Shown here one piece after another: positions 1-64,000 of a DNA stretch of 64,000 nt. How positions within the stretch are numbered: the first letter of the stretch is position 1; every line of letters begins with the position of its first letter. The notes below the pieces were generated by a model. The model did no database searches and was not told the DNA's origin. It was given only the letters and a program-made list of their open reading frames with translations. Source of the DNA: Pengzhenrongella sicca (GTDB lineage Bacteria > Actinomycetota > Actinomycetes > Actinomycetales > Cellulomonadaceae). The position numbers were made by a program, and so were the translations under genes. The stretch covers positions 1,302,001 to 1,366,000 of the forward strand of contig NZ_CP071868.1 of the NCBI RefSeq assembly GCF_017569225.1. The letters are read 5' to 3'.

Positions 1-1132
1 CGTCGATCGTGCCGTCGGGATCGGTCGAGCCGGCGGCATCGACCGTGCAGGTCAGCAGGTCGCAGCTGGAGGTGAACGACGCGACGGGGGGCGAGTTCTG
101 GTCCGGCCCCGCGGGCCGGATCGCGAACGAGTCCGTGAACGTGCTGCCCGCGGAGCGGACGAAGTCGGCGAACAGCGCGGTCGGCGTCGCCCGGACGTCG
201 AGCACGCCCCAGGCCGCCGTGTCGCGGCCGCTGGCGGCCGCGAAGTACGGGGCCTCGGTGTCCTCCCGGTCTTGCGGGTTCTGCGCGATGCCGCCCGTGC
301 CCACCGTGACGAGGACCGTGCCGGCGCCCTTGACGAGGGTCGCGTCGCCGTCGGCGACGCAGTCCGGGTCGGCCGAGCCCGGCACGAGGGCGACGCACCG
401 GGGCGCGAGGGCGAGCTGCTTCGTGCGCTCGTAGAGGTGCTCGTGCCCGGCGAGCACCAGGTCCACCTGCTTGGTCACCAGGAGGTTCAGCAGGTCGGCG
501 CCGGCGCCGCACGTGCGGCTCGCCGTCGTCAGGCAGGGCTGGTGCATCCCCACCACGACCCACGGGATCGACGCCGCCCGCGCCCCGTCGATCGCGTTTG
601 CGGTCCAGGTGTAGCGCGCGTCGCCCAGGGCGTACGCGTCGGTGCCGTCCGGGAACGTCAGCCCGGGAGAGATCAGCACGAAGCGCACGAGCGGGTCACG
701 GGCCGGCATGTCGACGTACCACTGGCGCCCGTACGTCCCCACGACCCCCGGCAGCTGGTTCGGCAAGCAGGCCGCGAAGTCGGCGATGTGGCCGGCCGTG
801 CCGTCGGCCTCGCCCGTGCCCGCGACCAGCTCGACCGGGAAGCCGGCCCCCACCTGATCGACGACGCCGTCACACCAGGCCTGCTCGGTGCCCGCGACGT
901 AGGACAGCCCGCCGAGGGCGAGGTGCAGGTCGGGCTCTAGGGACGCGATCGTGGCGAGCACCGACTGCGTCTGCGGGCCGGAGGCGTAGTCGCCCGCGGC
1001 CGTGAAGTGCACCGTGCGCTCGGCGGCCGCGGCCTGCGCCCGGATCTGCGAGCGGGAGGAATCCGCGGCCGGCAGCCCCGCGAGCGCGACGAGTGCCGCG
1101 GCGGCGACAAGAAAGCCCAGGTCCCGACGCAT
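1..1132 (-). CDS. Secreted metallophosphoesterase with C-terminal PKD domain (3' end outside window)
   Basis: The gene reads leftward off the window edge; 377 codons are visible from an ATG at 1132, preceded by a good AAGGACGAG ribosome site. Residues 1 to about 25 form a signal peptide (basic start, then an Ala/Leu core). The body looks like a calcineurin-like or purple-acid-phosphatase-like fold: a GDYA motif near residue 47, GMHQP, and a GHEHLYER metal-ligand motif near residue 240. Two usual metal motifs are degenerate: GD..Y reads GGLSY and GNHE reads GTGEA, so catalysis may be weak or lost. After residue about 345 a PKD-type domain begins (SPPVASF, then AGSTDPDG). The protein is probably exported and surface-acting; its substrate is unknown. 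Family assignment is fairly sure, activity is not. Confidence 0.8.
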   Translation of the reverse strand, partial: MRRDLGFLVAAAALVALAGLPAADSSRSQIRAQAAAAERTVHFTAAGDYASGPQTQSVLATIASLEPDLHLALGGLSYVAGTEQAWCDGVVDQVGAGFPVELVAGTGEADGTAGHIADFAACLPNQLPGVVGTYGRQWYVDMPARDPLVRFVLISPGLTFPDGTDAYALGDARYTWTANAIDGARAASIPWVVVGMHQPCLTTASRTCGAGADLLNLLVTKQVDLVLAGHEHLYERTKQLALAPRCVALVPGSADPDCVADGDATLVKGAGTVLVTVGTGGIAQNPQDREDTEAPYFAAASGRDTAAWGVLDVRATPTALFADFVRSAGSTFTDSFAIRPAGPDQNSPPVASFTSSCDLLTCTVDAAGSTDPDGTID

Positions 1133-1236
1133 CTCGTCCTTTCGGGGCGCGCCGACGCGCCGCCAGTGCGGGCTACCGCAGATCCGGCCTGCATCCTACG
1201 CAGCGACCCCCGACCCGGCGCCCGGAACTGGTAGAG

Positions 1237-1914
1237 ATGTCCACCGTGACCATGGCCGCACCGACGAGCGCGCCGCCCTGGGCCCTCGTCGTCCCGCTCA
1301 AGCTCGCGACGGACGCGAAGTCGCGGCTCGCGGGCCACCTCTCGCCCGGCCGCCGGCTCGAGCTCGCGCTCGCGATGCTGGGGGACACCATCGAGGCCGC
1401 CGCGGCCGCGACCGGCGTCGACCACCTCGTCGTCGTGACCGCGGACGCCGCGATGGCCGCGGCCGCGACGGCCGCCGCCGGGGGTCTGGCCACGGACCTC
1501 GTCGACGAGCCCGATCCGCCGGGCCTGAACGCGGCGGTCCGGGCCGGGATCCGCGCGGCCCGCGCCGGCCGGCCCGCGCACGCGGTCGGGGTGCTGCTCG
1601 GGGACCTGCCCGCGCTGCGGCCGGCCGAGCTCTCGGCCGCGCTCGCGCTCGCGGCCCGGCACCGGCTCGCTCTGGTGCCGGACGCGGGTGGCACCGGCAC
1701 GACGCTCCTGACCGCGCTGGCCGGGGTGGCGGTCGCGCCGGCGTTCGGCCCGGGCTCGGCGCGGCGGCACGCGGCGGGCGGCCACGTCGTCGTCGCGGTG
1801 CCCGCCCGCTCGGGCCTCGTGCGCGACGTCGACGTCCCGGCCGACATCGCGGCGGTGCTCGCGCTCGGGGTCGGCCACCGCACCGCCCGAGTGCTGCGCG
1901 GCTACACCGGCTAG
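1237..1914 (+). CDS. cofC: 2-phospho-L-lactate (or PEP) guanylyltransferase, F420 biosynthesis
   Basis: CofC/FbiD activates 2-phospholactate or phosphoenolpyruvate with GTP, giving the donor that CofD joins to the deazaflavin Fo. The 225-residue protein has the family start (ALVVPLKLATDAKSRL, a nucleotidyltransferase-like PxK..AKSRL signature near residues 14-29), then DHLVVVTAD, LLGDLPALRP near residue 130 and a conserved DAGGTGTT near residue 150. I chose ATG 1237 because homology begins about 15 codons later; an ATG at 1252 is also possible. It converges with cofD, the stop codons lying 5 bases apart, so the partner enzymes are encoded on opposite strands. Identification is strong; which donor (phospholactate or PEP) is used cannot be told from sequence. 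Confidence 0.9.
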   Translation: MSTVTMAAPTSAPPWALVVPLKLATDAKSRLAGHLSPGRRLELALAMLGDTIEAAAAATGVDHLVVVTADAAMAAAATAAAGGLATDLVDEPDPPGLNAAVRAGIRAARAGRPAHAVGVLLGDLPALRPAELSAALALAARHRLALVPDAGGTGTTLLTALAGVAVAPAFGPGSARRHAAGGHVVVAVPARSGLVRDVDVPADIAAVLALGVGHRTARVLRGYTG

Positions 1915-1918
1915 CGAC

Positions 1919-2926
1919 TCAGATGCCGACGAGGCGCAGCGCCCGGTCGGCGATCCGCGCGGTGGCGGCCACATCCGTCATGAGGGTCGGGGCCGCCTCG
2001 ACGGTCCAGCCCTGCGCGGCGAGGTCGCGCGCGTCACCCGCGTCGACGGCGTCGACGAGCCAGGCGTCGAGCACCCCGCCGTGGCCGCGCCGCCCGTAGT
2101 GCCGGGCCACCGCCGCGGCCGAGGTCTCGACGCCGATCGCCCGCAGGCACTGGTCAGCCATCCCGCGCACGGCCGCGCCGCCCACGATCGGGGAGATCCC
2201 GACCACGGGCGCCGACGTCGCGACGAGGGCCGCGCGGACGCCCCGCACCGCGAGGATCGTCCCGACCGAGACGACGGGGTTGGACGGCGGCAGCACGACG
2301 ACGTCGGCGCCGAGCAGCGCGTCGATCACGCCCGGAGCGGCACTCGCGCGCTCGAGCCCGACCTGGACGAAGCGCCGGGCGGGCAGCGCCGCGCGATGGC
2401 GGACCCACCACTCCTCGAAGTGCAGCAGGCGCTCGCCGCCGGTCAGGCCCTCGATCAGGACGTGCGTCTCGACCTCCTGGTCGGACATCGGCAGCAGCCG
2501 GACCCCGGGCCGCCAGCGGCGGCACAGGTGCGCGGTGACCTCCGAGAGCGTGCGACCCTCGCGCAGCAGCTGCGTGCGCGCGAGGTGGGTCGCGAGGTCG
2601 AGGTCGCCGAGGGTGAACCACTCGCCGCCGACGTCGTAGGCCGCGAGGTCCGTCGAGACCCGGCTGGTCTCGGCGACGCGGCCCCAGCCCTGGCCCTCGT
2701 GGATGGCGCCGCCGAGCGTGTACATGAGCGTGTCGAGGTCGGGGCACACCCGCACCCCGTGCAGCCACAGGTCGTCGCCGGTGTTGGCGATGACGGTCAC
2801 CTGTGCGGTCGTCCCGCCCTCGCCGTCGGGCAGCCGCTCGCCCAGGCAGGCGAGCAGCCCGCGCGTGAAGCGCGCGCCGCCGACGCCGCCCGAGAGCACC
2901 GTGATCCTGAGCGGCCCGGCCGTCAC
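1919..2926 (-). CDS. cofD: 2-phospho-L-lactate transferase (FbiA/CofD), F420-0 synthesis
   Basis: CofD transfers the phospholactyl/PEP group from the CofC product to Fo, making F420-0 or dehydro-F420-0 in the cytoplasm. The 335-residue length is typical. Family signatures are visible: ITVLSGGVGGARF at the N-terminus (nucleotide/Fo-binding loop), NTGDDLWLHGVRVCPDLDT near residue 45-63, SDQEVETHV near 150, PPSNPVVSVG near 195 and GISPIVGGAAV near 225. The GTG start at 2926 overlaps the stop of the upstream ABC ATPase (GTGA), so cofD is translationally coupled to the transporter cassette. That coupling is the best clue to the transporter's substrate. No cofE/fbiB or fbiC lies in this window. Confidence 0.92.
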   Translation of the reverse strand: MTAGPLRITVLSGGVGGARFTRGLLACLGERLPDGEGGTTAQVTVIANTGDDLWLHGVRVCPDLDTLMYTLGGAIHEGQGWGRVAETSRVSTDLAAYDVGGEWFTLGDLDLATHLARTQLLREGRTLSEVTAHLCRRWRPGVRLLPMSDQEVETHVLIEGLTGGERLLHFEEWWVRHRAALPARRFVQVGLERASAAPGVIDALLGADVVVLPPSNPVVSVGTILAVRGVRAALVATSAPVVGISPIVGGAAVRGMADQCLRAIGVETSAAAVARHYGRRGHGGVLDAWLVDAVDAGDARDLAAQGWTVEAAPTLMTDVAATARIADRALRLVGI

Positions 2927-3765
2927 CGCGGCACCCCCGGCGCGGTCGTGGGCAGCGGCTCGGCGAACGCGATGACGGGCCGGCCCGTGCGCGGGTGGGT
3001 GAGCACATCGCAGTCGACGCCGTAGACCTCGCGCACGAGCTCCGGCCGCAGCACGTCGCGCGGGTGCCCGGCGGCGGCGAGCCGGCCCGCGGACAGCACG
3101 AGCACGTGCTCGCAGAACGCCGCCGCGAGGTTCAGGTCGTGCAGGGCCGCGACCGACGTGGTCCCGAGGTCGCGGACGAACGCGAGCAGGCTCAGCTGCG
3201 CGCTCACGTCCAGGTGGTTGGTCGGCTCGTCGAGCAGGAGCAGCTCGGGCTCCTGCGCGAGCGCGCGGGCGATGTGCACGCGCTGCTGCTCGCCCCCCGA
3301 CAGCTGCGACCAGGGCCGGTCGGCGAGGTGCGCGGCGTTGGCGTGGCCGAGCGCGCGGTCGACCGCGCCGTCGTCGGAGTCGGCGCCCCACAGCGTGCGG
3401 TACGGGATCCGGCCGAGCGCGACCACCTCGCGGACGGTGAGCGGCACCGCGCTCGTCGACTCCTGCTCGAGCAGCGCGATCCGCCGGGCCCGCGCGCGGC
3501 GCGTGAGGCTGTCGACGGGCCGCGCGGTCGTGCCGCCCGTGCCGCTCGCAACCGCGCCAGCCGGGTCGGCGCTCCGATCGGCGACGAGCACCGCGCCGCA
3601 CTCGGGGGTCAGGAGCCCGGCGATCAGGCGCAGCAGCGTCGTCTTGCCTGCGCCGTTGGGCCCGAGCAGGCCGGTGAGGTGCCCGGCCGGCGGCGTGGCG
3701 TCGATGCCGTCGAGCACCCAGCGCCCGCCGAGGCGGGTGCCCACGCCGGTCAGGGTCAGCTCCAT
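2923..3765 (-). CDS. ABC transporter ATPase, proposed F420-0/Fo transport cassette
   Basis: This cytoplasmic ATPase of the FecE/BtuD type has 280 residues. Walker A GPNGAGKTT (near 34), the Q-loop region LLEQES (near 95), signature LSGGEQQR (near 150), Walker B LLLLDEPTNHLD (near 170) and the switch His ALHDLNLAA (near 205) are all intact. It overlaps the permease gene upstream by 10 bases and cofD downstream by 4 bases. The iron-siderophore/B12 transporter type combined with F420 genes matches the actinobacterial three-gene cassette that TIGRFAM curators proposed as an F420-0 importer (TIGR03868/03869/03873). That match is from memory of the family description, not a search. Transport of Fo or another metallo-ligand remains possible. 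Confidence 0.85.
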   Translation of the reverse strand: MELTLTGVGTRLGGRWVLDGIDATPPAGHLTGLLGPNGAGKTTLLRLIAGLLTPECGAVLVADRSADPAGAVASGTGGTTARPVDSLTRRARARRIALLEQESTSAVPLTVREVVALGRIPYRTLWGADSDDGAVDRALGHANAAHLADRPWSQLSGGEQQRVHIARALAQEPELLLLDEPTNHLDVSAQLSLLAFVRDLGTTSVAALHDLNLAAAFCEHVLVLSAGRLAAAGHPRDVLRPELVREVYGVDCDVLTHPRTGRPVIAFAEPLPTTAPGVPR

Positions 3766-4838
3766 GCCGCGCCCCGGCCGCGGCGCAGGAGCACCGCGAA
3801 GACAGGCACCCCGATGAGCGCCGTGATGATGCCGACGGGCAGCTCGCGCGGGTCGAAGATCGTGCGCGCCGCGGTGTCGGCCCAGATCAGGAAGACGGCG
3901 CCGCACAGCGCCGCGACCGGCAGCAGCCGGCGGTGCCCGGGGCCTGTGACGACCGACACGGCGTGGGGCAGCACGAGCCCGACGAAGCCGATCGCCCCGC
4001 TCACAGCGACCATCGCGCCGGTCAGGAGCGCCACGAGCGTCATCAGCGTCCAGCGGGTGCGCTCGACGTCGATGCCGAGCGCCGCGGCCGCGGTGTCCCC
4101 GAACGCGAACGCGTCGAGCCGCCCCGCCGCCGCGAGCAGCACCGCGCCGACCCCGAGCAGCGCGATCCCCGAGATCGCGACCGACGCCCAGGTGGCGCCG
4201 GCGATCGACCCCATCAGCCAGCTGAGGATCTCCCGGTAGGAGTCGCCGGTGGCCGTCCAGAAGATGACGAAGGACGTGCCGGCGGCGCACAGCTGCGAGA
4301 TGGCCAGACCCGCGAGCACGGCGCGCCCGGGCGTGAGGATGCCGCCCGTGCGCGCGAGCGAGAGCGTCGCGGCGAGCGCGAGCAGCGCGCCCGCGAACGC
4401 GGCGACCGGCAGAAGGACGCCCACCCCGACGATGAGCACGGCGACCGCGCCGAGCGAGGCGCCCGAGGACAGCCCGAGCAGGTACGGGTCGGCGAGGGAG
4501 TTCCGGGTCAGGCTCTGCATGACTGCCCCGGACAGCGCCAGGCCGGCCCCGACGGCCGCCGCCGTGAGCACGCGCGGCAGGCGCAGGTCCCACACGATCG
4601 CGTCGAGCAGGCGCGGGACGGGCTCGCCCCCGATGCCGCCCAGCCCGAGGTGCCTCGCGATGCTCCGCGCGACGTCGGTCACAGCGATGTCCGCCGGTCC
4701 GATCGTGACCGTGACCAGCACCGTCGCCACCAGCACCGCGCCGACGACCGCCACGAGGGCGGCCAGCGGGGGACGCCACGGCGCGCCGGCGGCGCCGCGT
4801 CCGGCGTCGGCGGTGCGGGCGGAACGGGTGCGGGCCAC
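3756..4838 (-). CDS. ABC transporter permease (FecCD family), proposed F420-0/Fo transport cassette
   Basis: A 360-residue integral membrane protein with about nine or ten hydrophobic segments, like BtuC/FecCD permeases. Family hallmarks include GAVMQSLTRNSLADPYLLGLSSGASLG near residues 105-130 (given here in two parts: GAVMQSLTRN and LADPYLLGLSSGASLG), GAIGFVGLVLPH near residue 285 and DPRELPVGI near the C-terminus. The start at ATG 4838 lies 7 bases after the binding-protein stop. Its partner ATPase starts inside its last codons. Together they would form the translocation core of the cassette between the lipoprotein receptor and cofD. Confidence 0.88.
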   Translation of the reverse strand: MARTRSARTADAGRGAAGAPWRPPLAALVAVVGAVLVATVLVTVTIGPADIAVTDVARSIARHLGLGGIGGEPVPRLLDAIVWDLRLPRVLTAAAVGAGLALSGAVMQSLTRNSLADPYLLGLSSGASLGAVAVLIVGVGVLLPVAAFAGALLALAATLSLARTGGILTPGRAVLAGLAISQLCAAGTSFVIFWTATGDSYREILSWLMGSIAGATWASVAISGIALLGVGAVLLAAAGRLDAFAFGDTAAAALGIDVERTRWTLMTLVALLTGAMVAVSGAIGFVGLVLPHAVSVVTGPGHRRLLPVAALCGAVFLIWADTAARTIFDPRELPVGIITALIGVPVFAVLLRRGRGAAWS

Positions 4839-4845
4839 GCTCGGC

Positions 4846-5937
4846 TCAGCCCGCCGGGGTGAGCGTGGCGAGCTGCTCGGACAGGCTCACGACGGCGTCG
4901 GCGTTGCGGACGCCCGCCTCGGCCGCGGGGAACGGCACCGTGAGGTAGCGGTGCTCGCGCACCGCGGTGAGCTGGCTCGTCGCGGGGTTCGCCTCGAGCA
5001 GCTCGATCTTCTTCGCCGCGGTGTTCCAGCTCGCGTCGACCAGCACGATGACGTCGGGATCGGCGGCCACGACCTGCTCCCAGCCGGCCGAGGTCCAGGT
5101 GTCGTGCACGTCCGCGAAGATGTTGGTGAGCCCGGCGGCCGCCAGGATCATCTGCGGCGCGCCGATGCCCGCGCCGACGTACGGGGTGTCCGTGCCGGAG
5201 CTGTACCAGAGCGCGGTCGTCGGCTCGGCCGGCGGCTCGACCGCGGCGAGCTGGGCCTCCTGCGCGGCGATGAGCTCCTCGGCGCGGTCGGTGACCCCGA
5301 AGAGGTCGGCGACCTCGCGGATCTCGTCGAACACGCCGTCGAACGTGAGCGGGTCGGGCTTGTAGCCCTCTTCCTTGCACGCGGCGGGGGAGACGTACGT
5401 GCCGATGCCGAGCCCGGCGAGCTCGGCCCGGTCGCCCGCGCCGTCGGCGGAGAAGTTGGACTCCCAGCCGGCATAGACGAAGTCGGGCGCGACCTCGAGC
5501 AGCGCCTCCTTGCCGGGGACCTGCTCCGACAGCACGGTGAGGTCGGCGGCGTCGGCCTCGTAGTCCGCCGGCACGGGGCCGTCCGCGAAGGCGGTGCCGA
5601 CGATCGAGTCGCCGAGGCCGAGCGCGAGCAGCATCTCGGTCGACGTCGACTTGATCGTCACGACCTTCGTCGGGGGAGCCGTGACCGTGACCTCGGTGCC
5701 GCAGTTGTCGACGGTGACGGGGGTGAACGTCGCCGCGACGGCCGACGCGTCCGGGGTCGGGGACGTCTCGCCCGAGGCGGACGAGCACCCGGCGACCGCG
5801 ATGGCGACGGCCGCGGCCGCGACGCCGGCCGACCAGCGCCGGGCGGCGCGGTGGGCCCTGCGGTGGGCGGTGCGCTCGGCGTCGGCGGTGCGCGCACGGC
5901 CGGTGCCGCGTGCGGGGGCGGGGCGAGGGGGCGTCAT
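4846..5937 (-). CDS. ABC transporter substrate-binding lipoprotein, proposed F420-0/Fo receptor
   Basis: A type III (BtuF/FecB-like) periplasmic-binding-protein fold of 363 residues anchored by lipid. I place the start at ATG 5937 because GCAGGAGCTCC sits at proper distance; a longer frame reaches back to 6024. A basic N-terminus is followed by a hydrophobic stretch and lipobox VAGC near residue 50. Typical motifs are PTKVVTIKSTSTEMLLALGLG (as PTKVVTIKS plus TEMLLALGLG), EVAPDFVYAGWESN and ADPDVIVLVDAS. The gene heads the unit SBP-permease-ATPase-cofD. Upstream are a possible TAGGGT -10 element and a leader with twin hairpins, so expression could be regulated separately from cofC. Confidence 0.85.
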   Translation of the reverse strand: MTPPRPAPARGTGRARTADAERTAHRRAHRAARRWSAGVAAAAVAIAVAGCSSASGETSPTPDASAVAATFTPVTVDNCGTEVTVTAPPTKVVTIKSTSTEMLLALGLGDSIVGTAFADGPVPADYEADAADLTVLSEQVPGKEALLEVAPDFVYAGWESNFSADGAGDRAELAGLGIGTYVSPAACKEEGYKPDPLTFDGVFDEIREVADLFGVTDRAEELIAAQEAQLAAVEPPAEPTTALWYSSGTDTPYVGAGIGAPQMILAAAGLTNIFADVHDTWTSAGWEQVVAADPDVIVLVDASWNTAAKKIELLEANPATSQLTAVREHRYLTVPFPAAEAGVRNADAVVSLSEQLATLTPAG

Positions 5938-6266
5938 GGGGGAGCTCCTGCGGGGACGTGGCGGGCACCGGCGAGCGCGTGGTGCGCACCGGTGGGCGTC
6001 GAGGATGACGAAGGTCGGGCGCACGTCGCACCTGCGGACTCGCCGCCCAAGTCAGGGCGGCACCGCCGGGCCAAGTCGGGGCCGGGGTCCGTGCGGTCAC
6101 CCTATCCCCGCGCCGCGACTGCCCGCGTTGCGCCTGCCGCTGCCGCCCCCGGCGAACTGGGAGTTGTGGCACGCCCGGTGGCGTGAGAGCGACCACGTCT
6201 CCCAGCTCGCCGAGTGAGATGGCGGCTTGCGCCTGACGGCCGGCGCCGGCGTGCGATGCTCGGGCG
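5938..6266. promoter_or_regulatory. Divergent intergenic region with twin-hairpin leader before the F420-0 cassette
   Basis: This 329-base gap separates the leftward transporter cassette from the rightward kinase-like gene. On the minus strand a TAGGGT -10-like hexamer lies at 6104-6099, which would give a leader of roughly 150 bases. Within it sit two adjacent hairpins: CCGCCC/GGGCGG at 6043-6048 and 6055-6060, and a similar one at 6066-6085 with a single bulge. Both loops carry the sequence AAGTC (GACTT on the transcript). No B12 box or other known riboswitch core was recognised. On the plus strand GATGCT lies six bases before the start at 6267, a leaderless-like arrangement. Confidence 0.4.
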
Positions 6267-7229
6267 ATGACGTCCGTGCCGGGGGGGCTTCGGCGCTCCG
6301 TTGCGGGCGCCGAGGGCGGCGACGCGTGGCTCCAGGCGCTCCCGGACCTGGTGGTCCGCGCGGTTGAGCGCTGGCAGCTCGTCCTCGGCCCGCCGTTCGA
6401 GGACGGCATGGCGGCGTGGACCGCCCCGGTGCGGACCTCGACCGGCGTCGCGGCGGTGCTGAAGATCTCCTATCCTCACCTCGAGGCGCGGTACGAGGCG
6501 GCGGCGCTGCGGGCGTGGGCCGGCAGCGGCGCGGTGCGGATCCTCGACGCGCACGCCGGCGACTGGGCGCTGCTGCTCGCGCGCTGCACGCCCGGCGGCT
6601 CGCTGCGCGAGGCGCGGCCCGACGGCCTCGAGCAGGTCCGGATCGGCGCCGAGCTGATGCAGCGGATGGCCGCGCGCGAGGTGCCGGCCGGCGCGCCGTT
6701 CCCCGCCCTGGAGCGGGTCGCGGCCGGGCTCGCCGACCTCGCGAGCGAGCGGATCGAGCGGTTCGTCGGCTCGGCGCCGATCCCGCTGGACCGGGGCCTG
6801 CTCGAGCACGGCGTCGACCTCCTGCGCACCCTGCCGCTCGACGCCCCGCGCGTCGGGCTCGCGCACGGCGACCTCAACCCCGGCAACATCCTGCGCGACG
6901 GCTCGGGTGGCGCGGCGCGCTGGGTCGCGATCGACCCCAAGGCGGTGTTCGGCGACCTCGCGTGGGATCCGTGGCCCCTGATCACGCAGGTCGGCGACTG
7001 GACGGCAGCCGTGACGCCCGCGGTCGAGCTGGTGGCGCGAACCCGCCTGCTGGCCGACCTGACGGGCCTCGACCCCGCGCGGGTCGCGGCCTGGTCGACC
7101 GCCCGCGGGGTCGAGTCAGCGCTGTGGGCCGCGAGCCGGGGCTGGTGGACGGGCTTCAGAGGCGCCGACGGCGACCTCGCCCGCGCCCGCGCGTGGGCGA
7201 ACGCGGCGACGATGCTCGGCGCCGGCTGA
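6267..7229 (+). CDS. Aminoglycoside/streptomycin 6-phosphotransferase-like kinase
   Basis: A 320-residue protein of the APH(6)/hydroxyurea phosphotransferase family, in the protein-kinase-like superfamily. Visible motifs are the nucleotide lysine region VLKISYPH near residue 72, the catalytic loop LAHGDLNPGNILRD near residue 200 and the metal-binding DPKAVFGDLAWDP near residue 225. Members phosphorylate streptomycin at the 6-hydroxyl, but many chromosomal actinobacterial homologues have no shown resistance role, so the substrate is unassigned. It is transcribed alone, bounded by the divergent F420-0 cassette and a convergent trio. A GCCGGC-TGA-GCCGGC hairpin straddles the stop codon. Confidence 0.82.
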   Translation: MTSVPGGLRRSVAGAEGGDAWLQALPDLVVRAVERWQLVLGPPFEDGMAAWTAPVRTSTGVAAVLKISYPHLEARYEAAALRAWAGSGAVRILDAHAGDWALLLARCTPGGSLREARPDGLEQVRIGAELMQRMAAREVPAGAPFPALERVAAGLADLASERIERFVGSAPIPLDRGLLEHGVDLLRTLPLDAPRVGLAHGDLNPGNILRDGSGGAARWVAIDPKAVFGDLAWDPWPLITQVGDWTAAVTPAVELVARTRLLADLTGLDPARVAAWSTARGVESALWAASRGWWTGFRGADGDLARARAWANAATMLGAG

Positions 7230-7243
7230 GCCGGCGCTCCTGA

Positions 7244-7299
7244 GCCGACGCCGCTCAGCCGACGCCGCTCAGCCGACGCCGCTCAGCCGACGCCGCTCA
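7244..7299. repeat. Four perfect tandem copies of a 14-base repeat
   Basis: The unit GCCGACGCCGCTCA occurs four times head to tail at 7244-7257, 7258-7271, 7272-7285 and 7286-7299, with no mismatch. It fills the gap between two convergent genes, and the last copy contains the stop codon of the leftward gene (7297-7299). The unit length is not a multiple of three, consistent with a non-coding location. It probably arose by slippage. Confidence 0.95.
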
Positions 7300-8070
7300 G
7301 AAGAACGGCCACGGGAACGCGGGCATCGCGCCCTCGGGGCCGGGGAAGCGACCCGAGGCGAGCAGCCGGTCGCAGCGGGCGGCGAGGGCGACCAGCTCCT
7401 CCTCGCTGAGCAGCCCGGACAGGCGTCGGCCGAGGTCGCCGTCCAGGTCCGCGCGGACCCTCTCCACCCCCGCCAGCTCGCCGGGGCGCAGCGCCTCGCC
7501 CACCCATCCCCACAGGACCGTGCGCAGCTTGTGCTCCACGTGGAAGGTGACGCCGTGGTCCACCCCGTAGCGGTGGCCGTCGGGCATCGGGAGGATGTGG
7601 CCGCCCTTGCGGTCGGCGTTGTTGACGACGACGTCGAACACGGCCATCCGGCGCAGCTCGGCGGAGTCCTCGTGGATGAGGGCCACCGGTCGGTCCTGCT
7701 CGTCCCTGCCCTGAAACACGGCGCGCCAGCCGTCCGGCGGCACGGCGGCCGCCGGGACGACGTCGATCGGGTCCTGGTCGCGGTCCGGGTCCTGCCAGAG
7801 CTGCACCATGCCCGGCCCGTGCGGCCCGTCGCGCAGGCAGGTGACCGGCACGACGTTCCACCCGAGCGCCTCGGAGACCAGGTGCGCCGCCGACTCGCGG
7901 CGTGCGAGGGACCCGTCCGGGAAGTCCCACAGGGGTTGCTCGCCGGCGACCGGCTTGTAGACGACCATCAGCGGCCCGATGCGGCCGACGAACGTCGCGT
8001 TCGACGCGGTGGCGATGCGCCCGACGAGCGCGAGCTCACCGGCGGCGAGGTCGACCTCGCCGGAGGTCAC
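7297..8070 (-). CDS. SCO1521-family kinase-like protein
   Basis: A 257-residue conserved actinobacterial protein (family TIGR03843/SCO1521) with PI3/PI4-kinase or HipA-like features. VVYKP near residue 37 looks like the ATP-binding lysine strand. NNADRKGGH near residue 155 matches a catalytic loop, and YGVDHGVTF near residue 170 matches a metal-binding DxG segment. The start ATG overlaps the stop of the DUF3090 gene (ATGA), and a histidine phosphatase lies one gene further upstream. This trio is a recurrent neighbourhood in Actinobacteria. No substrate is known to me; protein or small-molecule phosphorylation is inference from the motifs. Confidence 0.85.
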   Translation of the reverse strand: MTSGEVDLAAGELALVGRIATASNATFVGRIGPLMVVYKPVAGEQPLWDFPDGSLARRESAAHLVSEALGWNVVPVTCLRDGPHGPGMVQLWQDPDRDQDPIDVVPAAAVPPDGWRAVFQGRDEQDRPVALIHEDSAELRRMAVFDVVVNNADRKGGHILPMPDGHRYGVDHGVTFHVEHKLRTVLWGWVGEALRPGELAGVERVRADLDGDLGRRLSGLLSEEELVALAARCDRLLASGRFPGPEGAMPAFPWPFF

Positions 8071-8630
8071 GACGGGTCGGGCGGGCCGCAGACGTGGCCG
8101 TCCTCATCGATCGGCTGCCCGCAGCGCGGGCACGCGGGTCGCCCCGACCGGACGACCTGCCGGGTGCGCTGGACGAAGGCCCGCGCGGTCCCCACGGGCA
8201 TCCGGACGAGCAGCACCTCGCTCGGTTCGGCGGTGTCGAGGCCAGGTGCGGATTCCTCGGGGCCCTCGTCGTCGGCGAGGTCGAGCGGGTACGCCTCGAG
8301 GACGACCTGCGCGGTCGTGGGGTCCCAGCCCAGCCGGATGGACCCGGTGCGGAACTGCTCCTCGACGGGCTGGTCCAAAGGCTCGTTGTCGACGAGCTCG
8401 GCGGGCGTCTGGGCGGGCACGCTGTAGCGGTTGCCGTCGTCGGCCATCAGCGCGTCGAGCATCTCGTCGATCTTCTCGGCGAGCAGCTGGGACTGCTGCT
8501 TCTCCAGCGCGACGCTGGCGCTTCGCGCGCCGTCGCGCACCTGCAGGTAGAAGGTGCGCGATCCGGGGCGGCCGACCGTGCCGACGACGACGCGGTCGGG
8601 CCAGGCGAACTCGTGGACGAGGGCGGGCAT
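8067..8630 (-). CDS. DUF3090 family protein with C-terminal zinc-ribbon-like motif
   Basis: A 187-residue protein of the actinobacterial DUF3090 family (TIGR03847). The start is MPALVHEFAWPDRVV with conserved GTVGRPGSRTFYLQ near residue 20. An internal run of acidic residues (DDEGPEES) precedes MPVGTARAFVQR. The C-terminus holds CPRC...HVC spaced like a small metal-binding ribbon. It is middle gene of a trio, 9 bases after the phosphatase and overlapping the kinase-like gene by 4 bases. The function is unknown; coupling suggests a shared complex or pathway. Confidence 0.88.
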   Translation of the reverse strand: MPALVHEFAWPDRVVVGTVGRPGSRTFYLQVRDGARSASVALEKQQSQLLAEKIDEMLDALMADDGNRYSVPAQTPAELVDNEPLDQPVEEQFRTGSIRLGWDPTTAQVVLEAYPLDLADDEGPEESAPGLDTAEPSEVLLVRMPVGTARAFVQRTRQVVRSGRPACPRCGQPIDEDGHVCGPPDPS

Positions 8631-8639
8631 GCACCCATT

Positions 8640-9359
8640 TTAGGAGGTGGCGCGCTCCGCGTCGTCCGGAACGGACCCGGGGCCGGCCCCGCCGCCGACC
8701 GGCGCGTCGGCGACCGGGCCGAGGGTGCGCAGCCACGACAGGTCGTGGAACTGCGTGTTCGTGGCCACGACCTCGGGTCGGCTGGTCCCGTACCGCACGA
8801 TCGAGACGGACGCGGGGCTGGCGTGCAGGCGCTGGAAGTTGTCCAGGTCCAGGCCGAGCGCGTCGGCCACGATGGCCTTGATGATGTCGCCGTGGGCGAC
8901 CGCGACCCACACGGAGCCCGCGCCGTGCTCCGCCTCGAGCGCGGCGTCGTGGCGCGCGATGGCGGCCACGGATCGCGCCTGCATCGCCGCCATCGACTCG
9001 CCGCCCGGGAACTCGGCCGCCGAAGGCCTGGTCTGGACGACCGACCACAGCGGCTCGCGCGCGAGCTCGCTCAGCGCCCGGCCCTGCCACTGCCCGTAGT
9101 CGCACTCGGTCAGGTCGGCCTCCAGCTCGATCACCGGCGGGTTCGCCTGGTGCGCCAGGATGAGCTGCGCCGTCTGCTGGCAGCGCTCGAGGGGGCTCGA
9201 CACCACGGCGACCAGCGGCACCACCGCGAGTCGACGCGCGGTCCGCGCGGACTGCTCGCGCCCGACGACGTCGAGGCTCACCCCCGCGGCCCGCCCGGCC
9301 AAGATGCCCGCGGAGTTGGCGCTGGTACGACCGTGCCGGACGAGGATGACTGTGGCCAT
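8640..9359 (-). CDS. Histidine phosphatase, MSMEG_4193 family
   Basis: A 239-residue member of the phosphoglycerate-mutase-like histidine phosphatase superfamily. The catalytic motif VRHGRTSAN gives the phospho-histidine (His9), SSPLERCQQTA supplies the second arginine, ECDYGQWQGR near residue 85 supplies the acid, and VAHGDIIKA near residue 155 the second histidine. The family is annotated as MSMEG_4193-type phosphomutase/phosphatase (TIGR03848) of unknown substrate. It leads the trio with DUF3090 and the SCO1521-like kinase; pairing a phosphatase with a kinase-like protein suggests a phosphorylation/dephosphorylation pair, which is inference. Confidence 0.88.
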   Translation of the reverse strand: MATVILVRHGRTSANSAGILAGRAAGVSLDVVGREQSARTARRLAVVPLVAVVSSPLERCQQTAQLILAHQANPPVIELEADLTECDYGQWQGRALSELAREPLWSVVQTRPSAAEFPGGESMAAMQARSVAAIARHDAALEAEHGAGSVWVAVAHGDIIKAIVADALGLDLDNFQRLHASPASVSIVRYGTSRPEVVATNTQFHDLSWLRTLGPVADAPVGGGAGPGSVPDDAERATS

Positions 9360-9387
9360 GCCCGGAGCCTAGGCAGTCGCGGCGCCC

Positions 9388-10770
9388 CTACGGGGCCGCG
9401 GCGAGGGCGAGCAGCCGCGCCACGGCGGCGACGTCGTCGCGCAGCAGGGCGACGGTGACGCGCACGTGCCCGCCCGGGCGGCCCGGCGTCGTCGGCGCGG
9501 GCTGGTCGGCCCGGGCTTGGAACGGACCTCCCGGCGCGACCCGGATCCCGGCCGCCGCGAGCCGGACCAGCGCCGTCGACTCGTCGTGCACCGGCACCCA
9601 CAGGTTGATCCCGTCGCCCGGCTGCACGCTGAGCCCGTGGCCCGCGAGCGCGACGCACAGCGCCCGCTGGCGCGCGTAGTAGGCCCGGCGGGCCTCGGCG
9701 ATCGAGTCCAGCGCCGCGCCGTCGGTGAGCAGGTCGACGAGCACGTGCTGCAGGAGCCGGCTGGTCCAGGCCGGGCCGAGCATCCGGCGCGCGACGAGCC
9801 GGTCGAGCACCGGCGCCGGGCCGCCGACGGCCGCGATGCGCAGATCGGGTCCGTGCGACTTCGAGAAGGAGCGCACGTGCACCACGCGCCCGGGCAGCCA
9901 GGTCCCCAGGCTCACCGGCCGCGCGGAGGAGATCTCGCCCGAGTGGTCGTCCTCGATCACGAGCACGTCGCGTTCGGTCCCGAGCCGGCGGACGACGGCG
10001 GCCAGCTCGCGGGCGCGCGTCGACGTGAGGCTCACCCCGGTCGGGTTGTGCGCGCGGGGCTGCAGGACGACGACGCCGGCGCCCGCCCGGAGCGCGGCGG
10101 CCAGCGCGTCCGGGCGCATGCCGTGGCGGTCGATCGGGACGGGGATCCGCTCGAGGCCGAGCTGCTCGACGAGGTCGAACACCGGCGGGAACCCGGGGTC
10201 CTCGACGGCGACGCGATCCCCGAAGCCGGCGACCTGCTCGAGCGTGCGGCCCAGCGCGTCCATCGCGCCGTCGACGACGGTGATCCGCGCGGGGACGAAC
10301 GGCCACGACGCGCGCAGCAGGGCCTCGAGGGCGGGGATCGTGGGGGAGGAGACGTACGTGTCGGTGTCGGCGGCCGGCATGCGCGCCGCGACGCGCGCGA
10401 GCGCCGGCCCGAGCGCGGGCAGCAGCGTCGGGTCCGGCGTGCCGGTCGACAGGTCCAGGCGCGGCGCGCGCGTGCGGGTCGCGCCGGGGGCCGGCTCGCC
10501 GGCGAGGTCGCGGTAGCTCGGCGGCAACCACCCGGCGGGCTCGGGCAGCACGTAGGTGCCTGCGCGGCCGCGCGAGACCACCAGCCCGACGGCGGACAGC
10601 GCCTGCCACGCGCCGCTCACCGTCGCTGGGCTCACGGCGAGCTCGGCCGCGAGCTCCCGCACCGTCGGCAGCCGGTCGCCGGGCCTGAGCTCGCCGGACC
10701 GGACCAGGCGCGCGATCGCCGCCGCGATGCCGCGCGGGCTGCGGTCCTCGACGTGCGCGGCGAGCTCCAT
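9388..10770 (-). CDS. MocR-type GntR/aminotransferase-fold regulator
   Basis: A 460-residue MocR/PdxR-type transcription factor: an N-terminal GntR winged helix (residues about 10-75, with DRLPTVRELAAELAVSPATV as the recognition region) joined to a fold-type I aminotransferase domain. The PLP lysine lies in SFSKSHGP near residue 280, and NPTGVSL and IEDDHSGE are typical cofactor-pocket motifs. I chose ATG 10770 because domain homology starts there; the open frame extends to 10896 but would run into the opposite promoter. It is divergent from the pyrimidine-degradation genes 166 bases away, so it likely controls them. MocR proteins often sense amines or PLP adducts; beta-alanine or beta-aminoisobutyrate would be plausible effectors (inference). 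Confidence 0.88.
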   Translation of the reverse strand: MELAAHVEDRSPRGIAAAIARLVRSGELRPGDRLPTVRELAAELAVSPATVSGAWQALSAVGLVVSRGRAGTYVLPEPAGWLPPSYRDLAGEPAPGATRTRAPRLDLSTGTPDPTLLPALGPALARVAARMPAADTDTYVSSPTIPALEALLRASWPFVPARITVVDGAMDALGRTLEQVAGFGDRVAVEDPGFPPVFDLVEQLGLERIPVPIDRHGMRPDALAAALRAGAGVVVLQPRAHNPTGVSLTSTRARELAAVVRRLGTERDVLVIEDDHSGEISSARPVSLGTWLPGRVVHVRSFSKSHGPDLRIAAVGGPAPVLDRLVARRMLGPAWTSRLLQHVLVDLLTDGAALDSIAEARRAYYARQRALCVALAGHGLSVQPGDGINLWVPVHDESTALVRLAAAGIRVAPGGPFQARADQPAPTTPGRPGGHVRVTVALLRDDVAAVARLLALAAAP

Positions 10771-10936
10771 CTGGTCATCGTGCGCGGTGGCGGCCCGGTT
10801 TGGGGTAGCGGGCCGGGCGTCGGCGCGCCACGCTCGGACTTGTTTACCCGCGCGACACCCTGGCCGCGTCAGGGGAAACACCACAGAAATGTTCAACCGC
10901 CAGAGTCACATTCCACACCCCAGCACCGGAGGATCC
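10771..10936. promoter_or_regulatory. Divergent regulatory region between MocR regulator and pyrimidine-degradation genes
   Basis: This 166-base region must hold promoters for both directions. It is less GC-rich near 10840-10915 (TTGTTTACCC, GGGAAACACC, GAAATGTTCAACC) than the flanking genes. Near 10790-10815 two short GGCCCGG/GGGCCGGG boxes lie close together, which could be MocR half-sites, but I cannot define an operator. A strong GGAGG ribosome site precedes the ATG at 10937. The regulator side has no clear ribosome site. Confidence 0.4.
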
Positions 10937-11785
10937 ATGACTGTCGTACGAGTCGCTCTCACGCAGGCCACGTGGACCGGTGACAAGGAGTCGATGATCG
11001 CGCTGCATGAGGGCTTCGCGCGGACCGCGGCGGCGCAGGGCGCCCAGGCGATCGCGTTCCAGGAGCTGTTCTACGGTCCGTACTTCGGCATCACGCAGGA
11101 CCCGAAGTACTACGAGTACGCGGAGTCCGTCCCCGGCCCCACGACCGACCGCTTCGCGGCGCTCGCCAAGGAGCTCGGGATGGTCATCATCTTGCCGGTG
11201 TACGAGGAGGACCAGCCCGGCGTGCTCTACAACACCGTGGCGGTGCTCGACGCCGACGGCTCCTACCTCGGCAAGTACCGCAAGCACCACATCCCGCACC
11301 TGCCCAAGTTCTGGGAGAAGTTCTACTTCCGCCCCGGCAACCTCGGCTGGCCGATCTTCGAGACCGCGATCGGCAAGGTCGGCATCACCATCTGCTATGA
11401 CCGGCACTTCCCGGAGGGTTGGCGCACGCTGGGCCTGAACGGCGCCGAGATCGTGTTCAACCCCAACGCCACGGCGCCCGGGATCTCGAACAAGCTCTGG
11501 CAGATCGAGCAGCCGGCGGCCGCGGTCGCGAACGGCTACTTCGTCGTCGCGACCAACCGCGTCGGCCTCGAGGACAACGAGTACGGCGACGAGGCGGTCA
11601 ACTTCTACGGCAGCTCGTACGTCGTCGGGCCCGACGGGGAGTTCGTCGGCGACGTCGGCTCGACGACCGAGACCCAGGTGTTCGTCCGGGACATCGACCT
11701 CGACCAGATCCGGGTCGTGCGCGAGCGCTGGCAGTTCTACCGCGATCGCCGCCCGGACGCCTACGGACCGATCGTGGCGCCATGA
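10937..11785 (+). CDS. pydC: Beta-ureidopropionase (N-carbamoyl-beta-alanine amidohydrolase)
   Basis: A 282-residue nitrilase-superfamily amidase. The catalytic triad is complete: Glu43 in FQELFYGPYF, Lys116 in KYRKHHIPH and Cys153 in TICYDRHFPE. FQELFYGPYF and the C-terminal FYRDRRPDAY are typical of beta-ureidopropionases rather than other nitrilases. It hydrolyses N-carbamoyl-beta-alanine or N-carbamoyl-beta-aminoisobutyrate to the beta-amino acid, CO2 and ammonia: step three of reductive uracil/thymine breakdown. ATG 10937 follows a GGAGG site by six bases. Its stop overlaps the dihydropyrimidinase start (ATGA), so steps two and three are translationally coupled. Identification is strong. 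Confidence 0.93.
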   Translation: MTVVRVALTQATWTGDKESMIALHEGFARTAAAQGAQAIAFQELFYGPYFGITQDPKYYEYAESVPGPTTDRFAALAKELGMVIILPVYEEDQPGVLYNTVAVLDADGSYLGKYRKHHIPHLPKFWEKFYFRPGNLGWPIFETAIGKVGITICYDRHFPEGWRTLGLNGAEIVFNPNATAPGISNKLWQIEQPAAAVANGYFVVATNRVGLEDNEYGDEAVNFYGSSYVVGPDGEFVGDVGSTTETQVFVRDIDLDQIRVVRERWQFYRDRRPDAYGPIVAP

Positions 11786-13197
11786 AGACGCTCATCACGG
11801 GCGGCACGGTCGTCAACGCGACCGGTCGCGGCGCGGCGGACGTCCTCCTGGACGGCGAGACGATCGCGGCCCTCATCGCGCCCGGGTCGACGGCGCTCGG
11901 CGTCGACCTCGCTGCGCACGTCGACCGCGTGATCGATGCGACGGGCAAGTACGTCATCCCGGGCGGCATCGACGCGCACACCCACATGGAGATGCCGTTC
12001 GGCGGCACCTTCGCGGCCGACACGTTCGAGACCGGCACGCGCGCGGCCGCGTGGGGCGGCACGACGACGATCGTCGACTTCGTGGTCCAGTACGCGGGCG
12101 AGAACCCCCTCGACCAGTACGCCGCCTGGCACGCGAAGGCGGCCGGGAACTGCGCGATCGACTACGGCTTCCACCAGATCCTGTCGGACGTCCAGGACTC
12201 GTCGCTGCACGCGATGGACGAGCTCGTCGCGGAGGGCGTGACCAGCTTCAAGCTGTTCATGGCCTACAAGGGCGTCTTTCTCTCGGACGACGGGCAGATC
12301 GTCAAGGCCATGCAGCGGGCCGCGAGCAACGGCTCGATGATCATGATGCACGCGGAGAACGGCAGCGTGATCGACCTGCTCGTGCAGCAGTCGCTCGCGC
12401 GCGGCGAGACCGACCCGATCTACCACGGCCTGACCCGGCCGTGGCAGGCGGAGGAGGAGGCCACCCACCGGGCGATCATGCTCGCGAACCTCACCGGTGC
12501 GCCGCTGTACGTCGTGCACGTGTCCGCCAAGCAGGCCGCCGAGCAGATCGCGCGGGCCCGCGACACCGGGCAGAACGTCTTCGGCGAGACGTGCCCGCAG
12601 TACCTGTACCTCTCGCTCGAGGAGCAGCTCGGCGCGCCAGGCTTCGAGGGCGCCAAGTGGGTGTGCTCGACGCCGCTGCGCTCGCGGGCCGAGCACCACC
12701 AGGACCACATGTGGCGTGCGCTGCGGACCAACGACCTCCAGGTCGTCTCGACCGACCACTGCCCGTTCTGCATGACCCAGAAGCAGCTGGGGCTCGGCGA
12801 CTTCTCGAAGATCCCCAACGGCATCGGTTCGGTCGAGCACCGGCTCGACCTGCTGTACCAGGGCGTCGTCACGGGCGAGATCAGCCTCGAGCGCTGGGTC
12901 GAGATCTGCTCGACGACGCCGGCGCGGATGTTCGGGCTGTACGGCCGCAAGGGCGTGCTCGCGCCGGGCGCCGACGCCGACGTCGTCATCTACGACCCGA
13001 ACGGGCACACCTCGATCGGGCTCGGCAAGACCCACCACATGAACATGGACTACTCGCCGTGGGAGGGCTTCGAGATCGACGGCCACGTCGACACGGTGCT
13101 CTCGCGCGGCGAGCTCCTCATCGGCGACGGCGAGTACCACGGCCGCGCCGGGCACGGCCGGTACGTCAAGCGCGAGCTGTCCCAGTACCTGATCTGA
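11782..13197 (+). CDS. hydA: Dihydropyrimidinase (D-hydantoinase)
   Basis: A 471-residue cyclic amidohydrolase that opens dihydrouracil/dihydrothymine to N-carbamoyl-beta-amino acids. All metal ligands of the binuclear zinc site are visible: His66 and His68 (DAHTHMEMPF), the carboxylated Lys157 (TSFKLFMAY), His190 (MMHAEN), His246 (VVHVSA) and Asp325 (STDHCPF). The length and the GTFAADTFETGT segment fit dihydropyrimidinase/hydantoinase rather than dihydroorotase. The stop codon lies in the first copy of a 19-base tandem repeat. The neighbouring ureidopropionase and methylmalonate-semialdehyde dehydrogenase support a true catabolic role. Confidence 0.94.
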   Translation: MKTLITGGTVVNATGRGAADVLLDGETIAALIAPGSTALGVDLAAHVDRVIDATGKYVIPGGIDAHTHMEMPFGGTFAADTFETGTRAAAWGGTTTIVDFVVQYAGENPLDQYAAWHAKAAGNCAIDYGFHQILSDVQDSSLHAMDELVAEGVTSFKLFMAYKGVFLSDDGQIVKAMQRAASNGSMIMMHAENGSVIDLLVQQSLARGETDPIYHGLTRPWQAEEEATHRAIMLANLTGAPLYVVHVSAKQAAEQIARARDTGQNVFGETCPQYLYLSLEEQLGAPGFEGAKWVCSTPLRSRAEHHQDHMWRALRTNDLQVVSTDHCPFCMTQKQLGLGDFSKIPNGIGSVEHRLDLLYQGVVTGEISLERWVEICSTTPARMFGLYGRKGVLAPGADADVVIYDPNGHTSIGLGKTHHMNMDYSPWEGFEIDGHVDTVLSRGELLIGDGEYHGRAGHGRYVKRELSQYLI

Positions 13198-13222
13198 GTT
13201 TCGGTACCTGACCTGAGTTTCG
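13185..13222. repeat. Two tandem 19-base units covering the hydA stop codon
   Basis: GTACCTGATCTGAGTTTCG at 13185-13203 is followed directly by GTACCTGACCTGAGTTTCG at 13204-13222, one mismatch apart. The first copy holds the hydA stop (13195-13197). It looks like a recent small duplication that lengthened the gap to the next gene. Confidence 0.9.
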
Positions 13223-13246
13223 CCGCACCGATCTAAGGAGCTCAGC

Positions 13247-14278
13247 ATGGAGTTCGGAGTCGTCCTCCAGACGAACCCCCCGGCCGCCCGCACGATCGAG
13301 CTCGCGCGGCAGGCGGAGACTCACGGCTTCGACTACGTGTGGACCTTCGACTCGCACCTGCTGTGGCAGGAGCCGTTCGTGATCTACTCGGCGATCCTCG
13401 CGGCCACCCGCAAGGTCATGGTCGGGCCGATGGTCACCAACCCGGCCACCCGGGACTGGACCGTCACGGCGTCGCTGTTCGCGACCCTCAACGAGATGTA
13501 CGGCAACCGGACGGTGTGCGGCATCGGCCGCGGCGACTCGGCGGTGCGCACCCTCAACGGGCGCCCGTCGAACCTCGCCACGCTCCGCGAGGCGATCCAC
13601 GTCATCCGCGAGCTCGCGAACGACCGCTCGGTCGAGGTGAACGACCGGACGCTGCGGTTCCCCTGGAGCAAGGGGTCCGCGCTCGAGGTGTGGGTCGCCG
13701 CCTACGGCCCGCTCGCGCTCAAGCTCACCGGGGAGGTGGGGGACGGGTTCATCCTGCAGCTCGCCGACCCCGACATCGCCGAGTGGACCATCAAGGTGGT
13801 CCGCGACGCGGCCGAGAAGGCCGGCCGGGACCCGGCCGCGGTGAAGTTCTGCGTCGCCGCGCCGATGTACGTCGGCGACGGGCAGTCGCCCGCCGAGCGC
13901 GCGCACATGCGCGAGCAGTGCCGGTGGTTCGGCGGCATGGTCGGCAACCACGTCGCCGACATCGTCACGAAGTACGGCGCCGGCTCGACGATCCCGACGG
14001 CCTTGACGGACTACATCGCGGGGCGCCAGGGGTACGACTACAACGAGCACGGCCGGGCCGGGAACACGCACGCGTCCTTCGTCCCCGACGAGATCGTCGA
14101 GCGCTTCTGCCTGCTCGGCAGCCCCGCCGAGCACGTCGAGAAGCTCACGGCGCTGCGCGAGCTCGGCGTGACCCAGTTCGCGGGCTACCTCCAGCACGAC
14201 AACAAGGAGCAGACGCTGCGGATGTACGGCGAGCGGGTCATCCCGGCGATGGCCGAGACGGTCGTGGCCACCATATGA
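13247..14278 (+). CDS. LLM-class F420/flavin-dependent oxidoreductase (TIGR03842-like)
   Basis: A 343-residue luciferase-like TIM barrel. MEFGVVLQTNPPA, FDYVWTFDSHLLWQEP, VMVGPMVTNPATRDW and GIGRGDSA match the LLM family, specifically the CPS_4452-type clade (TIGR03842) that is often called F420-dependent. This clade call is from recognition, not a search. The start follows CTAAGGAGCTC. The stop overlaps the first permease gene (ATATGA), so it belongs to the operon. The cluster has dihydropyrimidinase and later enzymes but no dihydropyrimidine dehydrogenase. The simplest inference is that this enzyme reduces uracil/thymine (with F420H2 or reduced flavin), or otherwise prepares the pyrimidine. 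A RutA-like monooxygenase role is less consistent with the downstream enzymes. Confidence 0.88.
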   Translation: MEFGVVLQTNPPAARTIELARQAETHGFDYVWTFDSHLLWQEPFVIYSAILAATRKVMVGPMVTNPATRDWTVTASLFATLNEMYGNRTVCGIGRGDSAVRTLNGRPSNLATLREAIHVIRELANDRSVEVNDRTLRFPWSKGSALEVWVAAYGPLALKLTGEVGDGFILQLADPDIAEWTIKVVRDAAEKAGRDPAAVKFCVAAPMYVGDGQSPAERAHMREQCRWFGGMVGNHVADIVTKYGAGSTIPTALTDYIAGRQGYDYNEHGRAGNTHASFVPDEIVERFCLLGSPAEHVEKLTALRELGVTQFAGYLQHDNKEQTLRMYGERVIPAMAETVVATI

Positions 14279-15137
14279 GGCTCGCCCGCCGGGTCGGGGT
14301 CGGGCTGCTCGCGGTCGTGCTCGCGTGCGCGCTGTGGGAGCTCTACAAGCTGGTCGGCCCCGACGCCGGCGGGCACGTGCTGGGCGCGAGCGTCCTGCCG
14401 CGCGCCGAGGACCGGGCGATGCCCCACGTGTGGGACGTCGTCGGGCGCATGCTCGAGCCGGAGAGCTCGGCCGCCGGCTCGCCGTCCGTCGCGGTGGCGA
14501 TGCTCTCCGCGTGCTGGTTCACGCTGCGCGTCGCGCTGGCTGGCTGGCTCGCCGGCGTCGTCGCGGGCTTCGGCCTCGCCGTCGCGATGCAGCGCTCGCG
14601 CCTGACCGAGGCGGCCGTCTTCCCGTGGGTCGTGCTCAGCCAGACGGTGCCGCTGATCGCGCTCGCCCCGCTCGTGGTCGGCTGGGGCGGCAAGATCCAG
14701 ATCGGCTCGTTCTCGTGGGAGCGGCCGATGTCCGTCGCGCTGATCGCGTCCTACCTCGCGTTCTTCCCGGTGGCGGTCGGGGCGCTGCGCGGGCTGCAGT
14801 CGCCCGACGCCGCGCACGTCGAGCTGTTCCGCGCGCAGGCGGCGAGCTGGTGGCACACCTTCCGGTTCCTGCGGCTGCCCGCGAGCGTGCCGTACCTGCT
14901 GCCCGCGCTGCGCCTGGGTGCCGCGACCGCCGTCGTCGGCGCGATCGTCGCGGAGGTGTCCACCGGCACCAAGGGCGGCATCGGTCGCCTGATCATCGCG
15001 TACGCCCAGGCCGCGAGCGGCGACCCCGCCAAGCCCTGGGCGGCGATCGTCGGCGCCGCGCTGCTCGGCCTCGTCGCCGCCGGCCTCGTCTCCCTGCTCG
15101 GGCTCGGCCTGGGCCGCTACCGCCACACGGAGGTCTC

Positions 15138-15141
<4 letters not shown>
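14275..15141 (+). CDS. ABC transporter permease (first of two), pyrimidine-type substrate
   Basis: A 288-residue SsuC/TauC-like inner-membrane permease with about six or seven hydrophobic segments and the EAA-type loop region LFRAQAASWWHTFRFLRLPASVPYLLPAL (centre AASWWHTFRFLRLPAS). The ATG at 14275 overlaps the stop of the oxidoreductase. It differs clearly from the second permease (15983), so the transporter core is probably a heterodimer. The unusual insert GGKIQIGSFSWERP near residue 140 lies between membrane helices. The substrate is inferred from the operon: uracil, thymine or a dihydro- or carbamoyl derivative. Confidence 0.85.
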
Positions 15142-15982
<841 letters not shown>

Positions 15983-15986
<4 letters not shown>

Positions 15987-16750
15987 GGGGGGTCACCGGG
16001 GCGCTGCGGCAGTGGGCGCCGCCGCTCCTGCTCGGCCTGCTCGGCCTGCTGGCGTGGCAGGCGCTCGTCGTCGGCGCCGACCTCAAGCCGTACCTGCTGC
16101 CCGCCCCGACCGCGATCGGCGAGCAGCTCGTGCTCGTCGCGCCCCTCGTGTGGACGGCCGGCCTCGCGACCGGCGCGAACGTGCTCGTCGGCATCGCGCT
16201 CGGCACGATCGTCGCGATCGTGGCCGCCGTGGCGGCGGCCCGCAGCTCGTTCGTGGACGAGCTGATGTCGCCGACGGCCGCAGCGGTGTCCGTGATGCCG
16301 ATCGTCGCGCTCGCGCCCGCGCTCAACACCATGTTCGGGACGACGTCGACGACGCCGCGGCGGCTGATCGTCGCCGTGGTGGTGTTCGCGCCGGTGTTCG
16401 TCAACACGCTCCGCGGGCTGCGCCAGGTCCAGCCCGTGCACCGTGACCTCATGCGGGCGTACGCGGCGACCGCCGGCCAGCTCACGCGCCTGGTGACGAT
16501 CCCCGGCGCGCTGCCGTTCCTGTTCACGGGCCTGCGGATCGCGTCGTCGACGGCCGTGATCGCGGCGATCGTGGCGGAGTACTTCGGCGGGCTCCAGAAC
16601 GGGCTCGGCTCGCGCATCACCTCGGCCGCGGCCAACAGCGCGTACGGGCGCGCGTGGGCGTTCGTGCTCGGCGCGATCGTGCTCGGCCTGATCTTCTACC
16701 TCGCAACGCTTGCGCTCGAGCGCGCCGTCGCCCGCCGCCACGGCCGCTGA
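15983..16750 (+). CDS. ABC transporter permease (second of two)
   Basis: A 255-residue permease of the same superfamily as the first, with about six membrane helices and the coupling loop LMRAYAATAGQLTRLVTIPGALPFLFTGL (core AATAGQLTRLVTIPGALP). APTAIGEQLV near residue 40 and GRAWAFVLGAIVLG near the end are typical. A DxxTSTTP insertion near residue 110 (MFGTTSTTPRRL) is unusual. It overlaps the ATPase by four bases and is followed 111 bases later by the receptor lipoprotein. Confidence 0.87.
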
Positions 16751-16861
16751 GCCGCCGGCTCGGACCCGCCGGCTCGGGCCCGCCCCCACCTGTCCACCTG
16801 CCACCGCTGCCAGGTCGGCTCTCCACAGCACCTCCCGCACCTACCGAGAAGAGGGAACACG

Positions 16862-18025
16862 ATGAGGGATATCAGGAGGACCGCGCGCGGCGCGGCGGTC
16901 GTCGCCGTCGGGGCGGCGCTCGCGCTCACCGGGTGCAGCAGCAGCGATGACGCGGACGAGCCGGCGGCGAGCTCCGGGTCGGCGGCGGGCGAGCTGACGC
17001 CCGTCACGCTCCAGCTGCAGTGGTTCACCCAGGCGCAGTTCGCCGGCTATTACGCGGCGCTCGACCAGGGGTACTTCGAGGACGAGGGCCTCGACGTCGA
17101 GATCATCGAGGGCGGCGTCGACATCGTGCCGCAGTCCGTCCTCGCCGACGGCTCGGTCGACTTCGCGATCGCCTGGGTGCCGAAGGCGCTTGCCTCGCGC
17201 GAGCAGGGCGCGGGCATCACCGACGTCGCCCAGATCTTCCAGCGGTCCGGGACGCTGCAGGTCTCGTTCAAGGACAAGGCCATCACGACGGCCGCGGACC
17301 TCGAGGGCAAGAAGGTCGGCAACTGGGGCTTCGGCAACGAGTTCGAGCTCTTCGCGGGCATCACCGAGGCCGGGCTCGACCCCGCGACGGACGTGACCCT
17401 CGTGCAGCAGCAGTTCGACATGAACGCGCTGCTGTCGGGCGAGATCGACGCCGCCCAGGCAATGACGTACAACGAGTACGCGCAGGTGCTCGAGGCGGAG
17501 AACCCGGCGACGGGGGAGCTGTACACGGCCGACGACTTCAACGCCATCGACTGGAACGACGAGGGCACCGCGATGCTCCAGGACGCCGTCTGGGCCAACA
17601 CCGAGCGGCTCGCGTCCGATGCGGACTACGAGGCGACGACCGTCAAGTTCCTCGCGGCGAGCCTCAAGGGCTGGATCTACGCGCGGGACAACCCGGAGGC
17701 GGCGCGCGACGCCGTCGTCGCCGCGGGCTCGCAGCTCGGCAACAGCCACCAGCTGTGGCAGACGAACGAGGTCAACAAGCTGATCTGGCCGTCCGCCGAC
17801 GGCATCGGCCTGATCGACGCGGCCGCCTGGGACCAGACCGTCGACATCGCGCTGAACACCAAGAACGACCAGGGCGCGACGGTCATCACGGCGGCGCCGA
17901 GCGACGACGCCTACACCAACGAGTACGTGCAGCAGGCGCTCGACCAGCTCACCGAGGAGGGCCTCGACGTGACCGGCGAGTCGTTCGCCCCGATCGAGGT
18001 CACCCTGGAGCCGGGCGGCAGCTGA
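16862..18025 (+). CDS. NMT1/THI5-like substrate-binding lipoprotein
   Basis: A 387-residue extracytoplasmic receptor. Basic start, hydrophobic core and lipobox LTGC (near residue 24) followed by a Ser/Asp-rich linker mark a lipoprotein. The fold signature VTLQLQWFTQAQFAGYYAA (near residues 48-66) is that of the NMT1/THI5-like family, which binds pyrimidines such as formylaminopyrimidine and related compounds. DVEIIEGG, AIAWVPKALA and NWGFGNEFE are further family motifs. A clear GAAGAGGGAA ribosome site precedes ATG 16862. With the two permeases and ATPase it completes an importer, probably for a pyrimidine base. Confidence 0.9.
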   Translation: MRDIRRTARGAAVVAVGAALALTGCSSSDDADEPAASSGSAAGELTPVTLQLQWFTQAQFAGYYAALDQGYFEDEGLDVEIIEGGVDIVPQSVLADGSVDFAIAWVPKALASREQGAGITDVAQIFQRSGTLQVSFKDKAITTAADLEGKKVGNWGFGNEFELFAGITEAGLDPATDVTLVQQQFDMNALLSGEIDAAQAMTYNEYAQVLEAENPATGELYTADDFNAIDWNDEGTAMLQDAVWANTERLASDADYEATTVKFLAASLKGWIYARDNPEAARDAVVAAGSQLGNSHQLWQTNEVNKLIWPSADGIGLIDAAAWDQTVDIALNTKNDQGATVITAAPSDDAYTNEYVQQALDQLTEEGLDVTGESFAPIEVTLEPGGS

Positions 18026-18054
18026 CCGCCCGCCCGCTGTCCGCGGCGTCCGCG

Positions 18055-18080
18055 CCCGGTGGTGCCTCGGCGCCACCGGG
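18055..18080 (+). terminator. Hairpin after the binding-protein gene
   Basis: CCCGGTGGTGCC (18055-18066) pairs with GGCGCCACCGGG (18069-18080) with one G-U pair; the innermost bases open to form the loop. There is no U-tract. It lies 30 bases after the receptor stop and may reduce read-through into the aminotransferase gene. Confidence 0.6.
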
Positions 18081-18138
18081 TCTGGACGCGGCGGGGTCGT
18101 GACTGTTCTGTTCGGGGAGTTCTGAGAGGGTGGCAGGC

Positions 18139-19521
18139 ATGACGCAGCTGAGTGACGAGAACCGGTTGGACGACGCGGGCACGGCGGGCACGGCGGGCAC
18201 GAAGGGCCCGGCAAGCGCGGACGGGGCCCTGGCGCACGCGCTGGACCGGGCGCACGTGTTCCACTCCTGGTCGGCCCAGGCGGCGCTCGACCCGATCGCG
18301 ATCGCGGGCGGGCTCGGGTCCCTCGTGTGGGACTTCGACGGCACCTCCTACCTGGACTTCGCCAGCCAGCTCGTCAACGTCAACATCGGGCACCGGCACC
18401 CGCGCGTGGTCGCGGCCATCCAGGCGCAGGCCGACGTGCTGCCGACGGTGGCCCCGGCGAACGCGAACCTCACGCGCGGCCAGGCGGCCAGCGCGATCGT
18501 CGGGCACGCCCCGGCCGGCATGAGCAAGGTGTTCTTCACCAACGGCGGCGCGGACGCCAACGAGAACGCGATCCGGCTCGCGCGGCTGCACACCGGTCGC
18601 GACAAGATCCTCTCGGCCTACCGCTCGTACCACGGCAACACCGGGGCGGCCGTCGTCGCGACAGGCGACTGGCGCCGCATCCCGAACGAGTTCGCGCGCG
18701 GGCACGTGCACTTCTTCGGGCCGTACCTGTACCGCTCCGAGTTCTGGGCCGCGAGCCCCGAGCAGGAGACCGAGCGCGCGCTGCGCCACCTCGAGCACGT
18801 GCTCCAGGCCGAGGGGCCGCAGTCCGTCGCGGCGATCCTGCTCGAGACCGTCGTGGGCACCGCCGGCGTCCTCGTCCCGCCGCCCGGGTACCTGCCCGGC
18901 GTGCGCGCGCTCGCGGACCGGTACGGCGTGCTGCTCATCCTCGACGAGGTGATGGCCGGGTTCGGCCGCACGGGCGCGTGGTTCGCGTTCGACCACTTCG
19001 ACGTGACGCCCGACCTCATCACGTTCGCGAAGGGCGTCAACTCCGGCTACGTGCCGGTCGGCGGCGTCATCATCGCCGACCCGATCGCGGCGACCTTCGA
19101 CCACCGCGTCTTCCCCGGCGGCCTGACCTACTCGGGGCACCCGCTCGCGATGGCCTCGATCGTCGCGACCCTCGACGCGATGGCGACCGAGGGGATCGTG
19201 GCCAACGCCGCCCGGATCGGCGCCGACCTGCTCGCGCCCGGCCTCGCGGACCTCGCGGCGCGGCACCGGTCGATCGGCGAGGTCCGGGGGCTCGGGGTGT
19301 TCTGGGCGCTCGAGCTCGTGACCGACCGCGCCACCCGCGAGCCCGTGCCCGCCGCGTTCATGGGCGCGCTCAAGGCCGAGCTCATGCGGCGACACCTGCT
19401 GCCGTTCCTCGCCGAGAACCGGATCCACGTCGTGCCGCCTTGCGTCGTCACGGACGACGAGGTCGCGCGCGCCCTGGCGATCTACGACGAGGCGCTCACG
19501 GTCGCCGAGGCGACGCTATGA
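18139..19521 (+). CDS. Class III (omega) aminotransferase, probable beta-alanine/beta-aminoisobutyrate:pyruvate transaminase
   Basis: A 460-residue PLP enzyme. The cofactor lysine is Lys298 in TFAKGVNSGYVP; ILDEVMAGFGRTG (near 268-280) and TNGGADANENAIRLAR (near 134-149) are class III hallmarks. In this operon it would convert beta-alanine and beta-aminoisobutyrate to malonic and methylmalonic semialdehyde. The start is ATG 18139 with GAGAGG upstream; GTG 18130 is possible. The N-terminus holds a GTAGTAGTKG stretch from a 9-base DNA repeat. The stop overlaps the SDR start (ATGA). Family is certain, exact amine is inferred from context. Confidence 0.9.
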   Translation: MTQLSDENRLDDAGTAGTAGTKGPASADGALAHALDRAHVFHSWSAQAALDPIAIAGGLGSLVWDFDGTSYLDFASQLVNVNIGHRHPRVVAAIQAQADVLPTVAPANANLTRGQAASAIVGHAPAGMSKVFFTNGGADANENAIRLARLHTGRDKILSAYRSYHGNTGAAVVATGDWRRIPNEFARGHVHFFGPYLYRSEFWAASPEQETERALRHLEHVLQAEGPQSVAAILLETVVGTAGVLVPPPGYLPGVRALADRYGVLLILDEVMAGFGRTGAWFAFDHFDVTPDLITFAKGVNSGYVPVGGVIIADPIAATFDHRVFPGGLTYSGHPLAMASIVATLDAMATEGIVANAARIGADLLAPGLADLAARHRSIGEVRGLGVFWALELVTDRATREPVPAAFMGALKAELMRRHLLPFLAENRIHVVPPCVVTDDEVARALAIYDEALTVAEATL

Positions 19522-20288
19522 CGGCTGCCGTCGAGGCCACCACGCCGGCGCTGCGCGCGGTGGTGACGGGGGCGTCATCGGGCATCGGCGCCGCGACGGT
19601 GCGCTGGCTGCGCGCGGCGGGCTGGGACGTCGTCGCCGTCGCCCGCCGCGCCGACCGGCTGGCCGCGCTGGCCGCCGAGACCGGCGCCGTCGCGGTGGTC
19701 GCCGACGTGACGTCCGACGACGACGTCGCGCGCCTGGCCGCGCAGGTCACCGCCGGCGGCCCGGTGCACGCCCTCGTGAACATCGCGGGCGGCGCGCGCG
19801 GGACCCAGTCGGTCGCGGCGGCGTCGATCGCCGACTGGCAGGCGATGTTCGAGGTCAACGTGCTCGGCACGCTGCGCGTGACGACGGCGCTGCTGCCCGC
19901 GCTGACCGCGTCGGGCCGCGGCGACGTCGTCGTGCTCACCTCGACGGCGGCGCTCGACACCTACCCGGGCGGCGGCGGGTACGTCGCGGCCAAGCACGCC
20001 GAGCGGGCGATCGCGACGACGCTGCGGCTCGAGCTGATCGGCCAGCCCGTGCGCGTGATCGAGATCGCGCCCGGCATGGTGCAGACCGAGGAGTTCTCGC
20101 TGAACCGCTTCGGCGGCGACGCGGCCCGGGCGGCGGCCGTCTACGCGGGCGTCGACGCGCCGCTCACGGCGGCCGACGTCGCGGACACGATCGGCTGGAC
20201 CCTGACCCGACCGCACCACGTGAACGTCGACCTGCTCGTGCTCCGACCGCGCGCGCAGGTCTCGAACACCCAGGTGGCACGGGCCTGA
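19518..20288 (+). CDS. Short-chain dehydrogenase/reductase, YdfG-like (semialdehyde or 3-hydroxyacid)
   Basis: A 256-residue classical SDR. The nucleotide-binding loop TGASSGIG is at residues 17-24, NIAGGA near 88, and the catalytic set Ser142, Tyr155, Lys159 (STAALDTYP then YVAAKH) is complete. RVIEIAPGMVQTEEF resembles YdfG/RutE-associated 3-hydroxypropionate dehydrogenases, which reduce malonic semialdehyde with NADPH. Coupled to the aminotransferase by a 4-base overlap, it offers a reductive outlet for the toxic semialdehyde beside the oxidative MmsA route. The substrate is inferred. Confidence 0.88.
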   Translation: MTAAVEATTPALRAVVTGASSGIGAATVRWLRAAGWDVVAVARRADRLAALAAETGAVAVVADVTSDDDVARLAAQVTAGGPVHALVNIAGGARGTQSVAAASIADWQAMFEVNVLGTLRVTTALLPALTASGRGDVVVLTSTAALDTYPGGGGYVAAKHAERAIATTLRLELIGQPVRVIEIAPGMVQTEEFSLNRFGGDAARAAAVYAGVDAPLTAADVADTIGWTLTRPHHVNVDLLVLRPRAQVSNTQVARA

Positions 20289-20340
20289 CCCCCTCCCCAC
20301 CGACTCCCGAACATCCCGAACCACCCGAAAGGCGCGAGCG

Positions 20341-21900
20341 ATGAGCACGTCGATCTCCACGACCGAGCCCACGACCACGGCCGGCGCCGGGCCGGCCCCG
20401 ATCCCGCACTGGATCGCAGGCGCGGCCGTCTACGCCGGTGCTGGTGACCCGACCGCGCCCGTGACGGACCCGGCGACCGGCCGGGTCTCGGGCGCGGTCC
20501 CGCTCGGCGAGTCCGCGGAGGTCGCCGCCGCCGTCGCCGCCGCAGCCGCGGCCTTCCCCGCGTGGCGCGACACGGCGCTGAGCCGCCGCGTCCAGGTGCT
20601 CTTCGCGTTCCGCGAGCTGCTCAACGCGCGCAAGGGCGAGCTCGCGGCGATCCTCACCGCCGAGCACGGCAAGGTGCTCGCCGACGCGATGGGCGAGGTC
20701 AGCCGCGGCCAGGAGGTCGTCGAGTTCGCGTGCGGCATCCCGCACCTGCTCAAGGGCGGGTACACCGAGAACGCCTCGACGAAGGTCGACGTGTACTCGA
20801 TCCGGCAGCCGCTTGGCGTCGTCGGGATCATCAGCCCGTTCAACTTCCCGGCGATGGTGCCCATGTGGTTCTTCCCGATCGCGATCGCGGCGGGCAACAC
20901 CGTCGTGCTCAAGCCCAGCGAGAAAGACCCGTCGGCGGCCGTCTGGATCGCCGCGCTGTGGCGCGAGGCGGGCCTGCCCGACGGCGTCTTCAACGTCGTG
21001 CACGGGGCCAAGGCGGCCGTCGATGCGCTGCTCGAGCACCCGGACGTCGCCTCGATCTCGTTCGTCGGCTCGACCCCGATCGCGCAGTACGTCTACGAGC
21101 AGGGCACCGCGGCGGGCAAGCGTGTGCAGGCGCTCGGCGGCGCGAAGAACCACATGCTCGTGCTGCCCGACGCCGACCTCGACCTGGCCGCCGACGCCGC
21201 GGTCAACGCGGGCTTCGGGTCGGCGGGGGAGCGCTGCATGGCGGTGTCCGCGCTGGTCGTGGTCGAGCCGGTCGCGGACGAGCTGATCGCGAAGATCACC
21301 GCGCGGATGGCGGGCCTGCGCACGGGCGACGGCGCGCTGCTGCGCGACGGCGTCGGCGCCGACATGGGGCCGCTCATCACCCGCGCGCACTGCGACAAGG
21401 TCGCCGCCTTCGTCGCCGCGGGCGAGGCGGAGGGCGCCGACCTCGTCGTCGACGGGCGCCCGATCGTGGCGGACGGTGACGCGGACGGGTTCTGGCTCGG
21501 CCCGACGCTGTTCGACCGCGTCACGCCGGCGATGTCGATCTACACCGAAGAGATCTTCGGCCCGGTGCTCTCGGTCGTGCGGGTGGATTCCTACGACGAC
21601 GGCCTCGAGCTCATCAACGCCAGCCCGTACGGCAACGGCACCGCGATCTTCACCAACGACGGCGGCGCCGCGCGGCGCTTCCAGAACGAGGTGCAGGTCG
21701 GGATGGTCGGCATCAACGTGCCGGTGCCGGTGCCGATGGCGTACTACTCGTTCGGCGGCTGGAAGACGTCGCTCTTCGGCGACTCGCACGCGCACGGCGC
21801 GGAGGGGCTGCACTTCTTCACGCGCGGCAAGGTCGTGACCTCCCGCTGGCTCGACCCGAGCCACGGCGGCATCAACCTCGGCTTCCCCCAGAACAGCTGA
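20341..21900 (+). CDS. mmsA: CoA-acylating methylmalonate-semialdehyde dehydrogenase
   Basis: A 519-residue aldehyde dehydrogenase of the MmsA clade: GGAKNHMLVLPDAD (near residues 266-279) replaces the usual ALDH motif, and the nucleophile is Cys299 in GERCMAVS. FNFPAMVPMWFFP and FGGWKTSLFGDSHAHG are characteristic. It converts malonic or methylmalonic semialdehyde with CoA and NAD to acetyl-CoA or propionyl-CoA with CO2 loss, so it ends the uracil/thymine route in central metabolism. ATG 20341 follows GAAAGGCGCG. It is the last gene of the catabolic block. Confidence 0.94.
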   Translation: MSTSISTTEPTTTAGAGPAPIPHWIAGAAVYAGAGDPTAPVTDPATGRVSGAVPLGESAEVAAAVAAAAAAFPAWRDTALSRRVQVLFAFRELLNARKGELAAILTAEHGKVLADAMGEVSRGQEVVEFACGIPHLLKGGYTENASTKVDVYSIRQPLGVVGIISPFNFPAMVPMWFFPIAIAAGNTVVLKPSEKDPSAAVWIAALWREAGLPDGVFNVVHGAKAAVDALLEHPDVASISFVGSTPIAQYVYEQGTAAGKRVQALGGAKNHMLVLPDADLDLAADAAVNAGFGSAGERCMAVSALVVVEPVADELIAKITARMAGLRTGDGALLRDGVGADMGPLITRAHCDKVAAFVAAGEAEGADLVVDGRPIVADGDADGFWLGPTLFDRVTPAMSIYTEEIFGPVLSVVRVDSYDDGLELINASPYGNGTAIFTNDGGAARRFQNEVQVGMVGINVPVPVPMAYYSFGGWKTSLFGDSHAHGAEGLHFFTRGKVVTSRWLDPSHGGINLGFPQNS

Positions 21901-21918
21901 CCCGCGCGGGGGGCCGCT

Positions 21919-21930
21919 TAGGCTGGTTCG
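21919..21930 (+). promoter_or_regulatory. Leaderless-type -10 element before the phosphoribosyltransferase
   Basis: TAGGCT (21919-21924) lies exactly six bases before ATG 21931, the spacing expected when transcription starts on the A of the start codon. No ribosome site is present between them. Confidence 0.5.
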
Positions 21931-22452
21931 ATGAGCAGCGCAGCGGGACTCGAGCAGGCGGCACCCGTGGACCCGCCCGTGGATCGTGAGGTCCTGGGGT
22001 GGGACGAGTTCGGCGCGGCCGCCCGCGAGCTCGCGCGGGCGGTGCTCGCCTCGGGCTTCGTGCCCGACGTCGTCGTCGCCATCGCGCGCGGCGGGCTGCT
22101 GCCCGGCGGCGCGATCGCGTACGCGCTCGGCACGAAGGCGGTCGGCACCCTGAACGTCGAGTTCTACACGGGCATCGACGAGCGGCTGGCCGACCCCGTC
22201 GTGCTTGCGCCGCTGCTCGACACGGCGGGCCTCGCCGGCCTGCGCTGCCTCGTGGTCGACGACGTCGCGGACACGGGCGAGACCCTCGCGCTCGTGCAGC
22301 GCCTCGTCGCGGTGCACTGCGCGCAGGTGCGCACCGCGGTGCTGTACGCCAAGCCGCACTCGATCGTGGCTCCGGACTTCGTCTGGCGCCGGACCGCGCG
22401 CTGGATCACGTTCCCGTGGTCCGCGCAGCCGCCGGTCACCGTCCAGCGGTAG
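21931..22452 (+). CDS. Phosphoribosyltransferase family protein (Gpt/xanthine-guanine-like)
   Basis: A 173-residue type I PRTase. The PRPP loop LVVDDVADTGETLALV (near residues 106-121) and VVVAIARGGLLPGGAIAY (near 46-63) are clear; KPHSIVAPDFVW near the end resembles the purine-specific hood of Gpt-like enzymes. The start is ATG 21931, with a leaderless promoter signature. It follows the pyrimidine block by 30 bases and could salvage purine bases, but homologues in this clade are often annotated only as PRTase domain proteins. Substrate uncertain. Confidence 0.82.
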   Translation: MSSAAGLEQAAPVDPPVDREVLGWDEFGAAARELARAVLASGFVPDVVVAIARGGLLPGGAIAYALGTKAVGTLNVEFYTGIDERLADPVVLAPLLDTAGLAGLRCLVVDDVADTGETLALVQRLVAVHCAQVRTAVLYAKPHSIVAPDFVWRRTARWITFPWSAQPPVTVQR

Positions 22453-22461
22453 CCGCGCGCT

Positions 22462-22479
22462 GAGGGACCTTCGCCCCTG
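22462..22479. promoter_or_regulatory. DevR/DosR-like palindromic box (candidate)
   Basis: GAGGGACCTTCGCCCCTG resembles the actinobacterial DevR/DosR box GGGACnnnnGnCCC with one imperfect position. It sits about 70 bases before the CoA-binding-protein gene. This is a motif resemblance only. Confidence 0.3.
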
Positions 22480-22545
22480 GTTGCGGCCGCGCCCTGCACC
22501 GACCCTGGTGGGGAGCACGTTCGGGCCAGAGCACACGGAGCATCC

Positions 22546-23025
22546 ATGCAGACCATGAAGGACGCAGCCACCGACTTCCTCGCGACCAAGCGGGTCGCCG
22601 TGACGGGGGTGTCGCGGACCGCGAAGGACCACGGCAGCAACGTCGTCTACCAGCGCCTGCGCGACCGGGGCTACGACGTCTTCGCGGTCAACCCGAACGC
22701 CGAGACCGTCGAGGGCGATCGCGCCTACCCGACCCTCGCGTCCATCCCCGGCGGCGTCGAGTCCGTCGTGATCGGGACCCGGCCCGAGACGGCCGACGTC
22801 ACGATGGCCGAGTGCGCCGAGCTCGGGATCTCCCACGTGTGGATGCACCACTCGATCGGCGGCAGCAGCGTCTCGGCGACCGCCGTCGAGCTCGGCCGCG
22901 CCAACGGCATCACCGTGATCGCCGGCGGCTGCCCGCTCATGTTCGACCCGGCCGCCGACCTCGGCCACAAGTGCATGCGTGCGGTGCTGACCGCGACGGG
23001 CGTGGTGCCGCGCCACGTCGGCTGA
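22546..23025 (+). CDS. CoA-binding domain protein (YccU-like)
   Basis: A 159-residue stand-alone CoA_binding_2 (succinyl-CoA-synthetase-like Rossmann) protein. VAVTGVSRTAKDHGSNVV (near residues 17-34) is the nucleotide/CoA loop, followed by YDVFAVNPNAETVEG and VVIGTRPETA. VWMHHSIGGSSVS and AGGCPLMFDP are conserved in the family. The biochemical role is unknown; such proteins are often linked to stress or redox states. A candidate DevR-type box upstream would fit hypoxic control. Confidence 0.87.
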   Translation: MQTMKDAATDFLATKRVAVTGVSRTAKDHGSNVVYQRLRDRGYDVFAVNPNAETVEGDRAYPTLASIPGGVESVVIGTRPETADVTMAECAELGISHVWMHHSIGGSSVSATAVELGRANGITVIAGGCPLMFDPAADLGHKCMRAVLTATGVVPRHVG

Positions 23026-23067
23026 CCTTTGGCGTGACGCGGGGCCCGACGCGAGCCGGGCGCGCGC

Positions 23068-23097
23068 CTGACGGGCGCCCGGTCGGCGCAGTACGAT
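23068..23097 (+). promoter_or_regulatory. Probable ileS promoter
   Basis: CTGACG (23068-23073) and TACGAT (23092-23097) are separated by 18 bases and resemble housekeeping -35/-10 elements. Transcription would begin near 23104, giving a leader of about 245 bases that exactly contains the T-box RNA. Confidence 0.5.
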
Positions 23098-23103
23098 GGG
23101 CGC

Positions 23104-23340
23104 ACAGGCACTGACCCGGCCATCACCGGCGAGCCTTCCGGAAGAACAGGACCGCACGGGTCCCCAGTAGAACCGGACGGGTGGCCCGTCACAGCCGGCT
23201 CGAGTGGTCGTCGCGACCACCCGCGGGGACCTCCCGTGGAGGCAGCGGCGGCAAGCGGGGTGGTACCGCGGTGGGTGGCGCTGTAGGCGTCGGCCGTCGT
23301 CCTCGTGGGCACGACGACGCGACGGACCGACCCAGGAGCC
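23104..23340 (+). ncRNA. T-box leader of ileS (tRNA-Ile-sensing)
   Basis: The leader contains the T-box core GGGTGGTACCGCG (23257-23270), whose TGGT (23261-23264) would pair with the 3' NCCA end of uncharged tRNA, the variable base fitting discriminator A. Near the 5' end GGCCATCACCGGCGAGCC presents ATC (23122-23124), a plausible isoleucine specifier. GGAAGAAC follows, as in other actinobacterial ileS T-boxes. No terminator with U-tract is seen before the gene. The ribosome site CCAGGAG lies just after the T-box stem, so control is probably translational, as known for actinobacterial ileS leaders. Confidence 0.88.
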
Positions 23341-23348
23341 AGGCACAG

Positions 23349-26300
23349 ATGGCCTACCCGATGCACCGACCCAGCGAGCCCACCGGTCCCGGCGACGACC
23401 CGGCCCTGCCGGCGTCCCCCGACCTGCCCGCCCTGGAGAAGGACGTGCTCGCCTACTGGGCGGCCGACGGCACGTTCCAGGCGTCGATCGACGCCCGGCC
23501 CGCCGGCGAGAACGGCGCGAACGAGTTCGTCTTCTACGACGGCCCCCCGTTCGCCAACGGGCTGCCGCACTACGGCCACCTGCTGACCGGGTACGCCAAG
23601 GACGTCGTCGGGCGCTACCAGACCCAGCGCGGTCGCCGCGTCGAGCGCCGCTTCGGCTGGGACACGCACGGGCTGCCGGCCGAGCTCGAGGCCGAGCGCA
23701 TCCTCGGCATCACCGACAAGTCCCAGATCGACGAGATGGGCATCGCCGCGTTCAACGAGGTGTGCCGGTCCTCGGTGCTGAAGTACACCGACGAGTGGCA
23801 GGCCTACGTCACGCGCCAGGCGCGCTGGGTCGACTTCGACCACGACTACAAGACCCTTGACCTGTCCTACATGGAGTCGGTCATCTGGTCGTTCAAGCAG
23901 CTCTACGACAAGGGTCTGGCCTACGAGGGCTACCGCGTCCTGCCGTACTGCTGGCACGACGAGACGCCGCTGTCGAACCACGAGCTGCGCATGGACGACG
24001 ACGTCTACCAGCAGCGCCAGGACCCGGCCGTGACGGTCGGGGTGCGCCTGGACAGCGGCGAGCTCGCCCTGCTGTGGACGACGACGCCCTGGACGCTCCC
24101 GTCCAACCTCGCCCTCGCCGTCGGCCCCGAGATCGAGTACGTCGTGGTCGCCCCCGCCGAGCAGAGCGCGCTCGCGGGCGACGTCGTGATCCTCGCTGCG
24201 GCGCGGCTGCCCGCGTTCGAGCGCGAGCTCGGCGCCGAGGCCCAGGTGCTGCGCACCGTGCTCGGGGCCGACCTCGTCGGCCGGGGGTACACCCCGCCCT
24301 TCGCCTACTTCGCCGACCCGGCCGCCCGGCCGGCGGCGCACCACGTGCTCGCCGCCGACTTCGTCACGACCGAGGACGGCACCGGGCTCGTGCACCTCGC
24401 GCCGGGCTTCGGCGAGGACGACATGGCCGTGTGCGGCGCCGCGGCGATCACCCCCGTGGTGCCCGTCGATTCGAAGGGCCGGTTCACCTCCGAGGTGCCC
24501 GACTACGCCGGGCTGCACGTGTTCGAGGCGAACAAGCCGATCATCGCCGACCTGAAGGCCGGCTCCGGCCCGCTCGCCGCGACGCCCGCCAACCGCCGCG
24601 CCGTGCTCGTGCGGCACGAGACCTACGAGCACTCCTACCCGCACTGCTGGCGGTGCCGGAACCCCCTGATCTACAAGGCGGTCTCGAGCTGGTTCGTGCG
24701 CGTGACGAGCTTCCGCGACCGCATGGTCGAGCTCAACCAGGACATCACCTGGGTGCCCGGCCACATCAAGGACGGCCAGTTCGGCAAGTGGCTCGAGGGC
24801 GCGCGCGACTGGTCGATCTCGCGCAACCGCTACTGGGGCACCCCGATCCCGATCTGGACCAGCGACGACCCGGCCTACCCGCGGATCGACGCCTACGGCT
24901 CGCTCGCCGAGCTCAAGGCCGACTTCGGGGTCGACGTCACGGACCTGCACCGGCCGTACATCGACGAGCTCACCCGGCCGAACCCGGACGACCCAACGGG
25001 CGCCTCGACGATGCGCCGCATCAGCGACGTGCTCGACGTGTGGTTCGACTCGGGGTCGATGCCCTACGCCCAGGTGCACTACCCGTTCGAGAACACGCAG
25101 TGGTTCGCCGACCACTTCCCGGGCGACTTCATCACCGAGTACATCGGCCAGACGCGCGGCTGGTTCTACCTGCTGCACGTGCTCTCGACCGCGATCTTCG
25201 ATAAGCCGGCGTTCCGGACCGCCGTCTCGCACGGCATCGTGCTCGGCTCCGACGGCCGCAAGATGAGCAAGTCGCTGCGCAACTACCCGGACGTCAGCGA
25301 GGTGTTCGACCGCGACGGCTCGGACGCGATGCGGTGGTTCCTGATGGCGTCGCCGATCCTGCGCGGCGGCAACCTCGTGGTGACCGAGGAGGGCATCCGG
25401 GAGAACGTGCGCCAGGTCATGCTGCCGCTGTGGAGCACCTGGTACTTCTTCACGCTCTACGCGGGCGCCGCGAACGGCGGGGCCGGGCTCACCGCGCGCA
25501 CCGTCACGGCCGACGACGTCGCCGGGCTGGCCACGATGGACCGGTACCTGCTCGCGCGCACGCGCGACCTCGTCCGGGTCGTGACGGCCCAGCTCGATGC
25601 GTACGACGTGCCCGGAGCGTGCGAGAGCGTGCGCGAGCACCTCGACGTCCTGACGAACTGGTACGTGCGCACGTCGCGGCAGCGGTTCTGGGACGAGGAC
25701 CCAGCGGCGTTCAACACGCTGTACACGGCGCTCGAGGTGCTCACGCGGGTGATGGCGCCGCTCGCGCCGCTGCTCACGGAGGAGATCTGGCGCGGGCTGA
25801 CGGGCGGGCGCAGCGTGCACCTGACCGACTGGCCGTCCGTCGACGAGCTGCCCGGGACCGACACCGCCGACCTTTCGGACGCCGAGCTCGTCGAGGCGAT
25901 GGACCGCGGGCGCGCGATCTGCTCGACCGGGCTCGGGCTGCGCAAGGCGCACTCCCTGCGCGTGCGCCAGCCGCTGCGGACGCTGCGCGTCGCGGTCGAT
26001 CGTCCGGCCGCGCTCGCGCAGTTCACCGCGCTGATCGCGGGCGAGCTCAACGTCCGCGAGGTCGTGCTGCTCGACGTCGCCGCGGCGAGCGCGAGCGAGT
26101 ACGGCGTCTCGTCCCAGCTGAGCGTGAACGCGCGCGCCGCCGGCCCACGGCTCGGCCGGGGCGTCCAGGACGCGATCCGCGCGGCCAAGTCTGGCGCCTG
26201 GGAGCAGCTCCCCGACGGCTCCGTGGTCGTCACCACCGCCGCCGGGCCGGTGCCGCTGCTCGCGAGCGAGTACGAGCTGCGCACGGTCGTGGACAAGCGC

Positions 26301-26630
26301 GACGGCGACGAGATCGCCGCGGCGATCCTGCCCGGAGCGGGCTTCGTCGTGCTCGACCTGGGCCTGGACGACGCCCTGCGCGCCGAGGGCTATGCGCGCG
26401 ACGTCGTCCGCGCGGTCCAGGACGCCCGCAAGGCGGCCGGCCTGCACGTCGCCGACCGCATCCGGCTCACCCTCGGCGTGCCCGCGCCCTGGCGCGCGGC
26501 GGTCGACGAGCACGCCGCGCTCATCACCAAGGAGACCCTCGCGATGGACCTGGTTGTCACGGACACACCCGCCGCCGAGCTGACCGTCGCGGTCGAGCCG
26601 TTCGCGGCGGCGGCCGGGGCGTCGGCATGA
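23349..26630 (+). CDS. ileS: Isoleucyl-tRNA synthetase
   Basis: A 1093-residue class Ia synthetase that charges tRNA-Ile. The HIGH-type motif reads HYGH in [12 protein letters not shown] (near residue 72), the KMSKS loop is [10 protein letters not shown] (near 640), and the editing-domain segment [11 protein letters not shown] lies near 245. The frame is open upstream to 23181, but that stretch is the T-box leader; ATG 23349 has CCAGGAG at proper distance. The length and the zinc-less C-terminal region (anticodon domain, then [10 protein letters not shown] end) fit the actinobacterial/eukaryote-like form. The stop overlaps folC (ATGA). Confidence 0.96.
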
Positions 26631-28000
26631 CCCGCGCCGACCGCCAGCGCCGCGACGTCGAGCGGGCCGCCGACGAGGCGGCCAAGGAGGTCTACCAGGC
26701 GATCCTGTCCCGGGCACCCGAACACGACTTCGAGCCCACGCTCGACCGCGTGCTCGCCGTGTGCGACCTGCTCGGCGACCCGCAGAAGGCGTTCCGCACG
26801 GTGCACGTGACCGGCACGAACGGCAAGACCTCGACGTCCCGCATGGTCGACCGGCTCGTGCGCGAGCACGGCCTGCGCACCGGCCGGTTCACGAGCCCGC
26901 ACCTGACCAGCGTGCGCGAGCGGATCGCGATCGACGGCGAGCCGATCAGCGCCGAGCGGTTCGTGGAGATCTGGCAGGACGTCGCGCCCTACGTGCACCT
27001 GGTCGACACCAAGTCGGCCGCCGAGGGCGGCGCGCGGATGAGCTTCTTCGAGGTGCTCACCGTGATGGCGTTCGCGGCGTTCGCGGACGCGCCCATCGAC
27101 GTCGCGATCATCGAGGTCGGGATGGGCGGCGCGTGGGACGCGACCAACGTCGTCGACGGCGAGGTCGCGATCATCGCGCCGATCGCGCTGGACCACGAGC
27201 GCTGGCTGGGCCACGACCTCGTCTCGATCGCGGGGGAGAAGGCCGGCATCATCAAGGACGGCGCGAGCGTCGTGATGGCGGTGCAGCACGAGGACGTCGA
27301 GGGCGTGCTGCTCGCCGCGGCCGCCGCCAAGGGCGCCCGGGTCGTGCGCGAGGGCGTCGACATCGACGTGACCGAGCGCGCCGTCGCCGTCGGCGGGCAG
27401 CTGGTCTCGCTCAAGGGGCTCGGCGGCATCTACACCGAGGTGTTCCTGCCGCTGTACGGCGCGCACCAGGCGCACAACGCGCTCCTCGCGCTCGTCGCGA
27501 CCGAAGCACTCATCACGGGCGGCGCGGCGCTCGACGGCGACGTCGTCGGCGCGGCGTTCGCCGACGTCGACTCGCCCGGCCGGCTCGAGGTGCTGCGCTC
27601 GAGCCCGACGATCATCGTCGACGCCGCGCACAACCCCGCGGGGGTCGAGGCGCTGGTCGAGGCCGTCGAGGAGGCGTTCGAGTTCACGCGCCTCGTCGGG
27701 GTCGTCGGCGTGCTCGAGGACAAGGACGCCGAGCAGGTGCTCGCGGGGCTCGAGCCGCTGCTCGCGGAGGTCGTGATCACCCGCTCGTCGTCGCCGCGCT
27801 CGCTCGACGTGAACGACCTGGCCGAGATCGCCGTCGACGTGTTCGGCGAGGACCGCGTGCACATCGCGGAGCAGCTGACGGACGCGCTCGACCTCGCGGT
27901 GCAGCGCGCCGAGGAGGTCGAGCAGTACGGCGCGGGCGTGCTCGTGACCGGCTCGATCACGATGGTCGCCGACGTGCGGATCCTGCTCGGCCGCGGCTGA
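26627..28000 (+). CDS. folC: Folylpolyglutamate synthase / dihydrofolate synthase
   Basis: A 457-residue Mur-ligase-type enzyme that adds glutamate to dihydropteroate or tetrahydrofolates. The P-loop [15 protein letters not shown] (near residues 62-76), [11 protein letters not shown] (near 93), [13 protein letters not shown] (near 165, EVGMGG core) and [14 protein letters not shown] (near 330) are complete. It overlaps ileS by four bases and so is co-translated with it. In many actinobacteria the next genes are DUF4233 and ndk; here they lie 5.1 kb further on, after dhaKLM and a TetR/MFS pair. Confidence 0.94.
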
Positions 28001-28200
28001 CGCGCCCGGCCGGCGGGCCGCGCGCGGTGCCACCTGAACGGATGTGCACAAGTGCTGCACGAGTTCCCCTTGACGGCGCATCCGGGCCCAGCGAGGGTGA
28101 GCACCAGGTGGGCGACCACCGCCGGTCTGACCAGGCGCGTCATCGTCGACGTGCGGCAACGGAGCCGATCGCAACGCGTCGGCAGGGAAGGATGTGCAGG
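28001..28200 (+). promoter_or_regulatory. folC-dhaK intergenic region with candidate promoter and operator
   Basis: TTGACG (28070-28075) and GAGGGT (28093-28098), 17 bases apart, make a moderate promoter. Just upstream the inverted repeat GTGCA (28044-28048) and TGCAC (28056-28060), spaced by seven, could be an operator for dha control. A GGGAAGG ribosome site precedes the GTG at 28201. Confidence 0.45.
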
Positions 28201-29196
<996 letters not shown>

Positions 29197-29232
29197 CGGT
29201 GGGCGCCTGACGACGACTGGGAAAAGAGCAGC

Positions 29233-29889
29233 ATGACGGTTGATGTGGCGTGGGCGATCGGCTGGACCCGGGCGACGGCGGAGCGCGTGATCGCCCGCCG
29301 GGCCGAGCTCAACGGGCTCGACCGGCAGATCGGGGACGGCGACCACGGTGAGAACCTCGCCCGGGGGTTCACCGCGGTCGTCGCCCGGCTCGACGCGCTC
29401 GAGGAGGAGCCGGCGGCGATCGGCGACGTCCTCAAGCTCATCGCGACGACGCTGATGTCGACGGTCGGCGGCGCGGCCGGGCCCCTGTACGGCACCGCCT
29501 ACCTGCGGGCCGCGAAGGTGACCGGCTCGCCGACGCTCGACTCGCGCGCCGTCGTCGCGATGCTCGAGGCCGGCCTCGAGGGCATCGTCGCGCGCGGCAA
29601 GGCGACCACGGGGGAGAAGACGATGGTGGACGCGTGGGCGCCCGCCGTCGAGGCCGCCGTCGCGGCGACGGACGCGGGGGCGGAGCCCGCAGCGGTGCTC
29701 GCCGCCGCGGCGACGGCGGCCGAGGCCGGCGTCGCCGCGACGATCCCGCTCGTGGCGACCAAGGGCCGGGCGAGCTACCTCGGCGAGCGCAGCGCGGGGC
29801 ACCAGGACCCAGGCGCGACCTCGACGGCGATCGTGCTGCGCGCGGCGGCCGACGCCGCCGTCGATGTCGTGACGCAGAGCCGGGCGTAG
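29233..29889 (+). CDS. dhaL: Dihydroxyacetone kinase, DhaL (ADP-binding) subunit
   Basis: A 218-residue all-helical subunit holding ADP, which DhaM rephosphorylates in place. LDRQIGDGDHGENLARGF (near residues 28-45, core IGDGDHG) supplies the magnesium-binding aspartates; TLMSTVGGAAGPLYGT and GEKTMVDAWAPA are other conserved parts, as is GRASYLGERSAGHQDPGA near the C-terminus. ATG 29233 follows GGGAAAAGAGC. Its last base is the first base of the dhaM start. Confidence 0.94.
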   Translation: MTVDVAWAIGWTRATAERVIARRAELNGLDRQIGDGDHGENLARGFTAVVARLDALEEEPAAIGDVLKLIATTLMSTVGGAAGPLYGTAYLRAAKVTGSPTLDSRAVVAMLEAGLEGIVARGKATTGEKTMVDAWAPAVEAAVAATDAGAEPAAVLAAAATAAEAGVAATIPLVATKGRASYLGERSAGHQDPGATSTAIVLRAAADAAVDVVTQSRA

Positions 29890-30626
29890 TGGCCGCCCCG
29901 GAGGAGCCGTTGGCTGCCGTCGCCCTCCTGCTGGTCTCGCACTCGCGCGCCCTCGCGCAGGGAACGGTCGAGCTGGCCGCGCAGATGGCGCCGAACGTGC
30001 TGCTCGTCGACGCCGGCGGCCTGCCCGACGGCGGCCTCGGCACGAGCTTCGATGGCATCTCGGCGGGGCTCGACGAGGCGGCGGGCAACGGCCGCTCCGT
30101 GGTCGTGCTCACCGACCTCGGCTCGGCCCTGCTGACCACGGAGTCGGTGCTCGAGTTCGCCGCGGACGACGTCGCGGCGCGCGTCCGGCTCGCGGACGCC
30201 CCGTTCGTCGAGGGCGCCGTCGCGGCCGCGGTCTCGGCCGCCGGCAACGCCGGGCTCGAGGGCGTGCTCGCGGCCGCCGAGAAGGCGGGCGCGGGCTTCG
30301 CCGGATCGCGCCCCGCCGCGCCGGCCGCCGTCGGCGCAACCGACCCGGGTGTCGGGCGTGCCCCGGTGCCCGTCCTGCGGGCGAGCGCAGTGCTGCGCAA
30401 CCCGCTCGGGCTGCACGCCCGGCCCGCGGCCCAGCTCGCCCGGACGGCCGCGAGCTTCGACGCCGCGGTGACCGTCAACGGCGTGGATGGGGCCAGCGTG
30501 CTCGAGCTGATCGGGCTCGGCGCGGTCGGCGGGCAGCCGCTCGCCGTCACCGCCTCCGGTCCCCAGGCCCGCGCGGCGCTCTCGGCGGTCGTCGCCGAGA
30601 TCGAGGAGGGCTTCGGCGAGGCGTAG
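29889..30626 (+). CDS. dhaM: PTS-dependent DHA kinase phosphotransferase subunit DhaM (EIIA-Man domain plus HPr domain)
   Basis: A 245-residue two-domain phosphocarrier. The N-terminal mannose-type EIIA domain has active His18 in LLLVSHSRALAQG and LTDLGSALLTTE. The C-terminal HPr domain (from about residue 157) has NPLGLHARPAAQLA with its phospho-histidine, and VLELIGLGAVGG. No EI domain is attached, unlike the E. coli protein, so the cell's general EI must feed it. The start is GTG 29889 touching the dhaL stop; a TTG at 29910 with GAGGAG close by is an alternative. Confidence 0.9.
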   Translation: MAAPEEPLAAVALLLVSHSRALAQGTVELAAQMAPNVLLVDAGGLPDGGLGTSFDGISAGLDEAAGNGRSVVVLTDLGSALLTTESVLEFAADDVAARVRLADAPFVEGAVAAAVSAAGNAGLEGVLAAAEKAGAGFAGSRPAAPAAVGATDPGVGRAPVPVLRASAVLRNPLGLHARPAAQLARTAASFDAAVTVNGVDGASVLELIGLGAVGGQPLAVTASGPQARAALSAVVAEIEEGFGEA

Positions 30627-30655
30627 CCGCCGGGCGCGGGGGCGCGCGGGTGAAC

Positions 30656-30713
30656 TTGCAGTTGATGCAGATATGCACTCGCTGAAATTCTGCATCAGGT
30701 GTAGGTTTTTCCG
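30656..30713 (+). promoter_or_regulatory. TetR operator and leaderless-type promoter
   Basis: TGATGCAGA (30663-30671) and TCTGCATCA (30689-30697) form a perfect nine-base inverted repeat in an AT-richer pocket. TAGGTT (30702-30707) follows and lies six bases before the GTG start at 30714, so the transcript probably starts at the start codon. The operator position would block polymerase, suggesting autoregulation by the TetR protein. Confidence 0.65.
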
Positions 30714-31331
30714 GTGCCCACGACCACGCCGCTCACCGCCCCGCCCGCCGGGCTACGCGAGCGCAAGAAGGCCGCCCGCCGCGCGGCGCTGACGGACGCG
30801 GCGCTCCACCTCGTCCAGCGCGACGGACTCGACCGGGCCACCGTCGAGGCGATCTGCGCTGAGGCGGGCGTGTCGCCGCGCACGTTCTTCAACTACTTCG
30901 CGTCCAAGGACGATGCGGTGCTCGGCATCCCGGGAACCGCCCTCGACGACGACGCCGCCGAGACCTTTGCGTCGGGCGGTCCGACCGGCCGGCTCATGCC
31001 GGACGTCGTGGCGCTCGTGCACAGCGTGCTGGCCGGGCCGATGCACGACGGCGCGCGCCACCGGCGCATCCTCGAGGTCGTGCAGCGCGAGCCCCGGCTC
31101 GTCGTCCGCCAGATCGCCTGGCTCGAGCAGGTCCGGCTCACGGTCGAGGGCCTCACGCGCCGCCGGCTCGGCCCCGCAGCGACCGCCGAACGCGTCCAGC
31201 TCGTCGGTGTCCTGGTCCTGGTCATCACCCGCACCGCGCACGCGCGGCGCGAGGACTCGGCCGGCGGGCCGACGCACGACCACGCCAGCGACGTCGTCGT
31301 CGAGCTGCGGGACCTCCTCGGCGAGACCTGA
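30714..31331 (+). CDS. TetR-family transcriptional regulator
   Basis: A 205-residue repressor. The N-terminal helix-turn-helix is clear: RRAALTDAALHLVQRDG then TVEAICAEAGVSPRTFFNYFASKDDAV (core SPRTFFNYF, near residues 55-63). The C-terminal ligand domain is unlike characterised ones. The GTG start has no ribosome site but a leaderless promoter signature. A multidrug-type transporter follows 95 bases downstream, and a perfect inverted repeat lies upstream, the classic repressor-efflux arrangement. The inducing ligand is unknown. Confidence 0.92.
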   Translation: MPTTTPLTAPPAGLRERKKAARRAALTDAALHLVQRDGLDRATVEAICAEAGVSPRTFFNYFASKDDAVLGIPGTALDDDAAETFASGGPTGRLMPDVVALVHSVLAGPMHDGARHRRILEVVQREPRLVVRQIAWLEQVRLTVEGLTRRRLGPAATAERVQLVGVLVLVITRTAHARREDSAGGPTHDHASDVVVELRDLLGET

Positions 31332-31414
31332 CCCGACCGCCCGGCCGGAACGAGACCCGGCAGCCCCCATAACCCCGGCAACGGCGCCGTCACCCCGCAC
31401 CATCCACCCGTTGA

Positions 31415-33151
<1,737 letters not shown>

Positions 33152-33154
<3 letters not shown>

Positions 33155-33163
33155 CCTGCACGC
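33152..33163 (+). promoter_or_regulatory. Leaderless-type -10 before the DUF4233 gene, built on the MFS stop codon
   Basis: TAGCCT (33152-33157) begins with the TAG stop of the MFS gene and is six bases from ATG 33164. No ribosome site intervenes. Confidence 0.5.
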
Positions 33164-33589
33164 ATGAGCACAGCAGCGAGCAGCGCACCCACGGCCCGCC
33201 GCCGGTCGGCGCGGCACACGTTCGCGGCGACGATGCTCGTGCTCGAGGCGTTCGCGGTCTTCTTCGCCACGCTCGTCGTCTTCGCCCTGCAGATGGCCCC
33301 CGCCGCGGTGGTGTGGGCCGTCGGCGGCGCGCTCGCCGTGACTCTCGTGCTGGCGTCGGGCCTGCTGCGCCGCCCGGGCGGCTACGTCGCGGGCAGCGTC
33401 GTACAGGCAGTGGTGCTGGCGGCCTCGATCGCGCTGTTCGGCGCGCCGATCGACGACGCGGCGTTCGTGGCGGGCACGACACTCGTCGTCGCCCTCGTGT
33501 TCGTCGGGCTGTGGGTGGCGGCGCTACGACTGGGCGGCCGGATCGATCGCGAGCGGGCCGAGTGGGACGCGGCGCACCCGGCCGGTTAG
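33164..33589 (+). CDS. DUF4233 membrane protein
   Basis: A 141-residue protein with four predicted membrane helices (from about residue 22: [20 protein letters not shown] in part) and a short charged C-terminus (RIDRERAEW). [13 protein letters not shown] between helices two and three is a family hallmark. In many actinobacteria it lies between folC and ndk; here the ndk side is kept and folC is displaced. Function unknown. Confidence 0.85.
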
Positions 33590-33599
33590 GGTCTGCGGC
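33587..33599 (+). promoter_or_regulatory. Leaderless-type -10 before ndk, built on the DUF4233 stop codon
   Basis: TAGGGT (33587-33592) begins with the DUF4233 TAG stop and is seven bases from ATG 33600. No ribosome site is seen. Confidence 0.5.
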
Positions 33600-34040
33600 A
33601 TGAGCGATCTGACATCCCCCCCGGCCGAGCGCACCCTCATCCTCGTCAAGCCCGACGGCGTGGCCCGCGGCCTCGCGGGCGAGATCCTGCGCCGGGTCGA
33701 GGCCAAGGGCTACTCCCTCGTGGCCGTCGAGCTGCGCACCGCCTCCGCCGAGCTGCTCGGCGCCCACTACGCCGAGCACGAGGGCAAGCCGTTCTACCCG
33801 CCGCTCGTCGAGTTCATGGCGTCCGGCCCGGTGCTGGCCGTCGTCGCCGAGGGGCAGCGCGTCATCGAGGGCTTCCGTGCGCTCGCCGGCACGACCGACC
33901 CGTCCAGCGCGGCGCCGGGGACGATCCGGGGCGACCTCGGCCGCGACTGGGGCCTGAAGGTCCAGCAGAATCTCGTGCACGGCTCCGACTCCCCGGAGTC
34001 CGCCGCCCGCGAGATCGCGCTCTGGTTCCCCGCGCTGTAG
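33600..34040 (+). CDS. ndk: Nucleoside diphosphate kinase
   Basis: A 146-residue hexameric kinase that equalises NTP and dNTP pools with a phospho-histidine intermediate. His127 lies in [14 protein letters not shown], the invariant motif; [14 protein letters not shown] (residues 11-24) and RGDLGRDWG are also typical, although the latter replaces the common RGDFG..G with a Trp. The start lacks a ribosome site and fits a leaderless transcript. A GC hairpin follows the stop. Confidence 0.95.
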
Positions 34041-34064
34041 TCCACCGCCCCGGCCGAGCCGCCA

Positions 34065-34085
34065 CCGAGCGGTCCGTCCGCTCGG
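34065..34085 (+). terminator. ndk terminator hairpin
   Basis: CCGAGCGG (34065-34072) pairs perfectly with CCGCTCGG (34078-34085) over a five-base loop, followed by the pyrimidine-rich TTCTCCGTT. It lies 24 bases after the ndk stop. Confidence 0.65.
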
Positions 34086-34108
34086 TTCTCCGTTCGGTCC
34101 GGGCGCGC

Positions 34109-34218
34109 GTGTGGGCGTTCTGCTCTCGGCGCCGCGCGTGTGGGCGTTCGGTCCCCTGAATGCGGTCCGGACCAGCAGATCGTCCACACGAGCGGGCTCA
34201 CGAGCAGAACGCCCACAC
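34109..34218. repeat. Seventeen-base perfect inverted repeat with a third partial copy, upstream of smc
   Basis: GTGTGGGCGTTCTGCTC (34109-34125) is exactly complementary to GAGCAGAACGCCCACAC (34202-34218), arms 76 bases apart. A further direct copy of GCGCGTGTGGGCGTTC starts at 34135. The element sits in the 280-base gap between ndk and smc. No coding potential or transposase is seen. Confidence 0.85.
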
Positions 34219-34307
34219 TCGCCTGCTCCTCCCGTGCCCGTGCCCGGGCCCGTGCCCGGGCAGCGGGCCGTTTACCGCGGGTCGAACGGGGGCCGGGCCT
34301 GCGCCAT

Positions 34308-34320
34308 TAGGCTGGCGCGC
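34308..34320 (+). promoter_or_regulatory. Leaderless-type -10 before smc
   Basis: TAGGCT (34308-34313) is seven bases from the GTG at 34321, matching the pattern at 21919 and 33587. No ribosome site is present. Confidence 0.5.
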
Positions 34321-37300
34321 GTGCACCTGAAGACACTCACGCTCCGCGGGTTCAAGTCGTTCGCCTCGGCGACGACGCTGAACTTCGAGCCGGGCGTGAC
34401 GTGCGTCGTCGGGCCGAACGGCTCCGGCAAGTCGAACGTCGTCGACGCGCTGGCCTGGGTGATGGGGGAGCAGGGCGCCAAGTCGCTGCGTGGCGGCAAG
34501 ATGGAAGACGTCATCTTCGCCGGCACCGCTGGCCGGCCGCCGCTCGGCCGCGCGGAGGTCGCGCTGACGATCGACAACTCCGACGGCGCGCTGCCGATCG
34601 AGTACACCGAGGTCACGATCTCGCGGACGCTGTTCCGCAACGGCGGCTCCGAGTACGCGATCAACGGGTCCTCGTGCCGCCTGCTCGACATCCAGGACCT
34701 GCTCTCGGACTCCGGCCTCGGCCGCGAGATGCACGTCATCGTCGGCCAGGGCCAGCTCGACGCGGTCCTGCGCGCGACGCCCGAGGAGCGACGCGGCTTC
34801 ATCGAGGAGGCCGCCGGGGTCCTCAAGCACCGCAAGCGCAAGGACAAGGCGCTGCGCAAGCTCGACGCGATGCAGGCCAACCTGACCCGCCTGGGCGATC
34901 TCACGCACGAGATCCGCCGCCAGCTCGGCCCGCTCGGCAGGCAGGCCGAGGTCGCCCGCCGCGCCCAGGTGGTGCAGGCCGACTTCCGGGACGCCCGCGC
35001 CCGGCTCCTCGCCGACGACCTGACCCAGCTCAGCGCGACGCTCGAGCAGGAGAACGCCGACGAGTCCGCCGTCCGCCTGCGCCGGGCGGAGGTCGAGCAG
35101 GCGCTGACGGCCGTGCGCGGCCGGCTCGCCGAGCTCGAAGGCGTCGCGGCGCAGGCCGCGCCCCAGCTGTCCGAGGCGAGCGAGACCTGGTACCGGCTGT
35201 CCTCGCTGCGCGAGCGGCTGCGGGGCACCTCGACGCTCGCGTCCGAGCGGCTGCGGCTGCTCGGTGCGCCGACCGCCCCGGCGGAGCGCGGCGGAAATCC
35301 GGCCGACCTCGACGCGCAGGCCGAGCGTGTGCGCGCCGCGGAGGTCGAGCTCGGCGCCGAGGTCGACCTCGCTCGGACCGCCCTCGCCGCCGCGGTCGCC
35401 GCGCGGCAGGAGGCGGAGGCCGCCGCGGCCGACGCCGAACGCCAGCTCGCGACGAGCCTGCGCGGGGCCGCCGACCGGCGCGAAGGCCTGGCCCGGCTCG
35501 CCGGCCAGGTCGCGGCCCGCCGCAGCCGGATCGAGGCCACCGAGAACGAGCTGGGGCGGCTGCGGCAGACCCTCGCCGAGGCCGAGCAGCGCGGCGCGAC
35601 GGCGGCCGCGGACTTCGCCGCCCTCGAGTCGCACGTGGCCGGCGCGGAGGAGGGCGAGGAGGGCCTCGACTGGGCGCACGAGGCCGCAGCCGACGCCGTC
35701 GAGCAGTCCGCCGCGGCCGTGGCCGCCGTGCGCGAGCGGCTCGCCGCCGCCGAGCGGGACCGCGCGTCGGTCTCGGCGCGCATCGAGACGCTCGAGCTCA
35801 GCCTGATCCGCAAGGACGGCGCGGGTGCGCTACTTGCGGCCGACGACCTCGTCGGCACCCTGGGCTCGGTCGCCGCGCTGCTGTCCATCACCGCCGGCAG
35901 CGAGGACGCGATCGCCGCCGCGCTCGGCTCGGCCGCCGACGCCGTCGCGGTCGAGTCCGTCGACGCGGCGGTCGACGCGATCCGGTGGCTGCGCACCGAC
36001 GACGCCGGTCGCGCGAGCCTGCTCGTGGGCGCCGGTCCGGGGGGCGCCGGAGCCGACCCCGAGGCCGAGGCGGCGGCCCCGGCCGGCGCGGACCGCGCCG
36101 TCGACCTCGTGCGTGCGCCCGAGAGCGTGCGCGCCGCGGTCCGGGCGCTGCTCGCGGGCGTCGTCGTCGTCGACGACCTCGCGGCCGCGCGGGCGATCGT
36201 CGCGGCCCACCCCGACCTGACCGTCGCCACGCGCGGCGGGGACCTGCTGTCCGGGACCCTGGCCTCGGGCGGCTCGGCGACGGCGCCAAGCGTGCTGCAC
36301 CTGCAGGCCGCGCTCGACGGCGCCCGGACCGCCCTCGCCGACGCCGTCGCGCGCCGCGACCGCGCGCGCGACGAGCTCGAGCCGGCGGCCGCGGCCGAGG
36401 CCGCGGCGCGCGCCCGATTCGACGAGACGCTCGACCGGCTTAACCAGTCCGACGCCGCGCTCGCGGCGGTCGCGGAACAGCTCGGCCAGCTCGGCGCGGC
36501 CGCGCGCTCCGCCCGTGCGGAGGCCGACCGCGTGCAGGCGTCGCTGGCCGCCGCCGCGGCGTCGCTCGCGGCCGACCAGAGCGAGCTGCTCGAGCTCGCC
36601 GCGCGGCTCGCCGCGGCCGAGACCGAACCCGCCCAGGCCGAGGCGGCGATCGCGGCCGGGACGCTCGACCGCGACCGGTGCGCCGAGCTCGCCACCGCCG
36701 CCCGCGGGCGGGAGACGGACGCGCGCCTGACCCTGCGCACGAGCGAGGAGCGCGCCCGTGCCCTGGCCGGGCGGGCGCAGTCGCTCGAGCGGGCCGCCCA
36801 GGCCGAGCGCGCGGCCCAGGCCCGGGCCGCCGAGCGCGAGCGCGTCCGTGCCCGGCAGGCCCACCTCGCCGAGGCGGTCCGCCAGGGTGCGGTTCAGACG
36901 CTCGCCGCGCTCGACCGGTCGCTGCAGCGGGCCGGCGCCGACCGGGAGGCCGCCGAGGCCGCGCGCGCGGACCGCGACGCCGCACTGGTCGCGCTGCGCG
37001 CCGAGACCGACCTGCTCGCGCGCCAGCTCAGCGAGCTGACCGACGTCGCGCACCGCGACGAGGTCGCGCGCGCGCAGCAGCTCCTGCGCATCGAGCAGCT
37101 GCAGGCGCGCGCCGTCGACGACCTCGGGCTGGACCCGCAGGTGCTCATGGAGGAGTTCGGGCCGCACCGCGACATCCCCGTCCTGACCCGGCCCGAGCCG
37201 GGCGCGGAGCCCGCCGCACCGGTGCCGTACGTGCGGGCCGAGCAGGAGAAGCGGCTCCGCGCCGCCGAGCGCGCGCTCGCGCTGCTCGGCCGGGTCAACC

Positions 37301-37908
37301 CGCTGGCGCTCGAGGAGTTCGCGGCGCTCGAGGAGCGGCACAAGTTCCTCACCGACCAGCTCGCCGACCTCAAGAAGTCCCGCTCGGACCTGCTCGAGAT
37401 CGTCCGCGAGATCGACGCCCGGGTCGAGCAGGTCTTCGCCGACGCCTACCGCGACACGGCCGCGCAGTTCGAGATCGTGTTCCCCCGGCTGTTCCCGGGC
37501 GGCGAGGGGCACCTCGTGCTCACCGAGCCGGGCCAGATGCTCACGACCGGCATCGAGGTCGAGGCGCGCCCGGCCGGGAAGAAGGTCAAGCGCCTGTCGC
37601 TGCTGTCCGGCGGCGAGCGGTCGCTGACGGCCGTCGCGCTCCTGGTGGCGATCTTCAAGGCCCGGCCGAGCCCGTTCTACGTGATGGACGAGGTCGAGGC
37701 GGCGCTCGACGACGCCAACCTCGGCCGGCTGCTCGAGCTGTTCGCGGAGCTGCGCGAGGACAGCCAGCTCATCGTCGTGACGCACCAGAAGCGCACGATG
37801 GAGATCGCGGACGCCCTGTACGGGGTCACGATGCGCGGCGACGGCGTGACGACCGTGATCAGCCAGCGCATGCGCGAGGACAGCGCGCTGCCGTCGCTGC
37901 GGCGGTAG
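34321..37908 (+). CDS. smc: Chromosome segregation protein SMC
   Basis: A 1195-residue SMC ATPase that, with ScpA/ScpB, loads at origin-proximal sites and organises the chromosome. Walker A GPNGSGKSNVVDAL (near residues 32-45) is at the N-terminus. Two long coiled coils rich in Ala, Glu and Arg (about 165-490 and 670-1010) flank a hinge near 510-660 (LVGTLGSVAALL, then TVATRGGDLLSG). The C-terminal head has LSGGERSLTAVALL and Walker B FYVMDEVEAALDD. Start GTG 34321 gives the canonical L-K-x-L-x-L-x-G-F-K-S-F opening. ftsY follows after one small gene, the classic smc-ftsY order. Confidence 0.96.
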   Translation: MHLKTLTLRGFKSFASATTLNFEPGVTCVVGPNGSGKSNVVDALAWVMGEQGAKSLRGGKMEDVIFAGTAGRPPLGRAEVALTIDNSDGALPIEYTEVTISRTLFRNGGSEYAINGSSCRLLDIQDLLSDSGLGREMHVIVGQGQLDAVLRATPEERRGFIEEAAGVLKHRKRKDKALRKLDAMQANLTRLGDLTHEIRRQLGPLGRQAEVARRAQVVQADFRDARARLLADDLTQLSATLEQENADESAVRLRRAEVEQALTAVRGRLAELEGVAAQAAPQLSEASETWYRLSSLRERLRGTSTLASERLRLLGAPTAPAERGGNPADLDAQAERVRAAEVELGAEVDLARTALAAAVAARQEAEAAAADAERQLATSLRGAADRREGLARLAGQVAARRSRIEATENELGRLRQTLAEAEQRGATAAADFAALESHVAGAEEGEEGLDWAHEAAADAVEQSAAAVAAVRERLAAAERDRASVSARIETLELSLIRKDGAGALLAADDLVGTLGSVAALLSITAGSEDAIAAALGSAADAVAVESVDAAVDAIRWLRTDDAGRASLLVGAGPGGAGADPEAEAAAPAGADRAVDLVRAPESVRAAVRALLAGVVVVDDLAAARAIVAAHPDLTVATRGGDLLSGTLASGGSATAPSVLHLQAALDGARTALADAVARRDRARDELEPAAAAEAAARARFDETLDRLNQSDAALAAVAEQLGQLGAAARSARAEADRVQASLAAAAASLAADQSELLELAARLAAAETEPAQAEAAIAAGTLDRDRCAELATAARGRETDARLTLRTSEERARALAGRAQSLERAAQAERAAQARAAERERVRARQAHLAEAVRQGAVQTLAALDRSLQRAGADREAAEAARADRDAALVALRAETDLLARQLSELTDVAHRDEVARAQQLLRIEQLQARAVDDLGLDPQVLMEEFGPHRDIPVLTRPEPGAEPAAPVPYVRAEQEKRLRAAERALALLGRVNPLALEEFAALEERHKFLTDQLADLKKSRSDLLEIVREIDARVEQVFADAYRDTAAQFEIVFPRLFPGGEGHLVLTEPGQMLTTGIEVEARPAGKKVKRLSLLSGGERSLTAVALLVAIFKARPSPFYVMDEVEAALDDANLGRLLELFAELREDSQLIVVTHQKRTMEIADALYGVTMRGDGVTTVISQRMREDSALPSLRR

Positions 37909-38025
37909 CCGCGGCGGAGCGGCCGCGCGCGACCGGCCGGCGTGCCCGTGTGAAAGTTTGGTGCCCATCGCGGCGACGCGCGGGGCGTGTCTGGACCGTG
38001 GCGCGAGACCTGGGAGAATCGCTGC

Positions 38026-38382
38026 ATGATCTCGCTCCTCGTCTGGACCTTCGTCGCCCTCGCCGCCGCCGCCATCGTCATGATCGTCGCCGGCGTGAAC
38101 AGTGGTCCGTCGGGCGGAGCGCGCGGGTTCATCCGCGACCTGCGGGCCGGGCTCGCGACGTGGCGCGGGCGCGGAACCGCCGCGCCGGCCGAGGTGGTCT
38201 CCGACGAGCCGGTCGACGCGACGTTCGACGAGTTCTTCGCCGCCGCCGAGGTGGACGACGAGCCCTACCTCCAGCTCGACGACCTCACCGACACCCTGAC
38301 CTGGGCCCGCGACCACGCGTCCCGCGCGACGCGCGCCGGTCGCGACGCCGCGAGCCGCAGCGCGAACCTCGTGCGGCGCTGA
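38026..38382 (+). CDS. Small single-pass membrane protein, unknown
   Basis: A 118-residue protein with one N-terminal transmembrane helix (about residues 3-22, Ala/Val/Ile-rich) and a hydrophilic tail with an acidic middle (DEPYLQLDDLTD) and an Arg/Ala-rich end. I start it at ATG 38026, where GAGAAT lies six bases upstream in the leaderless pattern. It lies between smc and ftsY. I do not recognise a family; similar small proteins are common at this position in related genomes only as inference. Confidence 0.6.
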   Translation: MISLLVWTFVALAAAAIVMIVAGVNSGPSGGARGFIRDLRAGLATWRGRGTAAPAEVVSDEPVDATFDEFFAAAEVDDEPYLQLDDLTDTLTWARDHASRATRAGRDAASRSANLVRR

Positions 38383-38425
38383 GCTCGCCTGCCACCTGCG
38401 CGTCCGCTCCTGACACACTGACCCG

Positions 38426-39625
38426 GTGAACGAGACCCTCGAGCTTCTCCTTGCCATCGGCCTGCCGACCCTTGCCGCGGTCGGCGTCGGTGCCGCGTTC
38501 GTCGCGCGCCGCCGGGGCGGGCCGACGCCGCCCACCCCGGGTAGGCCCGGCGACGGCGGGCGCGCCGCGACGGCCGTGCTGGACCCGGCCGCACCCGCGC
38601 TCGCCGCCCCGACGGCCGCCGCCGCGGTCGAGGTCGCCCCCGAGGCCGAGGCGCCCGCGGCGGCCCCCGCGCTCGAGGTCCCGGAGCCCGTCGTCGGCCG
38701 CCTCGCGCGCCTGCGCGGCCGGCTCGCCGGTTCGGGCTCGCCGCTCGGGGCCCGGCTCCTCGCGGTGCTCTCGCGCGATCACCTGACGGAGGACGACTGG
38801 GACGAGCTCGAGGAGACGTTGCTGCTCGCCGACGTCGGCGCGGGTCCGTCGGCCGAGCTCATCGCGGACCTGCGCACCGCGGTGCGGGTCGCGGGGGTGC
38901 GCGAGCCCGCGGCGGTGCGGGCGTTGCTGCGCGAGAAGCTCATCGCGCTCGTCGACCCGGCACTGGACCGGTCCCTCGCCACGGCGCCCGTCATCGGGGC
39001 GGACGGCCTGCGCCGGCCCGCCGTGCTGCTCGTCGTCGGGGTAAACGGCACGGGCAAGACCACGACCGTGGGCAAGCTTGCCCGCGTGCTGGTGGCGCAG
39101 GGGAGCACGGTCGTGCTCGGCGCGGCCGACACCTTCCGGGCGGCGGCCGCCGAGCAGCTCGCGACGTGGGGCGCGCGGGTGGGGGTGCCGACGGTGCGGT
39201 CCGACCGGGACGGCGCCGACCCGGCAGCGGTCGCGTTCGACGCGGTGCGCACCGGCCGTGACACGGGGGCCGACGTCGTGCTCGTCGACACCGCGGGCCG
39301 CCTGCAGAACAAGGCCGGACTGATGGACGAGCTCGGCAAGATCATCCGCGTGATCACGCGGGAGGCGCCCCTGAGCGAGGTGCTCTTGGTGCTGGACGCC
39401 ACGACGGGTCAGAACGGCCTCAACCAGGCCCGGGTGTTCGCCGAGGTGGCGGGCGTCACCGGCATCGTGCTGACCAAGCTCGACGGCACCGCGAAGGGCG
39501 GCATCGTCATCGCCGTCCAGCGCGAGCTCGGCGTGCCCGTCAAGCTCATCGGTCTCGGCGAGGGGCCGGACGACCTCGCGCCGTTCGACGCCGCCGCGTT
39601 CGTCGACGGTCTGCTCGGGGACTGA
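38426..39625 (+). CDS. ftsY: Signal recognition particle receptor FtsY
   Basis: A 399-residue GTPase that docks SRP-ribosome complexes at the membrane. An N-terminal hydrophobic helix (residues about 7-27) followed by an Ala/Pro/Glu-rich linker is the actinobacterial A-domain. The NG domain has GVNGTGKTTTVGKLA (G1, near residue 207), DTFRAAAAEQL (G2), DTAGRLQNK (G3), TKLDGTAKGG (G4) and GEGPDDLAPFD (G5). The GTG start lies behind CACACT, a leaderless-like -10. Its partner ffh is at 48077. Confidence 0.95.
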   Translation: MNETLELLLAIGLPTLAAVGVGAAFVARRRGGPTPPTPGRPGDGGRAATAVLDPAAPALAAPTAAAAVEVAPEAEAPAAAPALEVPEPVVGRLARLRGRLAGSGSPLGARLLAVLSRDHLTEDDWDELEETLLLADVGAGPSAELIADLRTAVRVAGVREPAAVRALLREKLIALVDPALDRSLATAPVIGADGLRRPAVLLVVGVNGTGKTTTVGKLARVLVAQGSTVVLGAADTFRAAAAEQLATWGARVGVPTVRSDRDGADPAAVAFDAVRTGRDTGADVVLVDTAGRLQNKAGLMDELGKIIRVITREAPLSEVLLVLDATTGQNGLNQARVFAEVAGVTGIVLTKLDGTAKGGIVIAVQRELGVPVKLIGLGEGPDDLAPFDAAAFVDGLLGD

Positions 39626-39633
39626 CCGCCCCG

Positions 39634-39680
39634 CCCCGACGACTCCCAGGAAGCCCGCGCCCGGCCCCGACTACTCCCAG
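39634..39680. repeat. Short direct repeat between convergent ftsY and the giant membrane gene
   Basis: CCCCGACGACTCCCAG (39634-39649) and CCCCGACTACTCCCAG (39665-39680) differ at one base. The second copy holds the stop codon of the leftward gene. Confidence 0.8.
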
Positions 39681-42600
39681 CCGGCCGTGGCGCGGCCGAG
39701 GCGCCCACGCGTCGTCGTGACCATCGCTCGACCGCGTTCGATCAGCGTCGTCGCGAGCACCGCGGCCAGGCCGGCGACGGCGATCAGGATCCACACCCAC
39801 GCGCCGCCCCACGCGGGCAGCAGCGCCACGAGCGGCGCAGCGACGAGCAGCACGACCGAGGTCAGGAGCACGACCGTCCCGGCGGCGACCCGCCGGCGCA
39901 CGCGCGAGCCCACTCCCCAGACCGCGATCGCGATCCCGAGCGCCGCCGCGACGAGGGCGTGCGCGACCGACTGCGTGACCGCCTGGACGAGCGAGGCGCT
40001 GACGACGAACGCCAGCCCCGTCAGCTCGATCGCGACCACCTCCGCCGCGGCCACCGGTAGGCCGCGGCCGCGGCGATCGCGGCGCCACAGGGCCGCGACG
40101 GCGAGCAGGGTCAGGCCGATCGCCACCGAGTACCACTGCGGGCCGCCGCCGACGACGTCGGCGACGAAGAGCAGCCAGGCCACGCACGCGAGCGCGGGGG
40201 CGAGCAATTGCAGCCCGATCGAGCGCCGCCGCACCCCGGCGGCGGCCACCTGCACGGCGGCGGCCGCCAGCACGGGCACGAGCGGTCCGGCGTCTGGCAG
40301 CGCGGCCAGCCCGAGGAGAGCCGCGACGCCGACCGCGGCCACGCCGAGCACGCCGGCCGGCCGGACCCAGTGCGCGGCCCGACCGCGCCGCGCAGGCGTG
40401 AGCTGACCGGTTGCGAGCTGACCGGCTGCGGGCTCACGAACGGCGAGTTGAGCGACCGCGAGCTGACCGAGCGCGAGCTGACCGAGCGCGAGCGTCGCGA
40501 CGAGCGCCGCGAGGGTCGCGGCGCGCGTCGCGTCGCCCGCCTGCAGCCAGTCGAGTGCGACGAGCAGTGCGGCGAGCGCCGAGCCCGCGCACGCGTCCCG
40601 CAGCCAGGGCGCCCGGAACGGCCGCGCGGACCCGGCCAGCGCGGCCGTCAGCCCCACCAGGCCGAGCATGACCCAGCCGCCGGGCGCGACGTCGTCGGCG
40701 CCGAGGCCGGCGGGCCGCAGGCTGGTCCCGACGGCCACGAGCAGGACGGCCGCCGCGGCGCCGCCCCAGGTGGCCGACCAGGACCGGTCGGTCCGGCCCG
40801 CCCGCGTGAGCGCCGCCGCGACGACCGCGACGGCGCCCGCGCCCACGGCCGTGGCGTCGACACCGGCCTGGGTCGACCAGGCGAACCAGTCCAGCGCCGC
40901 GACCCACGCCGCGACGGCGGCCGCGACGCCGGTGAGCTGCCGCACGGTCCGCGACCCGGGGTCGGCGGCGCGCACGGCCAGCCCGGTGTGCACGGTGGCG
41001 AGCGCGGCGAGGGTGAGCGCGAGCCAGCCCGCGCCGGCGGCCCCCGCGCCCACGAGGACGAGCGTCGCGCCGGTCCACCCGAGGACCTCGGCGAGCGCGG
41101 CCCGTGCCCGTAGCTGCACGGCGACGCCGGCGACGAGCAGGCCGACGAGGGCGAACGTCGAGGTGAACCGGTCGCCGTCGGCCGCTGCGGCGAGCGCGGT
41201 GAGGGCGACGGGCGCCGCGGCGATGAGGACGGGGGCGTCCCAACGGCTCCACCAGCCACGCTCGGCGGTCAGCCCGTGCAGCGTCTGCGCGGTCGCCACG
41301 AGCGCCGCCGCGGCGACCACGGCCACGAGCGGTCGGGCGCCGAGCGTCGGCCCGGCCAGCTCGAGCGCGGCGAACCAGCCGACGACGGCGGCGGCGCCCG
41401 CGAGCGCGCCGGCGCGGGCCAGCACGCCGACGGCCAGCAGGATCGCCGCGACGCCGAGGGTGATCAGACCCGCCCCGGGCAGCGGGCCGGACCCGGCGGC
41501 GTCGAGCGCGCCGCCCGCGGCGAGGAGCGCGAGGGCACCGGCCAGGCCCAGCGCGCCGACGGTCGCCGGCGGGACGAGCCAGGCGTGCAGCGGCCGTGGG
41601 CGGGGCACCCACCGGCTCCCGCGCAGGTCCGCGGCCGCGGAGCCGACGAGCAGCGCGCCGCCGACGACGGTCAGCGTCGCGGCGACCTGGGTCGCGCCGG
41701 GCAGGGCGGCGAACGGCGGGACGAGCAGGTGGGCGACCAGGCCGGCGAACGGGGCCATCGCGACCCACGCCGTCCACCCCATCACCGCGGCGCGGCGCGG
41801 CGCCGCAATGAGCGCCGGCGCGGCGATCACCGCGCCCAGGCCGACGACGGCGGGCCACGGCGCCCAGGCGGATCCCGCCGCCGCGAGCGCGAGCGCGAAC
41901 GCCGCCCACGCGAGGGTCGCGGCGCACCGCGGCGCCACGGGCGCGCGGGTGACGAGCGCGTACCCGAGCGCGACGACGGCGAGCACGGCGGCCGTCCACG
42001 GGTCGTCGGCCGCGAGCAGCCCGGCCGAGTCCAGCCCCCCGACCACCACCGCGGGCAGGCCCGCCGCCACGGCCGCCCACGGTACGAAGGTCAGCGGGCG
42101 GCCCACGCCGGCGAGCGTGGCGCCCACGGGCGAGCGGCCGCCGTCGGCGGCGACGGCCGTGACCGCGCAGCCCGCCGTCGCGAGCGCGACCACGACGACG
42201 AGGGGCCACCCCGCGCCGGCCAGGGCGAGCGCGAGCAGCGCGGTGGCGTGCCCGGCCAGGCCGATGGCGGCCCCTGCGGGCCGCGCGCGGAGGTGCGCGA
42301 GCGCGACGAGCGCGAGCGCGGCGGCCGCCAGCACGATCCCGCGCACCGGGTCGCCCAGCGCGCCGGCGTCGCACGCGACGAGCCAGGCGCCCGCGGCGAG
42401 GGCGACGACGGCCCAGGTCCGGGCGGGCGGAGCCAGCGGGCCGACGGCCGCGGCCCCGGCGAGGGCGACGAGCACGCCGGCGACGAGCCACGCCTGCGCC
42501 GACGTCGTGGAGGGCGGCCAGGCCACGAGGGCGCCGGCGGCGACGGTCGGGACCGCGCCCCGCCACCACCGCGGCCAGAACTGGTCGGCGGCGTGCCGGC

Positions 42601-44272
42601 GCAGCACGGGCCAGCGTGCCGGCACGGTCGCGGTGAGGACGAGGGCGGCAGCGGCGGCGAGGGCGACCCAGCCGTCGGCCGCCGTCGCGAGCGCCAGGAC
42701 CGACGCGGCGGGTAGCGCCGCCGCTGCGAGGTCCAGGACGCGCGCGCCCCCGCGACCGCCGAGGGGACGGGTCCGGCGTGCGAGCGCCCAGGCGGCGAGC
42801 CCGGCATACAGGGCGGCCGCCCAACCGGGGTCGGGCGCGGCGACGGCGAGGCAGACCGCGAGCCCGGCGCCCGGCAGCACGAGCGCCGCGGCGCGCGCCC
42901 CGCGGGCGTGGGCGTGCTCGAGCAGCGCCAGGAAGCCCGCGGCGAGCAGGGCGGCGAGCGCCCCGGCAGGCAGGCTCGGCGCCAGCGCCAGGCCCACGAG
43001 CGCCCACCAGCCGGGCGCCACGACGTCGATCATCGGCGCCGGGACCACCGGCCGTAGCAGCACGAGCGCGACGAGCAGCGCGATCCCCGCGCCGGCGACG
43101 GCGGGACCGGGCCAGCCCTGCGCGGCGCCGGTGACGGCCGCGAGGACGGCGAGCACGACGGTGCCCGAGACGCCCGCCCGCAGTGCGGCCGCGGCCAGGG
43201 CCGAGCTCGGCCAGCGCCGTCCGGCGGCGAGCGTGAGCACGAGCGCGGCGCTCACCGCGCAGACCTGCCACGCGGTCGGGACGGCGACGTCGCGGCCCTG
43301 GGGAACGGCCCGGCCAGCCCCGAGCGTGGCCGCGGCGACGGCGAACCAGACCGCCGGCGCGACCGCGAACCGCACGCCGCTGGCCGGGTGCCGGTGCGCC
43401 CATGCCGCAAGCGCGACAGAAAGGGCGGCGCAGCCCAGGGTCAGGGCGACCACGAGCGCGCCGCCCGCCAGGTCCGGGGGCAGCCCGGAGCCGTCGACCA
43501 TCGACGTGATCAGCAGCACGGGCAGCAGCAGGCCGCCCGCGATCTCGAGCGCCTGCGCCGCGACGGTGGCGCCCCGAGCGCGGAGCAGCCGCGCGGCGGC
43601 GAACGGGACGCTCGCGCACGCGAGCTCGGCCACCGGCCGCAGGCCCGGCGTGACGTCGGCGAACGCGAACGCGACGAGCCCGAACACGCCGATGAAAAGC
43701 AGCAGCACACCGAGGTACGCCAGGCCGTGCAGCGCGAGGTCCGAGCCGGCCCGTCGCCGCGCCCGCGCGGACCACCGGGCGGCGGCGGACCGCGGCCGGG
43801 CCGGGCCGGGCGCGGCGGGGCGCGGCGGCCGGCCCGCGGGCGGCGCCGCCGGGCGCGGGACGGCGGGGTGGGGGAGGCCCGGGTGCGGGATGCCCGGGTG
43901 CGCGACCCAGGTATCCGCGTTCCCCTGGTGCGGCAGAGCCGGGCTGGCCGCCGCGGGCGCCGGCCGAGCCGGCGCGGGCGCGGCCCCGCGCCGCGCCTCC
44001 GTCGTGAGCTCGGCCAGCAGCGCGAGCTGCCGCGCCGGGGTGTCGGCGCCCTGCGCGAGCGCCTCGGGCAGGAAGACGTTCTCGACGAAGCGCAGCGCGT
44101 CGAGGTCGGCGGCGACGAGCGCGCGGCGCACGGGGCGAGGGTCGTCCCAGGTCGAGTGCCCGTCCGAGACCCGGGCGGTCCAGCCCGATCCGGACCACTG
44201 CCGCAGCGCAGCGCGGCGCATCGGGTCCGGGTACCACCCCGTCGCGACGAGCGGGCCGCCGGCCTCGCTCAC
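39671..44272 (-). CDS. Giant polytopic membrane protein with N-terminal DUF2510 domain (SCO7613 C-terminal-like)
   Basis: About 1533 residues with more than forty hydrophobic segments. Residues 5-35 form a DUF2510 domain (ATGWYPDPMRRAALRQW in outline: GWYPDP, then RQWSGSGWT). A Pro/Ala-rich linker (to about 165) follows, then near-continuous Ala/Leu/Val membrane helices to a charged RGRAMVTTTRGRLGRATAGWE-type end. Actinobacterial proteins with this layout are labelled SCO7613 C-terminal-domain or DUF2157-like membrane proteins; none has a known role to me. Near 40400-40493 a 15-base DNA repeat encodes pentads of the type QLALG. The GTG 44272 start is uncertain; the frame extends to 44353. Confidence 0.75.
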   Translation of the reverse strand: MSEAGGPLVATGWYPDPMRRAALRQWSGSGWTARVSDGHSTWDDPRPVRRALVAADLDALRFVENVFLPEALAQGADTPARQLALLAELTTEARRGAAPAPARPAPAAASPALPHQGNADTWVAHPGIPHPGLPHPAVPRPAAPPAGRPPRPAAPGPARPRSAAARWSARARRRAGSDLALHGLAYLGVLLLFIGVFGLVAFAFADVTPGLRPVAELACASVPFAAARLLRARGATVAAQALEIAGGLLLPVLLITSMVDGSGLPPDLAGGALVVALTLGCAALSVALAAWAHRHPASGVRFAVAPAVWFAVAAATLGAGRAVPQGRDVAVPTAWQVCAVSAALVLTLAAGRRWPSSALAAAALRAGVSGTVVLAVLAAVTGAAQGWPGPAVAGAGIALLVALVLLRPVVPAPMIDVVAPGWWALVGLALAPSLPAGALAALLAAGFLALLEHAHARGARAAALVLPGAGLAVCLAVAAPDPGWAAALYAGLAAWALARRTRPLGGRGGARVLDLAAAALPAASVLALATAADGWVALAAAAALVLTATVPARWPVLRRHAADQFWPRWWRGAVPTVAAGALVAWPPSTTSAQAWLVAGVLVALAGAAAVGPLAPPARTWAVVALAAGAWLVACDAGALGDPVRGIVLAAAALALVALAHLRARPAGAAIGLAGHATALLALALAGAGWPLVVVVALATAGCAVTAVAADGGRSPVGATLAGVGRPLTFVPWAAVAAGLPAVVVGGLDSAGLLAADDPWTAAVLAVVALGYALVTRAPVAPRCAATLAWAAFALALAAAGSAWAPWPAVVGLGAVIAAPALIAAPRRAAVMGWTAWVAMAPFAGLVAHLLVPPFAALPGATQVAATLTVVGGALLVGSAAADLRGSRWVPRPRPLHAWLVPPATVGALGLAGALALLAAGGALDAAGSGPLPGAGLITLGVAAILLAVGVLARAGALAGAAAVVGWFAALELAGPTLGARPLVAVVAAAALVATAQTLHGLTAERGWWSRWDAPVLIAAAPVALTALAAAADGDRFTSTFALVGLLVAGVAVQLRARAALAEVLGWTGATLVLVGAGAAGAGWLALTLAALATVHTGLAVRAADPGSRTVRQLTGVAAAVAAWVAALDWFAWSTQAGVDATAVGAGAVAVVAAALTRAGRTDRSWSATWGGAAAAVLLVAVGTSLRPAGLGADDVAPGGWVMLGLVGLTAALAGSARPFRAPWLRDACAGSALAALLVALDWLQAGDATRAATLAALVATLALGQLALGQLAVAQLAVREPAAGQLATGQLTPARRGRAAHWVRPAGVLGVAAVGVAALLGLAALPDAGPLVPVLAAAAVQVAAAGVRRRSIGLQLLAPALACVAWLLFVADVVGGGPQWYSVAIGLTLLAVAALWRRDRRGRGLPVAAAEVVAIELTGLAFVVSASLVQAVTQSVAHALVAAALGIAIAVWGVGSRVRRRVAAGTVVLLTSVVLLVAAPLVALLPAWGGAWVWILIAVAGLAAVLATTLIERGRAMVTTTRGRLGRATAGWE
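40400..40493 (-). repeat. Fifteen-base tandem repeats inside the giant membrane gene
   Basis: Variants of GCGAGCTGACCGAGC recur about six times in register (for example near 40414, 40459 and 40474). On the coding strand they encode pentapeptides QLALG, QLAVA, QLATG. The frame is kept because the unit is 15 bases. It looks like a recently expanded microsatellite. Confidence 0.8.
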
Positions 44273-44571
44273 GATGCCCGCGGATCCATGGCTGCGGGCA
44301 CGGCTGCTCCTGGTGACGTCGGGGTGGGTGCACCACGACGGTACCGGTCGCACCTGCCGCTCCCGGCCGTATCCACACCCCGCACCCTCGGCCGGCCAGG
44401 CCCGCCCGGGACGCCCCGAACCCGCGCCGGGCCCCGCCTGCGAAACGCAACGTTTACGTGATCGGCCTCCTTGTCATCCCCCCGTAACACTCCGGGCACC
44501 GCCGGGAAATCGCGTTACCCGAAGGTGGGGACCGACCGGCCGAGCGGTCGGCAAGGGGAGAGGCGATCCAC
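44273..44571. promoter_or_regulatory. Divergent region before amtB with GlnR-like half-sites
   Basis: This roughly 300-base gap separates the giant membrane gene from the ammonium operon. Near 44441-44457 GAAAC and TTTAC are spaced by six bases, like halves of an actinobacterial GlnR box. Further on GTAAC (44484-44488) and GTTAC (44514-44518) are inverted copies. TTGTCA (44471-44476) might be a -35 element, but I find no convincing -10 at proper spacing. AAGGGGAGAGG is the amtB ribosome site. GlnR control would fit the genes but is unproven. Confidence 0.35.
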
Positions 44572-46211
<1,640 letters not shown>

Positions 46212-46213
46212 GC

Positions 46214-48049
46214 ATGACCGCTTCACGGCCGCACGAAAGCGATGCGACCGGGCAGGAGTCCACCGAGGTCCCGCACCCCACCCGTGGTGGGGTGCGGGAC
46301 CTTCGGGCGCTTCGGCTCGAGCTCGCCCTCTCGCGCAGCGGCCCGGGGACGGACGGCGCGGCGCGCCGTGCCGCGATCTCCGAGCTGGTCAGCGCGAGCC
46401 TCGTCGACCTCTGGCACAGCGCGGTCGCGGCCCTGCCCGACGCCGACCGCCGCGAGCTCGGCGAGGACCTGCACGGCATCGCCCTCGGCGCGGTCGGGAG
46501 CATCGGCCGCGGCGACCCCAGCCCCGCGAGTGACCTCGATCTCGTGCTCGTGCACGACGGCCGCGGGCACACGCCGGCGCAGCTGTCGGCGCTCGCCGAG
46601 CGCCTGTGGTACCCGATCTGGGACGCCGGCCTCGACCTCGACCACTCCGTGCGCTCGCTCGCGCAGTGCCGTCAGGTGGCGTCCAAGGACCTGCCGGCGG
46701 CGGTGGGGCTGCTCGACCTGCGGCCGATCGCGGGCGACGCGATCGTCGTGCACCGCGCCAAGTCCGCGCTGCTGACCGACTGGCGCTCGGCGGCGCGCCG
46801 CCGCCTGCCCGAGCTGCTCACCTCCACCCGCGAGCGGGCCGACCGCCACGGCGAGCTCGCGTACCTGATCGAGCCCGACCTCAAGGAGGCCCGCGGCGGC
46901 ATCCGGGACGCCGTCGTGCTCTCGGCGCTCGCGGCGACATGGCTGACGGACCGCCCGCACGGCGCGACCGACCAGGCGCACGCGCACCTGCTCGACGTCC
47001 GCGACGCCGTCCAGGTCGTGACCCGTCGGCGCACCAACCAGCTGCTGCTCGCCGACCAGGACGAGGTCGCCGCGATGTGCGGCTTCGACGACTCGGACGA
47101 CCTGCTCGCGAGCCTCGCCGAGGCGGGCCGGATCATCTCCTACGCGCTGGACACGACCGTCCGGCACGCCCGCCAGGCGCTCCAGCGCCCGGTGATCTCC
47201 CGCCGGCCGATGCTCGTGCGGGGCCGGCGCAGCGCGCCCAGCCTGCGCTCCGTGGGCGAGGGCCTCGTCGAGCACGACGGCGAGCTCGTGCTGGGCGTCG
47301 ACGCCCGGCCCGCGAGCGACCCGCTGCTCTCGCTGCGCGCCGCGGCGACGGCCGCCCGAACGGGCCTGAACCTGTCCCCGGTGACCGTCGCGAGCCTGAC
47401 CCAGACCCCCGCGCTGCCGGTCCCGTGGCCGCGCCCCGCCCGCGAGTCGCTGCTCCAGCTGCTGGGCACCGGCCCGGCGCAGATCCCCGTGTGGGAGGCG
47501 TTGGACCTCGCCGGGGTCGTGACGACCTGGATCCCCGAGTGGGCCGCGGTACGGAACCGGCCGCAGCGATCGGCGATCCACCGGCACACCGTCGACCGGC
47601 ACCTGATCGAGACCGTCGCCCGGGTGGGCCGCTCCGGCCGAGGCGCGGAGCGCTCGGACGTGCTCCTGCTCGCCGCGCTGCTGCACGACATCGGGAAGCG
47701 GCCCGGCTCGACCGACCACTCTGCCGAGGGGGCGCGCCTCGTGCCCGGCATCCTCACCCGGATGGGCTTCGCCGAGCCCGAGCGGGACGACGTCACGCGC
47801 CTCGTGCGCGAGCACCTGACGCTGGCCGAGCTGGCGACGACCCAGGACCCGGACGCGCCCGAGACCCTCGAGACCCTGCTGGCAGCCGTCGATCACCGCG
47901 CCGAGATGCTCGAGATGTTGCGCGCGCTGACGGAGGCCGACGCGTCCGCGGCGGGGCCGCTGGCGTGGACGACCTGGCGGACCCGCCTGGTCGACGACCT
48001 GACCGGCCGGGGTGCGCGCGCGCTGGCGGGTAGGCTGAACCGTCCGTAA
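46214..48049 (+). CDS. glnD: PII nucleotidyltransferase GlnD, short form without ACT domains
   Basis: A 611-residue enzyme that modifies and demodifies GlnK. The nucleotidyltransferase domain has [21 protein letters not shown], with metal ligands Asp107 and Asp109 (core GSIGRGD, SDLDL). [15 protein letters not shown] and an HD domain with [12 protein letters not shown] (near residue 495) follow. The protein then ends about 115 residues later, whereas usual GlnD proteins have two C-terminal ACT domains for glutamine sensing. The frame ends in a true stop before ffh and I see no ACT continuation. The first 26 codons overlap a strong hairpin, and a GTG at 46292 is an alternative start. Confidence 0.9.
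46266..46302 (+). terminator. Perfect 17-base-pair hairpin at the glnK-glnD junction
   Basis: AGGTCCCGCACCCCACC (46266-46282) pairs without mismatch with GGTGGGGTGCGGGACCT (46286-46302), loop CGT. There is no U-tract. It lies within the first codons of the longest glnD frame, or in the leader if GTG 46292 is used. It could terminate or attenuate transcription after amtB-glnK, or stabilise the upstream mRNA. Confidence 0.6.
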
Positions 48050-48076
48050 TCACGAAAGAACGGTGAGGATCCCGCG

Positions 48077-49684
48077 GTGTTCGCCACCCTGTCCGACCGA
48101 CTGACGTCGACCTTCAAGAACCTTCGCACCAAGGGTCGGCTGTCCGAGGCCGACATCGACGCGACGGTGCGCGAGATCCGGCGCGCCCTGCTCGATGCCG
48201 ACGTCGCCGTCGTCGTCGTGCGCGAATTCACCGGCAAGGTGCGCGAGCGGGCGCTCTCGGCCGAGGTGTCCGGGGCGCTCAACCCGGCCCAGCAGGTCGT
48301 GAAGATCGTGAACGAGGAGCTCGTCGCGATCCTCGGCGGGGCCAACCGGCCGCTCGCGTTCGCGAAGACCGCGCCCACGGTCATCCTGCTGGCCGGGCTC
48401 CAGGGCGCGGGCAAGACCACGCTCGCGGGCAAGCTCGCGCTGCACCTGCGCGGGCAGGGCCACACGCCCCTGCTCGTCGCGGCCGACCTGCAGCGGCCGA
48501 ACGCCGTGACCCAGCTGCAGATCGTCGGCGAGCGCGCCGGCGTCCCCGTGTTCGCGCCGCACCCCGGGGCGCAGGGCTCTGCCGGCACCGACCAGGTCGA
48601 CACGGGCGACCCCGTCGCCGTGGCGCGCGAGGGCCTCGCTGTCGCGCGAACCCGCCAGCACGACGTCGTCATCGTCGACACGGCCGGGCGCCTCGGCGTC
48701 GACGCCGAGCTCATGCGCCAGGCCGCGAACATCCGCGACGCGATCGACCCCGACGAGATCCTGTTCGTCATCGACGCGATGATCGGCCAGGACGCCGTCG
48801 CGACGGCGATGGCGTTCCAGGAGGGCGTCGGGTTCACCGGCGTCGTCCTGACCAAGCTCGACGGCGACGCGCGCGGTGGCGCCGCGCTGTCGGTCGCCTC
48901 CGTCACGGGCCGTCCGATCCTGTTCGCGTCGACCGGGGAGAAGCTCACCGAGTTCGAGGCGTTCCACCCCGACCGGATGGCGTCCCGCATCCTCGACATG
49001 GGTGACGTCCTCACCCTCATCGAGCACGCCGAGAAGGCCTTCGACGCGGGGCAGGCCGAGGAGATGGCCGCCAAGCTCGCCTCCGGCACCGGCTTCACGC
49101 TCGAGGACTTCCTCACCCAGATGCAGCAGCTCAAGCAGATGGGCTCGATGAAGAAGATGCTGGGGATGCTCCCCGGCATGGGCCAGATGCGCGAGGCGAT
49201 CGACAACTTCGACGAGCGCGAGGTCGACCGCGTCGAGGCCATCGTCCGGTCGATGACGCCCGCGGAGCGCCAGGCCCCGAAGATCATCAACGGCTCGCGC
49301 CGCGCGCGGATCGCGAAGGGTTCCGGCACCACGGCCACCGACGTGAACCAGCTGCTCGAGCGCTTCGAGGGTGCCCGCAAGATGATGGCGCAGATGAGTC
49401 GCGGCGGTGGGATGGGGCTGCCCGGGATGGGCAACCTGCCCGGCATGGGCGGCAAGAAGGGCAAGGGCCGCACCGCGCCGCCCGCGCGCGGCAAGAAGGT
49501 GAAGTCGGGCAACCCCGCCAAGCGCGCCGAGCTCGAGCGGCTCGCGGCCGACAAGGCCGCCGGCATCGCGCCGCGCGCGCCGCAGGGCTCGGCGTTCGGG
49601 CTGGGCGCTCCCGCCAAGGACGCGGCCGTCGATCCGGCGTCGCTCGAGCTGCCGCCCGGGCTCGACAAGTTCCTCGGCCGCTGA
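48077..49684 (+). CDS. ffh: Signal recognition particle protein Ffh
   Basis: A 535-residue GTPase that binds 4.5S RNA and signal sequences. N-domain start FATLSDRLTSTFKNL; G1 GLQGAGKTTLAGKLA (near 112), G3 DTAGRLGVD, G4 TKLDGDARGG. The methionine-rich M domain (about 330-450) has MQQLKQMGSMKKMLGMLPGM as a flexible finger (core MGSMKKMLGMLPG) and SRRARIAKGSGTT as the RNA-binding helix. A C-terminal basic/Ala-rich tail extends to residue 535, longer than E. coli Ffh by about 80. Start GTG 48077 follows GGTGAGGAT. Confidence 0.96.
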   Translation: MFATLSDRLTSTFKNLRTKGRLSEADIDATVREIRRALLDADVAVVVVREFTGKVRERALSAEVSGALNPAQQVVKIVNEELVAILGGANRPLAFAKTAPTVILLAGLQGAGKTTLAGKLALHLRGQGHTPLLVAADLQRPNAVTQLQIVGERAGVPVFAPHPGAQGSAGTDQVDTGDPVAVAREGLAVARTRQHDVVIVDTAGRLGVDAELMRQAANIRDAIDPDEILFVIDAMIGQDAVATAMAFQEGVGFTGVVLTKLDGDARGGAALSVASVTGRPILFASTGEKLTEFEAFHPDRMASRILDMGDVLTLIEHAEKAFDAGQAEEMAAKLASGTGFTLEDFLTQMQQLKQMGSMKKMLGMLPGMGQMREAIDNFDEREVDRVEAIVRSMTPAERQAPKIINGSRRARIAKGSGTTATDVNQLLERFEGARKMMAQMSRGGGMGLPGMGNLPGMGGKKGKGRTAPPARGKKVKSGNPAKRAELERLAADKAAGIAPRAPQGSAFGLGAPAKDAAVDPASLELPPGLDKFLGR

Positions 49685-49752
49685 GCGGTCGCCCCGCCGA
49701 TTGTTCTGCCCGCCGACTGTGCCCGGCCCGCCGATCGCCGTGCCCGTCGTGG

Positions 49753-49781
49753 TTGGTCCCGGGCGGCGGATCTGGCACAAT
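49753..49781 (+). promoter_or_regulatory. Promoter of the rpsP operon
   Basis: TTGGTC (49753-49758) and CACAAT (49776-49781), 17 bases apart, match housekeeping elements moderately. A leader of about 125 bases would precede rpsP and its AAGGAG site. Confidence 0.55.
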
Positions 49782-49911
49782 GACCCGCTGTACCCGGTGC
49801 GTCGGACCCTCTAGCCGCCGCGCCGTGTCCTTCGGCCTGACTTCCTGACTCTGCCCCCACGAGCCGGGGACGTCGGACCAACGCGCACCACACCAAGGAG
49901 AGACCACCACC

Positions 49912-50343
49912 GTGGCCACCAAGATCCGTTTGAAGCGTTTTGGCAAGATTCGTCAGCCGTACTACCGCGTTGTCGTCGCGGACTCGCGCGCCAAGCGCGA
50001 CGGTCGCGTCATCGAGGAGATCGGCAAGTACCACCCCACCGAAGAGCCCTCGCTCATCGAGATCGACGGCGAGCGCGCCGCGTACTGGCTCGGGGTCGGC
50101 GCACAGCCGTCCGAGCAGGTCGCCGTGCTCCTGAAGATCACGGGTGACTGGCAGAAGTTCAAGGGCCTGCCCGGCACCGAGGGCACCCTGCGGGTCAAGG
50201 CCCCGAAGCTCGACCCCAAGGCCGCGATCGAGGCCAACGCCGTCGCCGCGGAGAAGTCCAAGGCGAAGGCGTCGGAGAAGCGGGCCAACGCGGCCGCTGC
50301 CGCGAGCAAGGCCGCCGAGGCCGCTGAAGACAAGCAGGCCTGA
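49912..50343 (+). CDS. rpsP: 30S ribosomal protein S16
   Basis: A 143-residue S16 with the invariant [21 protein letters not shown] start (core KIRLKRFGK) and [15 protein letters not shown]. The core ends near residue 80; an Ala/Lys/Glu-rich C-terminal extension ([15 protein letters not shown]) of about 50 residues is typical of actinobacteria. GTG start behind AAGGAGAGACC. The stop shares bases with the khpA start (TGATG). Confidence 0.96.
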
Positions 50344-50582
50344 TGCTCGCGGACGCGCTCGAGCACCTGGTGCGCGGCATCGTCGACCACCCGGACGACG
50401 TCCGCGTGATCGCGAAGCCGCTGCGCCGGGGCGAGCTGCTCGAGGTCCGGGTTCACCCCGAAGACCTCGGGCGCGTGATCGGTCGTGGTGGGCGCACAGC
50501 GCGTGCGCTGCGCACCGTGGTCGGCGCGCTCGCGACTGACGGTCCGGTCCGCATCGACGTCGTCGACGTCGACCGGCGCTGA
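50343..50582 (+). CDS. khpA: KH-domain RNA-binding protein KhpA
   Basis: A 79-residue single KH domain. The GxxG loop reads VIGRGGRTARALRTVVG (core GRGGRTA near residues 48-54), within the family pattern HPEDLGRVIG. It binds structured RNAs and in other bacteria pairs with KhpB/Jag to affect cell elongation and sRNA biology. It overlaps rpsP by one base. A strong hairpin follows before rimM. Confidence 0.93.
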   Translation: MLADALEHLVRGIVDHPDDVRVIAKPLRRGELLEVRVHPEDLGRVIGRGGRTARALRTVVGALATDGPVRIDVVDVDRR

Positions 50583-50622
50583 TCGAGCCGTCCGCACAGC
50601 ACCTGCTCCGCCCAGCATCACC

Positions 50623-50664
50623 CGACGAGGCCCGGACCCCTACCCTGGGGACCGGGCCTCGTCG
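50623..50664 (+). terminator. Hairpin between khpA and rimM
   Basis: CGACGAGGCCCGG (50623-50635) pairs perfectly with CCGGGCCTCGTCG (50652-50664); the apical part adds CCCC/GGGG. There is no U-tract. It divides the S16-KhpA part from RimM-TrmD-L19. Confidence 0.65.
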
Positions 50665-50705
50665 TCCGTCCCGGAACGACGCGCCTTCGGAAGAGGAACA
50701 CACCC

Positions 50706-51287
50706 ATGCAGCTGACCGTTGCCCGGATCGGCCGCGCGCACGGGCTGCGCGGCGAGGTAGCCCTCGACCTGCGCACCGATGCGCCGGCGGAGCGACTCAC
50801 GGTCGGCGCCGTGCTGGCCACCGCCCCGGCCGGCGTCGGGCCTTTGACGATCGCCGCCGTCCGGACGCTGCACGACAAGTGGTTCCTGACCTTCGCCGAG
50901 GCGACCGATCGCACCGCGTCGGAGCGGCTGCGCGGGGTCGAGCTGCTCGTCGAGGAGTCCACGAGCGACGAGGACGACGCCTGGTACCCGCACGAGCTGG
51001 CCGGCCTGCGCGCCGAGCACATCGACGGCCGGTTCCTCGGCGTCATCGCCGGGCTCGAGGTCCTGCCGGCGCACGACGCGCTCGTCCTGGTCGAGCCCTC
51101 GGGGGCCAGGACCCTCGTCCCGTTCGTCCGGGCGATCGTGCCCGTCGTCGACGTCGCGGGCGGGCGCGTGGTGCTCGACCCGCCCGGCGGGCTGCTCGCG
51201 TCGGACGCCGCCAACCTGGTGATCTCCGACGAGACGTCGGGCCGCCCGCCGCAGGGGTCCGCCGCGTCGGATGCCGACGAGGCCTGA
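50706..51287 (+). CDS. rimM: Ribosome maturation factor RimM
   Basis: A 193-residue two-domain factor for 16S 3'-domain assembly that contacts S19. VARIGRAHGLRGEVALDLRTD (cores VARIGRAHGLRGE) opens the N-terminal beta barrel; the PRC-barrel domain from about residue 97 has WYPHELAGLRA and ALVLVEPSGARTLVPFVRAIVPVVD (core LVPFVRAIVP). ATG 50706 follows GGAAGAGGAA. trmD starts one base after its stop. Confidence 0.95.
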   Translation: MQLTVARIGRAHGLRGEVALDLRTDAPAERLTVGAVLATAPAGVGPLTIAAVRTLHDKWFLTFAEATDRTASERLRGVELLVEESTSDEDDAWYPHELAGLRAEHIDGRFLGVIAGLEVLPAHDALVLVEPSGARTLVPFVRAIVPVVDVAGGRVVLDPPGGLLASDAANLVISDETSGRPPQGSAASDADEA

Positions 51288-51288
51288 C

Positions 51289-52086
51289 GTGCGCATCGAC
51301 GTCGTCTCCATCTTTCCGGACTACCTCGCGCCGCTCGGCCTCTCGCTCGTCGGGAAGGCCCGTGCCGCCGGGCTCGTCGACCTGCGGGTCCACGACCTGC
51401 GGGCCTGGGCTGTGGACCGGCACCACACGGTCGACGACACCCCGACGGGCGGTGGCGCGGGTATGGTCATGCGCCCCGACGTCTGGGGCACCGCGCTCGA
51501 CGAGCTCGTGACCGACACGACGCACCTGCTCATCCCGACGCCGTCGGGGGCGACCTTCACGCAGCGCACCGCCGAGGCGCTGGCCGCTGCGCCGCACCTC
51601 GTCATCGCCTGCGGGCGGTACGAGGGCATCGACGCCCGGGTCGCCGCGCACTACCGCACCCGGATCCAGGTCACGGAGGTCTCGATCGGGGACTACGTGC
51701 TCGGCGGCGGCGAGGCCGCCGCCCTGGTCATGGTCGAGGCGGTCACCCGGCTGCTGCCGGGCGTGATCGGCAACCCGGAGTCGCTCGTCGAGGAGTCGCA
51801 CGGCGCGGACGGCCTGCTCGAGTACCCGGTGTTCACCCGGCCCGTGACGTGGGCCGGCCTCGACGTGCCCGCAGTGCTCACCTCGGGGCACCACGGCAAG
51901 ATCACCCGCTGGCGCCGCGACGAGGCGCTGACCCGCACCAGCGCCCGGCGGCCGGACCTGATCGAGGCGCTCGACGCCGCGACGGTCGACCGCGGGGACC
52001 TCGCCCTCCTCTCGGGCCTGGGCTGGGTCGTCATCGACGGCCGGCTGCGACGATTGCCGCCCGACGGCCAAGGTGTGGGAGACTGA
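51289..52086 (+). CDS. trmD: tRNA (guanine-N1)-methyltransferase TrmD
   Basis: A 265-residue SPOUT methyltransferase that makes m1G37. RIDVVSIFPDYL opens the trefoil knot domain. PTGGGAGMVMRPD (near 52), IACGRYEGIDARV (near 112) and EVSIGDYVLGGGEAAALV (near 132, core SIGDYVLGGGE) form the AdoMet and tRNA sites. GHHGKITRWRRDEAL is in the C-terminal domain. GTG 51289 is used since the frame start at 51271 lies inside rimM. Confidence 0.96.
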   Translation: MRIDVVSIFPDYLAPLGLSLVGKARAAGLVDLRVHDLRAWAVDRHHTVDDTPTGGGAGMVMRPDVWGTALDELVTDTTHLLIPTPSGATFTQRTAEALAAAPHLVIACGRYEGIDARVAAHYRTRIQVTEVSIGDYVLGGGEAAALVMVEAVTRLLPGVIGNPESLVEESHGADGLLEYPVFTRPVTWAGLDVPAVLTSGHHGKITRWRRDEALTRTSARRPDLIEALDAATVDRGDLALLSGLGWVVIDGRLRRLPPDGQGVGD

Positions 52087-52233
52087 CCGGTCGGTGTTCG
52101 CCGGTCGCGTCTCTGCCACAGGGGAGACGGTCACGATCTCGGGCGCACCCGCACCATCTTGCCCACGGGGCACCCCGCTCGGGTGCTCCTGATCAACGCG
52201 TCTGACCTGTGGCAGCGCGAGAAAGCGACTGAC
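52087..52233 (+). promoter_or_regulatory. rplS leader with two hairpins
   Basis: The 147-base gap before rplS holds CGTCTC/GAGACG (52108-52113, 52124-52129) and GGGCACCC/GGGTGCTC-type pairing (about 52168-52188). They could be an L19 autoregulatory leader, but I do not recognise a defined family. Confidence 0.4.
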
Positions 52234-52599
52234 ATGCATACTCTCGACACCGTCGATGCGGCCTCCCTGCGCACCGACATCCCGGCCTTCCGCGCCGGCG
52301 ACACCCTCAAGGTCAACGTCAAGGTCGTGGAAGGCACCCGCTCGCGCGTGCAGGTCTTCCAGGGCGTCGTGATCTCCCGCGCCGGTGGCGGCGTCCGCGA
52401 GACGTTCTGCGTCCGCAAGATCAGCTTCGGCGTCGGCGTCGAGCGCACCTTCCCGGTGCACTCCCCGGCGCTCGAGTCGGTCGAGGTCGTCACCCGCGGT
52501 GACGTGCGTCGCGCGAAGCTGTACTACCTGCGCGCGCTGCGCGGCAAGAAGGCGAAGATCAAGGAGAAGCGCGAGGCGCTTCCGGCCAAGAAGGCCTGA
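52234..52599 (+). CDS. rplS: 50S ribosomal protein L19
   Basis: A 121-residue L19. [33 protein letters not shown] (core VFQGVVISR) and [17 protein letters not shown] (core FPVHSP) are diagnostic, and the end is Lys-rich. I start at ATG 52234; an in-frame ATG-less extension to 52159 lies in the hairpin leader. The ribosome site is weak (GAGAAAG). A strong terminator follows. Confidence 0.95.
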
Positions 52600-52617
52600 C
52601 GCACCCACGTTTCGCTG

Positions 52618-52654
52618 GCGACGGGCGGTCACCCTGGTGGTGGCCGCCCGTCGC
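52618..52654 (+). terminator. Terminator of the rpsP-rplS unit
   Basis: GCGACGGGCGGTCACC (52618-52633) pairs with GGTGGCCGCCCGTCGC (52639-52654) with one G-U pair, loop CTGGT. It lies 19 bases after the rplS stop, without a U-tract. Confidence 0.75.
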
Positions 52655-52732
52655 TGCGCCCGCCGCAAGTGACGGACCGCTGGCCAGCGAGCCGGTTAGG
52701 CCGCAACCCGCGCGCAGTGGCACCATGAGCGC

Positions 52733-53476
52733 GTGATTGACCCCGCCGAGTCCGAGTCCGTGCCGCAGAGCCGCCGGGCACGCGGCGCGAGCCGGGGGGC
52801 TCCGCGCGGCACCTCGCTGCTGCGCGAGACGGCGATCATCCTGGTCGGCGCGCTCGTGCTCTCGCTCGTGGTCAAGACGTTCTTCATGCAGGCGTTCTAC
52901 ATCCCGAGCTCGTCGATGGAGGACACGCTCCAGATCGGCGACCGCGTCCTGGTCAACAAGCTGACGCCCGGCCCGTTCGACCTGCACCGGGGCGACATCG
53001 TCGTCTTCAAGGACCCGGGCGGGTGGCTGCCCGCGACGACCGAGGCCGAGCAGAGCTCGCTGCGGCAGGCGTTCGACGCCGGGCTGACGTACATCGGGCT
53101 GCTCCCGCAGGACTCGGGCGAGCACCTGATCAAGCGCGTGATCGGCCTGCCGGGCGACGAGGTCGCGTGCTGCGACAGCGAGGGCCGGCTGACCGTCAAC
53201 GGGGCGCCGCTCGACGAGACCCAGCTCAAGCCCGGCTCGGTGCCGAGCGAGGTCACCTTCGCGATCACCGTGCCGCAGGACAGCCTGTGGGTCATGGGCG
53301 ACAACCGGCAGAACTCGCGCGACTCGCGCGGGCACCTGGGCGACCCGGGCGGCGGGAGCATCCCGCTGGAGAACGTCGTCGGAGTCGCGTTCACGCGGGT
53401 GTGGCCCGCGGACCGGATGGCCATCCTGCGCAACCCCTCGGCGGTGTTCGCTCAGGTCCCGGACGCGGCAAAATGA
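52733..53476 (+). CDS. lepB: Signal peptidase I
   Basis: A 247-residue membrane-bound serine protease that removes secretory signal peptides outside the cytoplasmic membrane. One N-terminal helix (about residues 34-52) anchors it. The nucleophile is Ser61 in [10 protein letters not shown], the general base Lys134 in [13 protein letters not shown], and [12 protein letters not shown] is the box E motif. GTG 52733 lies six bases after CACCAT in a leaderless-like layout. Its stop overlaps the rnhB start. Confidence 0.95.
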
Positions 53477-54243
53477 CCGCCACGACGACCGCGCCGACGG
53501 CGCCGCACGCCACCGCGCCGACGGCGCCGCACGCCACCGCTCCGACGCGGGCACCGCTGCGTCCGCCGACCCTGCGCCGCGAGCGCGCACTGCTCGGCGG
53601 GGGAGCGCTCGTCGTCGCGGGCATGGACGAGGTCGGCCGCGGGGCGCTCGCCGGGCCGGTGAGCGTCGGGGTCGTGGCGGTCGACGCGCGCACGCGCGCC
53701 TGCCCGCGCGGCGTCGCGGACTCGAAGCTGCTCAGCCCCGCGGCCCGGACCGCCCTGCTGCCCGCGCTGTCGCGCTGGGGCCTGGCCCGCGCCGTCGGCC
53801 ACGCCTCGCCGGCCGAGATCGACGCCGTCGGCATCATCGCGGCGCTGCGGCTCGCCGGGCGGCGCGCGCTCGCGACGCTCACCGCAGCGATCGGGCCGAT
53901 CGACGCGGTGCTTCTCGACGGCTCGCACGACTGGCTGACGCTCCCGGCGGAGCTCGACCTGCTGCTCGGCCGCGCCGACGCCGTGGACGACGCCCGCCTC
54001 GAGCTCGAGCCCACCGTGCACGTGCTCATCAAGGCCGACCGCACGTGCGCGTCGGTCGCGGCCGCGAGCGTGCTCGCCAAGTGCGAGCGCGACGCGCTCA
54101 TGACGCAGCTCGCGCCCACGTTCCCGGCCTACGGCTGGGCCGAGAACAAGGGGTACGGCTCGGCGGACCATCTCGCGGCGTTGCGCACGCACGGCGTGAG
54201 CGAGCAGCACCGCCGCAGCTGGCGGCTCCCGCTCGACGGCTGA
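53473..54243 (+). CDS. rnhB: Ribonuclease HII
   Basis: A 256-residue type 2 RNase H that cleaves RNA in RNA/DNA hybrids and at single ribonucleotides. The metal carboxylates start with Asp52-Glu53 in [16 protein letters not shown] (core GMDEVGRG); LLDGSHDWL and [18 protein letters not shown] (core [13 protein letters not shown]) give the rest. The first 26 residues contain APTAPHAT twice, from a 24-base DNA repeat near 53490-53535, so the N-terminus is a variable tail. ATGA overlap with lepB. Confidence 0.94.
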
Positions 54244-54290
54244 GACCTCGGGTGGCCGCGTCGGCGGCGGCGATGGTCCATGATGGGTGC

Positions 54291-54614
54291 GTGAGCGCGG
54301 AGGACCTGGAGAACTATGAGACCGACATGGAGCTCGCCCTCTACCGCGAGTATCGCGACGTGGTGGGGCTGTTCGCCTACGTCGTCGAGACCGAGCGACG
54401 GTTCTACCTCGCGAACCAGGTCGACCTGCAGGTGCGGTCGGCCGCGGGCGAGGTCTACTTCGAGCTGAGCCTCGCGGACGCCTGGGTCTGGGACGTCTAC
54501 CGGTCCGCGCGGTTCGTGAAGTCCGTCCGCGTGGTCACCTTCCGGGACGTCAACGTGGAGGAGCTGGCGAAGGCCGAGCTCGACCTCGGCGAGAGCGGTC
54601 CCTTCCCGCGCTGA
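54291..54614 (+). CDS. DUF2469 family protein
   Basis: A 107-residue actinobacterial protein with the strongly conserved start SAEDLENYETDMELALYREYRDVV (core YETDMELALYREYRDV) and RRFYLANQVDL, YFELSLADAWVWDVYR. Its location after rnhB and before yraN is conserved in actinobacteria. It is thought to be a small cytoplasmic protein of unknown function. CATGAT lies six bases before the GTG start, again leaderless-like. Confidence 0.9.
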   Translation: MSAEDLENYETDMELALYREYRDVVGLFAYVVETERRFYLANQVDLQVRSAAGEVYFELSLADAWVWDVYRSARFVKSVRVVTFRDVNVEELAKAELDLGESGPFPR

Positions 54615-54757
54615 GTTCGTCGCTCCGCGCTGAGTTCGTCGTTCGACGCCGACCCACCCCCAGGCTGTGATGGCGGCGCGCCGTCCGCAGGCCCGACGCC
54701 GGGCTCTCGTGCGGCCGGGCGCGACGGCGCACCGTGGCCCGCGGAGGTGGTCGCATC

Positions 54758-55114
54758 GTGCGCGCCAAGGATGCAGTGGGCAGGTACGGCGAACGGGTCG
54801 CGGCCGCGTACCTCGAGAACGGCGGCTGGCAGGTCCTCGATCGCAACTGGCGCGGCCGGGACGGTGAGCTCGACCTCGTGGCGCTGCGCGCCGGCGAGCT
54901 GATCGTCGTCGAGGTCAAGACCCGGCGTGGCCTGCGCTTCGGCCATCCCGCCGAGGCGGTCACCGCGCGCAAGCGGGCTCGGCTGCGCCGGCTCACCGCG
55001 CAGTGGCTCGCGGCCCACGATGTGCACCCGCGCTCGCTGCGCATCGACGTGATCGCGGTGCTGGTCCAGCGCAGCGGCGCCGCCCACGTCGAGCACCTCG
55101 TCGGAGTCGTCTGA
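54758..55114 (+). CDS. yraN: YraN/UPF0102 endonuclease-fold protein
   Basis: A 118-residue protein with the PD-(D/E)xK nuclease fold. GRYGERVAAAYLENGGWQVLDRNWRGRDGELDLVA in outline: the acidic ligand is in RDGELDLVA and the lysine pair in VVEVKTRRGLRFG. GTG 54758 follows GCGGAGG by ten bases; a GTG at 54734 is possible. The stop overlaps comM (TGATG). Function is not firmly known. Confidence 0.9.
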   Translation: MRAKDAVGRYGERVAAAYLENGGWQVLDRNWRGRDGELDLVALRAGELIVVEVKTRRGLRFGHPAEAVTARKRARLRRLTAQWLAAHDVHPRSLRIDVIAVLVQRSGAAHVEHLVGVV

Positions 55115-56649
55115 TGGCGCTCGGTCGGACCCTCGCGGTCAGCCTCGTCGGCCTGACCGGGCACGTCATCGAGGTCGAGGCGCACCTCGCGCCGTCGATC
55201 CCCGGCTTCTCCCTGGTCGGGCTGCCGGACGCGGCGCTCGCGGAGTCCCGGGACCGGATCCGCGCGGCGGTCGCGTCGTCCGCGATCGACTGGCCGCAGC
55301 GCAAGATCACCGTCAACCTGTCGCCCGCCTCGCTGCCGAAGGCGGGGTCGGGCTTCGACCTGGCGATCGCCGTCGCGATGCTCGCGGGCGCGGGCGTGGT
55401 CGACGGCGCCCGCGTGGCCGGCGTCGTGCACCTGGGTGAGCTCGGGCTCGACGGGCGCCTGCGCCCCGTGCGGGGCGTCCTGCCGGCGGTCGCCGCGGCC
55501 GTCGCCGCCGGGCACGAGCGCGTCGTCGTGCCCGCGGCGAACGCCCGCGAGGCGGCGCTGGTGCCGGGTGCGCGGGTGCTCGGTGCGGCCAGCCTCGGCG
55601 AGATGGCCTGGCGCTACGGCGCGGACATCGCCCAGCCGCCGCCCGTGCCGGCGGTGGTGGCGCCCGTGCTGGCCCCGTCGGCCACCCCGGCGGCCGACCT
55701 CGCCGAGGTGCTGGGCCAGCTCGAGGCGCGGTCGGCGCTCGAGGTCGCCGCGGCCGGCGGGCACCACCTGCTGCTCGTCGGCCCACCCGGCGCGGGCAAG
55801 ACGATGCTCGCGGCGCGCCTGCCGGGGCTCCTGCCCGACCTGACCGAGGCCGAGGCCGTCGAGGTCACGGCGGTGCACTCGGTGGCGGGGACGTTCGACG
55901 CGGGCGGGGGGTTGATGCGGCGGCCCCCGTTCGAGGACCCGCACCACACCGCGACGCCCGCCGCCGTCGTGGGCGGCGGCTCCGGCGTGCCGCGACCCGG
56001 CGCGGCGTCGCGCGCCCACCTCGGCGTGCTGTTCATGGACGAGGCGCCAGAGTTCTCCCCGCGCGTCCTGCAGACCCTGCGCCAGCCGCTCGAGCACGGC
56101 GAGCTCGTGATCCATCGCGCCGGTGGCTCGGCGCGCTACCCGGCCCGGTTCCAGCTCGTGCTCGCCGCGAACCCGTGCCCGTGCGGGCGTGCGGTCGGCA
56201 AGGGGCTCGAGTGCACGTGCCCCCCGATGGCTCGTCGGCGCTACTGGGCGCGGCTGTCGGGTCCGCTGCTGGACCGCGTGGACCTGCAGGTCGAGGTGCA
56301 TCCCGCGACGCGCGCCGAGCTCGACGGCGCGGGCCCGGCGGAGGCGAGCGCCGCGGTCGCCCGGCGCGTCGCCGTCGCGCGCCAGGTGCAGGCCGAGCGG
56401 TTGGCCGGGACGCCGTGGCGCACGAATGCCCAGGTGCCGGGGCACTGGATCCGTGCCGCGCTCGGCGCGGACCGGTCCCTGATGGTCGACCTGGACCGCG
56501 GGCTCGACCGGGGGCTGCTGAGCTTGCGCGGGGTCGACCGCGTCCTGCGGGTCGCCTGGACGCTCGCGGACCTCGCTGGCCGGACGGCGCCCGGCCGCGC
56601 CGAGATCGGTCAGGGGCTGCTGCTGCGCACCCGGGGCCAGGGCGCATGA
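55114..56649 (+). CDS. comM: ComM-family AAA+ ATPase (magnesium-chelatase-like)
   Basis: A 511-residue AAA+ protein that in other bacteria drives branch migration during natural transformation. The N-terminal Lon-protease-like domain has IPGFSLVGLPDAALAESRDR (core GLPDAALAESRDR) and KITVNLSPASLPKAG. Walker A is GPPGAGKTMLAARLPG near residue 224, Walker B LFMDEAPEF near 305, and CPCGRAVGKGLECTCPP is a zinc-like insert. Coupled to yraN (one-base overlap) and dprA (ATGA). Confidence 0.95.
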   Translation: MALGRTLAVSLVGLTGHVIEVEAHLAPSIPGFSLVGLPDAALAESRDRIRAAVASSAIDWPQRKITVNLSPASLPKAGSGFDLAIAVAMLAGAGVVDGARVAGVVHLGELGLDGRLRPVRGVLPAVAAAVAAGHERVVVPAANAREAALVPGARVLGAASLGEMAWRYGADIAQPPPVPAVVAPVLAPSATPAADLAEVLGQLEARSALEVAAAGGHHLLLVGPPGAGKTMLAARLPGLLPDLTEAEAVEVTAVHSVAGTFDAGGGLMRRPPFEDPHHTATPAAVVGGGSGVPRPGAASRAHLGVLFMDEAPEFSPRVLQTLRQPLEHGELVIHRAGGSARYPARFQLVLAANPCPCGRAVGKGLECTCPPMARRRYWARLSGPLLDRVDLQVEVHPATRAELDGAGPAEASAAVARRVAVARQVQAERLAGTPWRTNAQVPGHWIRAALGADRSLMVDLDRGLDRGLLSLRGVDRVLRVAWTLADLAGRTAPGRAEIGQGLLLRTRGQGA

Positions 56650-57911
56650 GCGGCGCGGAGGTGGACCCGGTGACGCTCGCGCGCGCCGCGTGGAGCCGCG
56701 TGGCCGAGCCGGGCGACCTCACCGCGGGCGCGGTGATCGCGGCGCTCGGCCCGGTCGACGCCCTGGCCTGGCTGCGGGACGCCGCGCGCGCCGGGGACAG
56801 CCAGCGCGGCGCGGGTGGCCCGGTGGTCGGGATCGACCCGGTCGACCTGTTCGATGACGGCGCCGACCACCACCCCGCCGGCCGCGCCGACGACCGGGCC
56901 GGCGGGCTCGGCGGCGCGTCCCGCCGGCGGCTCGCCGCGGCGGTCGGCCGGTGGGCGCCCAGGCTCGAGGGGCTCGACCCGCTCCGCGAGCTGCGCGTGC
57001 TGGCGCGCCTGGGCGGCGTCGTCGTGCACCCGGGCACGCCGGGTTGGCCGACGGCGCTCGCGGACCTCGGCCCCGCCGCGCCGCCATGCCTGTGGGTGCG
57101 CGGCGACGCCGCCGTCGACGCGGCCGTGGCGAGGTCGGTGGCGCTCGTCGGGTCGCGCGCCGCGACCGCCTACGGCGAGCACGTCGCGGCCGAGCTGGCG
57201 GCGGGCGTCGCCGACCGCGGCTTCACGGTCGTCTCGGGTGGCGCGTACGGCGTCGACGCCGCCGCGCACCGGGGCGCGATCGCCGGCGGCGGGCGCACGG
57301 TCGTGTTCCTGGCGGGCGGCGTCGACCGCCCGTACCCGGCGGGCAATGCCGCGTTGCTCGCTCGGGTGCTCGAGACCGGCGGATCGGTCGTGAGCGAGGT
57401 TCCGCCCGGCAGCGTGCCGAGCCGGACCCGATTCCTGCAGCGCAACCGGCTGATCGCGGCCGCGGCGGTCGCGACCGTGGTGGTGGAGGCGGCGTGGCGC
57501 TCGGGCGCGCTCAACACCGCGGGGCACGCCGCCGGGCTGCTACGCCCGGTCGGGGCCGTGCCGGGACCGGTGACCTCGATGGCGTCGGCGGGCTGCCATC
57601 GGCTGCTGCGCGAGGGCGTCGCGGTGTGCGTCACCGACGCCGGCGAGGTGGCCGAGCTCGCGGGCGCGGGGGCGGACCTCGCGCCCGCGCGGGCCGAGGC
57701 CGCGGCCGAGGTCGACGGCCTCGGCCTCGCCGCGCGTCAGGTTCTCGACGCGCTCCCGGTGCGGCGTGCCGCCGGTACGGACTCGCTCGCCCGCGCGGCC
57801 GGCCTCTCGATAGCGCAGGTCAACGCCGCGCTTGGCCCCCTCGAGCTGGCCGGCCTGGCCGAACGTGACGGCCCCGGCTGGCGCCGCCGCGCGCGAGCTG
57901 CGCGCCCGTGA
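56646..57911 (+). CDS. dprA: DNA-processing protein DprA
   Basis: A 421-residue protein that protects incoming single-stranded DNA and loads RecA. The Rossmann-like core has LVGSRAATAYGEHV, FTVVSGGAYGVDAAAHRGAI (core SGGAYGVDAAAH), VFLAGGVDRPYPAGN, EVPPGS and RFLQRNRLIAA. The N-terminal 120 residues (SAM-like) are longer than usual, with an Asp/Gly-rich insert, and a winged-helix DUF follows at the C-terminus. The clear terminator hairpin lies 100 bases after its stop. Confidence 0.95.
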   Translation: MSGAEVDPVTLARAAWSRVAEPGDLTAGAVIAALGPVDALAWLRDAARAGDSQRGAGGPVVGIDPVDLFDDGADHHPAGRADDRAGGLGGASRRRLAAAVGRWAPRLEGLDPLRELRVLARLGGVVVHPGTPGWPTALADLGPAAPPCLWVRGDAAVDAAVARSVALVGSRAATAYGEHVAAELAAGVADRGFTVVSGGAYGVDAAAHRGAIAGGGRTVVFLAGGVDRPYPAGNAALLARVLETGGSVVSEVPPGSVPSRTRFLQRNRLIAAAAVATVVVEAAWRSGALNTAGHAAGLLRPVGAVPGPVTSMASAGCHRLLREGVAVCVTDAGEVAELAGAGADLAPARAEAAAEVDGLGLAARQVLDALPVRRAAGTDSLARAAGLSIAQVNAALGPLELAGLAERDGPGWRRRARAARP

Positions 57912-58017
57912 CGCCTGCCGAGGTCGGTGTGCCGACGACCGGAGCGGGTGAATTTTCCCGTGCGCGGCGCCGTCAGCGGGGACGAAGCGGGGCATCGGGG
58001 TGCACAAGGGATAACGC

Positions 58018-58049
58018 CGACACGGCCCGCGTCCGCGCGGGTCGTGTCG
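58018..58049 (+). terminator. Terminator after dprA
   Basis: CGACACGGCCCGCG (58018-58031) pairs with CGCGGGTCGTGTCG (58036-58049) with one G-U pair, loop TCCG. It marks the end of the yraN-comM-dprA unit and supports a later xerC start. Confidence 0.7.
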
Positions 58050-58087
58050 CCCTTGAAGTGAGGGCCGGGGACAGCAACGGTAGGTGG

Positions 58088-59056
58088 ATGCAGCCCGCCC
58101 CGACCGCCGCCGACGCGCCCCGCGACGTCGCGGGCGCCGCGCCGGCGACCGGGCCGGTCGACGCGCAGCTGCTCGCGCAGTTCGCCGTGCATCTGAGCGC
58201 GCAGCGCGGACTGTCCGCGCACACCGTTCGGGCCTACGCGGGCGACCTCGAGCACCTCTCGGCGTTCGCCGCCGCCGCGGGCCGCCGCGCGCTCGACGAG
58301 ATCGACCTCGGGGTGCTTCGGGCGTGGCTCGCGGCGATGGCCGCCGAGAGCCTGAGCCGGGCCACCCTCGCGCGCCGCGGCGCCGCCGCCCGCACCTTCT
58401 TCGCGTGGGCCCAGCGCACCGGCCGGCTTGCGGTGGACCCGGCGTTGCGCCTGGCGTCCGCGCGCGCGAGCCTGACCCTGCCGACCGTGCTCGGCGTCGA
58501 GGCGGCCGCACAGCTCCTCGACGTCGCCCGCACCCGCGCTGACGACGACGACCCGATCCACCTGCGCGACTGGGCGGCGCTGGAGCTGCTCTACGCCACC
58601 GGGGCGCGGGTCGGTGAGATCGCCGGCGCGGACGTCGACGACGTCGACCTCGACCAGCGGCTGATCCGGCTCGTCGGCAAGGGGGACAAGGAGCGGATGG
58701 TCCCGTTCGGGGTCCCCGCGGCGCGGGCGACCACGCAGTGGCTCGACCGCGGGCGACCGCGGCTCGTCGTCGCCGGGTCCGGGCCCGCGCTGCTCCTCGG
58801 CCGCCGCGGGCACCGGGCCGACCAGCGTCAGCTCCGCGAGGTCTCGCACCAGGTAGCGGCGCTCGCGGGTGTCGACGACGTCGCGCCGCACGCGCTGCGG
58901 CACAGTGCGGCGACCCATCTGCTCGCCGGTGGATCCGACCTGCGCAGCGTTCAGGAGGTTCTGGGCCACGCTACGCTTGCCACGACCCAGAGGTACACGC
59001 ACGTATCAGCCGAGCGCCTGCGGACGTCGTTCCAGCAAGCGCACCCACGAGCATGA
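58088..59056 (+). CDS. xerC: Tyrosine recombinase XerC-like
   Basis: A 322-residue site-specific recombinase that resolves chromosome dimers. The N-terminal SAM-like core-binding domain has LSAHTVRAYAGDLEHL (core SAHTVRAYAGDL). The catalytic residues are complete: Arg in TGARVGEIAG, Lys in GKGDKERMVPFG, HALRHSAATHLL and LGHATLATTQRYTH with the tyrosine nucleophile. The frame is open to GTG 57908, but a terminator lies in that stretch, so ATG 58088 is preferred. The stop overlaps the next gene. Confidence 0.93.
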   Translation: MQPAPTAADAPRDVAGAAPATGPVDAQLLAQFAVHLSAQRGLSAHTVRAYAGDLEHLSAFAAAAGRRALDEIDLGVLRAWLAAMAAESLSRATLARRGAAARTFFAWAQRTGRLAVDPALRLASARASLTLPTVLGVEAAAQLLDVARTRADDDDPIHLRDWAALELLYATGARVGEIAGADVDDVDLDQRLIRLVGKGDKERMVPFGVPAARATTQWLDRGRPRLVVAGSGPALLLGRRGHRADQRQLREVSHQVAALAGVDDVAPHALRHSAATHLLAGGSDLRSVQEVLGHATLATTQRYTHVSAERLRTSFQQAHPRA

Positions 59057-60125
59057 GAACGAGCATGGGGGAACGTTCGGTGAGTGCCGAGGCAAGCCAA
59101 CGCGAGATCGAGGGCGCCGATTCGCTCGGCCCGTCGGTGCCGCGGCCGCATGCGTCGAGCGGCTCCCCGCCGTCGAGCGGCTCTCTGCCGTCGAACGGCT
59201 CGCTGCCGTCGAACGGCTCGCTGCCGTCGAATGGCTCGCTGCCGTCGAACGACTCGCTCGCGGTCGAGCGCACCGACGCGGGTGACCCCGAAGAGCCCGA
59301 GCCGGACCACGAGCCCGAGGACGCGGGCGACTACGTCGTCGACCCGGCGGACGAGACGCCCGCCGAGCGGATCGTCGACGTCTGGCGTGAGTACAAGGCG
59401 ACCGGCGACCGCGCCCCCCGCGAACGCCTGATCCTGCACTACGCGCCGCTGGCCACCGCCGTCGCGAGCCGGCTCGGCATGCGCCTGCGAGCAGTGTCGA
59501 GCAGGCCGATCTCGTCTCCTACGGGATGTTCGGCCTGATCGACGCGATCGAGAAGTACGAGCTCGGCCGCGCCGTGAAGTTCGAGACGTACGCGAGCTCG
59601 CGCATCCGCGGCGCGATCATCGACGAGCTGCGCGCCATCGACTGGATCCCTCGGTCCGTGCGGACCAAGGCGCGCGCGGTCGACCGCGCCTACGCCGAGC
59701 TCGAGGGCGAGCTGCGGCGCACCCCCAGCGAGACCGAGGTCGCGGTCCGGCTCGAGGTCGGCGTCGGCGAGCTGCGCACGGTGTTCGCCCAGCTGTCCAC
59801 CGTGAACGTCGCGGCGCTCGACGAGATGCTGGGCGCCGGCGCCGAGCGCACCGGCCAGGTCTCGCTGATCGACACGCTCGAGGACCGGCTCACGCCCGAC
59901 CCCGCCGGCTCGTTCGAGGCACAGGAGACGAAGTTCCTGCTCGCGCGAGCGATCGAGCAGCTCGGCGAGCGCGAGAAGATCGTGCTGGTCCTGTACTACT
60001 ACGAGGGCATGACGCTCGCGGAGATCGGGCGTGTGCTCGGCGTGACCGAGTCCCGCATCTCGCAGATGCACACGGCCGCGATGCTCCGGCTGCGCGAGAA
60101 GCTCATGAGCTCCGAGCGCGACTGA
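59053..60125 (+). pseudogene. whiG: WhiG/FliA-type sigma factor, interrupted by an apparent one-base deletion
   Basis: The N-terminal part (from ATG 59053, or GTG 59080) reads to [22 protein letters not shown], sigma region 2.1, then goes out of frame at 59538. The other frame from about 59490 gives [39 protein letters not shown], and through region 4 [19 protein letters not shown] and [10 protein letters not shown]-like [10 protein letters not shown], the rest of a group-3 sigma-28 factor. A C appears to be missing in CTGCGAGC near 59487: CTGCCGAGC would restore [10 protein letters not shown]. The acidic N-terminal extension has PSNGSL repeats. Real inactivation, programmed frameshift or sequencing error cannot be told apart. 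Order sigma-M23-rpsB-tsf-pyrH-frr is as in Streptomyces whiG. Confidence 0.88.
59167..59256 (+). repeat. Five tandem 18-base repeats in the sigma-factor N-terminal extension
   Basis: Units of type CTGCCGTCGAACGGCTCG occur at 59167-59184 (degenerate), 59185-59202, 59203-59220, 59221-59238 and 59239-59256. They encode PSNGSL hexads in the sigma N-terminus. Confidence 0.95.
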
Positions 60126-60162
60126 CCGCTCCCGCGCTCCCGCGACCAGCCCGCCAGACCCC

Positions 60163-60696
60163 TCAGCCGCCCGGGAGGAGCACGACCGGCCCGGCCCCGG
60201 CGAGGAGGCCGAGCGGGTCGAGGTAGCGCTCGCCGCGGCGCACCCCCCAGTGCAGGCAGGTCGCGGGGGCGCAGTGACCGGCGACCGGCTGCACCGTCCC
60301 GACCGCCTGCCCCGCCGTGACCGACATCCCGGCGCTCACCGCGGGGTCGACGGGCTCCAGGCTCGAGCGCAGGCCGCCCTGGTGGGCGATCGTGAGCACC
60401 CCGCGGTCGACGACGGTCCCGGCGAACGCGACCGTGCCCGCGGCCGGCGCGTGCACGACGTCGGCCGCCGCCGCCCGGAGGTCGACGCCGCGGTGGCCCG
60501 CCGCCCACGGGTTCGCGGGCGCGACGAACGGCTGCGCGACGGCGGGCTCGCCCGCGAGCGGCAGGGTGTAGCCGCCGGCCCGGGGGGACGCCGCGGCCGC
60601 CGGCGCTCGGTCGCCCGGCCCGGCCGGTGCGGCGGCCAGCGCGAGGCCGACGGCTGCGGTCGCGAGCGTCAGGGTCAGGGCGAGTCGGGCGGGCAC
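60163..60696 (-). CDS. Secreted M23-type (LytM) peptidase
   Basis: A 177-residue protein on the minus strand. An N-terminal signal (about residues 4-28, RLALTLTLATAAVGLALAAA core) is followed by a LytM beta barrel: GHRGVDLRA (His/Asp zinc ligands) and CLHWGVRRGE (the HxH-like final motif as LHWG). Usual M23 enzymes cleave peptidoglycan cross-links. GTG 60696 is chosen as the start with CACCCT six bases ahead. The frame continues upstream to 61068 but lacks homology. It is divergent from rpsB, between the sigma gene and the S2 gene as in related genomes. Confidence 0.85.
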   Translation of the reverse strand: MPARLALTLTLATAAVGLALAAAPAGPGDRAPAAAASPRAGGYTLPLAGEPAVAQPFVAPANPWAAGHRGVDLRAAAADVVHAPAAGTVAFAGTVVDRGVLTIAHQGGLRSSLEPVDPAVSAGMSVTAGQAVGTVQPVAGHCAPATCLHWGVRRGERYLDPLGLLAGAGPVVLLPGG

Positions 60697-61051
60697 CTGA
60701 CCAGGGTGCCGCGGCGGGAAGACCGCGCCGCCGACGCGCCGGCCGGCGGTGCACGCGAAGGTCGAGGGACCGACCGGAGGTCGGGTAGAGTAACGGTCGC
60801 GTCCGGCCTGTGCCGGACGACATCGCGCGCCATTCGCCCGCGGACCCGCCGCCGAGCCCCACCGCCCGGACGACGAGGACCGGGAGTTCGCGCTGGCATC
60901 GGTCCGGGAGATCCATCCTCGGCGCCAGCAGCGTTCGTGGCGCCAGGGGCACCGACCGTCCGGTCGGAGCCGACAACCGGAATGCGGGTCCGTCCGGCGG
61001 ACCCGCCGCTTCGCGCGCACACCGTGAGGGTGCGCGCCGGAAGGACGTGCC
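60697..61051. promoter_or_regulatory. Divergent region with long rpsB leader containing three hairpins
   Basis: TAGAGT (60786-60791) looks like a -10 element, giving an rpsB leader of about 255 bases. In it lie GTCCGGC/GCCGGAC (60801-60807, 60812-60818), GCGGGTCCG/CGGACCCGC (60984-60992, 60998-61006, perfect nine pairs) and GCGCGCAC/GTGCGCGC (61013-61020, 61030-61037). The last hairpin ends just before the GGAAGGA ribosome site. Feedback control by S2 is plausible but unproven here. Confidence 0.55.
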
Positions 61052-62122
61052 ATGGCCGTCGTGACCATGCGTCAGCTGCTCGAGAGCGGTGTCCACTTCG
61101 GACACCAGACCCGCCGCTGGAACCCCAAGATGAAGCGCTTCATCTTCACCGAGCGCAACGGCATCTACATCGTCGACCTGCAGCAGTCGCTCGGGTACAT
61201 CGACAGCGCCTACGACTTCGTCAAGGAGACCGTCGCGCACGGTGGGACGATCCTGTTCGTCGGCACCAAGAAGCAGGCCCAGGAGCCCGTGGCCGAGCAG
61301 GCCGCCCGCGTCGGCATGCCGTACGTGAACCAGCGCTGGCTCGGTGGGATGCTCACCAACTTCCAGACCGTGAACAAGCGGCTCCAGCGCCTCAAGGAGC
61401 TTGAGCTCATCGACTTCGCCGACGTCGCGGGGAGCGCCTTCACGAAGAAGGAGCTGCTGATCATGCGGCGCGAGCGCGACAAGCTCGCGAAGACCCTCGG
61501 CGGAATCCGCGACATGACGAAGGTCCCCTCCGCCGTGTGGATCGTCGACACGAACAAGGAGCACCTCGCGGTGGATGAGGCGCGCAAGCTCCACATCCCG
61601 ATCGTCGCGATCCTCGACACCAACTGCGACCCCGACGTCGTCGACTACAAGATCCCCGGCAATGACGACGCGATCCGCGCCGTCTCGCTGCTGACGCGAG
61701 TGATCGCCGACGCCGTGGCCGAGGGCCTCATCCAGCGTCACTCGGGCCGCACCGCGGGCGCCGAGGGCACGCCGGACGCCGAGCCGCTCGCCGAGTGGGA
61801 GCGCGAGCTCCTCGCCGGTGCCGAGGCCGGCCTCGCGGCCGGAGTCGTCGCGCCTGCTGGTGACGCGCCGTTCAGCGAGACGACCAACGTGCTCGTCGAG
61901 GCGATCGCGGAGGCCGTCCCGGTCGTCGAGACCGCCGCTGTCGAGACCGCTGCACCCGAGGCTGCGCCGGCTCCCGCCGAGGTCGCTGCTCCCGAGGCTG
62001 CCGCCCCGGCCGCGCCGGTCCCCGCAGCGCCTGCCGCTGCGGCTCCAGCCGTCGAGGCTGCCGCTCCGGCCGCCGAGGTCGCCGCACCCGAGACCGAGAC
62101 CGGCGCCGCGAAGACCGAGTAG
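61052..62122 (+). CDS. rpsB: 30S ribosomal protein S2
   Basis: A 356-residue S2. [26 protein letters not shown] (core [15 protein letters not shown]), [24 protein letters not shown] and [13 protein letters not shown] are invariant. The core ends near residue 230-240; a very long Ala/Glu/Pro-rich low-complexity C-terminal tail ([14 protein letters not shown] type) follows, far beyond the usual 240-280 residues. ATG 61052 follows GGAAGGACGTGCC. tsf is 49 bases downstream. Confidence 0.96.
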
Positions 62123-62171
62123 GTCTTCACACCGCCGCGGACCCAGCATCGACGAAGGACGGTAACTCTTC

Positions 62172-63017
62172 ATGGCGAACTACACCGCCAGTGACATCAA
62201 GGCGCTCCGGGAGCGCACCGGCGCCGGCATGCTCGACGTCAAGCGCGCGCTCGACGAGGCCGACGGCGACGCGGAGAAGGCTCTCGAGCTCATCCGGGTC
62301 AAGGGCCTCAAGGGCGTCAGCAAGCGCGAGGGCCGCTCGGCCTCCGACGGTCTCGTCGCGGCGAACGTGTCCGCGACGCCCGACGGCGAGGGTGAGGTCG
62401 GCGTGCTCGTCGAGGTCAACTCTGAGACGGACTTCGTCGCGAAGAACGTGACCTTCATCGGCCTGGCCGAGAAGGTCCTCGCGGCGGCGGTCTCCTCCGG
62501 GGCCCGCGACGCGGACGCACTGCTCGCCGCCGAGATCGACGGCGCGCCGCTGCAGTCCGCGGTGGACAACACCGCGGCGACGCTCGGCGAGAAGATCGTC
62601 GTGCGCCGGGTTGCCCGGGTCGCCGGCGAGAAGGTCGCCGTCTACCTGCACAAGGTGAACAAGGACCTGCCCCCGCAGGTCGGCGTGCTCGTCGCCACGG
62701 ACGCGGCCGGAGCCTCGGTGGCCAAGGACATCGCGATGCACATCGCGGCGTACTCGCCGACGTTCCTGTCGCGGGACGACGTCCCGGCCGAGACGGTCGA
62801 GTCCGAGCGTCGCATCGCGGAGGAGACCTCGCGTAACGAGGGCAAGCCCGAGGCCGCGCTCGCGCGCATCGTCGAGGGCCGGCTCAACGGGTTCTTCAAG
62901 GAGGCGGTCCTGCTCGAGCAGGCTTTCGCGAAGGACCAGAAGAAGACCGTCGCGCAGGTGCTGGCCGAGTCCGGTGGCTCCGTCACCGGCTTCGTGAGGT
63001 ACCGCGTCGGCGCGTGA
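62172..63017 (+). CDS. tsf: Elongation factor Ts
   Basis: A 281-residue nucleotide exchange factor for EF-Tu. The UBA-like start has DIKALRERTGAGMLDVKRALDEADGD (core ERTGAGMLDVKRAL); VNSETDFVAKN and MHIAAYSPTFLSRDDVPAE (core HIAAYSPTFLSRDDVP) are family markers. The C-terminus RYRVGA is short, without coiled-coil insertion. The ribosome site is GGACGGTAACTC; S2 and EF-Ts are co-transcribed. Confidence 0.96.
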   Translation: MANYTASDIKALRERTGAGMLDVKRALDEADGDAEKALELIRVKGLKGVSKREGRSASDGLVAANVSATPDGEGEVGVLVEVNSETDFVAKNVTFIGLAEKVLAAAVSSGARDADALLAAEIDGAPLQSAVDNTAATLGEKIVVRRVARVAGEKVAVYLHKVNKDLPPQVGVLVATDAAGASVAKDIAMHIAAYSPTFLSRDDVPAETVESERRIAEETSRNEGKPEAALARIVEGRLNGFFKEAVLLEQAFAKDQKKTVAQVLAESGGSVTGFVRYRVGA

Positions 63018-63034
63018 GCTGACAAGCGTGGGGG

Positions 63035-63062
63035 TGGCCCCGGTCCTTCGGGGCCGGGGCCA
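63035..63062 (+). terminator. tsf terminator hairpin with UUCG loop
   Basis: TGGCCCCGGTCC (63035-63046) pairs with GGGCCGGGGCCA (63051-63062) with one G-U pair around a TTCG tetraloop. It starts 17 bases after the tsf stop. Confidence 0.8.
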
Positions 63063-63124
63063 TCGCCGCAGGTGCAGACGCCCGCGGCAAACGAGCACGA
63101 CGACAACCGGCTAGTGGAGGACTT

Positions 63125-63886
63125 GTGGCGCAGGACCTGGGCACGACGAACGCCAGCGGCGCGACGCGCGGGGAAGCCTCCGCCCGCCGCGTCCTGCTCA
63201 AGCTCTCGGGCGAGACCTTCGGCGGCGGCGCGATCGGCCTGGCGCCGGACGTCGTCCAGCGGGTCGCGGCCGAGATCGCGGTCGCGGTGCGCGACGGCGT
63301 CCAGGTCGCCGTCGTCACCGGCGGCGGCAACTTCTTCCGCGGCGCCGAGCTCTCCTCCCGCGGCCTCGACCGCGCGCGCGCCGACTACATGGGCATGCTC
63401 GGCACCGTGATGAACGCCCTCGCCCTGCAGGACTTCCTCGAGCAGGCCGGCGTGGACACCCGCGTGCAGACCGCGATCACGATGGGTCAGGTGGCCGAGC
63501 CGTACGTGCCGCTGCGCGCGATCCGGCACATGGAGAAGGGCCGCGTGGTCATCTTCGGTGCGGGCGCGGGCATGCCCTACTTCTCCACCGACACCGTGGC
63601 CGTCCAGCGCGCGCTCGAGACGCACTGCCAGGAGGTCCTGATGGGTAAGAACGGCGTCGACGGCGTCTACACCGCCGACCCGCGCACCGACCCGACCGCC
63701 GTCCGGCTCGATCACGTGACGTACTCCGACGCCCTGCTGCAGGGGCTCAGCGTCGTCGACTCGACAGCCTTCAGCCTGTGCAAGGACAACGACGTGCGCA
63801 TGCGCGTGTTCGGAATGAGCGACCTGGGCAACGTCACCCGCGCCCTGCAGGGTGAGAAGATCGGCACGTTGGTCTCCGCCGAGTGA
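63125..63886 (+). CDS. pyrH: UMP kinase
   Basis: A 253-residue amino-acid-kinase-fold hexamer that phosphorylates [16 protein letters not shown] (P-loop-like), [33 protein letters not shown] (core [16 protein letters not shown]) and [16 protein letters not shown] mark the family. GTG 63125 is preceded by TGGAGGAC. An extra 18 N-terminal residues precede the fold, as usual in actinobacteria. Confidence 0.96.
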
Positions 63887-63945
63887 CATCCCCGCCCGTC
63901 GAGGGCGACCAACGCACGCGAGCCACGCAGACCTAAGGAGCACCG

Positions 63946-64000
63946 GTGATCGACGAGACGCTTCTCGAAGCCGAGGAGAAGATGGACAAGGCGATCGAGG
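63946..64000 (+). CDS. frr: Ribosome recycling factor (first codons only)
   Basis: A GTG at 63946 behind CCTAAGGAGCACC opens a frame that reads VIDETLLEAEEKMDKAIE before the window ends. ETLLEAEEKMDKAI matches the N-terminal helix of ribosome recycling factor, and frr normally follows pyrH. Only 18 codons are visible. Confidence 0.88.
   Translation, partial: MIDETLLEAEEKMDKAIE

What the first reader, a model, noticed from the sequence alone, without database searches (positions are those of the whole stretch)
10937..21900. Reductive pyrimidine-degradation operon using an LLM oxidoreductase in place of dihydropyrimidine dehydrogenase
Dihydropyrimidinase, beta-ureidopropionase, aminotransferase and MmsA make a full route from dihydropyrimidine to acyl-CoA, with a dedicated importer. 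No PydA/PreA-PreT or Rut proteins occur. The only unassigned redox enzyme is an LLM-class protein (13247-14278), linked by overlap to the transporter. It may reduce uracil/thymine with F420H2 or reduced flavin, a step not known to me from any described pathway.
Basis: partly seen in the sequence, partly recalled or inferred. Interest (0 to 1): 0.78.

Follow-up and report, generated by a model that had tools for sequence, protein, structure and literature searches.

The report
F420-powered uracil breakdown operon (predicted)
A soil bacterium appears to break down the RNA base uracil by first reducing it with an enzyme that runs on the rare cofactor F420, instead of the textbook enzyme, which would fill a missing step in the pathway and give F420 a clear job in many aerobic bacteria.

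Summary
The operon is real: nitrilase-type beta-ureidopropionase, dihydropyrimidinase, LLM oxidoreductase (TIGR03842), ABC importer, aminotransferase, SDR, MmsA. The genome has no PreA over cut-off; its only DHO_dh protein is PyrD. In 99 relatives 33 of 33 LLM genomes have the dihydropyrimidinase and 33 of 34 the reverse (the exception ends at a contig edge); PreA is over cut-off in none. In Leisingera plasmids one locus joins the pyrimidine pathway to cofGHDCE-npdG-LLM. All 33 LLM relatives have CofE and either CofD or the importer. Sequence and model fold are nearest to F420-dependent Mer. Best reading: an F420H2-dependent dihydropyrimidine dehydrogenase unrelated to PydA/PreA. Against: no activity shown; 0 of 19 phylum-wide LLM loci have F420 genes nearby; 28 of 87 dihydropyrimidinase genomes lack the LLM. 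Ten paper searches listed no description of it; a 2025 paper predicts an analogous F420 enzyme for uric acid.

The parts
13247..14278 (+). TIGR03842 LLM oxidoreductase; predicted F420H2-dependent uracil/thymine reductase (dihydropyrimidine dehydrogenase)
   Evidence: 589 bits vs cut-off 295.45; nearest to Mer; linked to dihydropyrimidinase
11782..13197 (+). dihydropyrimidinase (hydA/pydB)
   Evidence: TIGR02033 557.5 bits vs cut-off 393.25; HTH, SFKLFMAYK, HAENG, STDHC, NGIG motifs located (motif meaning recalled)
10937..11785 (+). CN_hydrolase, predicted beta-ureidopropionase (pydC role)
   Evidence: PF00795 228 bits; best model N-carbamoylputrescine amidase, below its cut-off; overlaps hydA by ATGA
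14275..15141 (+). ABC permease 1 of predicted pyrimidine importer
   Evidence: PF00528; ATGA overlap with LLM
15138..15986 (+). ABC ATPase of predicted pyrimidine importer
15983..16750 (+). ABC permease 2 of predicted pyrimidine importer
   Evidence: PF00528
16862..18025 (+). NMT1/THI5-type substrate-binding protein
   Evidence: PF09084 131 bits
18139..19521 (+). class-III aminotransferase, predicted beta-alanine / 3-aminoisobutyrate transaminase
   Evidence: PRK06062 735.8 bits vs cut-off 472 (model named hypothetical protein); start from the bases
19518..20288 (+). SDR, YdfG-like; possible malonic-semialdehyde reductase side branch
   Evidence: 142.8 bits, below cut-off 411; at 17 of 33 relatives' loci
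20341..21900 (+). MmsA, CoA-acylating (methyl)malonate-semialdehyde dehydrogenase
   Evidence: TIGR01722 678.6 bits vs 448.5
9388..10896 (-). divergent GntR/MocR-type regulator
   Evidence: PF00392 + PF00155; neighbour at 18 of 33 relatives' loci and 50 of 80 named loci
1234..1914 (+). CofC, F420 biosynthesis guanylyltransferase
   Evidence: TIGR03552 148.6 bits vs 105
1919..2905 (-). CofD, attaches phosphoester side chain to FO
   Evidence: TIGR01819 346 bits vs 257.45
2926..3768 (-). ATPase of putative F420-0 (or FO) importer
   Evidence: TIGR03873 375.6 bits vs 372.4
3756..4838 (-). permease of putative F420-0 (or FO) importer
   Evidence: TIGR03869 520.6 bits vs 437.35
4846..5940 (-). binding protein of putative F420-0 (or FO) importer (open frame reaches 6024)
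   Evidence: TIGR03868 473 bits vs 392.4

Best explanation
This is a reductive pyrimidine-degradation operon whose first step is done by a new enzyme type. The LLM protein at 13247-14278 is predicted to be an F420H2-dependent dihydropyrimidine dehydrogenase: F420H2 passes a hydride to C6 of uracil or thymine in a Mer-like TIM barrel, giving dihydrouracil or dihydrothymine (inferred). Dihydropyrimidinase opens the ring, the nitrilase-type beta-ureidopropionase releases CO2, NH3 and beta-alanine or 3-aminoisobutyrate, the aminotransferase makes the semialdehyde, and MmsA makes acetyl- or propionyl-CoA (steps from established knowledge of the families; not assayed). The ABC importer brings in the pyrimidine (inferred). 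The cofactor is completed by CofC, CofD and CofE from FO or F420-0 taken up by a dedicated importer (inferred), because the genome has no FO synthase match; CofE lies 34.8 kb upstream of the LLM, outside the window. Shown here: gene families, absence of PreA over cut-off, co-occurrence and clustering with the hydrolase and with F420 genes, and Mer-like sequence and fold. Inferred: substrate, direction and cofactor of the LLM.
For: (1) No PreA over cut-off; only PyrD carries PF01180. (2) 99 relatives: LLM+hydA 33, LLM alone 0, hydA alone 1 (G073, whose hydA match runs to 3 bases from its contig end), PreA over cut-off 0. (3) 296 phylum-wide genomes: 59 of 62 LLM genomes have dihydropyrimidinase over cut-off versus 28 of 234 LLM-negative ones (Fisher 1.4e-36); hydA starts within 16 kb of the LLM in 48 of 62; PreA over cut-off in 2 of 296, one of them near hydA in an LLM-negative genome (G302). 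(4) Other steps are swapped for non-homologous proteins while LLM and hydA stay: among 19 phylum LLM stretches 6 have a Zn-hydrolase and no nitrilase, and 6 have an NCS1 carrier and no ABC ATPase. (5) F420 link: F420 genes in this window and in the flanks of 48 of 80 named LLM loci; LLM within 20 kb of cofE, cofD or the importer in 19 of 33 relatives; CofE in 33 of 33 LLM genomes (31 over cut-off), and CofD or importer in 33 of 33. (6) Leisingera: full F420 biosynthesis, npdG, LLM and the pyrimidine pathway in one locus. (7) Joint absence in two genera: G048 has no LLM, hydA, CofD, importer over cut-off or CofE, while G008 and G032 have LLM, hydA, importer and CofE; G068 has none of them, G086 has them (importer 390 bits, just under cut-off 437). 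(8) Nearest solved proteins are Mer (161.7 bits; Foldseek E 2.9e-22); FMN-type relatives 22.7-43.8 bits. Mer Asp96, modelled in contact with the pterin's pyrimidine ring, is invariant (D97 in 46 rows of two alignments, the window protein in both); Mer Glu6 is V or C.
Against: No biochemical or genetic data. Four of 33 LLM relatives (G001, G008, G032, G040) lack CofD, and this genome lacks CofG/CofH matches, so F420 supply rests on an importer whose substrate is itself only predicted. None of 19 phylum-wide LLM stretches has an F420 gene; 1 of 29 hydrolase stretches from LLM-negative genomes of the same sample has one, so in that sample the F420 clustering does not separate the two, and F420 genes were not surveyed genome-wide there. 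The 48 of 80 come from the closest relatives and partly reflect inherited gene order. F420 genes are common in the order without the LLM: CofD 33 of 66, CofE 52 of 66 LLM-negative genomes. 28 of 87 hydrolase-positive genomes have no LLM, and PreA over cut-off explains only one of them; most of those hydrolases are 33-46% identical to this one, but their reductase is unknown. Three LLM genomes have no hydrolase over cut-off (assemblies of 220 to 350 contigs). The Paracoccus cluster has no dihydropyrimidinase within its 31-kb stretch. Statistics are not corrected for shared ancestry. Mer is distant (22-29% identity) and model residues 37-39 have pLDDT below 50.
Confidence: 0.82

Rival explanations
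1. The LLM reduces a different unsaturated cyclic ureide or amide (not uracil or thymine), which dihydropyrimidinase then opens; the operon is an F420-dependent cyclic-amide pathway with another natural substrate.
For: TIGR02033 enzymes also accept hydantoins (recalled). A sister LLM sits in a Variovorax plasmid with a hydantoinase/allantoinase-type hydrolase, a nitrilase, npdG and cofGHDCE, so the architecture may serve more than one substrate. A 2025 paper proposes an F420 luciferase-family enzyme for yanthine in Chloroflexota. NCS1 carriers also take hydantoin or allantoin (recalled).
Against: MmsA plus class-III aminotransferase after a beta-ureidopropionase-type enzyme is what uracil and thymine need. 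An NCS1 carrier, named nucleobase:cation symporter in Leisingera, is in 6 of 19 phylum LLM stretches.
Confidence: 0.1
2. The LLM is a flavin (FMNH2) enzyme: either an FMNH2-dependent uracil reductase or a RutA-like monooxygenase.
For: RutA is an LLM-fold enzyme that attacks uracil (recalled). This genome has no FO synthase match, and 0 of 19 phylum-wide LLM stretches carry F420 genes.
Against: No RutA match for this protein at E 0.001. FMN-type relatives score 22.7-43.8 bits against 161.7 for Mer. Complete F420 biosynthesis plus npdG is co-located in Leisingera and Paracoccus. A monooxygenase product would not need dihydropyrimidinase.
Confidence: 0.05
3. The LLM is not the first step: hydrolase and nitrilase use dihydropyrimidines from outside (for example from tRNA dihydrouridine), and the LLM does an unrelated F420 reaction kept nearby by chance or shared regulation.
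For: Dihydrouracil occurs free in nature (recalled); no assay exists; 28 hydrolase-positive genomes have neither LLM nor (with one exception) PreA over cut-off.
Against: Near-perfect co-occurrence among relatives and strong association in the phylum, linkage kept while other steps are exchanged, and PreA near a dihydropyrimidinase in the LLM-negative genome G302.
Confidence: 0.03

Closest known systems
Reductive pyrimidine pathway (PydA or PreAT, PydB, PydC, PydD)
   Same: dihydropyrimidinase, beta-ureidopropionase-type hydrolase, class-III aminotransferase and semialdehyde dehydrogenase in one operon
   Different: no PydA/PreA; the first step is assigned to a non-homologous Mer-like LLM protein with F420H2 as predicted donor. 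The PydA variants described in PMC7332683 (listing abstract and passages) use NADPH, NADH or ferredoxin
Putative F420-dependent yanthine reductase of Chloroflexota uric-acid clusters (PMC12507026, passages)
   Same: luciferase-family F420 enzyme proposed to replace a flavin-type reductase in a pathway with cyclic amidohydrolases
   Different: purine-derived substrate, anaerobic pathway, family given only as PF00296; uracil as its substrate and TIGR03842 are not named in the passages seen
F420-dependent methylenetetrahydromethanopterin reductase (Mer)
   Same: nearest solved relative over the full length (161.7 bits, TM 0.80); shared VTNP loop, Asp96 position and a carboxamide at position 178
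   Different: scores below Mer cut-offs; Glu6 replaced by V or C; family-invariant W227-F228 to H235 and Y263 to N273 segments differ from Mer in the alignment
RutA (flavin-dependent uracil ring opening)
   Same: LLM fold acting on uracil (recalled)
   Different: no RutA-model match for this LLM; operon has dihydropyrimidinase instead
TIGR03868/TIGR03869/TIGR03873 putative F420-0 ABC importer
   Same: all three subunits over curated cut-offs, next to CofD
   Different: here with CofC and CofD but no FO synthase match, which suggests FO as cargo rather than F420-0

Membership tests
TIGR03842 (LLM class F420-dependent oxidoreductase, CPS_4043 family) | score over curated cut-off across the whole model | tested here: met
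   589 bits vs 295.45, model positions 1-329 of 329
TIGR03842 (LLM class F420-dependent oxidoreductase, CPS_4043 family) | F420 used as cofactor | not testable with these tools
   only genomic and structural support
Dihydropyrimidine dehydrogenase PydA/PreA | DHO_dh (PF01180) flavin domain with ferredoxin domain | tested here: not met
   the LLM is PF00296; genome has only PyrD with PF01180 and no PreA over cut-off
Reductive pyrimidine pathway | dihydropyrimidinase | tested here: met
   TIGR02033 557.5 bits vs 393.25
Reductive pyrimidine pathway | beta-ureidopropionase | tested here: inconclusive
   CN_hydrolase PF00795 228 bits; nearest NCBIfam model is N-carbamoylputrescine amidase, 250 bits, below cut-off 410
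Reductive pyrimidine pathway | beta-alanine / 3-aminoisobutyrate aminotransferase and malonate-semialdehyde dehydrogenase | tested here: inconclusive
   PRK06062 aminotransferase over cut-off but of unassigned substrate; MmsA over cut-off
Reductive pyrimidine pathway | reduction of uracil to dihydrouracil | not testable with these tools
   needs enzyme assay
Mer (methylenetetrahydromethanopterin reductase) | score over Mer models and Glu6 | tested here: not met
   135.3 and 133.1 bits vs cut-offs 276 and 348.7; Glu6 aligns with V6
RutA | TIGR03612 match | tested here: not met
   not among the 24 families matched at E 0.001
F420-0 ABC importer (TIGR03868, TIGR03869, TIGR03873) | all three subunits over cut-off | tested here: met
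   473/392.4, 520.6/437.35, 375.6/372.4 bits
F420-0 ABC importer (TIGR03868, TIGR03869, TIGR03873) | cargo is F420-0 or FO | not testable with these tools
   importer permease over cut-off in 31 of 40 CofD genomes without a CofH match of E below 1e-70 vs 6 of 22 with one: indirect

The most novel reading that the evidence does not exclude
TIGR03842 is the principal dihydropyrimidine dehydrogenase of aerobic Actinomycetota and of some Proteobacteria: an F420H2-dependent enzyme unrelated to PydA/PreA. Pyrimidine catabolism is then a main reason why those bacteria keep F420, and many of them, including this one, run it on FO or F420-0 scavenged from neighbours rather than made from scratch. Sister LLMs beside other cyclic amidohydrolases form a wider class of F420-driven ring-reducing pathways.
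Probability: 0.62. Interest if true: 0.86.

Novelty: new variant of a known kind. Interest (0 to 1): 0.8.

Why it matters
Uracil and thymine breakdown is a central nitrogen-salvage route, and its first enzyme is normally the complex flavin/iron-sulfur PydA/PreAT, the bacterial counterpart of the human enzyme that clears 5-fluorouracil (recalled). In an actinobacterium that step has been left open: the M. smegmatis nitrogen-limitation study says that not all genes of the reductive uracil pathway have been identified (PMC4617892, passages; I did not test that species for this LLM). [quoted passage not shown] One enzyme assay on a TIGR03842 protein would bear on both. It would also add a simple, predicted iron-sulfur-free uracil reductase to the F420 biocatalysis toolbox and test the idea that F420 precursors are shared between soil bacteria.

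Tried and rejected
FO synthase: CofG (TIGR03550) gave 0 of 7 genomes and CofH (TIGR03551) 0 matches in this genome. I first took this, and the four CofD-less LLM genomes, as evidence against F420; the importer and CofE results gave a consistent salvage explanation, but it remains a hypothesis.

The SDR was considered as the pyrimidine reductase and rejected: it is found at 17 of 33 related loci, and SDRs of its YdfG-like class act on carbonyl or hydroxy groups (recalled).

Viral contigs held no relative. I read 3 of the 10 Leisingera loci.

In one search the query I labelled PreA302 is the longest open frame of L198, judged from its hits to be the Zn-hydrolase, not PreA; PreA of G302 was identified separately. 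The first scan of L001 used the wrong strand and found nothing; it was repeated. In one search jMer residue 178 reads N in the printed chain while the paper calls it Gln178; I could not reconcile this and use only the statement that both carry a carboxamide. The Asp96 contact is from a modelled ternary complex, and the paper reports that residues at its positions B to D do not behave alike in the three enzymes it compares. One search counts 11 LLM matches in this genome, the operon's own included; three of the others were scanned and none was an F420-reducing dehydrogenase over cut-off, so the F420 reductase is not identified. The bit-score thresholds for neighbour genes are my own, as is the E below 1e-70 line for CofH.

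Literature: searches returned no paper at all; searches returned papers (1 to 643 each), of which only the listed rows (at most 20) were seen, and none of those rows described an F420-dependent pyrimidine reductase or TIGR03842. Passages of PMC6279831 and PMC12305651 were looked at and gave nothing on this. Most subscription papers are not held.

Full report
THE OBSERVATION. From 10937 on the plus strand: a CN_hydrolase (beta-ureidopropionase type), dihydropyrimidinase, an LLM protein, two ABC permeases and an ATPase, an NMT1-type binding protein, a class-III aminotransferase, an SDR and MmsA. Starts read from the bases are 11782 (hydA), 14275 (permease) and 18139 (aminotransferase); bUP/hydA and LLM/permease share ATGA. 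A GntR/MocR-type regulator is divergent at 9388-10896. The dihydropyrimidinase scores 557.5 bits against a cut-off of 393.25, MmsA 678.6 against 448.5, and the LLM 589 against 295.45 for TIGR03842, a family that NCBIfam types as a hypothetical equivalog.

THE GENOME. The window lies at 1302001-1366000 of a single 4.395-Mb contig. The genus is inferred to be Pengzhenrongella (Cellulomonadaceae, recalled and in a listing): a same-genus genome (G002) has a contig of the same length, with the LLM at the same place, as P. frigida HLT2-17. The genome has one protein with a DHO_dh domain, a quinone-type PyrD, and no PreA over cut-off. So the textbook first enzyme is not found while the second enzyme is clear.

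CO-OCCURRENCE. In 99 related genomes the LLM is over cut-off in 33, dihydropyrimidinase in 34, PreA in none. The two sets are the same except G073, whose dihydropyrimidinase match runs to 3 bases from the end of its contig, where the LLM could lie. Thirteen genera contain both LLM-positive and LLM-negative species; in twelve the hydrolase is split the same way and the thirteenth is G073's genus. At phylum scale (296 genomes) 62 have the LLM, 87 the hydrolase, 59 both; PreA is over cut-off in two. One of these, G302, has PreA (690.6 bits) near a dihydropyrimidinase and no LLM over cut-off. The 28 hydrolase-positive, LLM-negative genomes mostly carry hydrolases 33-46% identical to this one; G302 apart, I did not find out what reductase, if any, they use. 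These tests are not corrected for phylogeny.

LINKAGE WITH EXCHANGED PARTNERS. The dihydropyrimidinase lies at all 33 LLM loci of the relatives and at 80 of 80 named actinobacterial loci (these are the best 80 of 586 matches). In the phylum sample its start is within 16 kb of the LLM in 48 of 62 genomes; of the other 14, nine have LLM and hydrolase on different contigs, three have no hydrolase over cut-off, and two have both on one contig 51 kb and 3.4 Mb apart. Other steps change: among the 19 phylum LLM stretches fetched (20 with the PreA locus of G302), 6 have a Zn-hydrolase and no nitrilase, and 6 have an NCS1 carrier and no ABC ATPase. Functional coupling of LLM and dihydropyrimidinase explains this better than inherited gene order alone.

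THE COFACTOR. In this window CofC (1234-1914), CofD (1919-2905) and all three subunits of the putative F420-0 ABC importer (2926-5940) score over their curated cut-offs. CofE is 34.8 kb upstream of the LLM, outside the window. F420 genes lie in the flanks of 48 of 80 named LLM loci (36 of the 54 loci at least 20 kb long) and of 15 of 33 relatives' stretches. At phylum scale this clustering is not seen: 0 of 19 LLM stretches and 1 of 29 dihydropyrimidinase stretches from LLM-negative genomes have such a gene. The strongest case is outside the phylum. In three Leisingera plasmids that I read, the dihydropyrimidinase, Zn-hydrolase, aminotransferase and transhydrogenase genes (with an NCS1 carrier; the stretch ends inside the dihydropyrimidinase gene) stand head to head with cofG-cofH-cofD-cofC-cofE-npdG-LLM. 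Paracoccus alcaliphilus has cofGHDCE-npdG-LLM followed by an ABC importer, without a dihydropyrimidinase in the stretch. In Leisingera the electron path NADH to NADPH (transhydrogenase), NADPH to F420 (NpdG), F420H2 to pyrimidine (LLM) can be read from the gene order; the last arrow is the inference.

SALVAGE INSTEAD OF SYNTHESIS. This genome has no CofG or CofH match. Among 62 relatives with CofD, the importer is over cut-off in 31 of 40 without a strong CofH match and in 6 of 22 with one, which suggests that FO, the substrate of CofD, may be imported. The four LLM genomes without CofD (G001, G008, G032, G040) all have the importer and CofE; in three, both lie 6-9 kb from the LLM, and in the fourth CofE is 3.6 kb away. 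All 33 LLM genomes have CofE (31 over cut-off; G077 and G093 at 159.4 and 172.7 of 180.65 bits) and either CofD or the importer. But F420 genes are frequent without the LLM too: CofD in 33 and CofE in 52 of 66 LLM-negative relatives. In two genera, species without the LLM also lack hydrolase, CofD, CofE and importer over cut-off (G048 versus G008/G032; G068 versus G086, whose importer is at 390 of 437 bits).

THE ENZYME. An AlphaFold2 model (pLDDT 85.8, pTM 0.88) matches Mer in the first eight Foldseek places (E 2.9e-22, TM 0.80, 22-29% identity), then F420-dependent alcohol and glucose-6-phosphate dehydrogenases; an FMN monooxygenase first appears at rank 29. By profile, Mer is matched over the full length at 161.7 bits and FMN-type enzymes at 43.8 bits or less. 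[quoted passage not shown] In TIGR03842 the Asp is invariant (D97), a carboxamide is invariant (Q171), and Glu6 is V or C. The protein is therefore not a Mer but keeps the ring-holding position, as one would expect for a related enzyme with a small pyrimidine substrate. Segments around W227-F228 to N234-H235 and Y263-D264-Y265, H268, N273 are invariant in the sequences aligned and are the first places to look for uracil contacts.

COMPARISON WITH WHAT IS KNOWN. The dihydropyrimidine dehydrogenases described in PMC7332683 are one family with NADPH, NADH or ferredoxin as donor. An F420 luciferase-family enzyme has been proposed to replace the reductase of the anaerobic uric-acid pathway in Chloroflexota (PMC12507026, passages): the nearest printed idea, for another substrate. 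The 2021 F420 review names no role in pyrimidine catabolism in the passages and section I saw. Ten searches of the held library showed no description of this step in the rows listed (see Tried and rejected). I file this as a new variant of the reductive pyrimidine pathway. The LLM is not a member of PydA/PreA, Mer or RutA, each tested and not met.

VERDICT. Confidence 0.82 in the enzyme role; no activity has been shown.

Noticed in passing
window 1234-5940; also L293, L294, L295: CofC, CofD and a complete putative F420-0 importer in a genome with no FO synthase match: suggests scavenging of FO (CofD genomes) or F420-0 (CofD-less genomes) from other microbes, a public-good supply of F420.
   Followed up: partly
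L286 (Variovorax sp. PBL-E5 plasmid), 7414-17973: Sister LLM (202.7 bits to TIGR03842, below cut-off) in a cluster with hydantoinase/allantoinase-type hydrolase, nitrilase, GTP-binding protein, npdG, RidA and cofGHDCE: probably another F420-driven cyclic-amide pathway, substrate unknown.
   Followed up: partly
L252 11632-12510; also L253-L256: More distant LLM proteins (24-31% identity; the L252 one nearer to Mer models) in the same stretch as dihydropyrimidinase-family proteins in genomes without TIGR03842 over cut-off; perhaps related to the predicted yanthine reductases.
   Followed up: partly
window 19518-20288: YdfG-like SDR between aminotransferase and MmsA, at 17 of 33 related loci: possible malonic-semialdehyde to 3-hydroxypropionate branch.
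   Followed up: no
L284 (Caballeronia sp. SBC2 plasmid) 14001-17991: LLM remnant (38% of the query covered, 75% identity to the Leisingera protein) near a Zn-hydrolase, alanine dehydrogenase and transhydrogenase subunit: looks like a decayed copy of the Leisingera-type cluster in a betaproteobacterium.
   Followed up: no
L035 and L052: Genome G014 carries two separate LLM-dihydropyrimidinase loci, one with the ABC importer, the other with MmsA and aminotransferase upstream and no ABC importer found in its stretch.
   Followed up: no
window 6267-9359: Between the F420 island and the operon: an APH(6)-like kinase below the NCBIfam resistance-model cut-offs, and the SCO1664, DUF3090 and MSMEG_4193 trio of unknown function.
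   Followed up: no
L245 7345-11212: G302 is the one genome of 296 with PreA over cut-off near a dihydropyrimidinase, and it has no TIGR03842 LLM over cut-off.
   Followed up: yes
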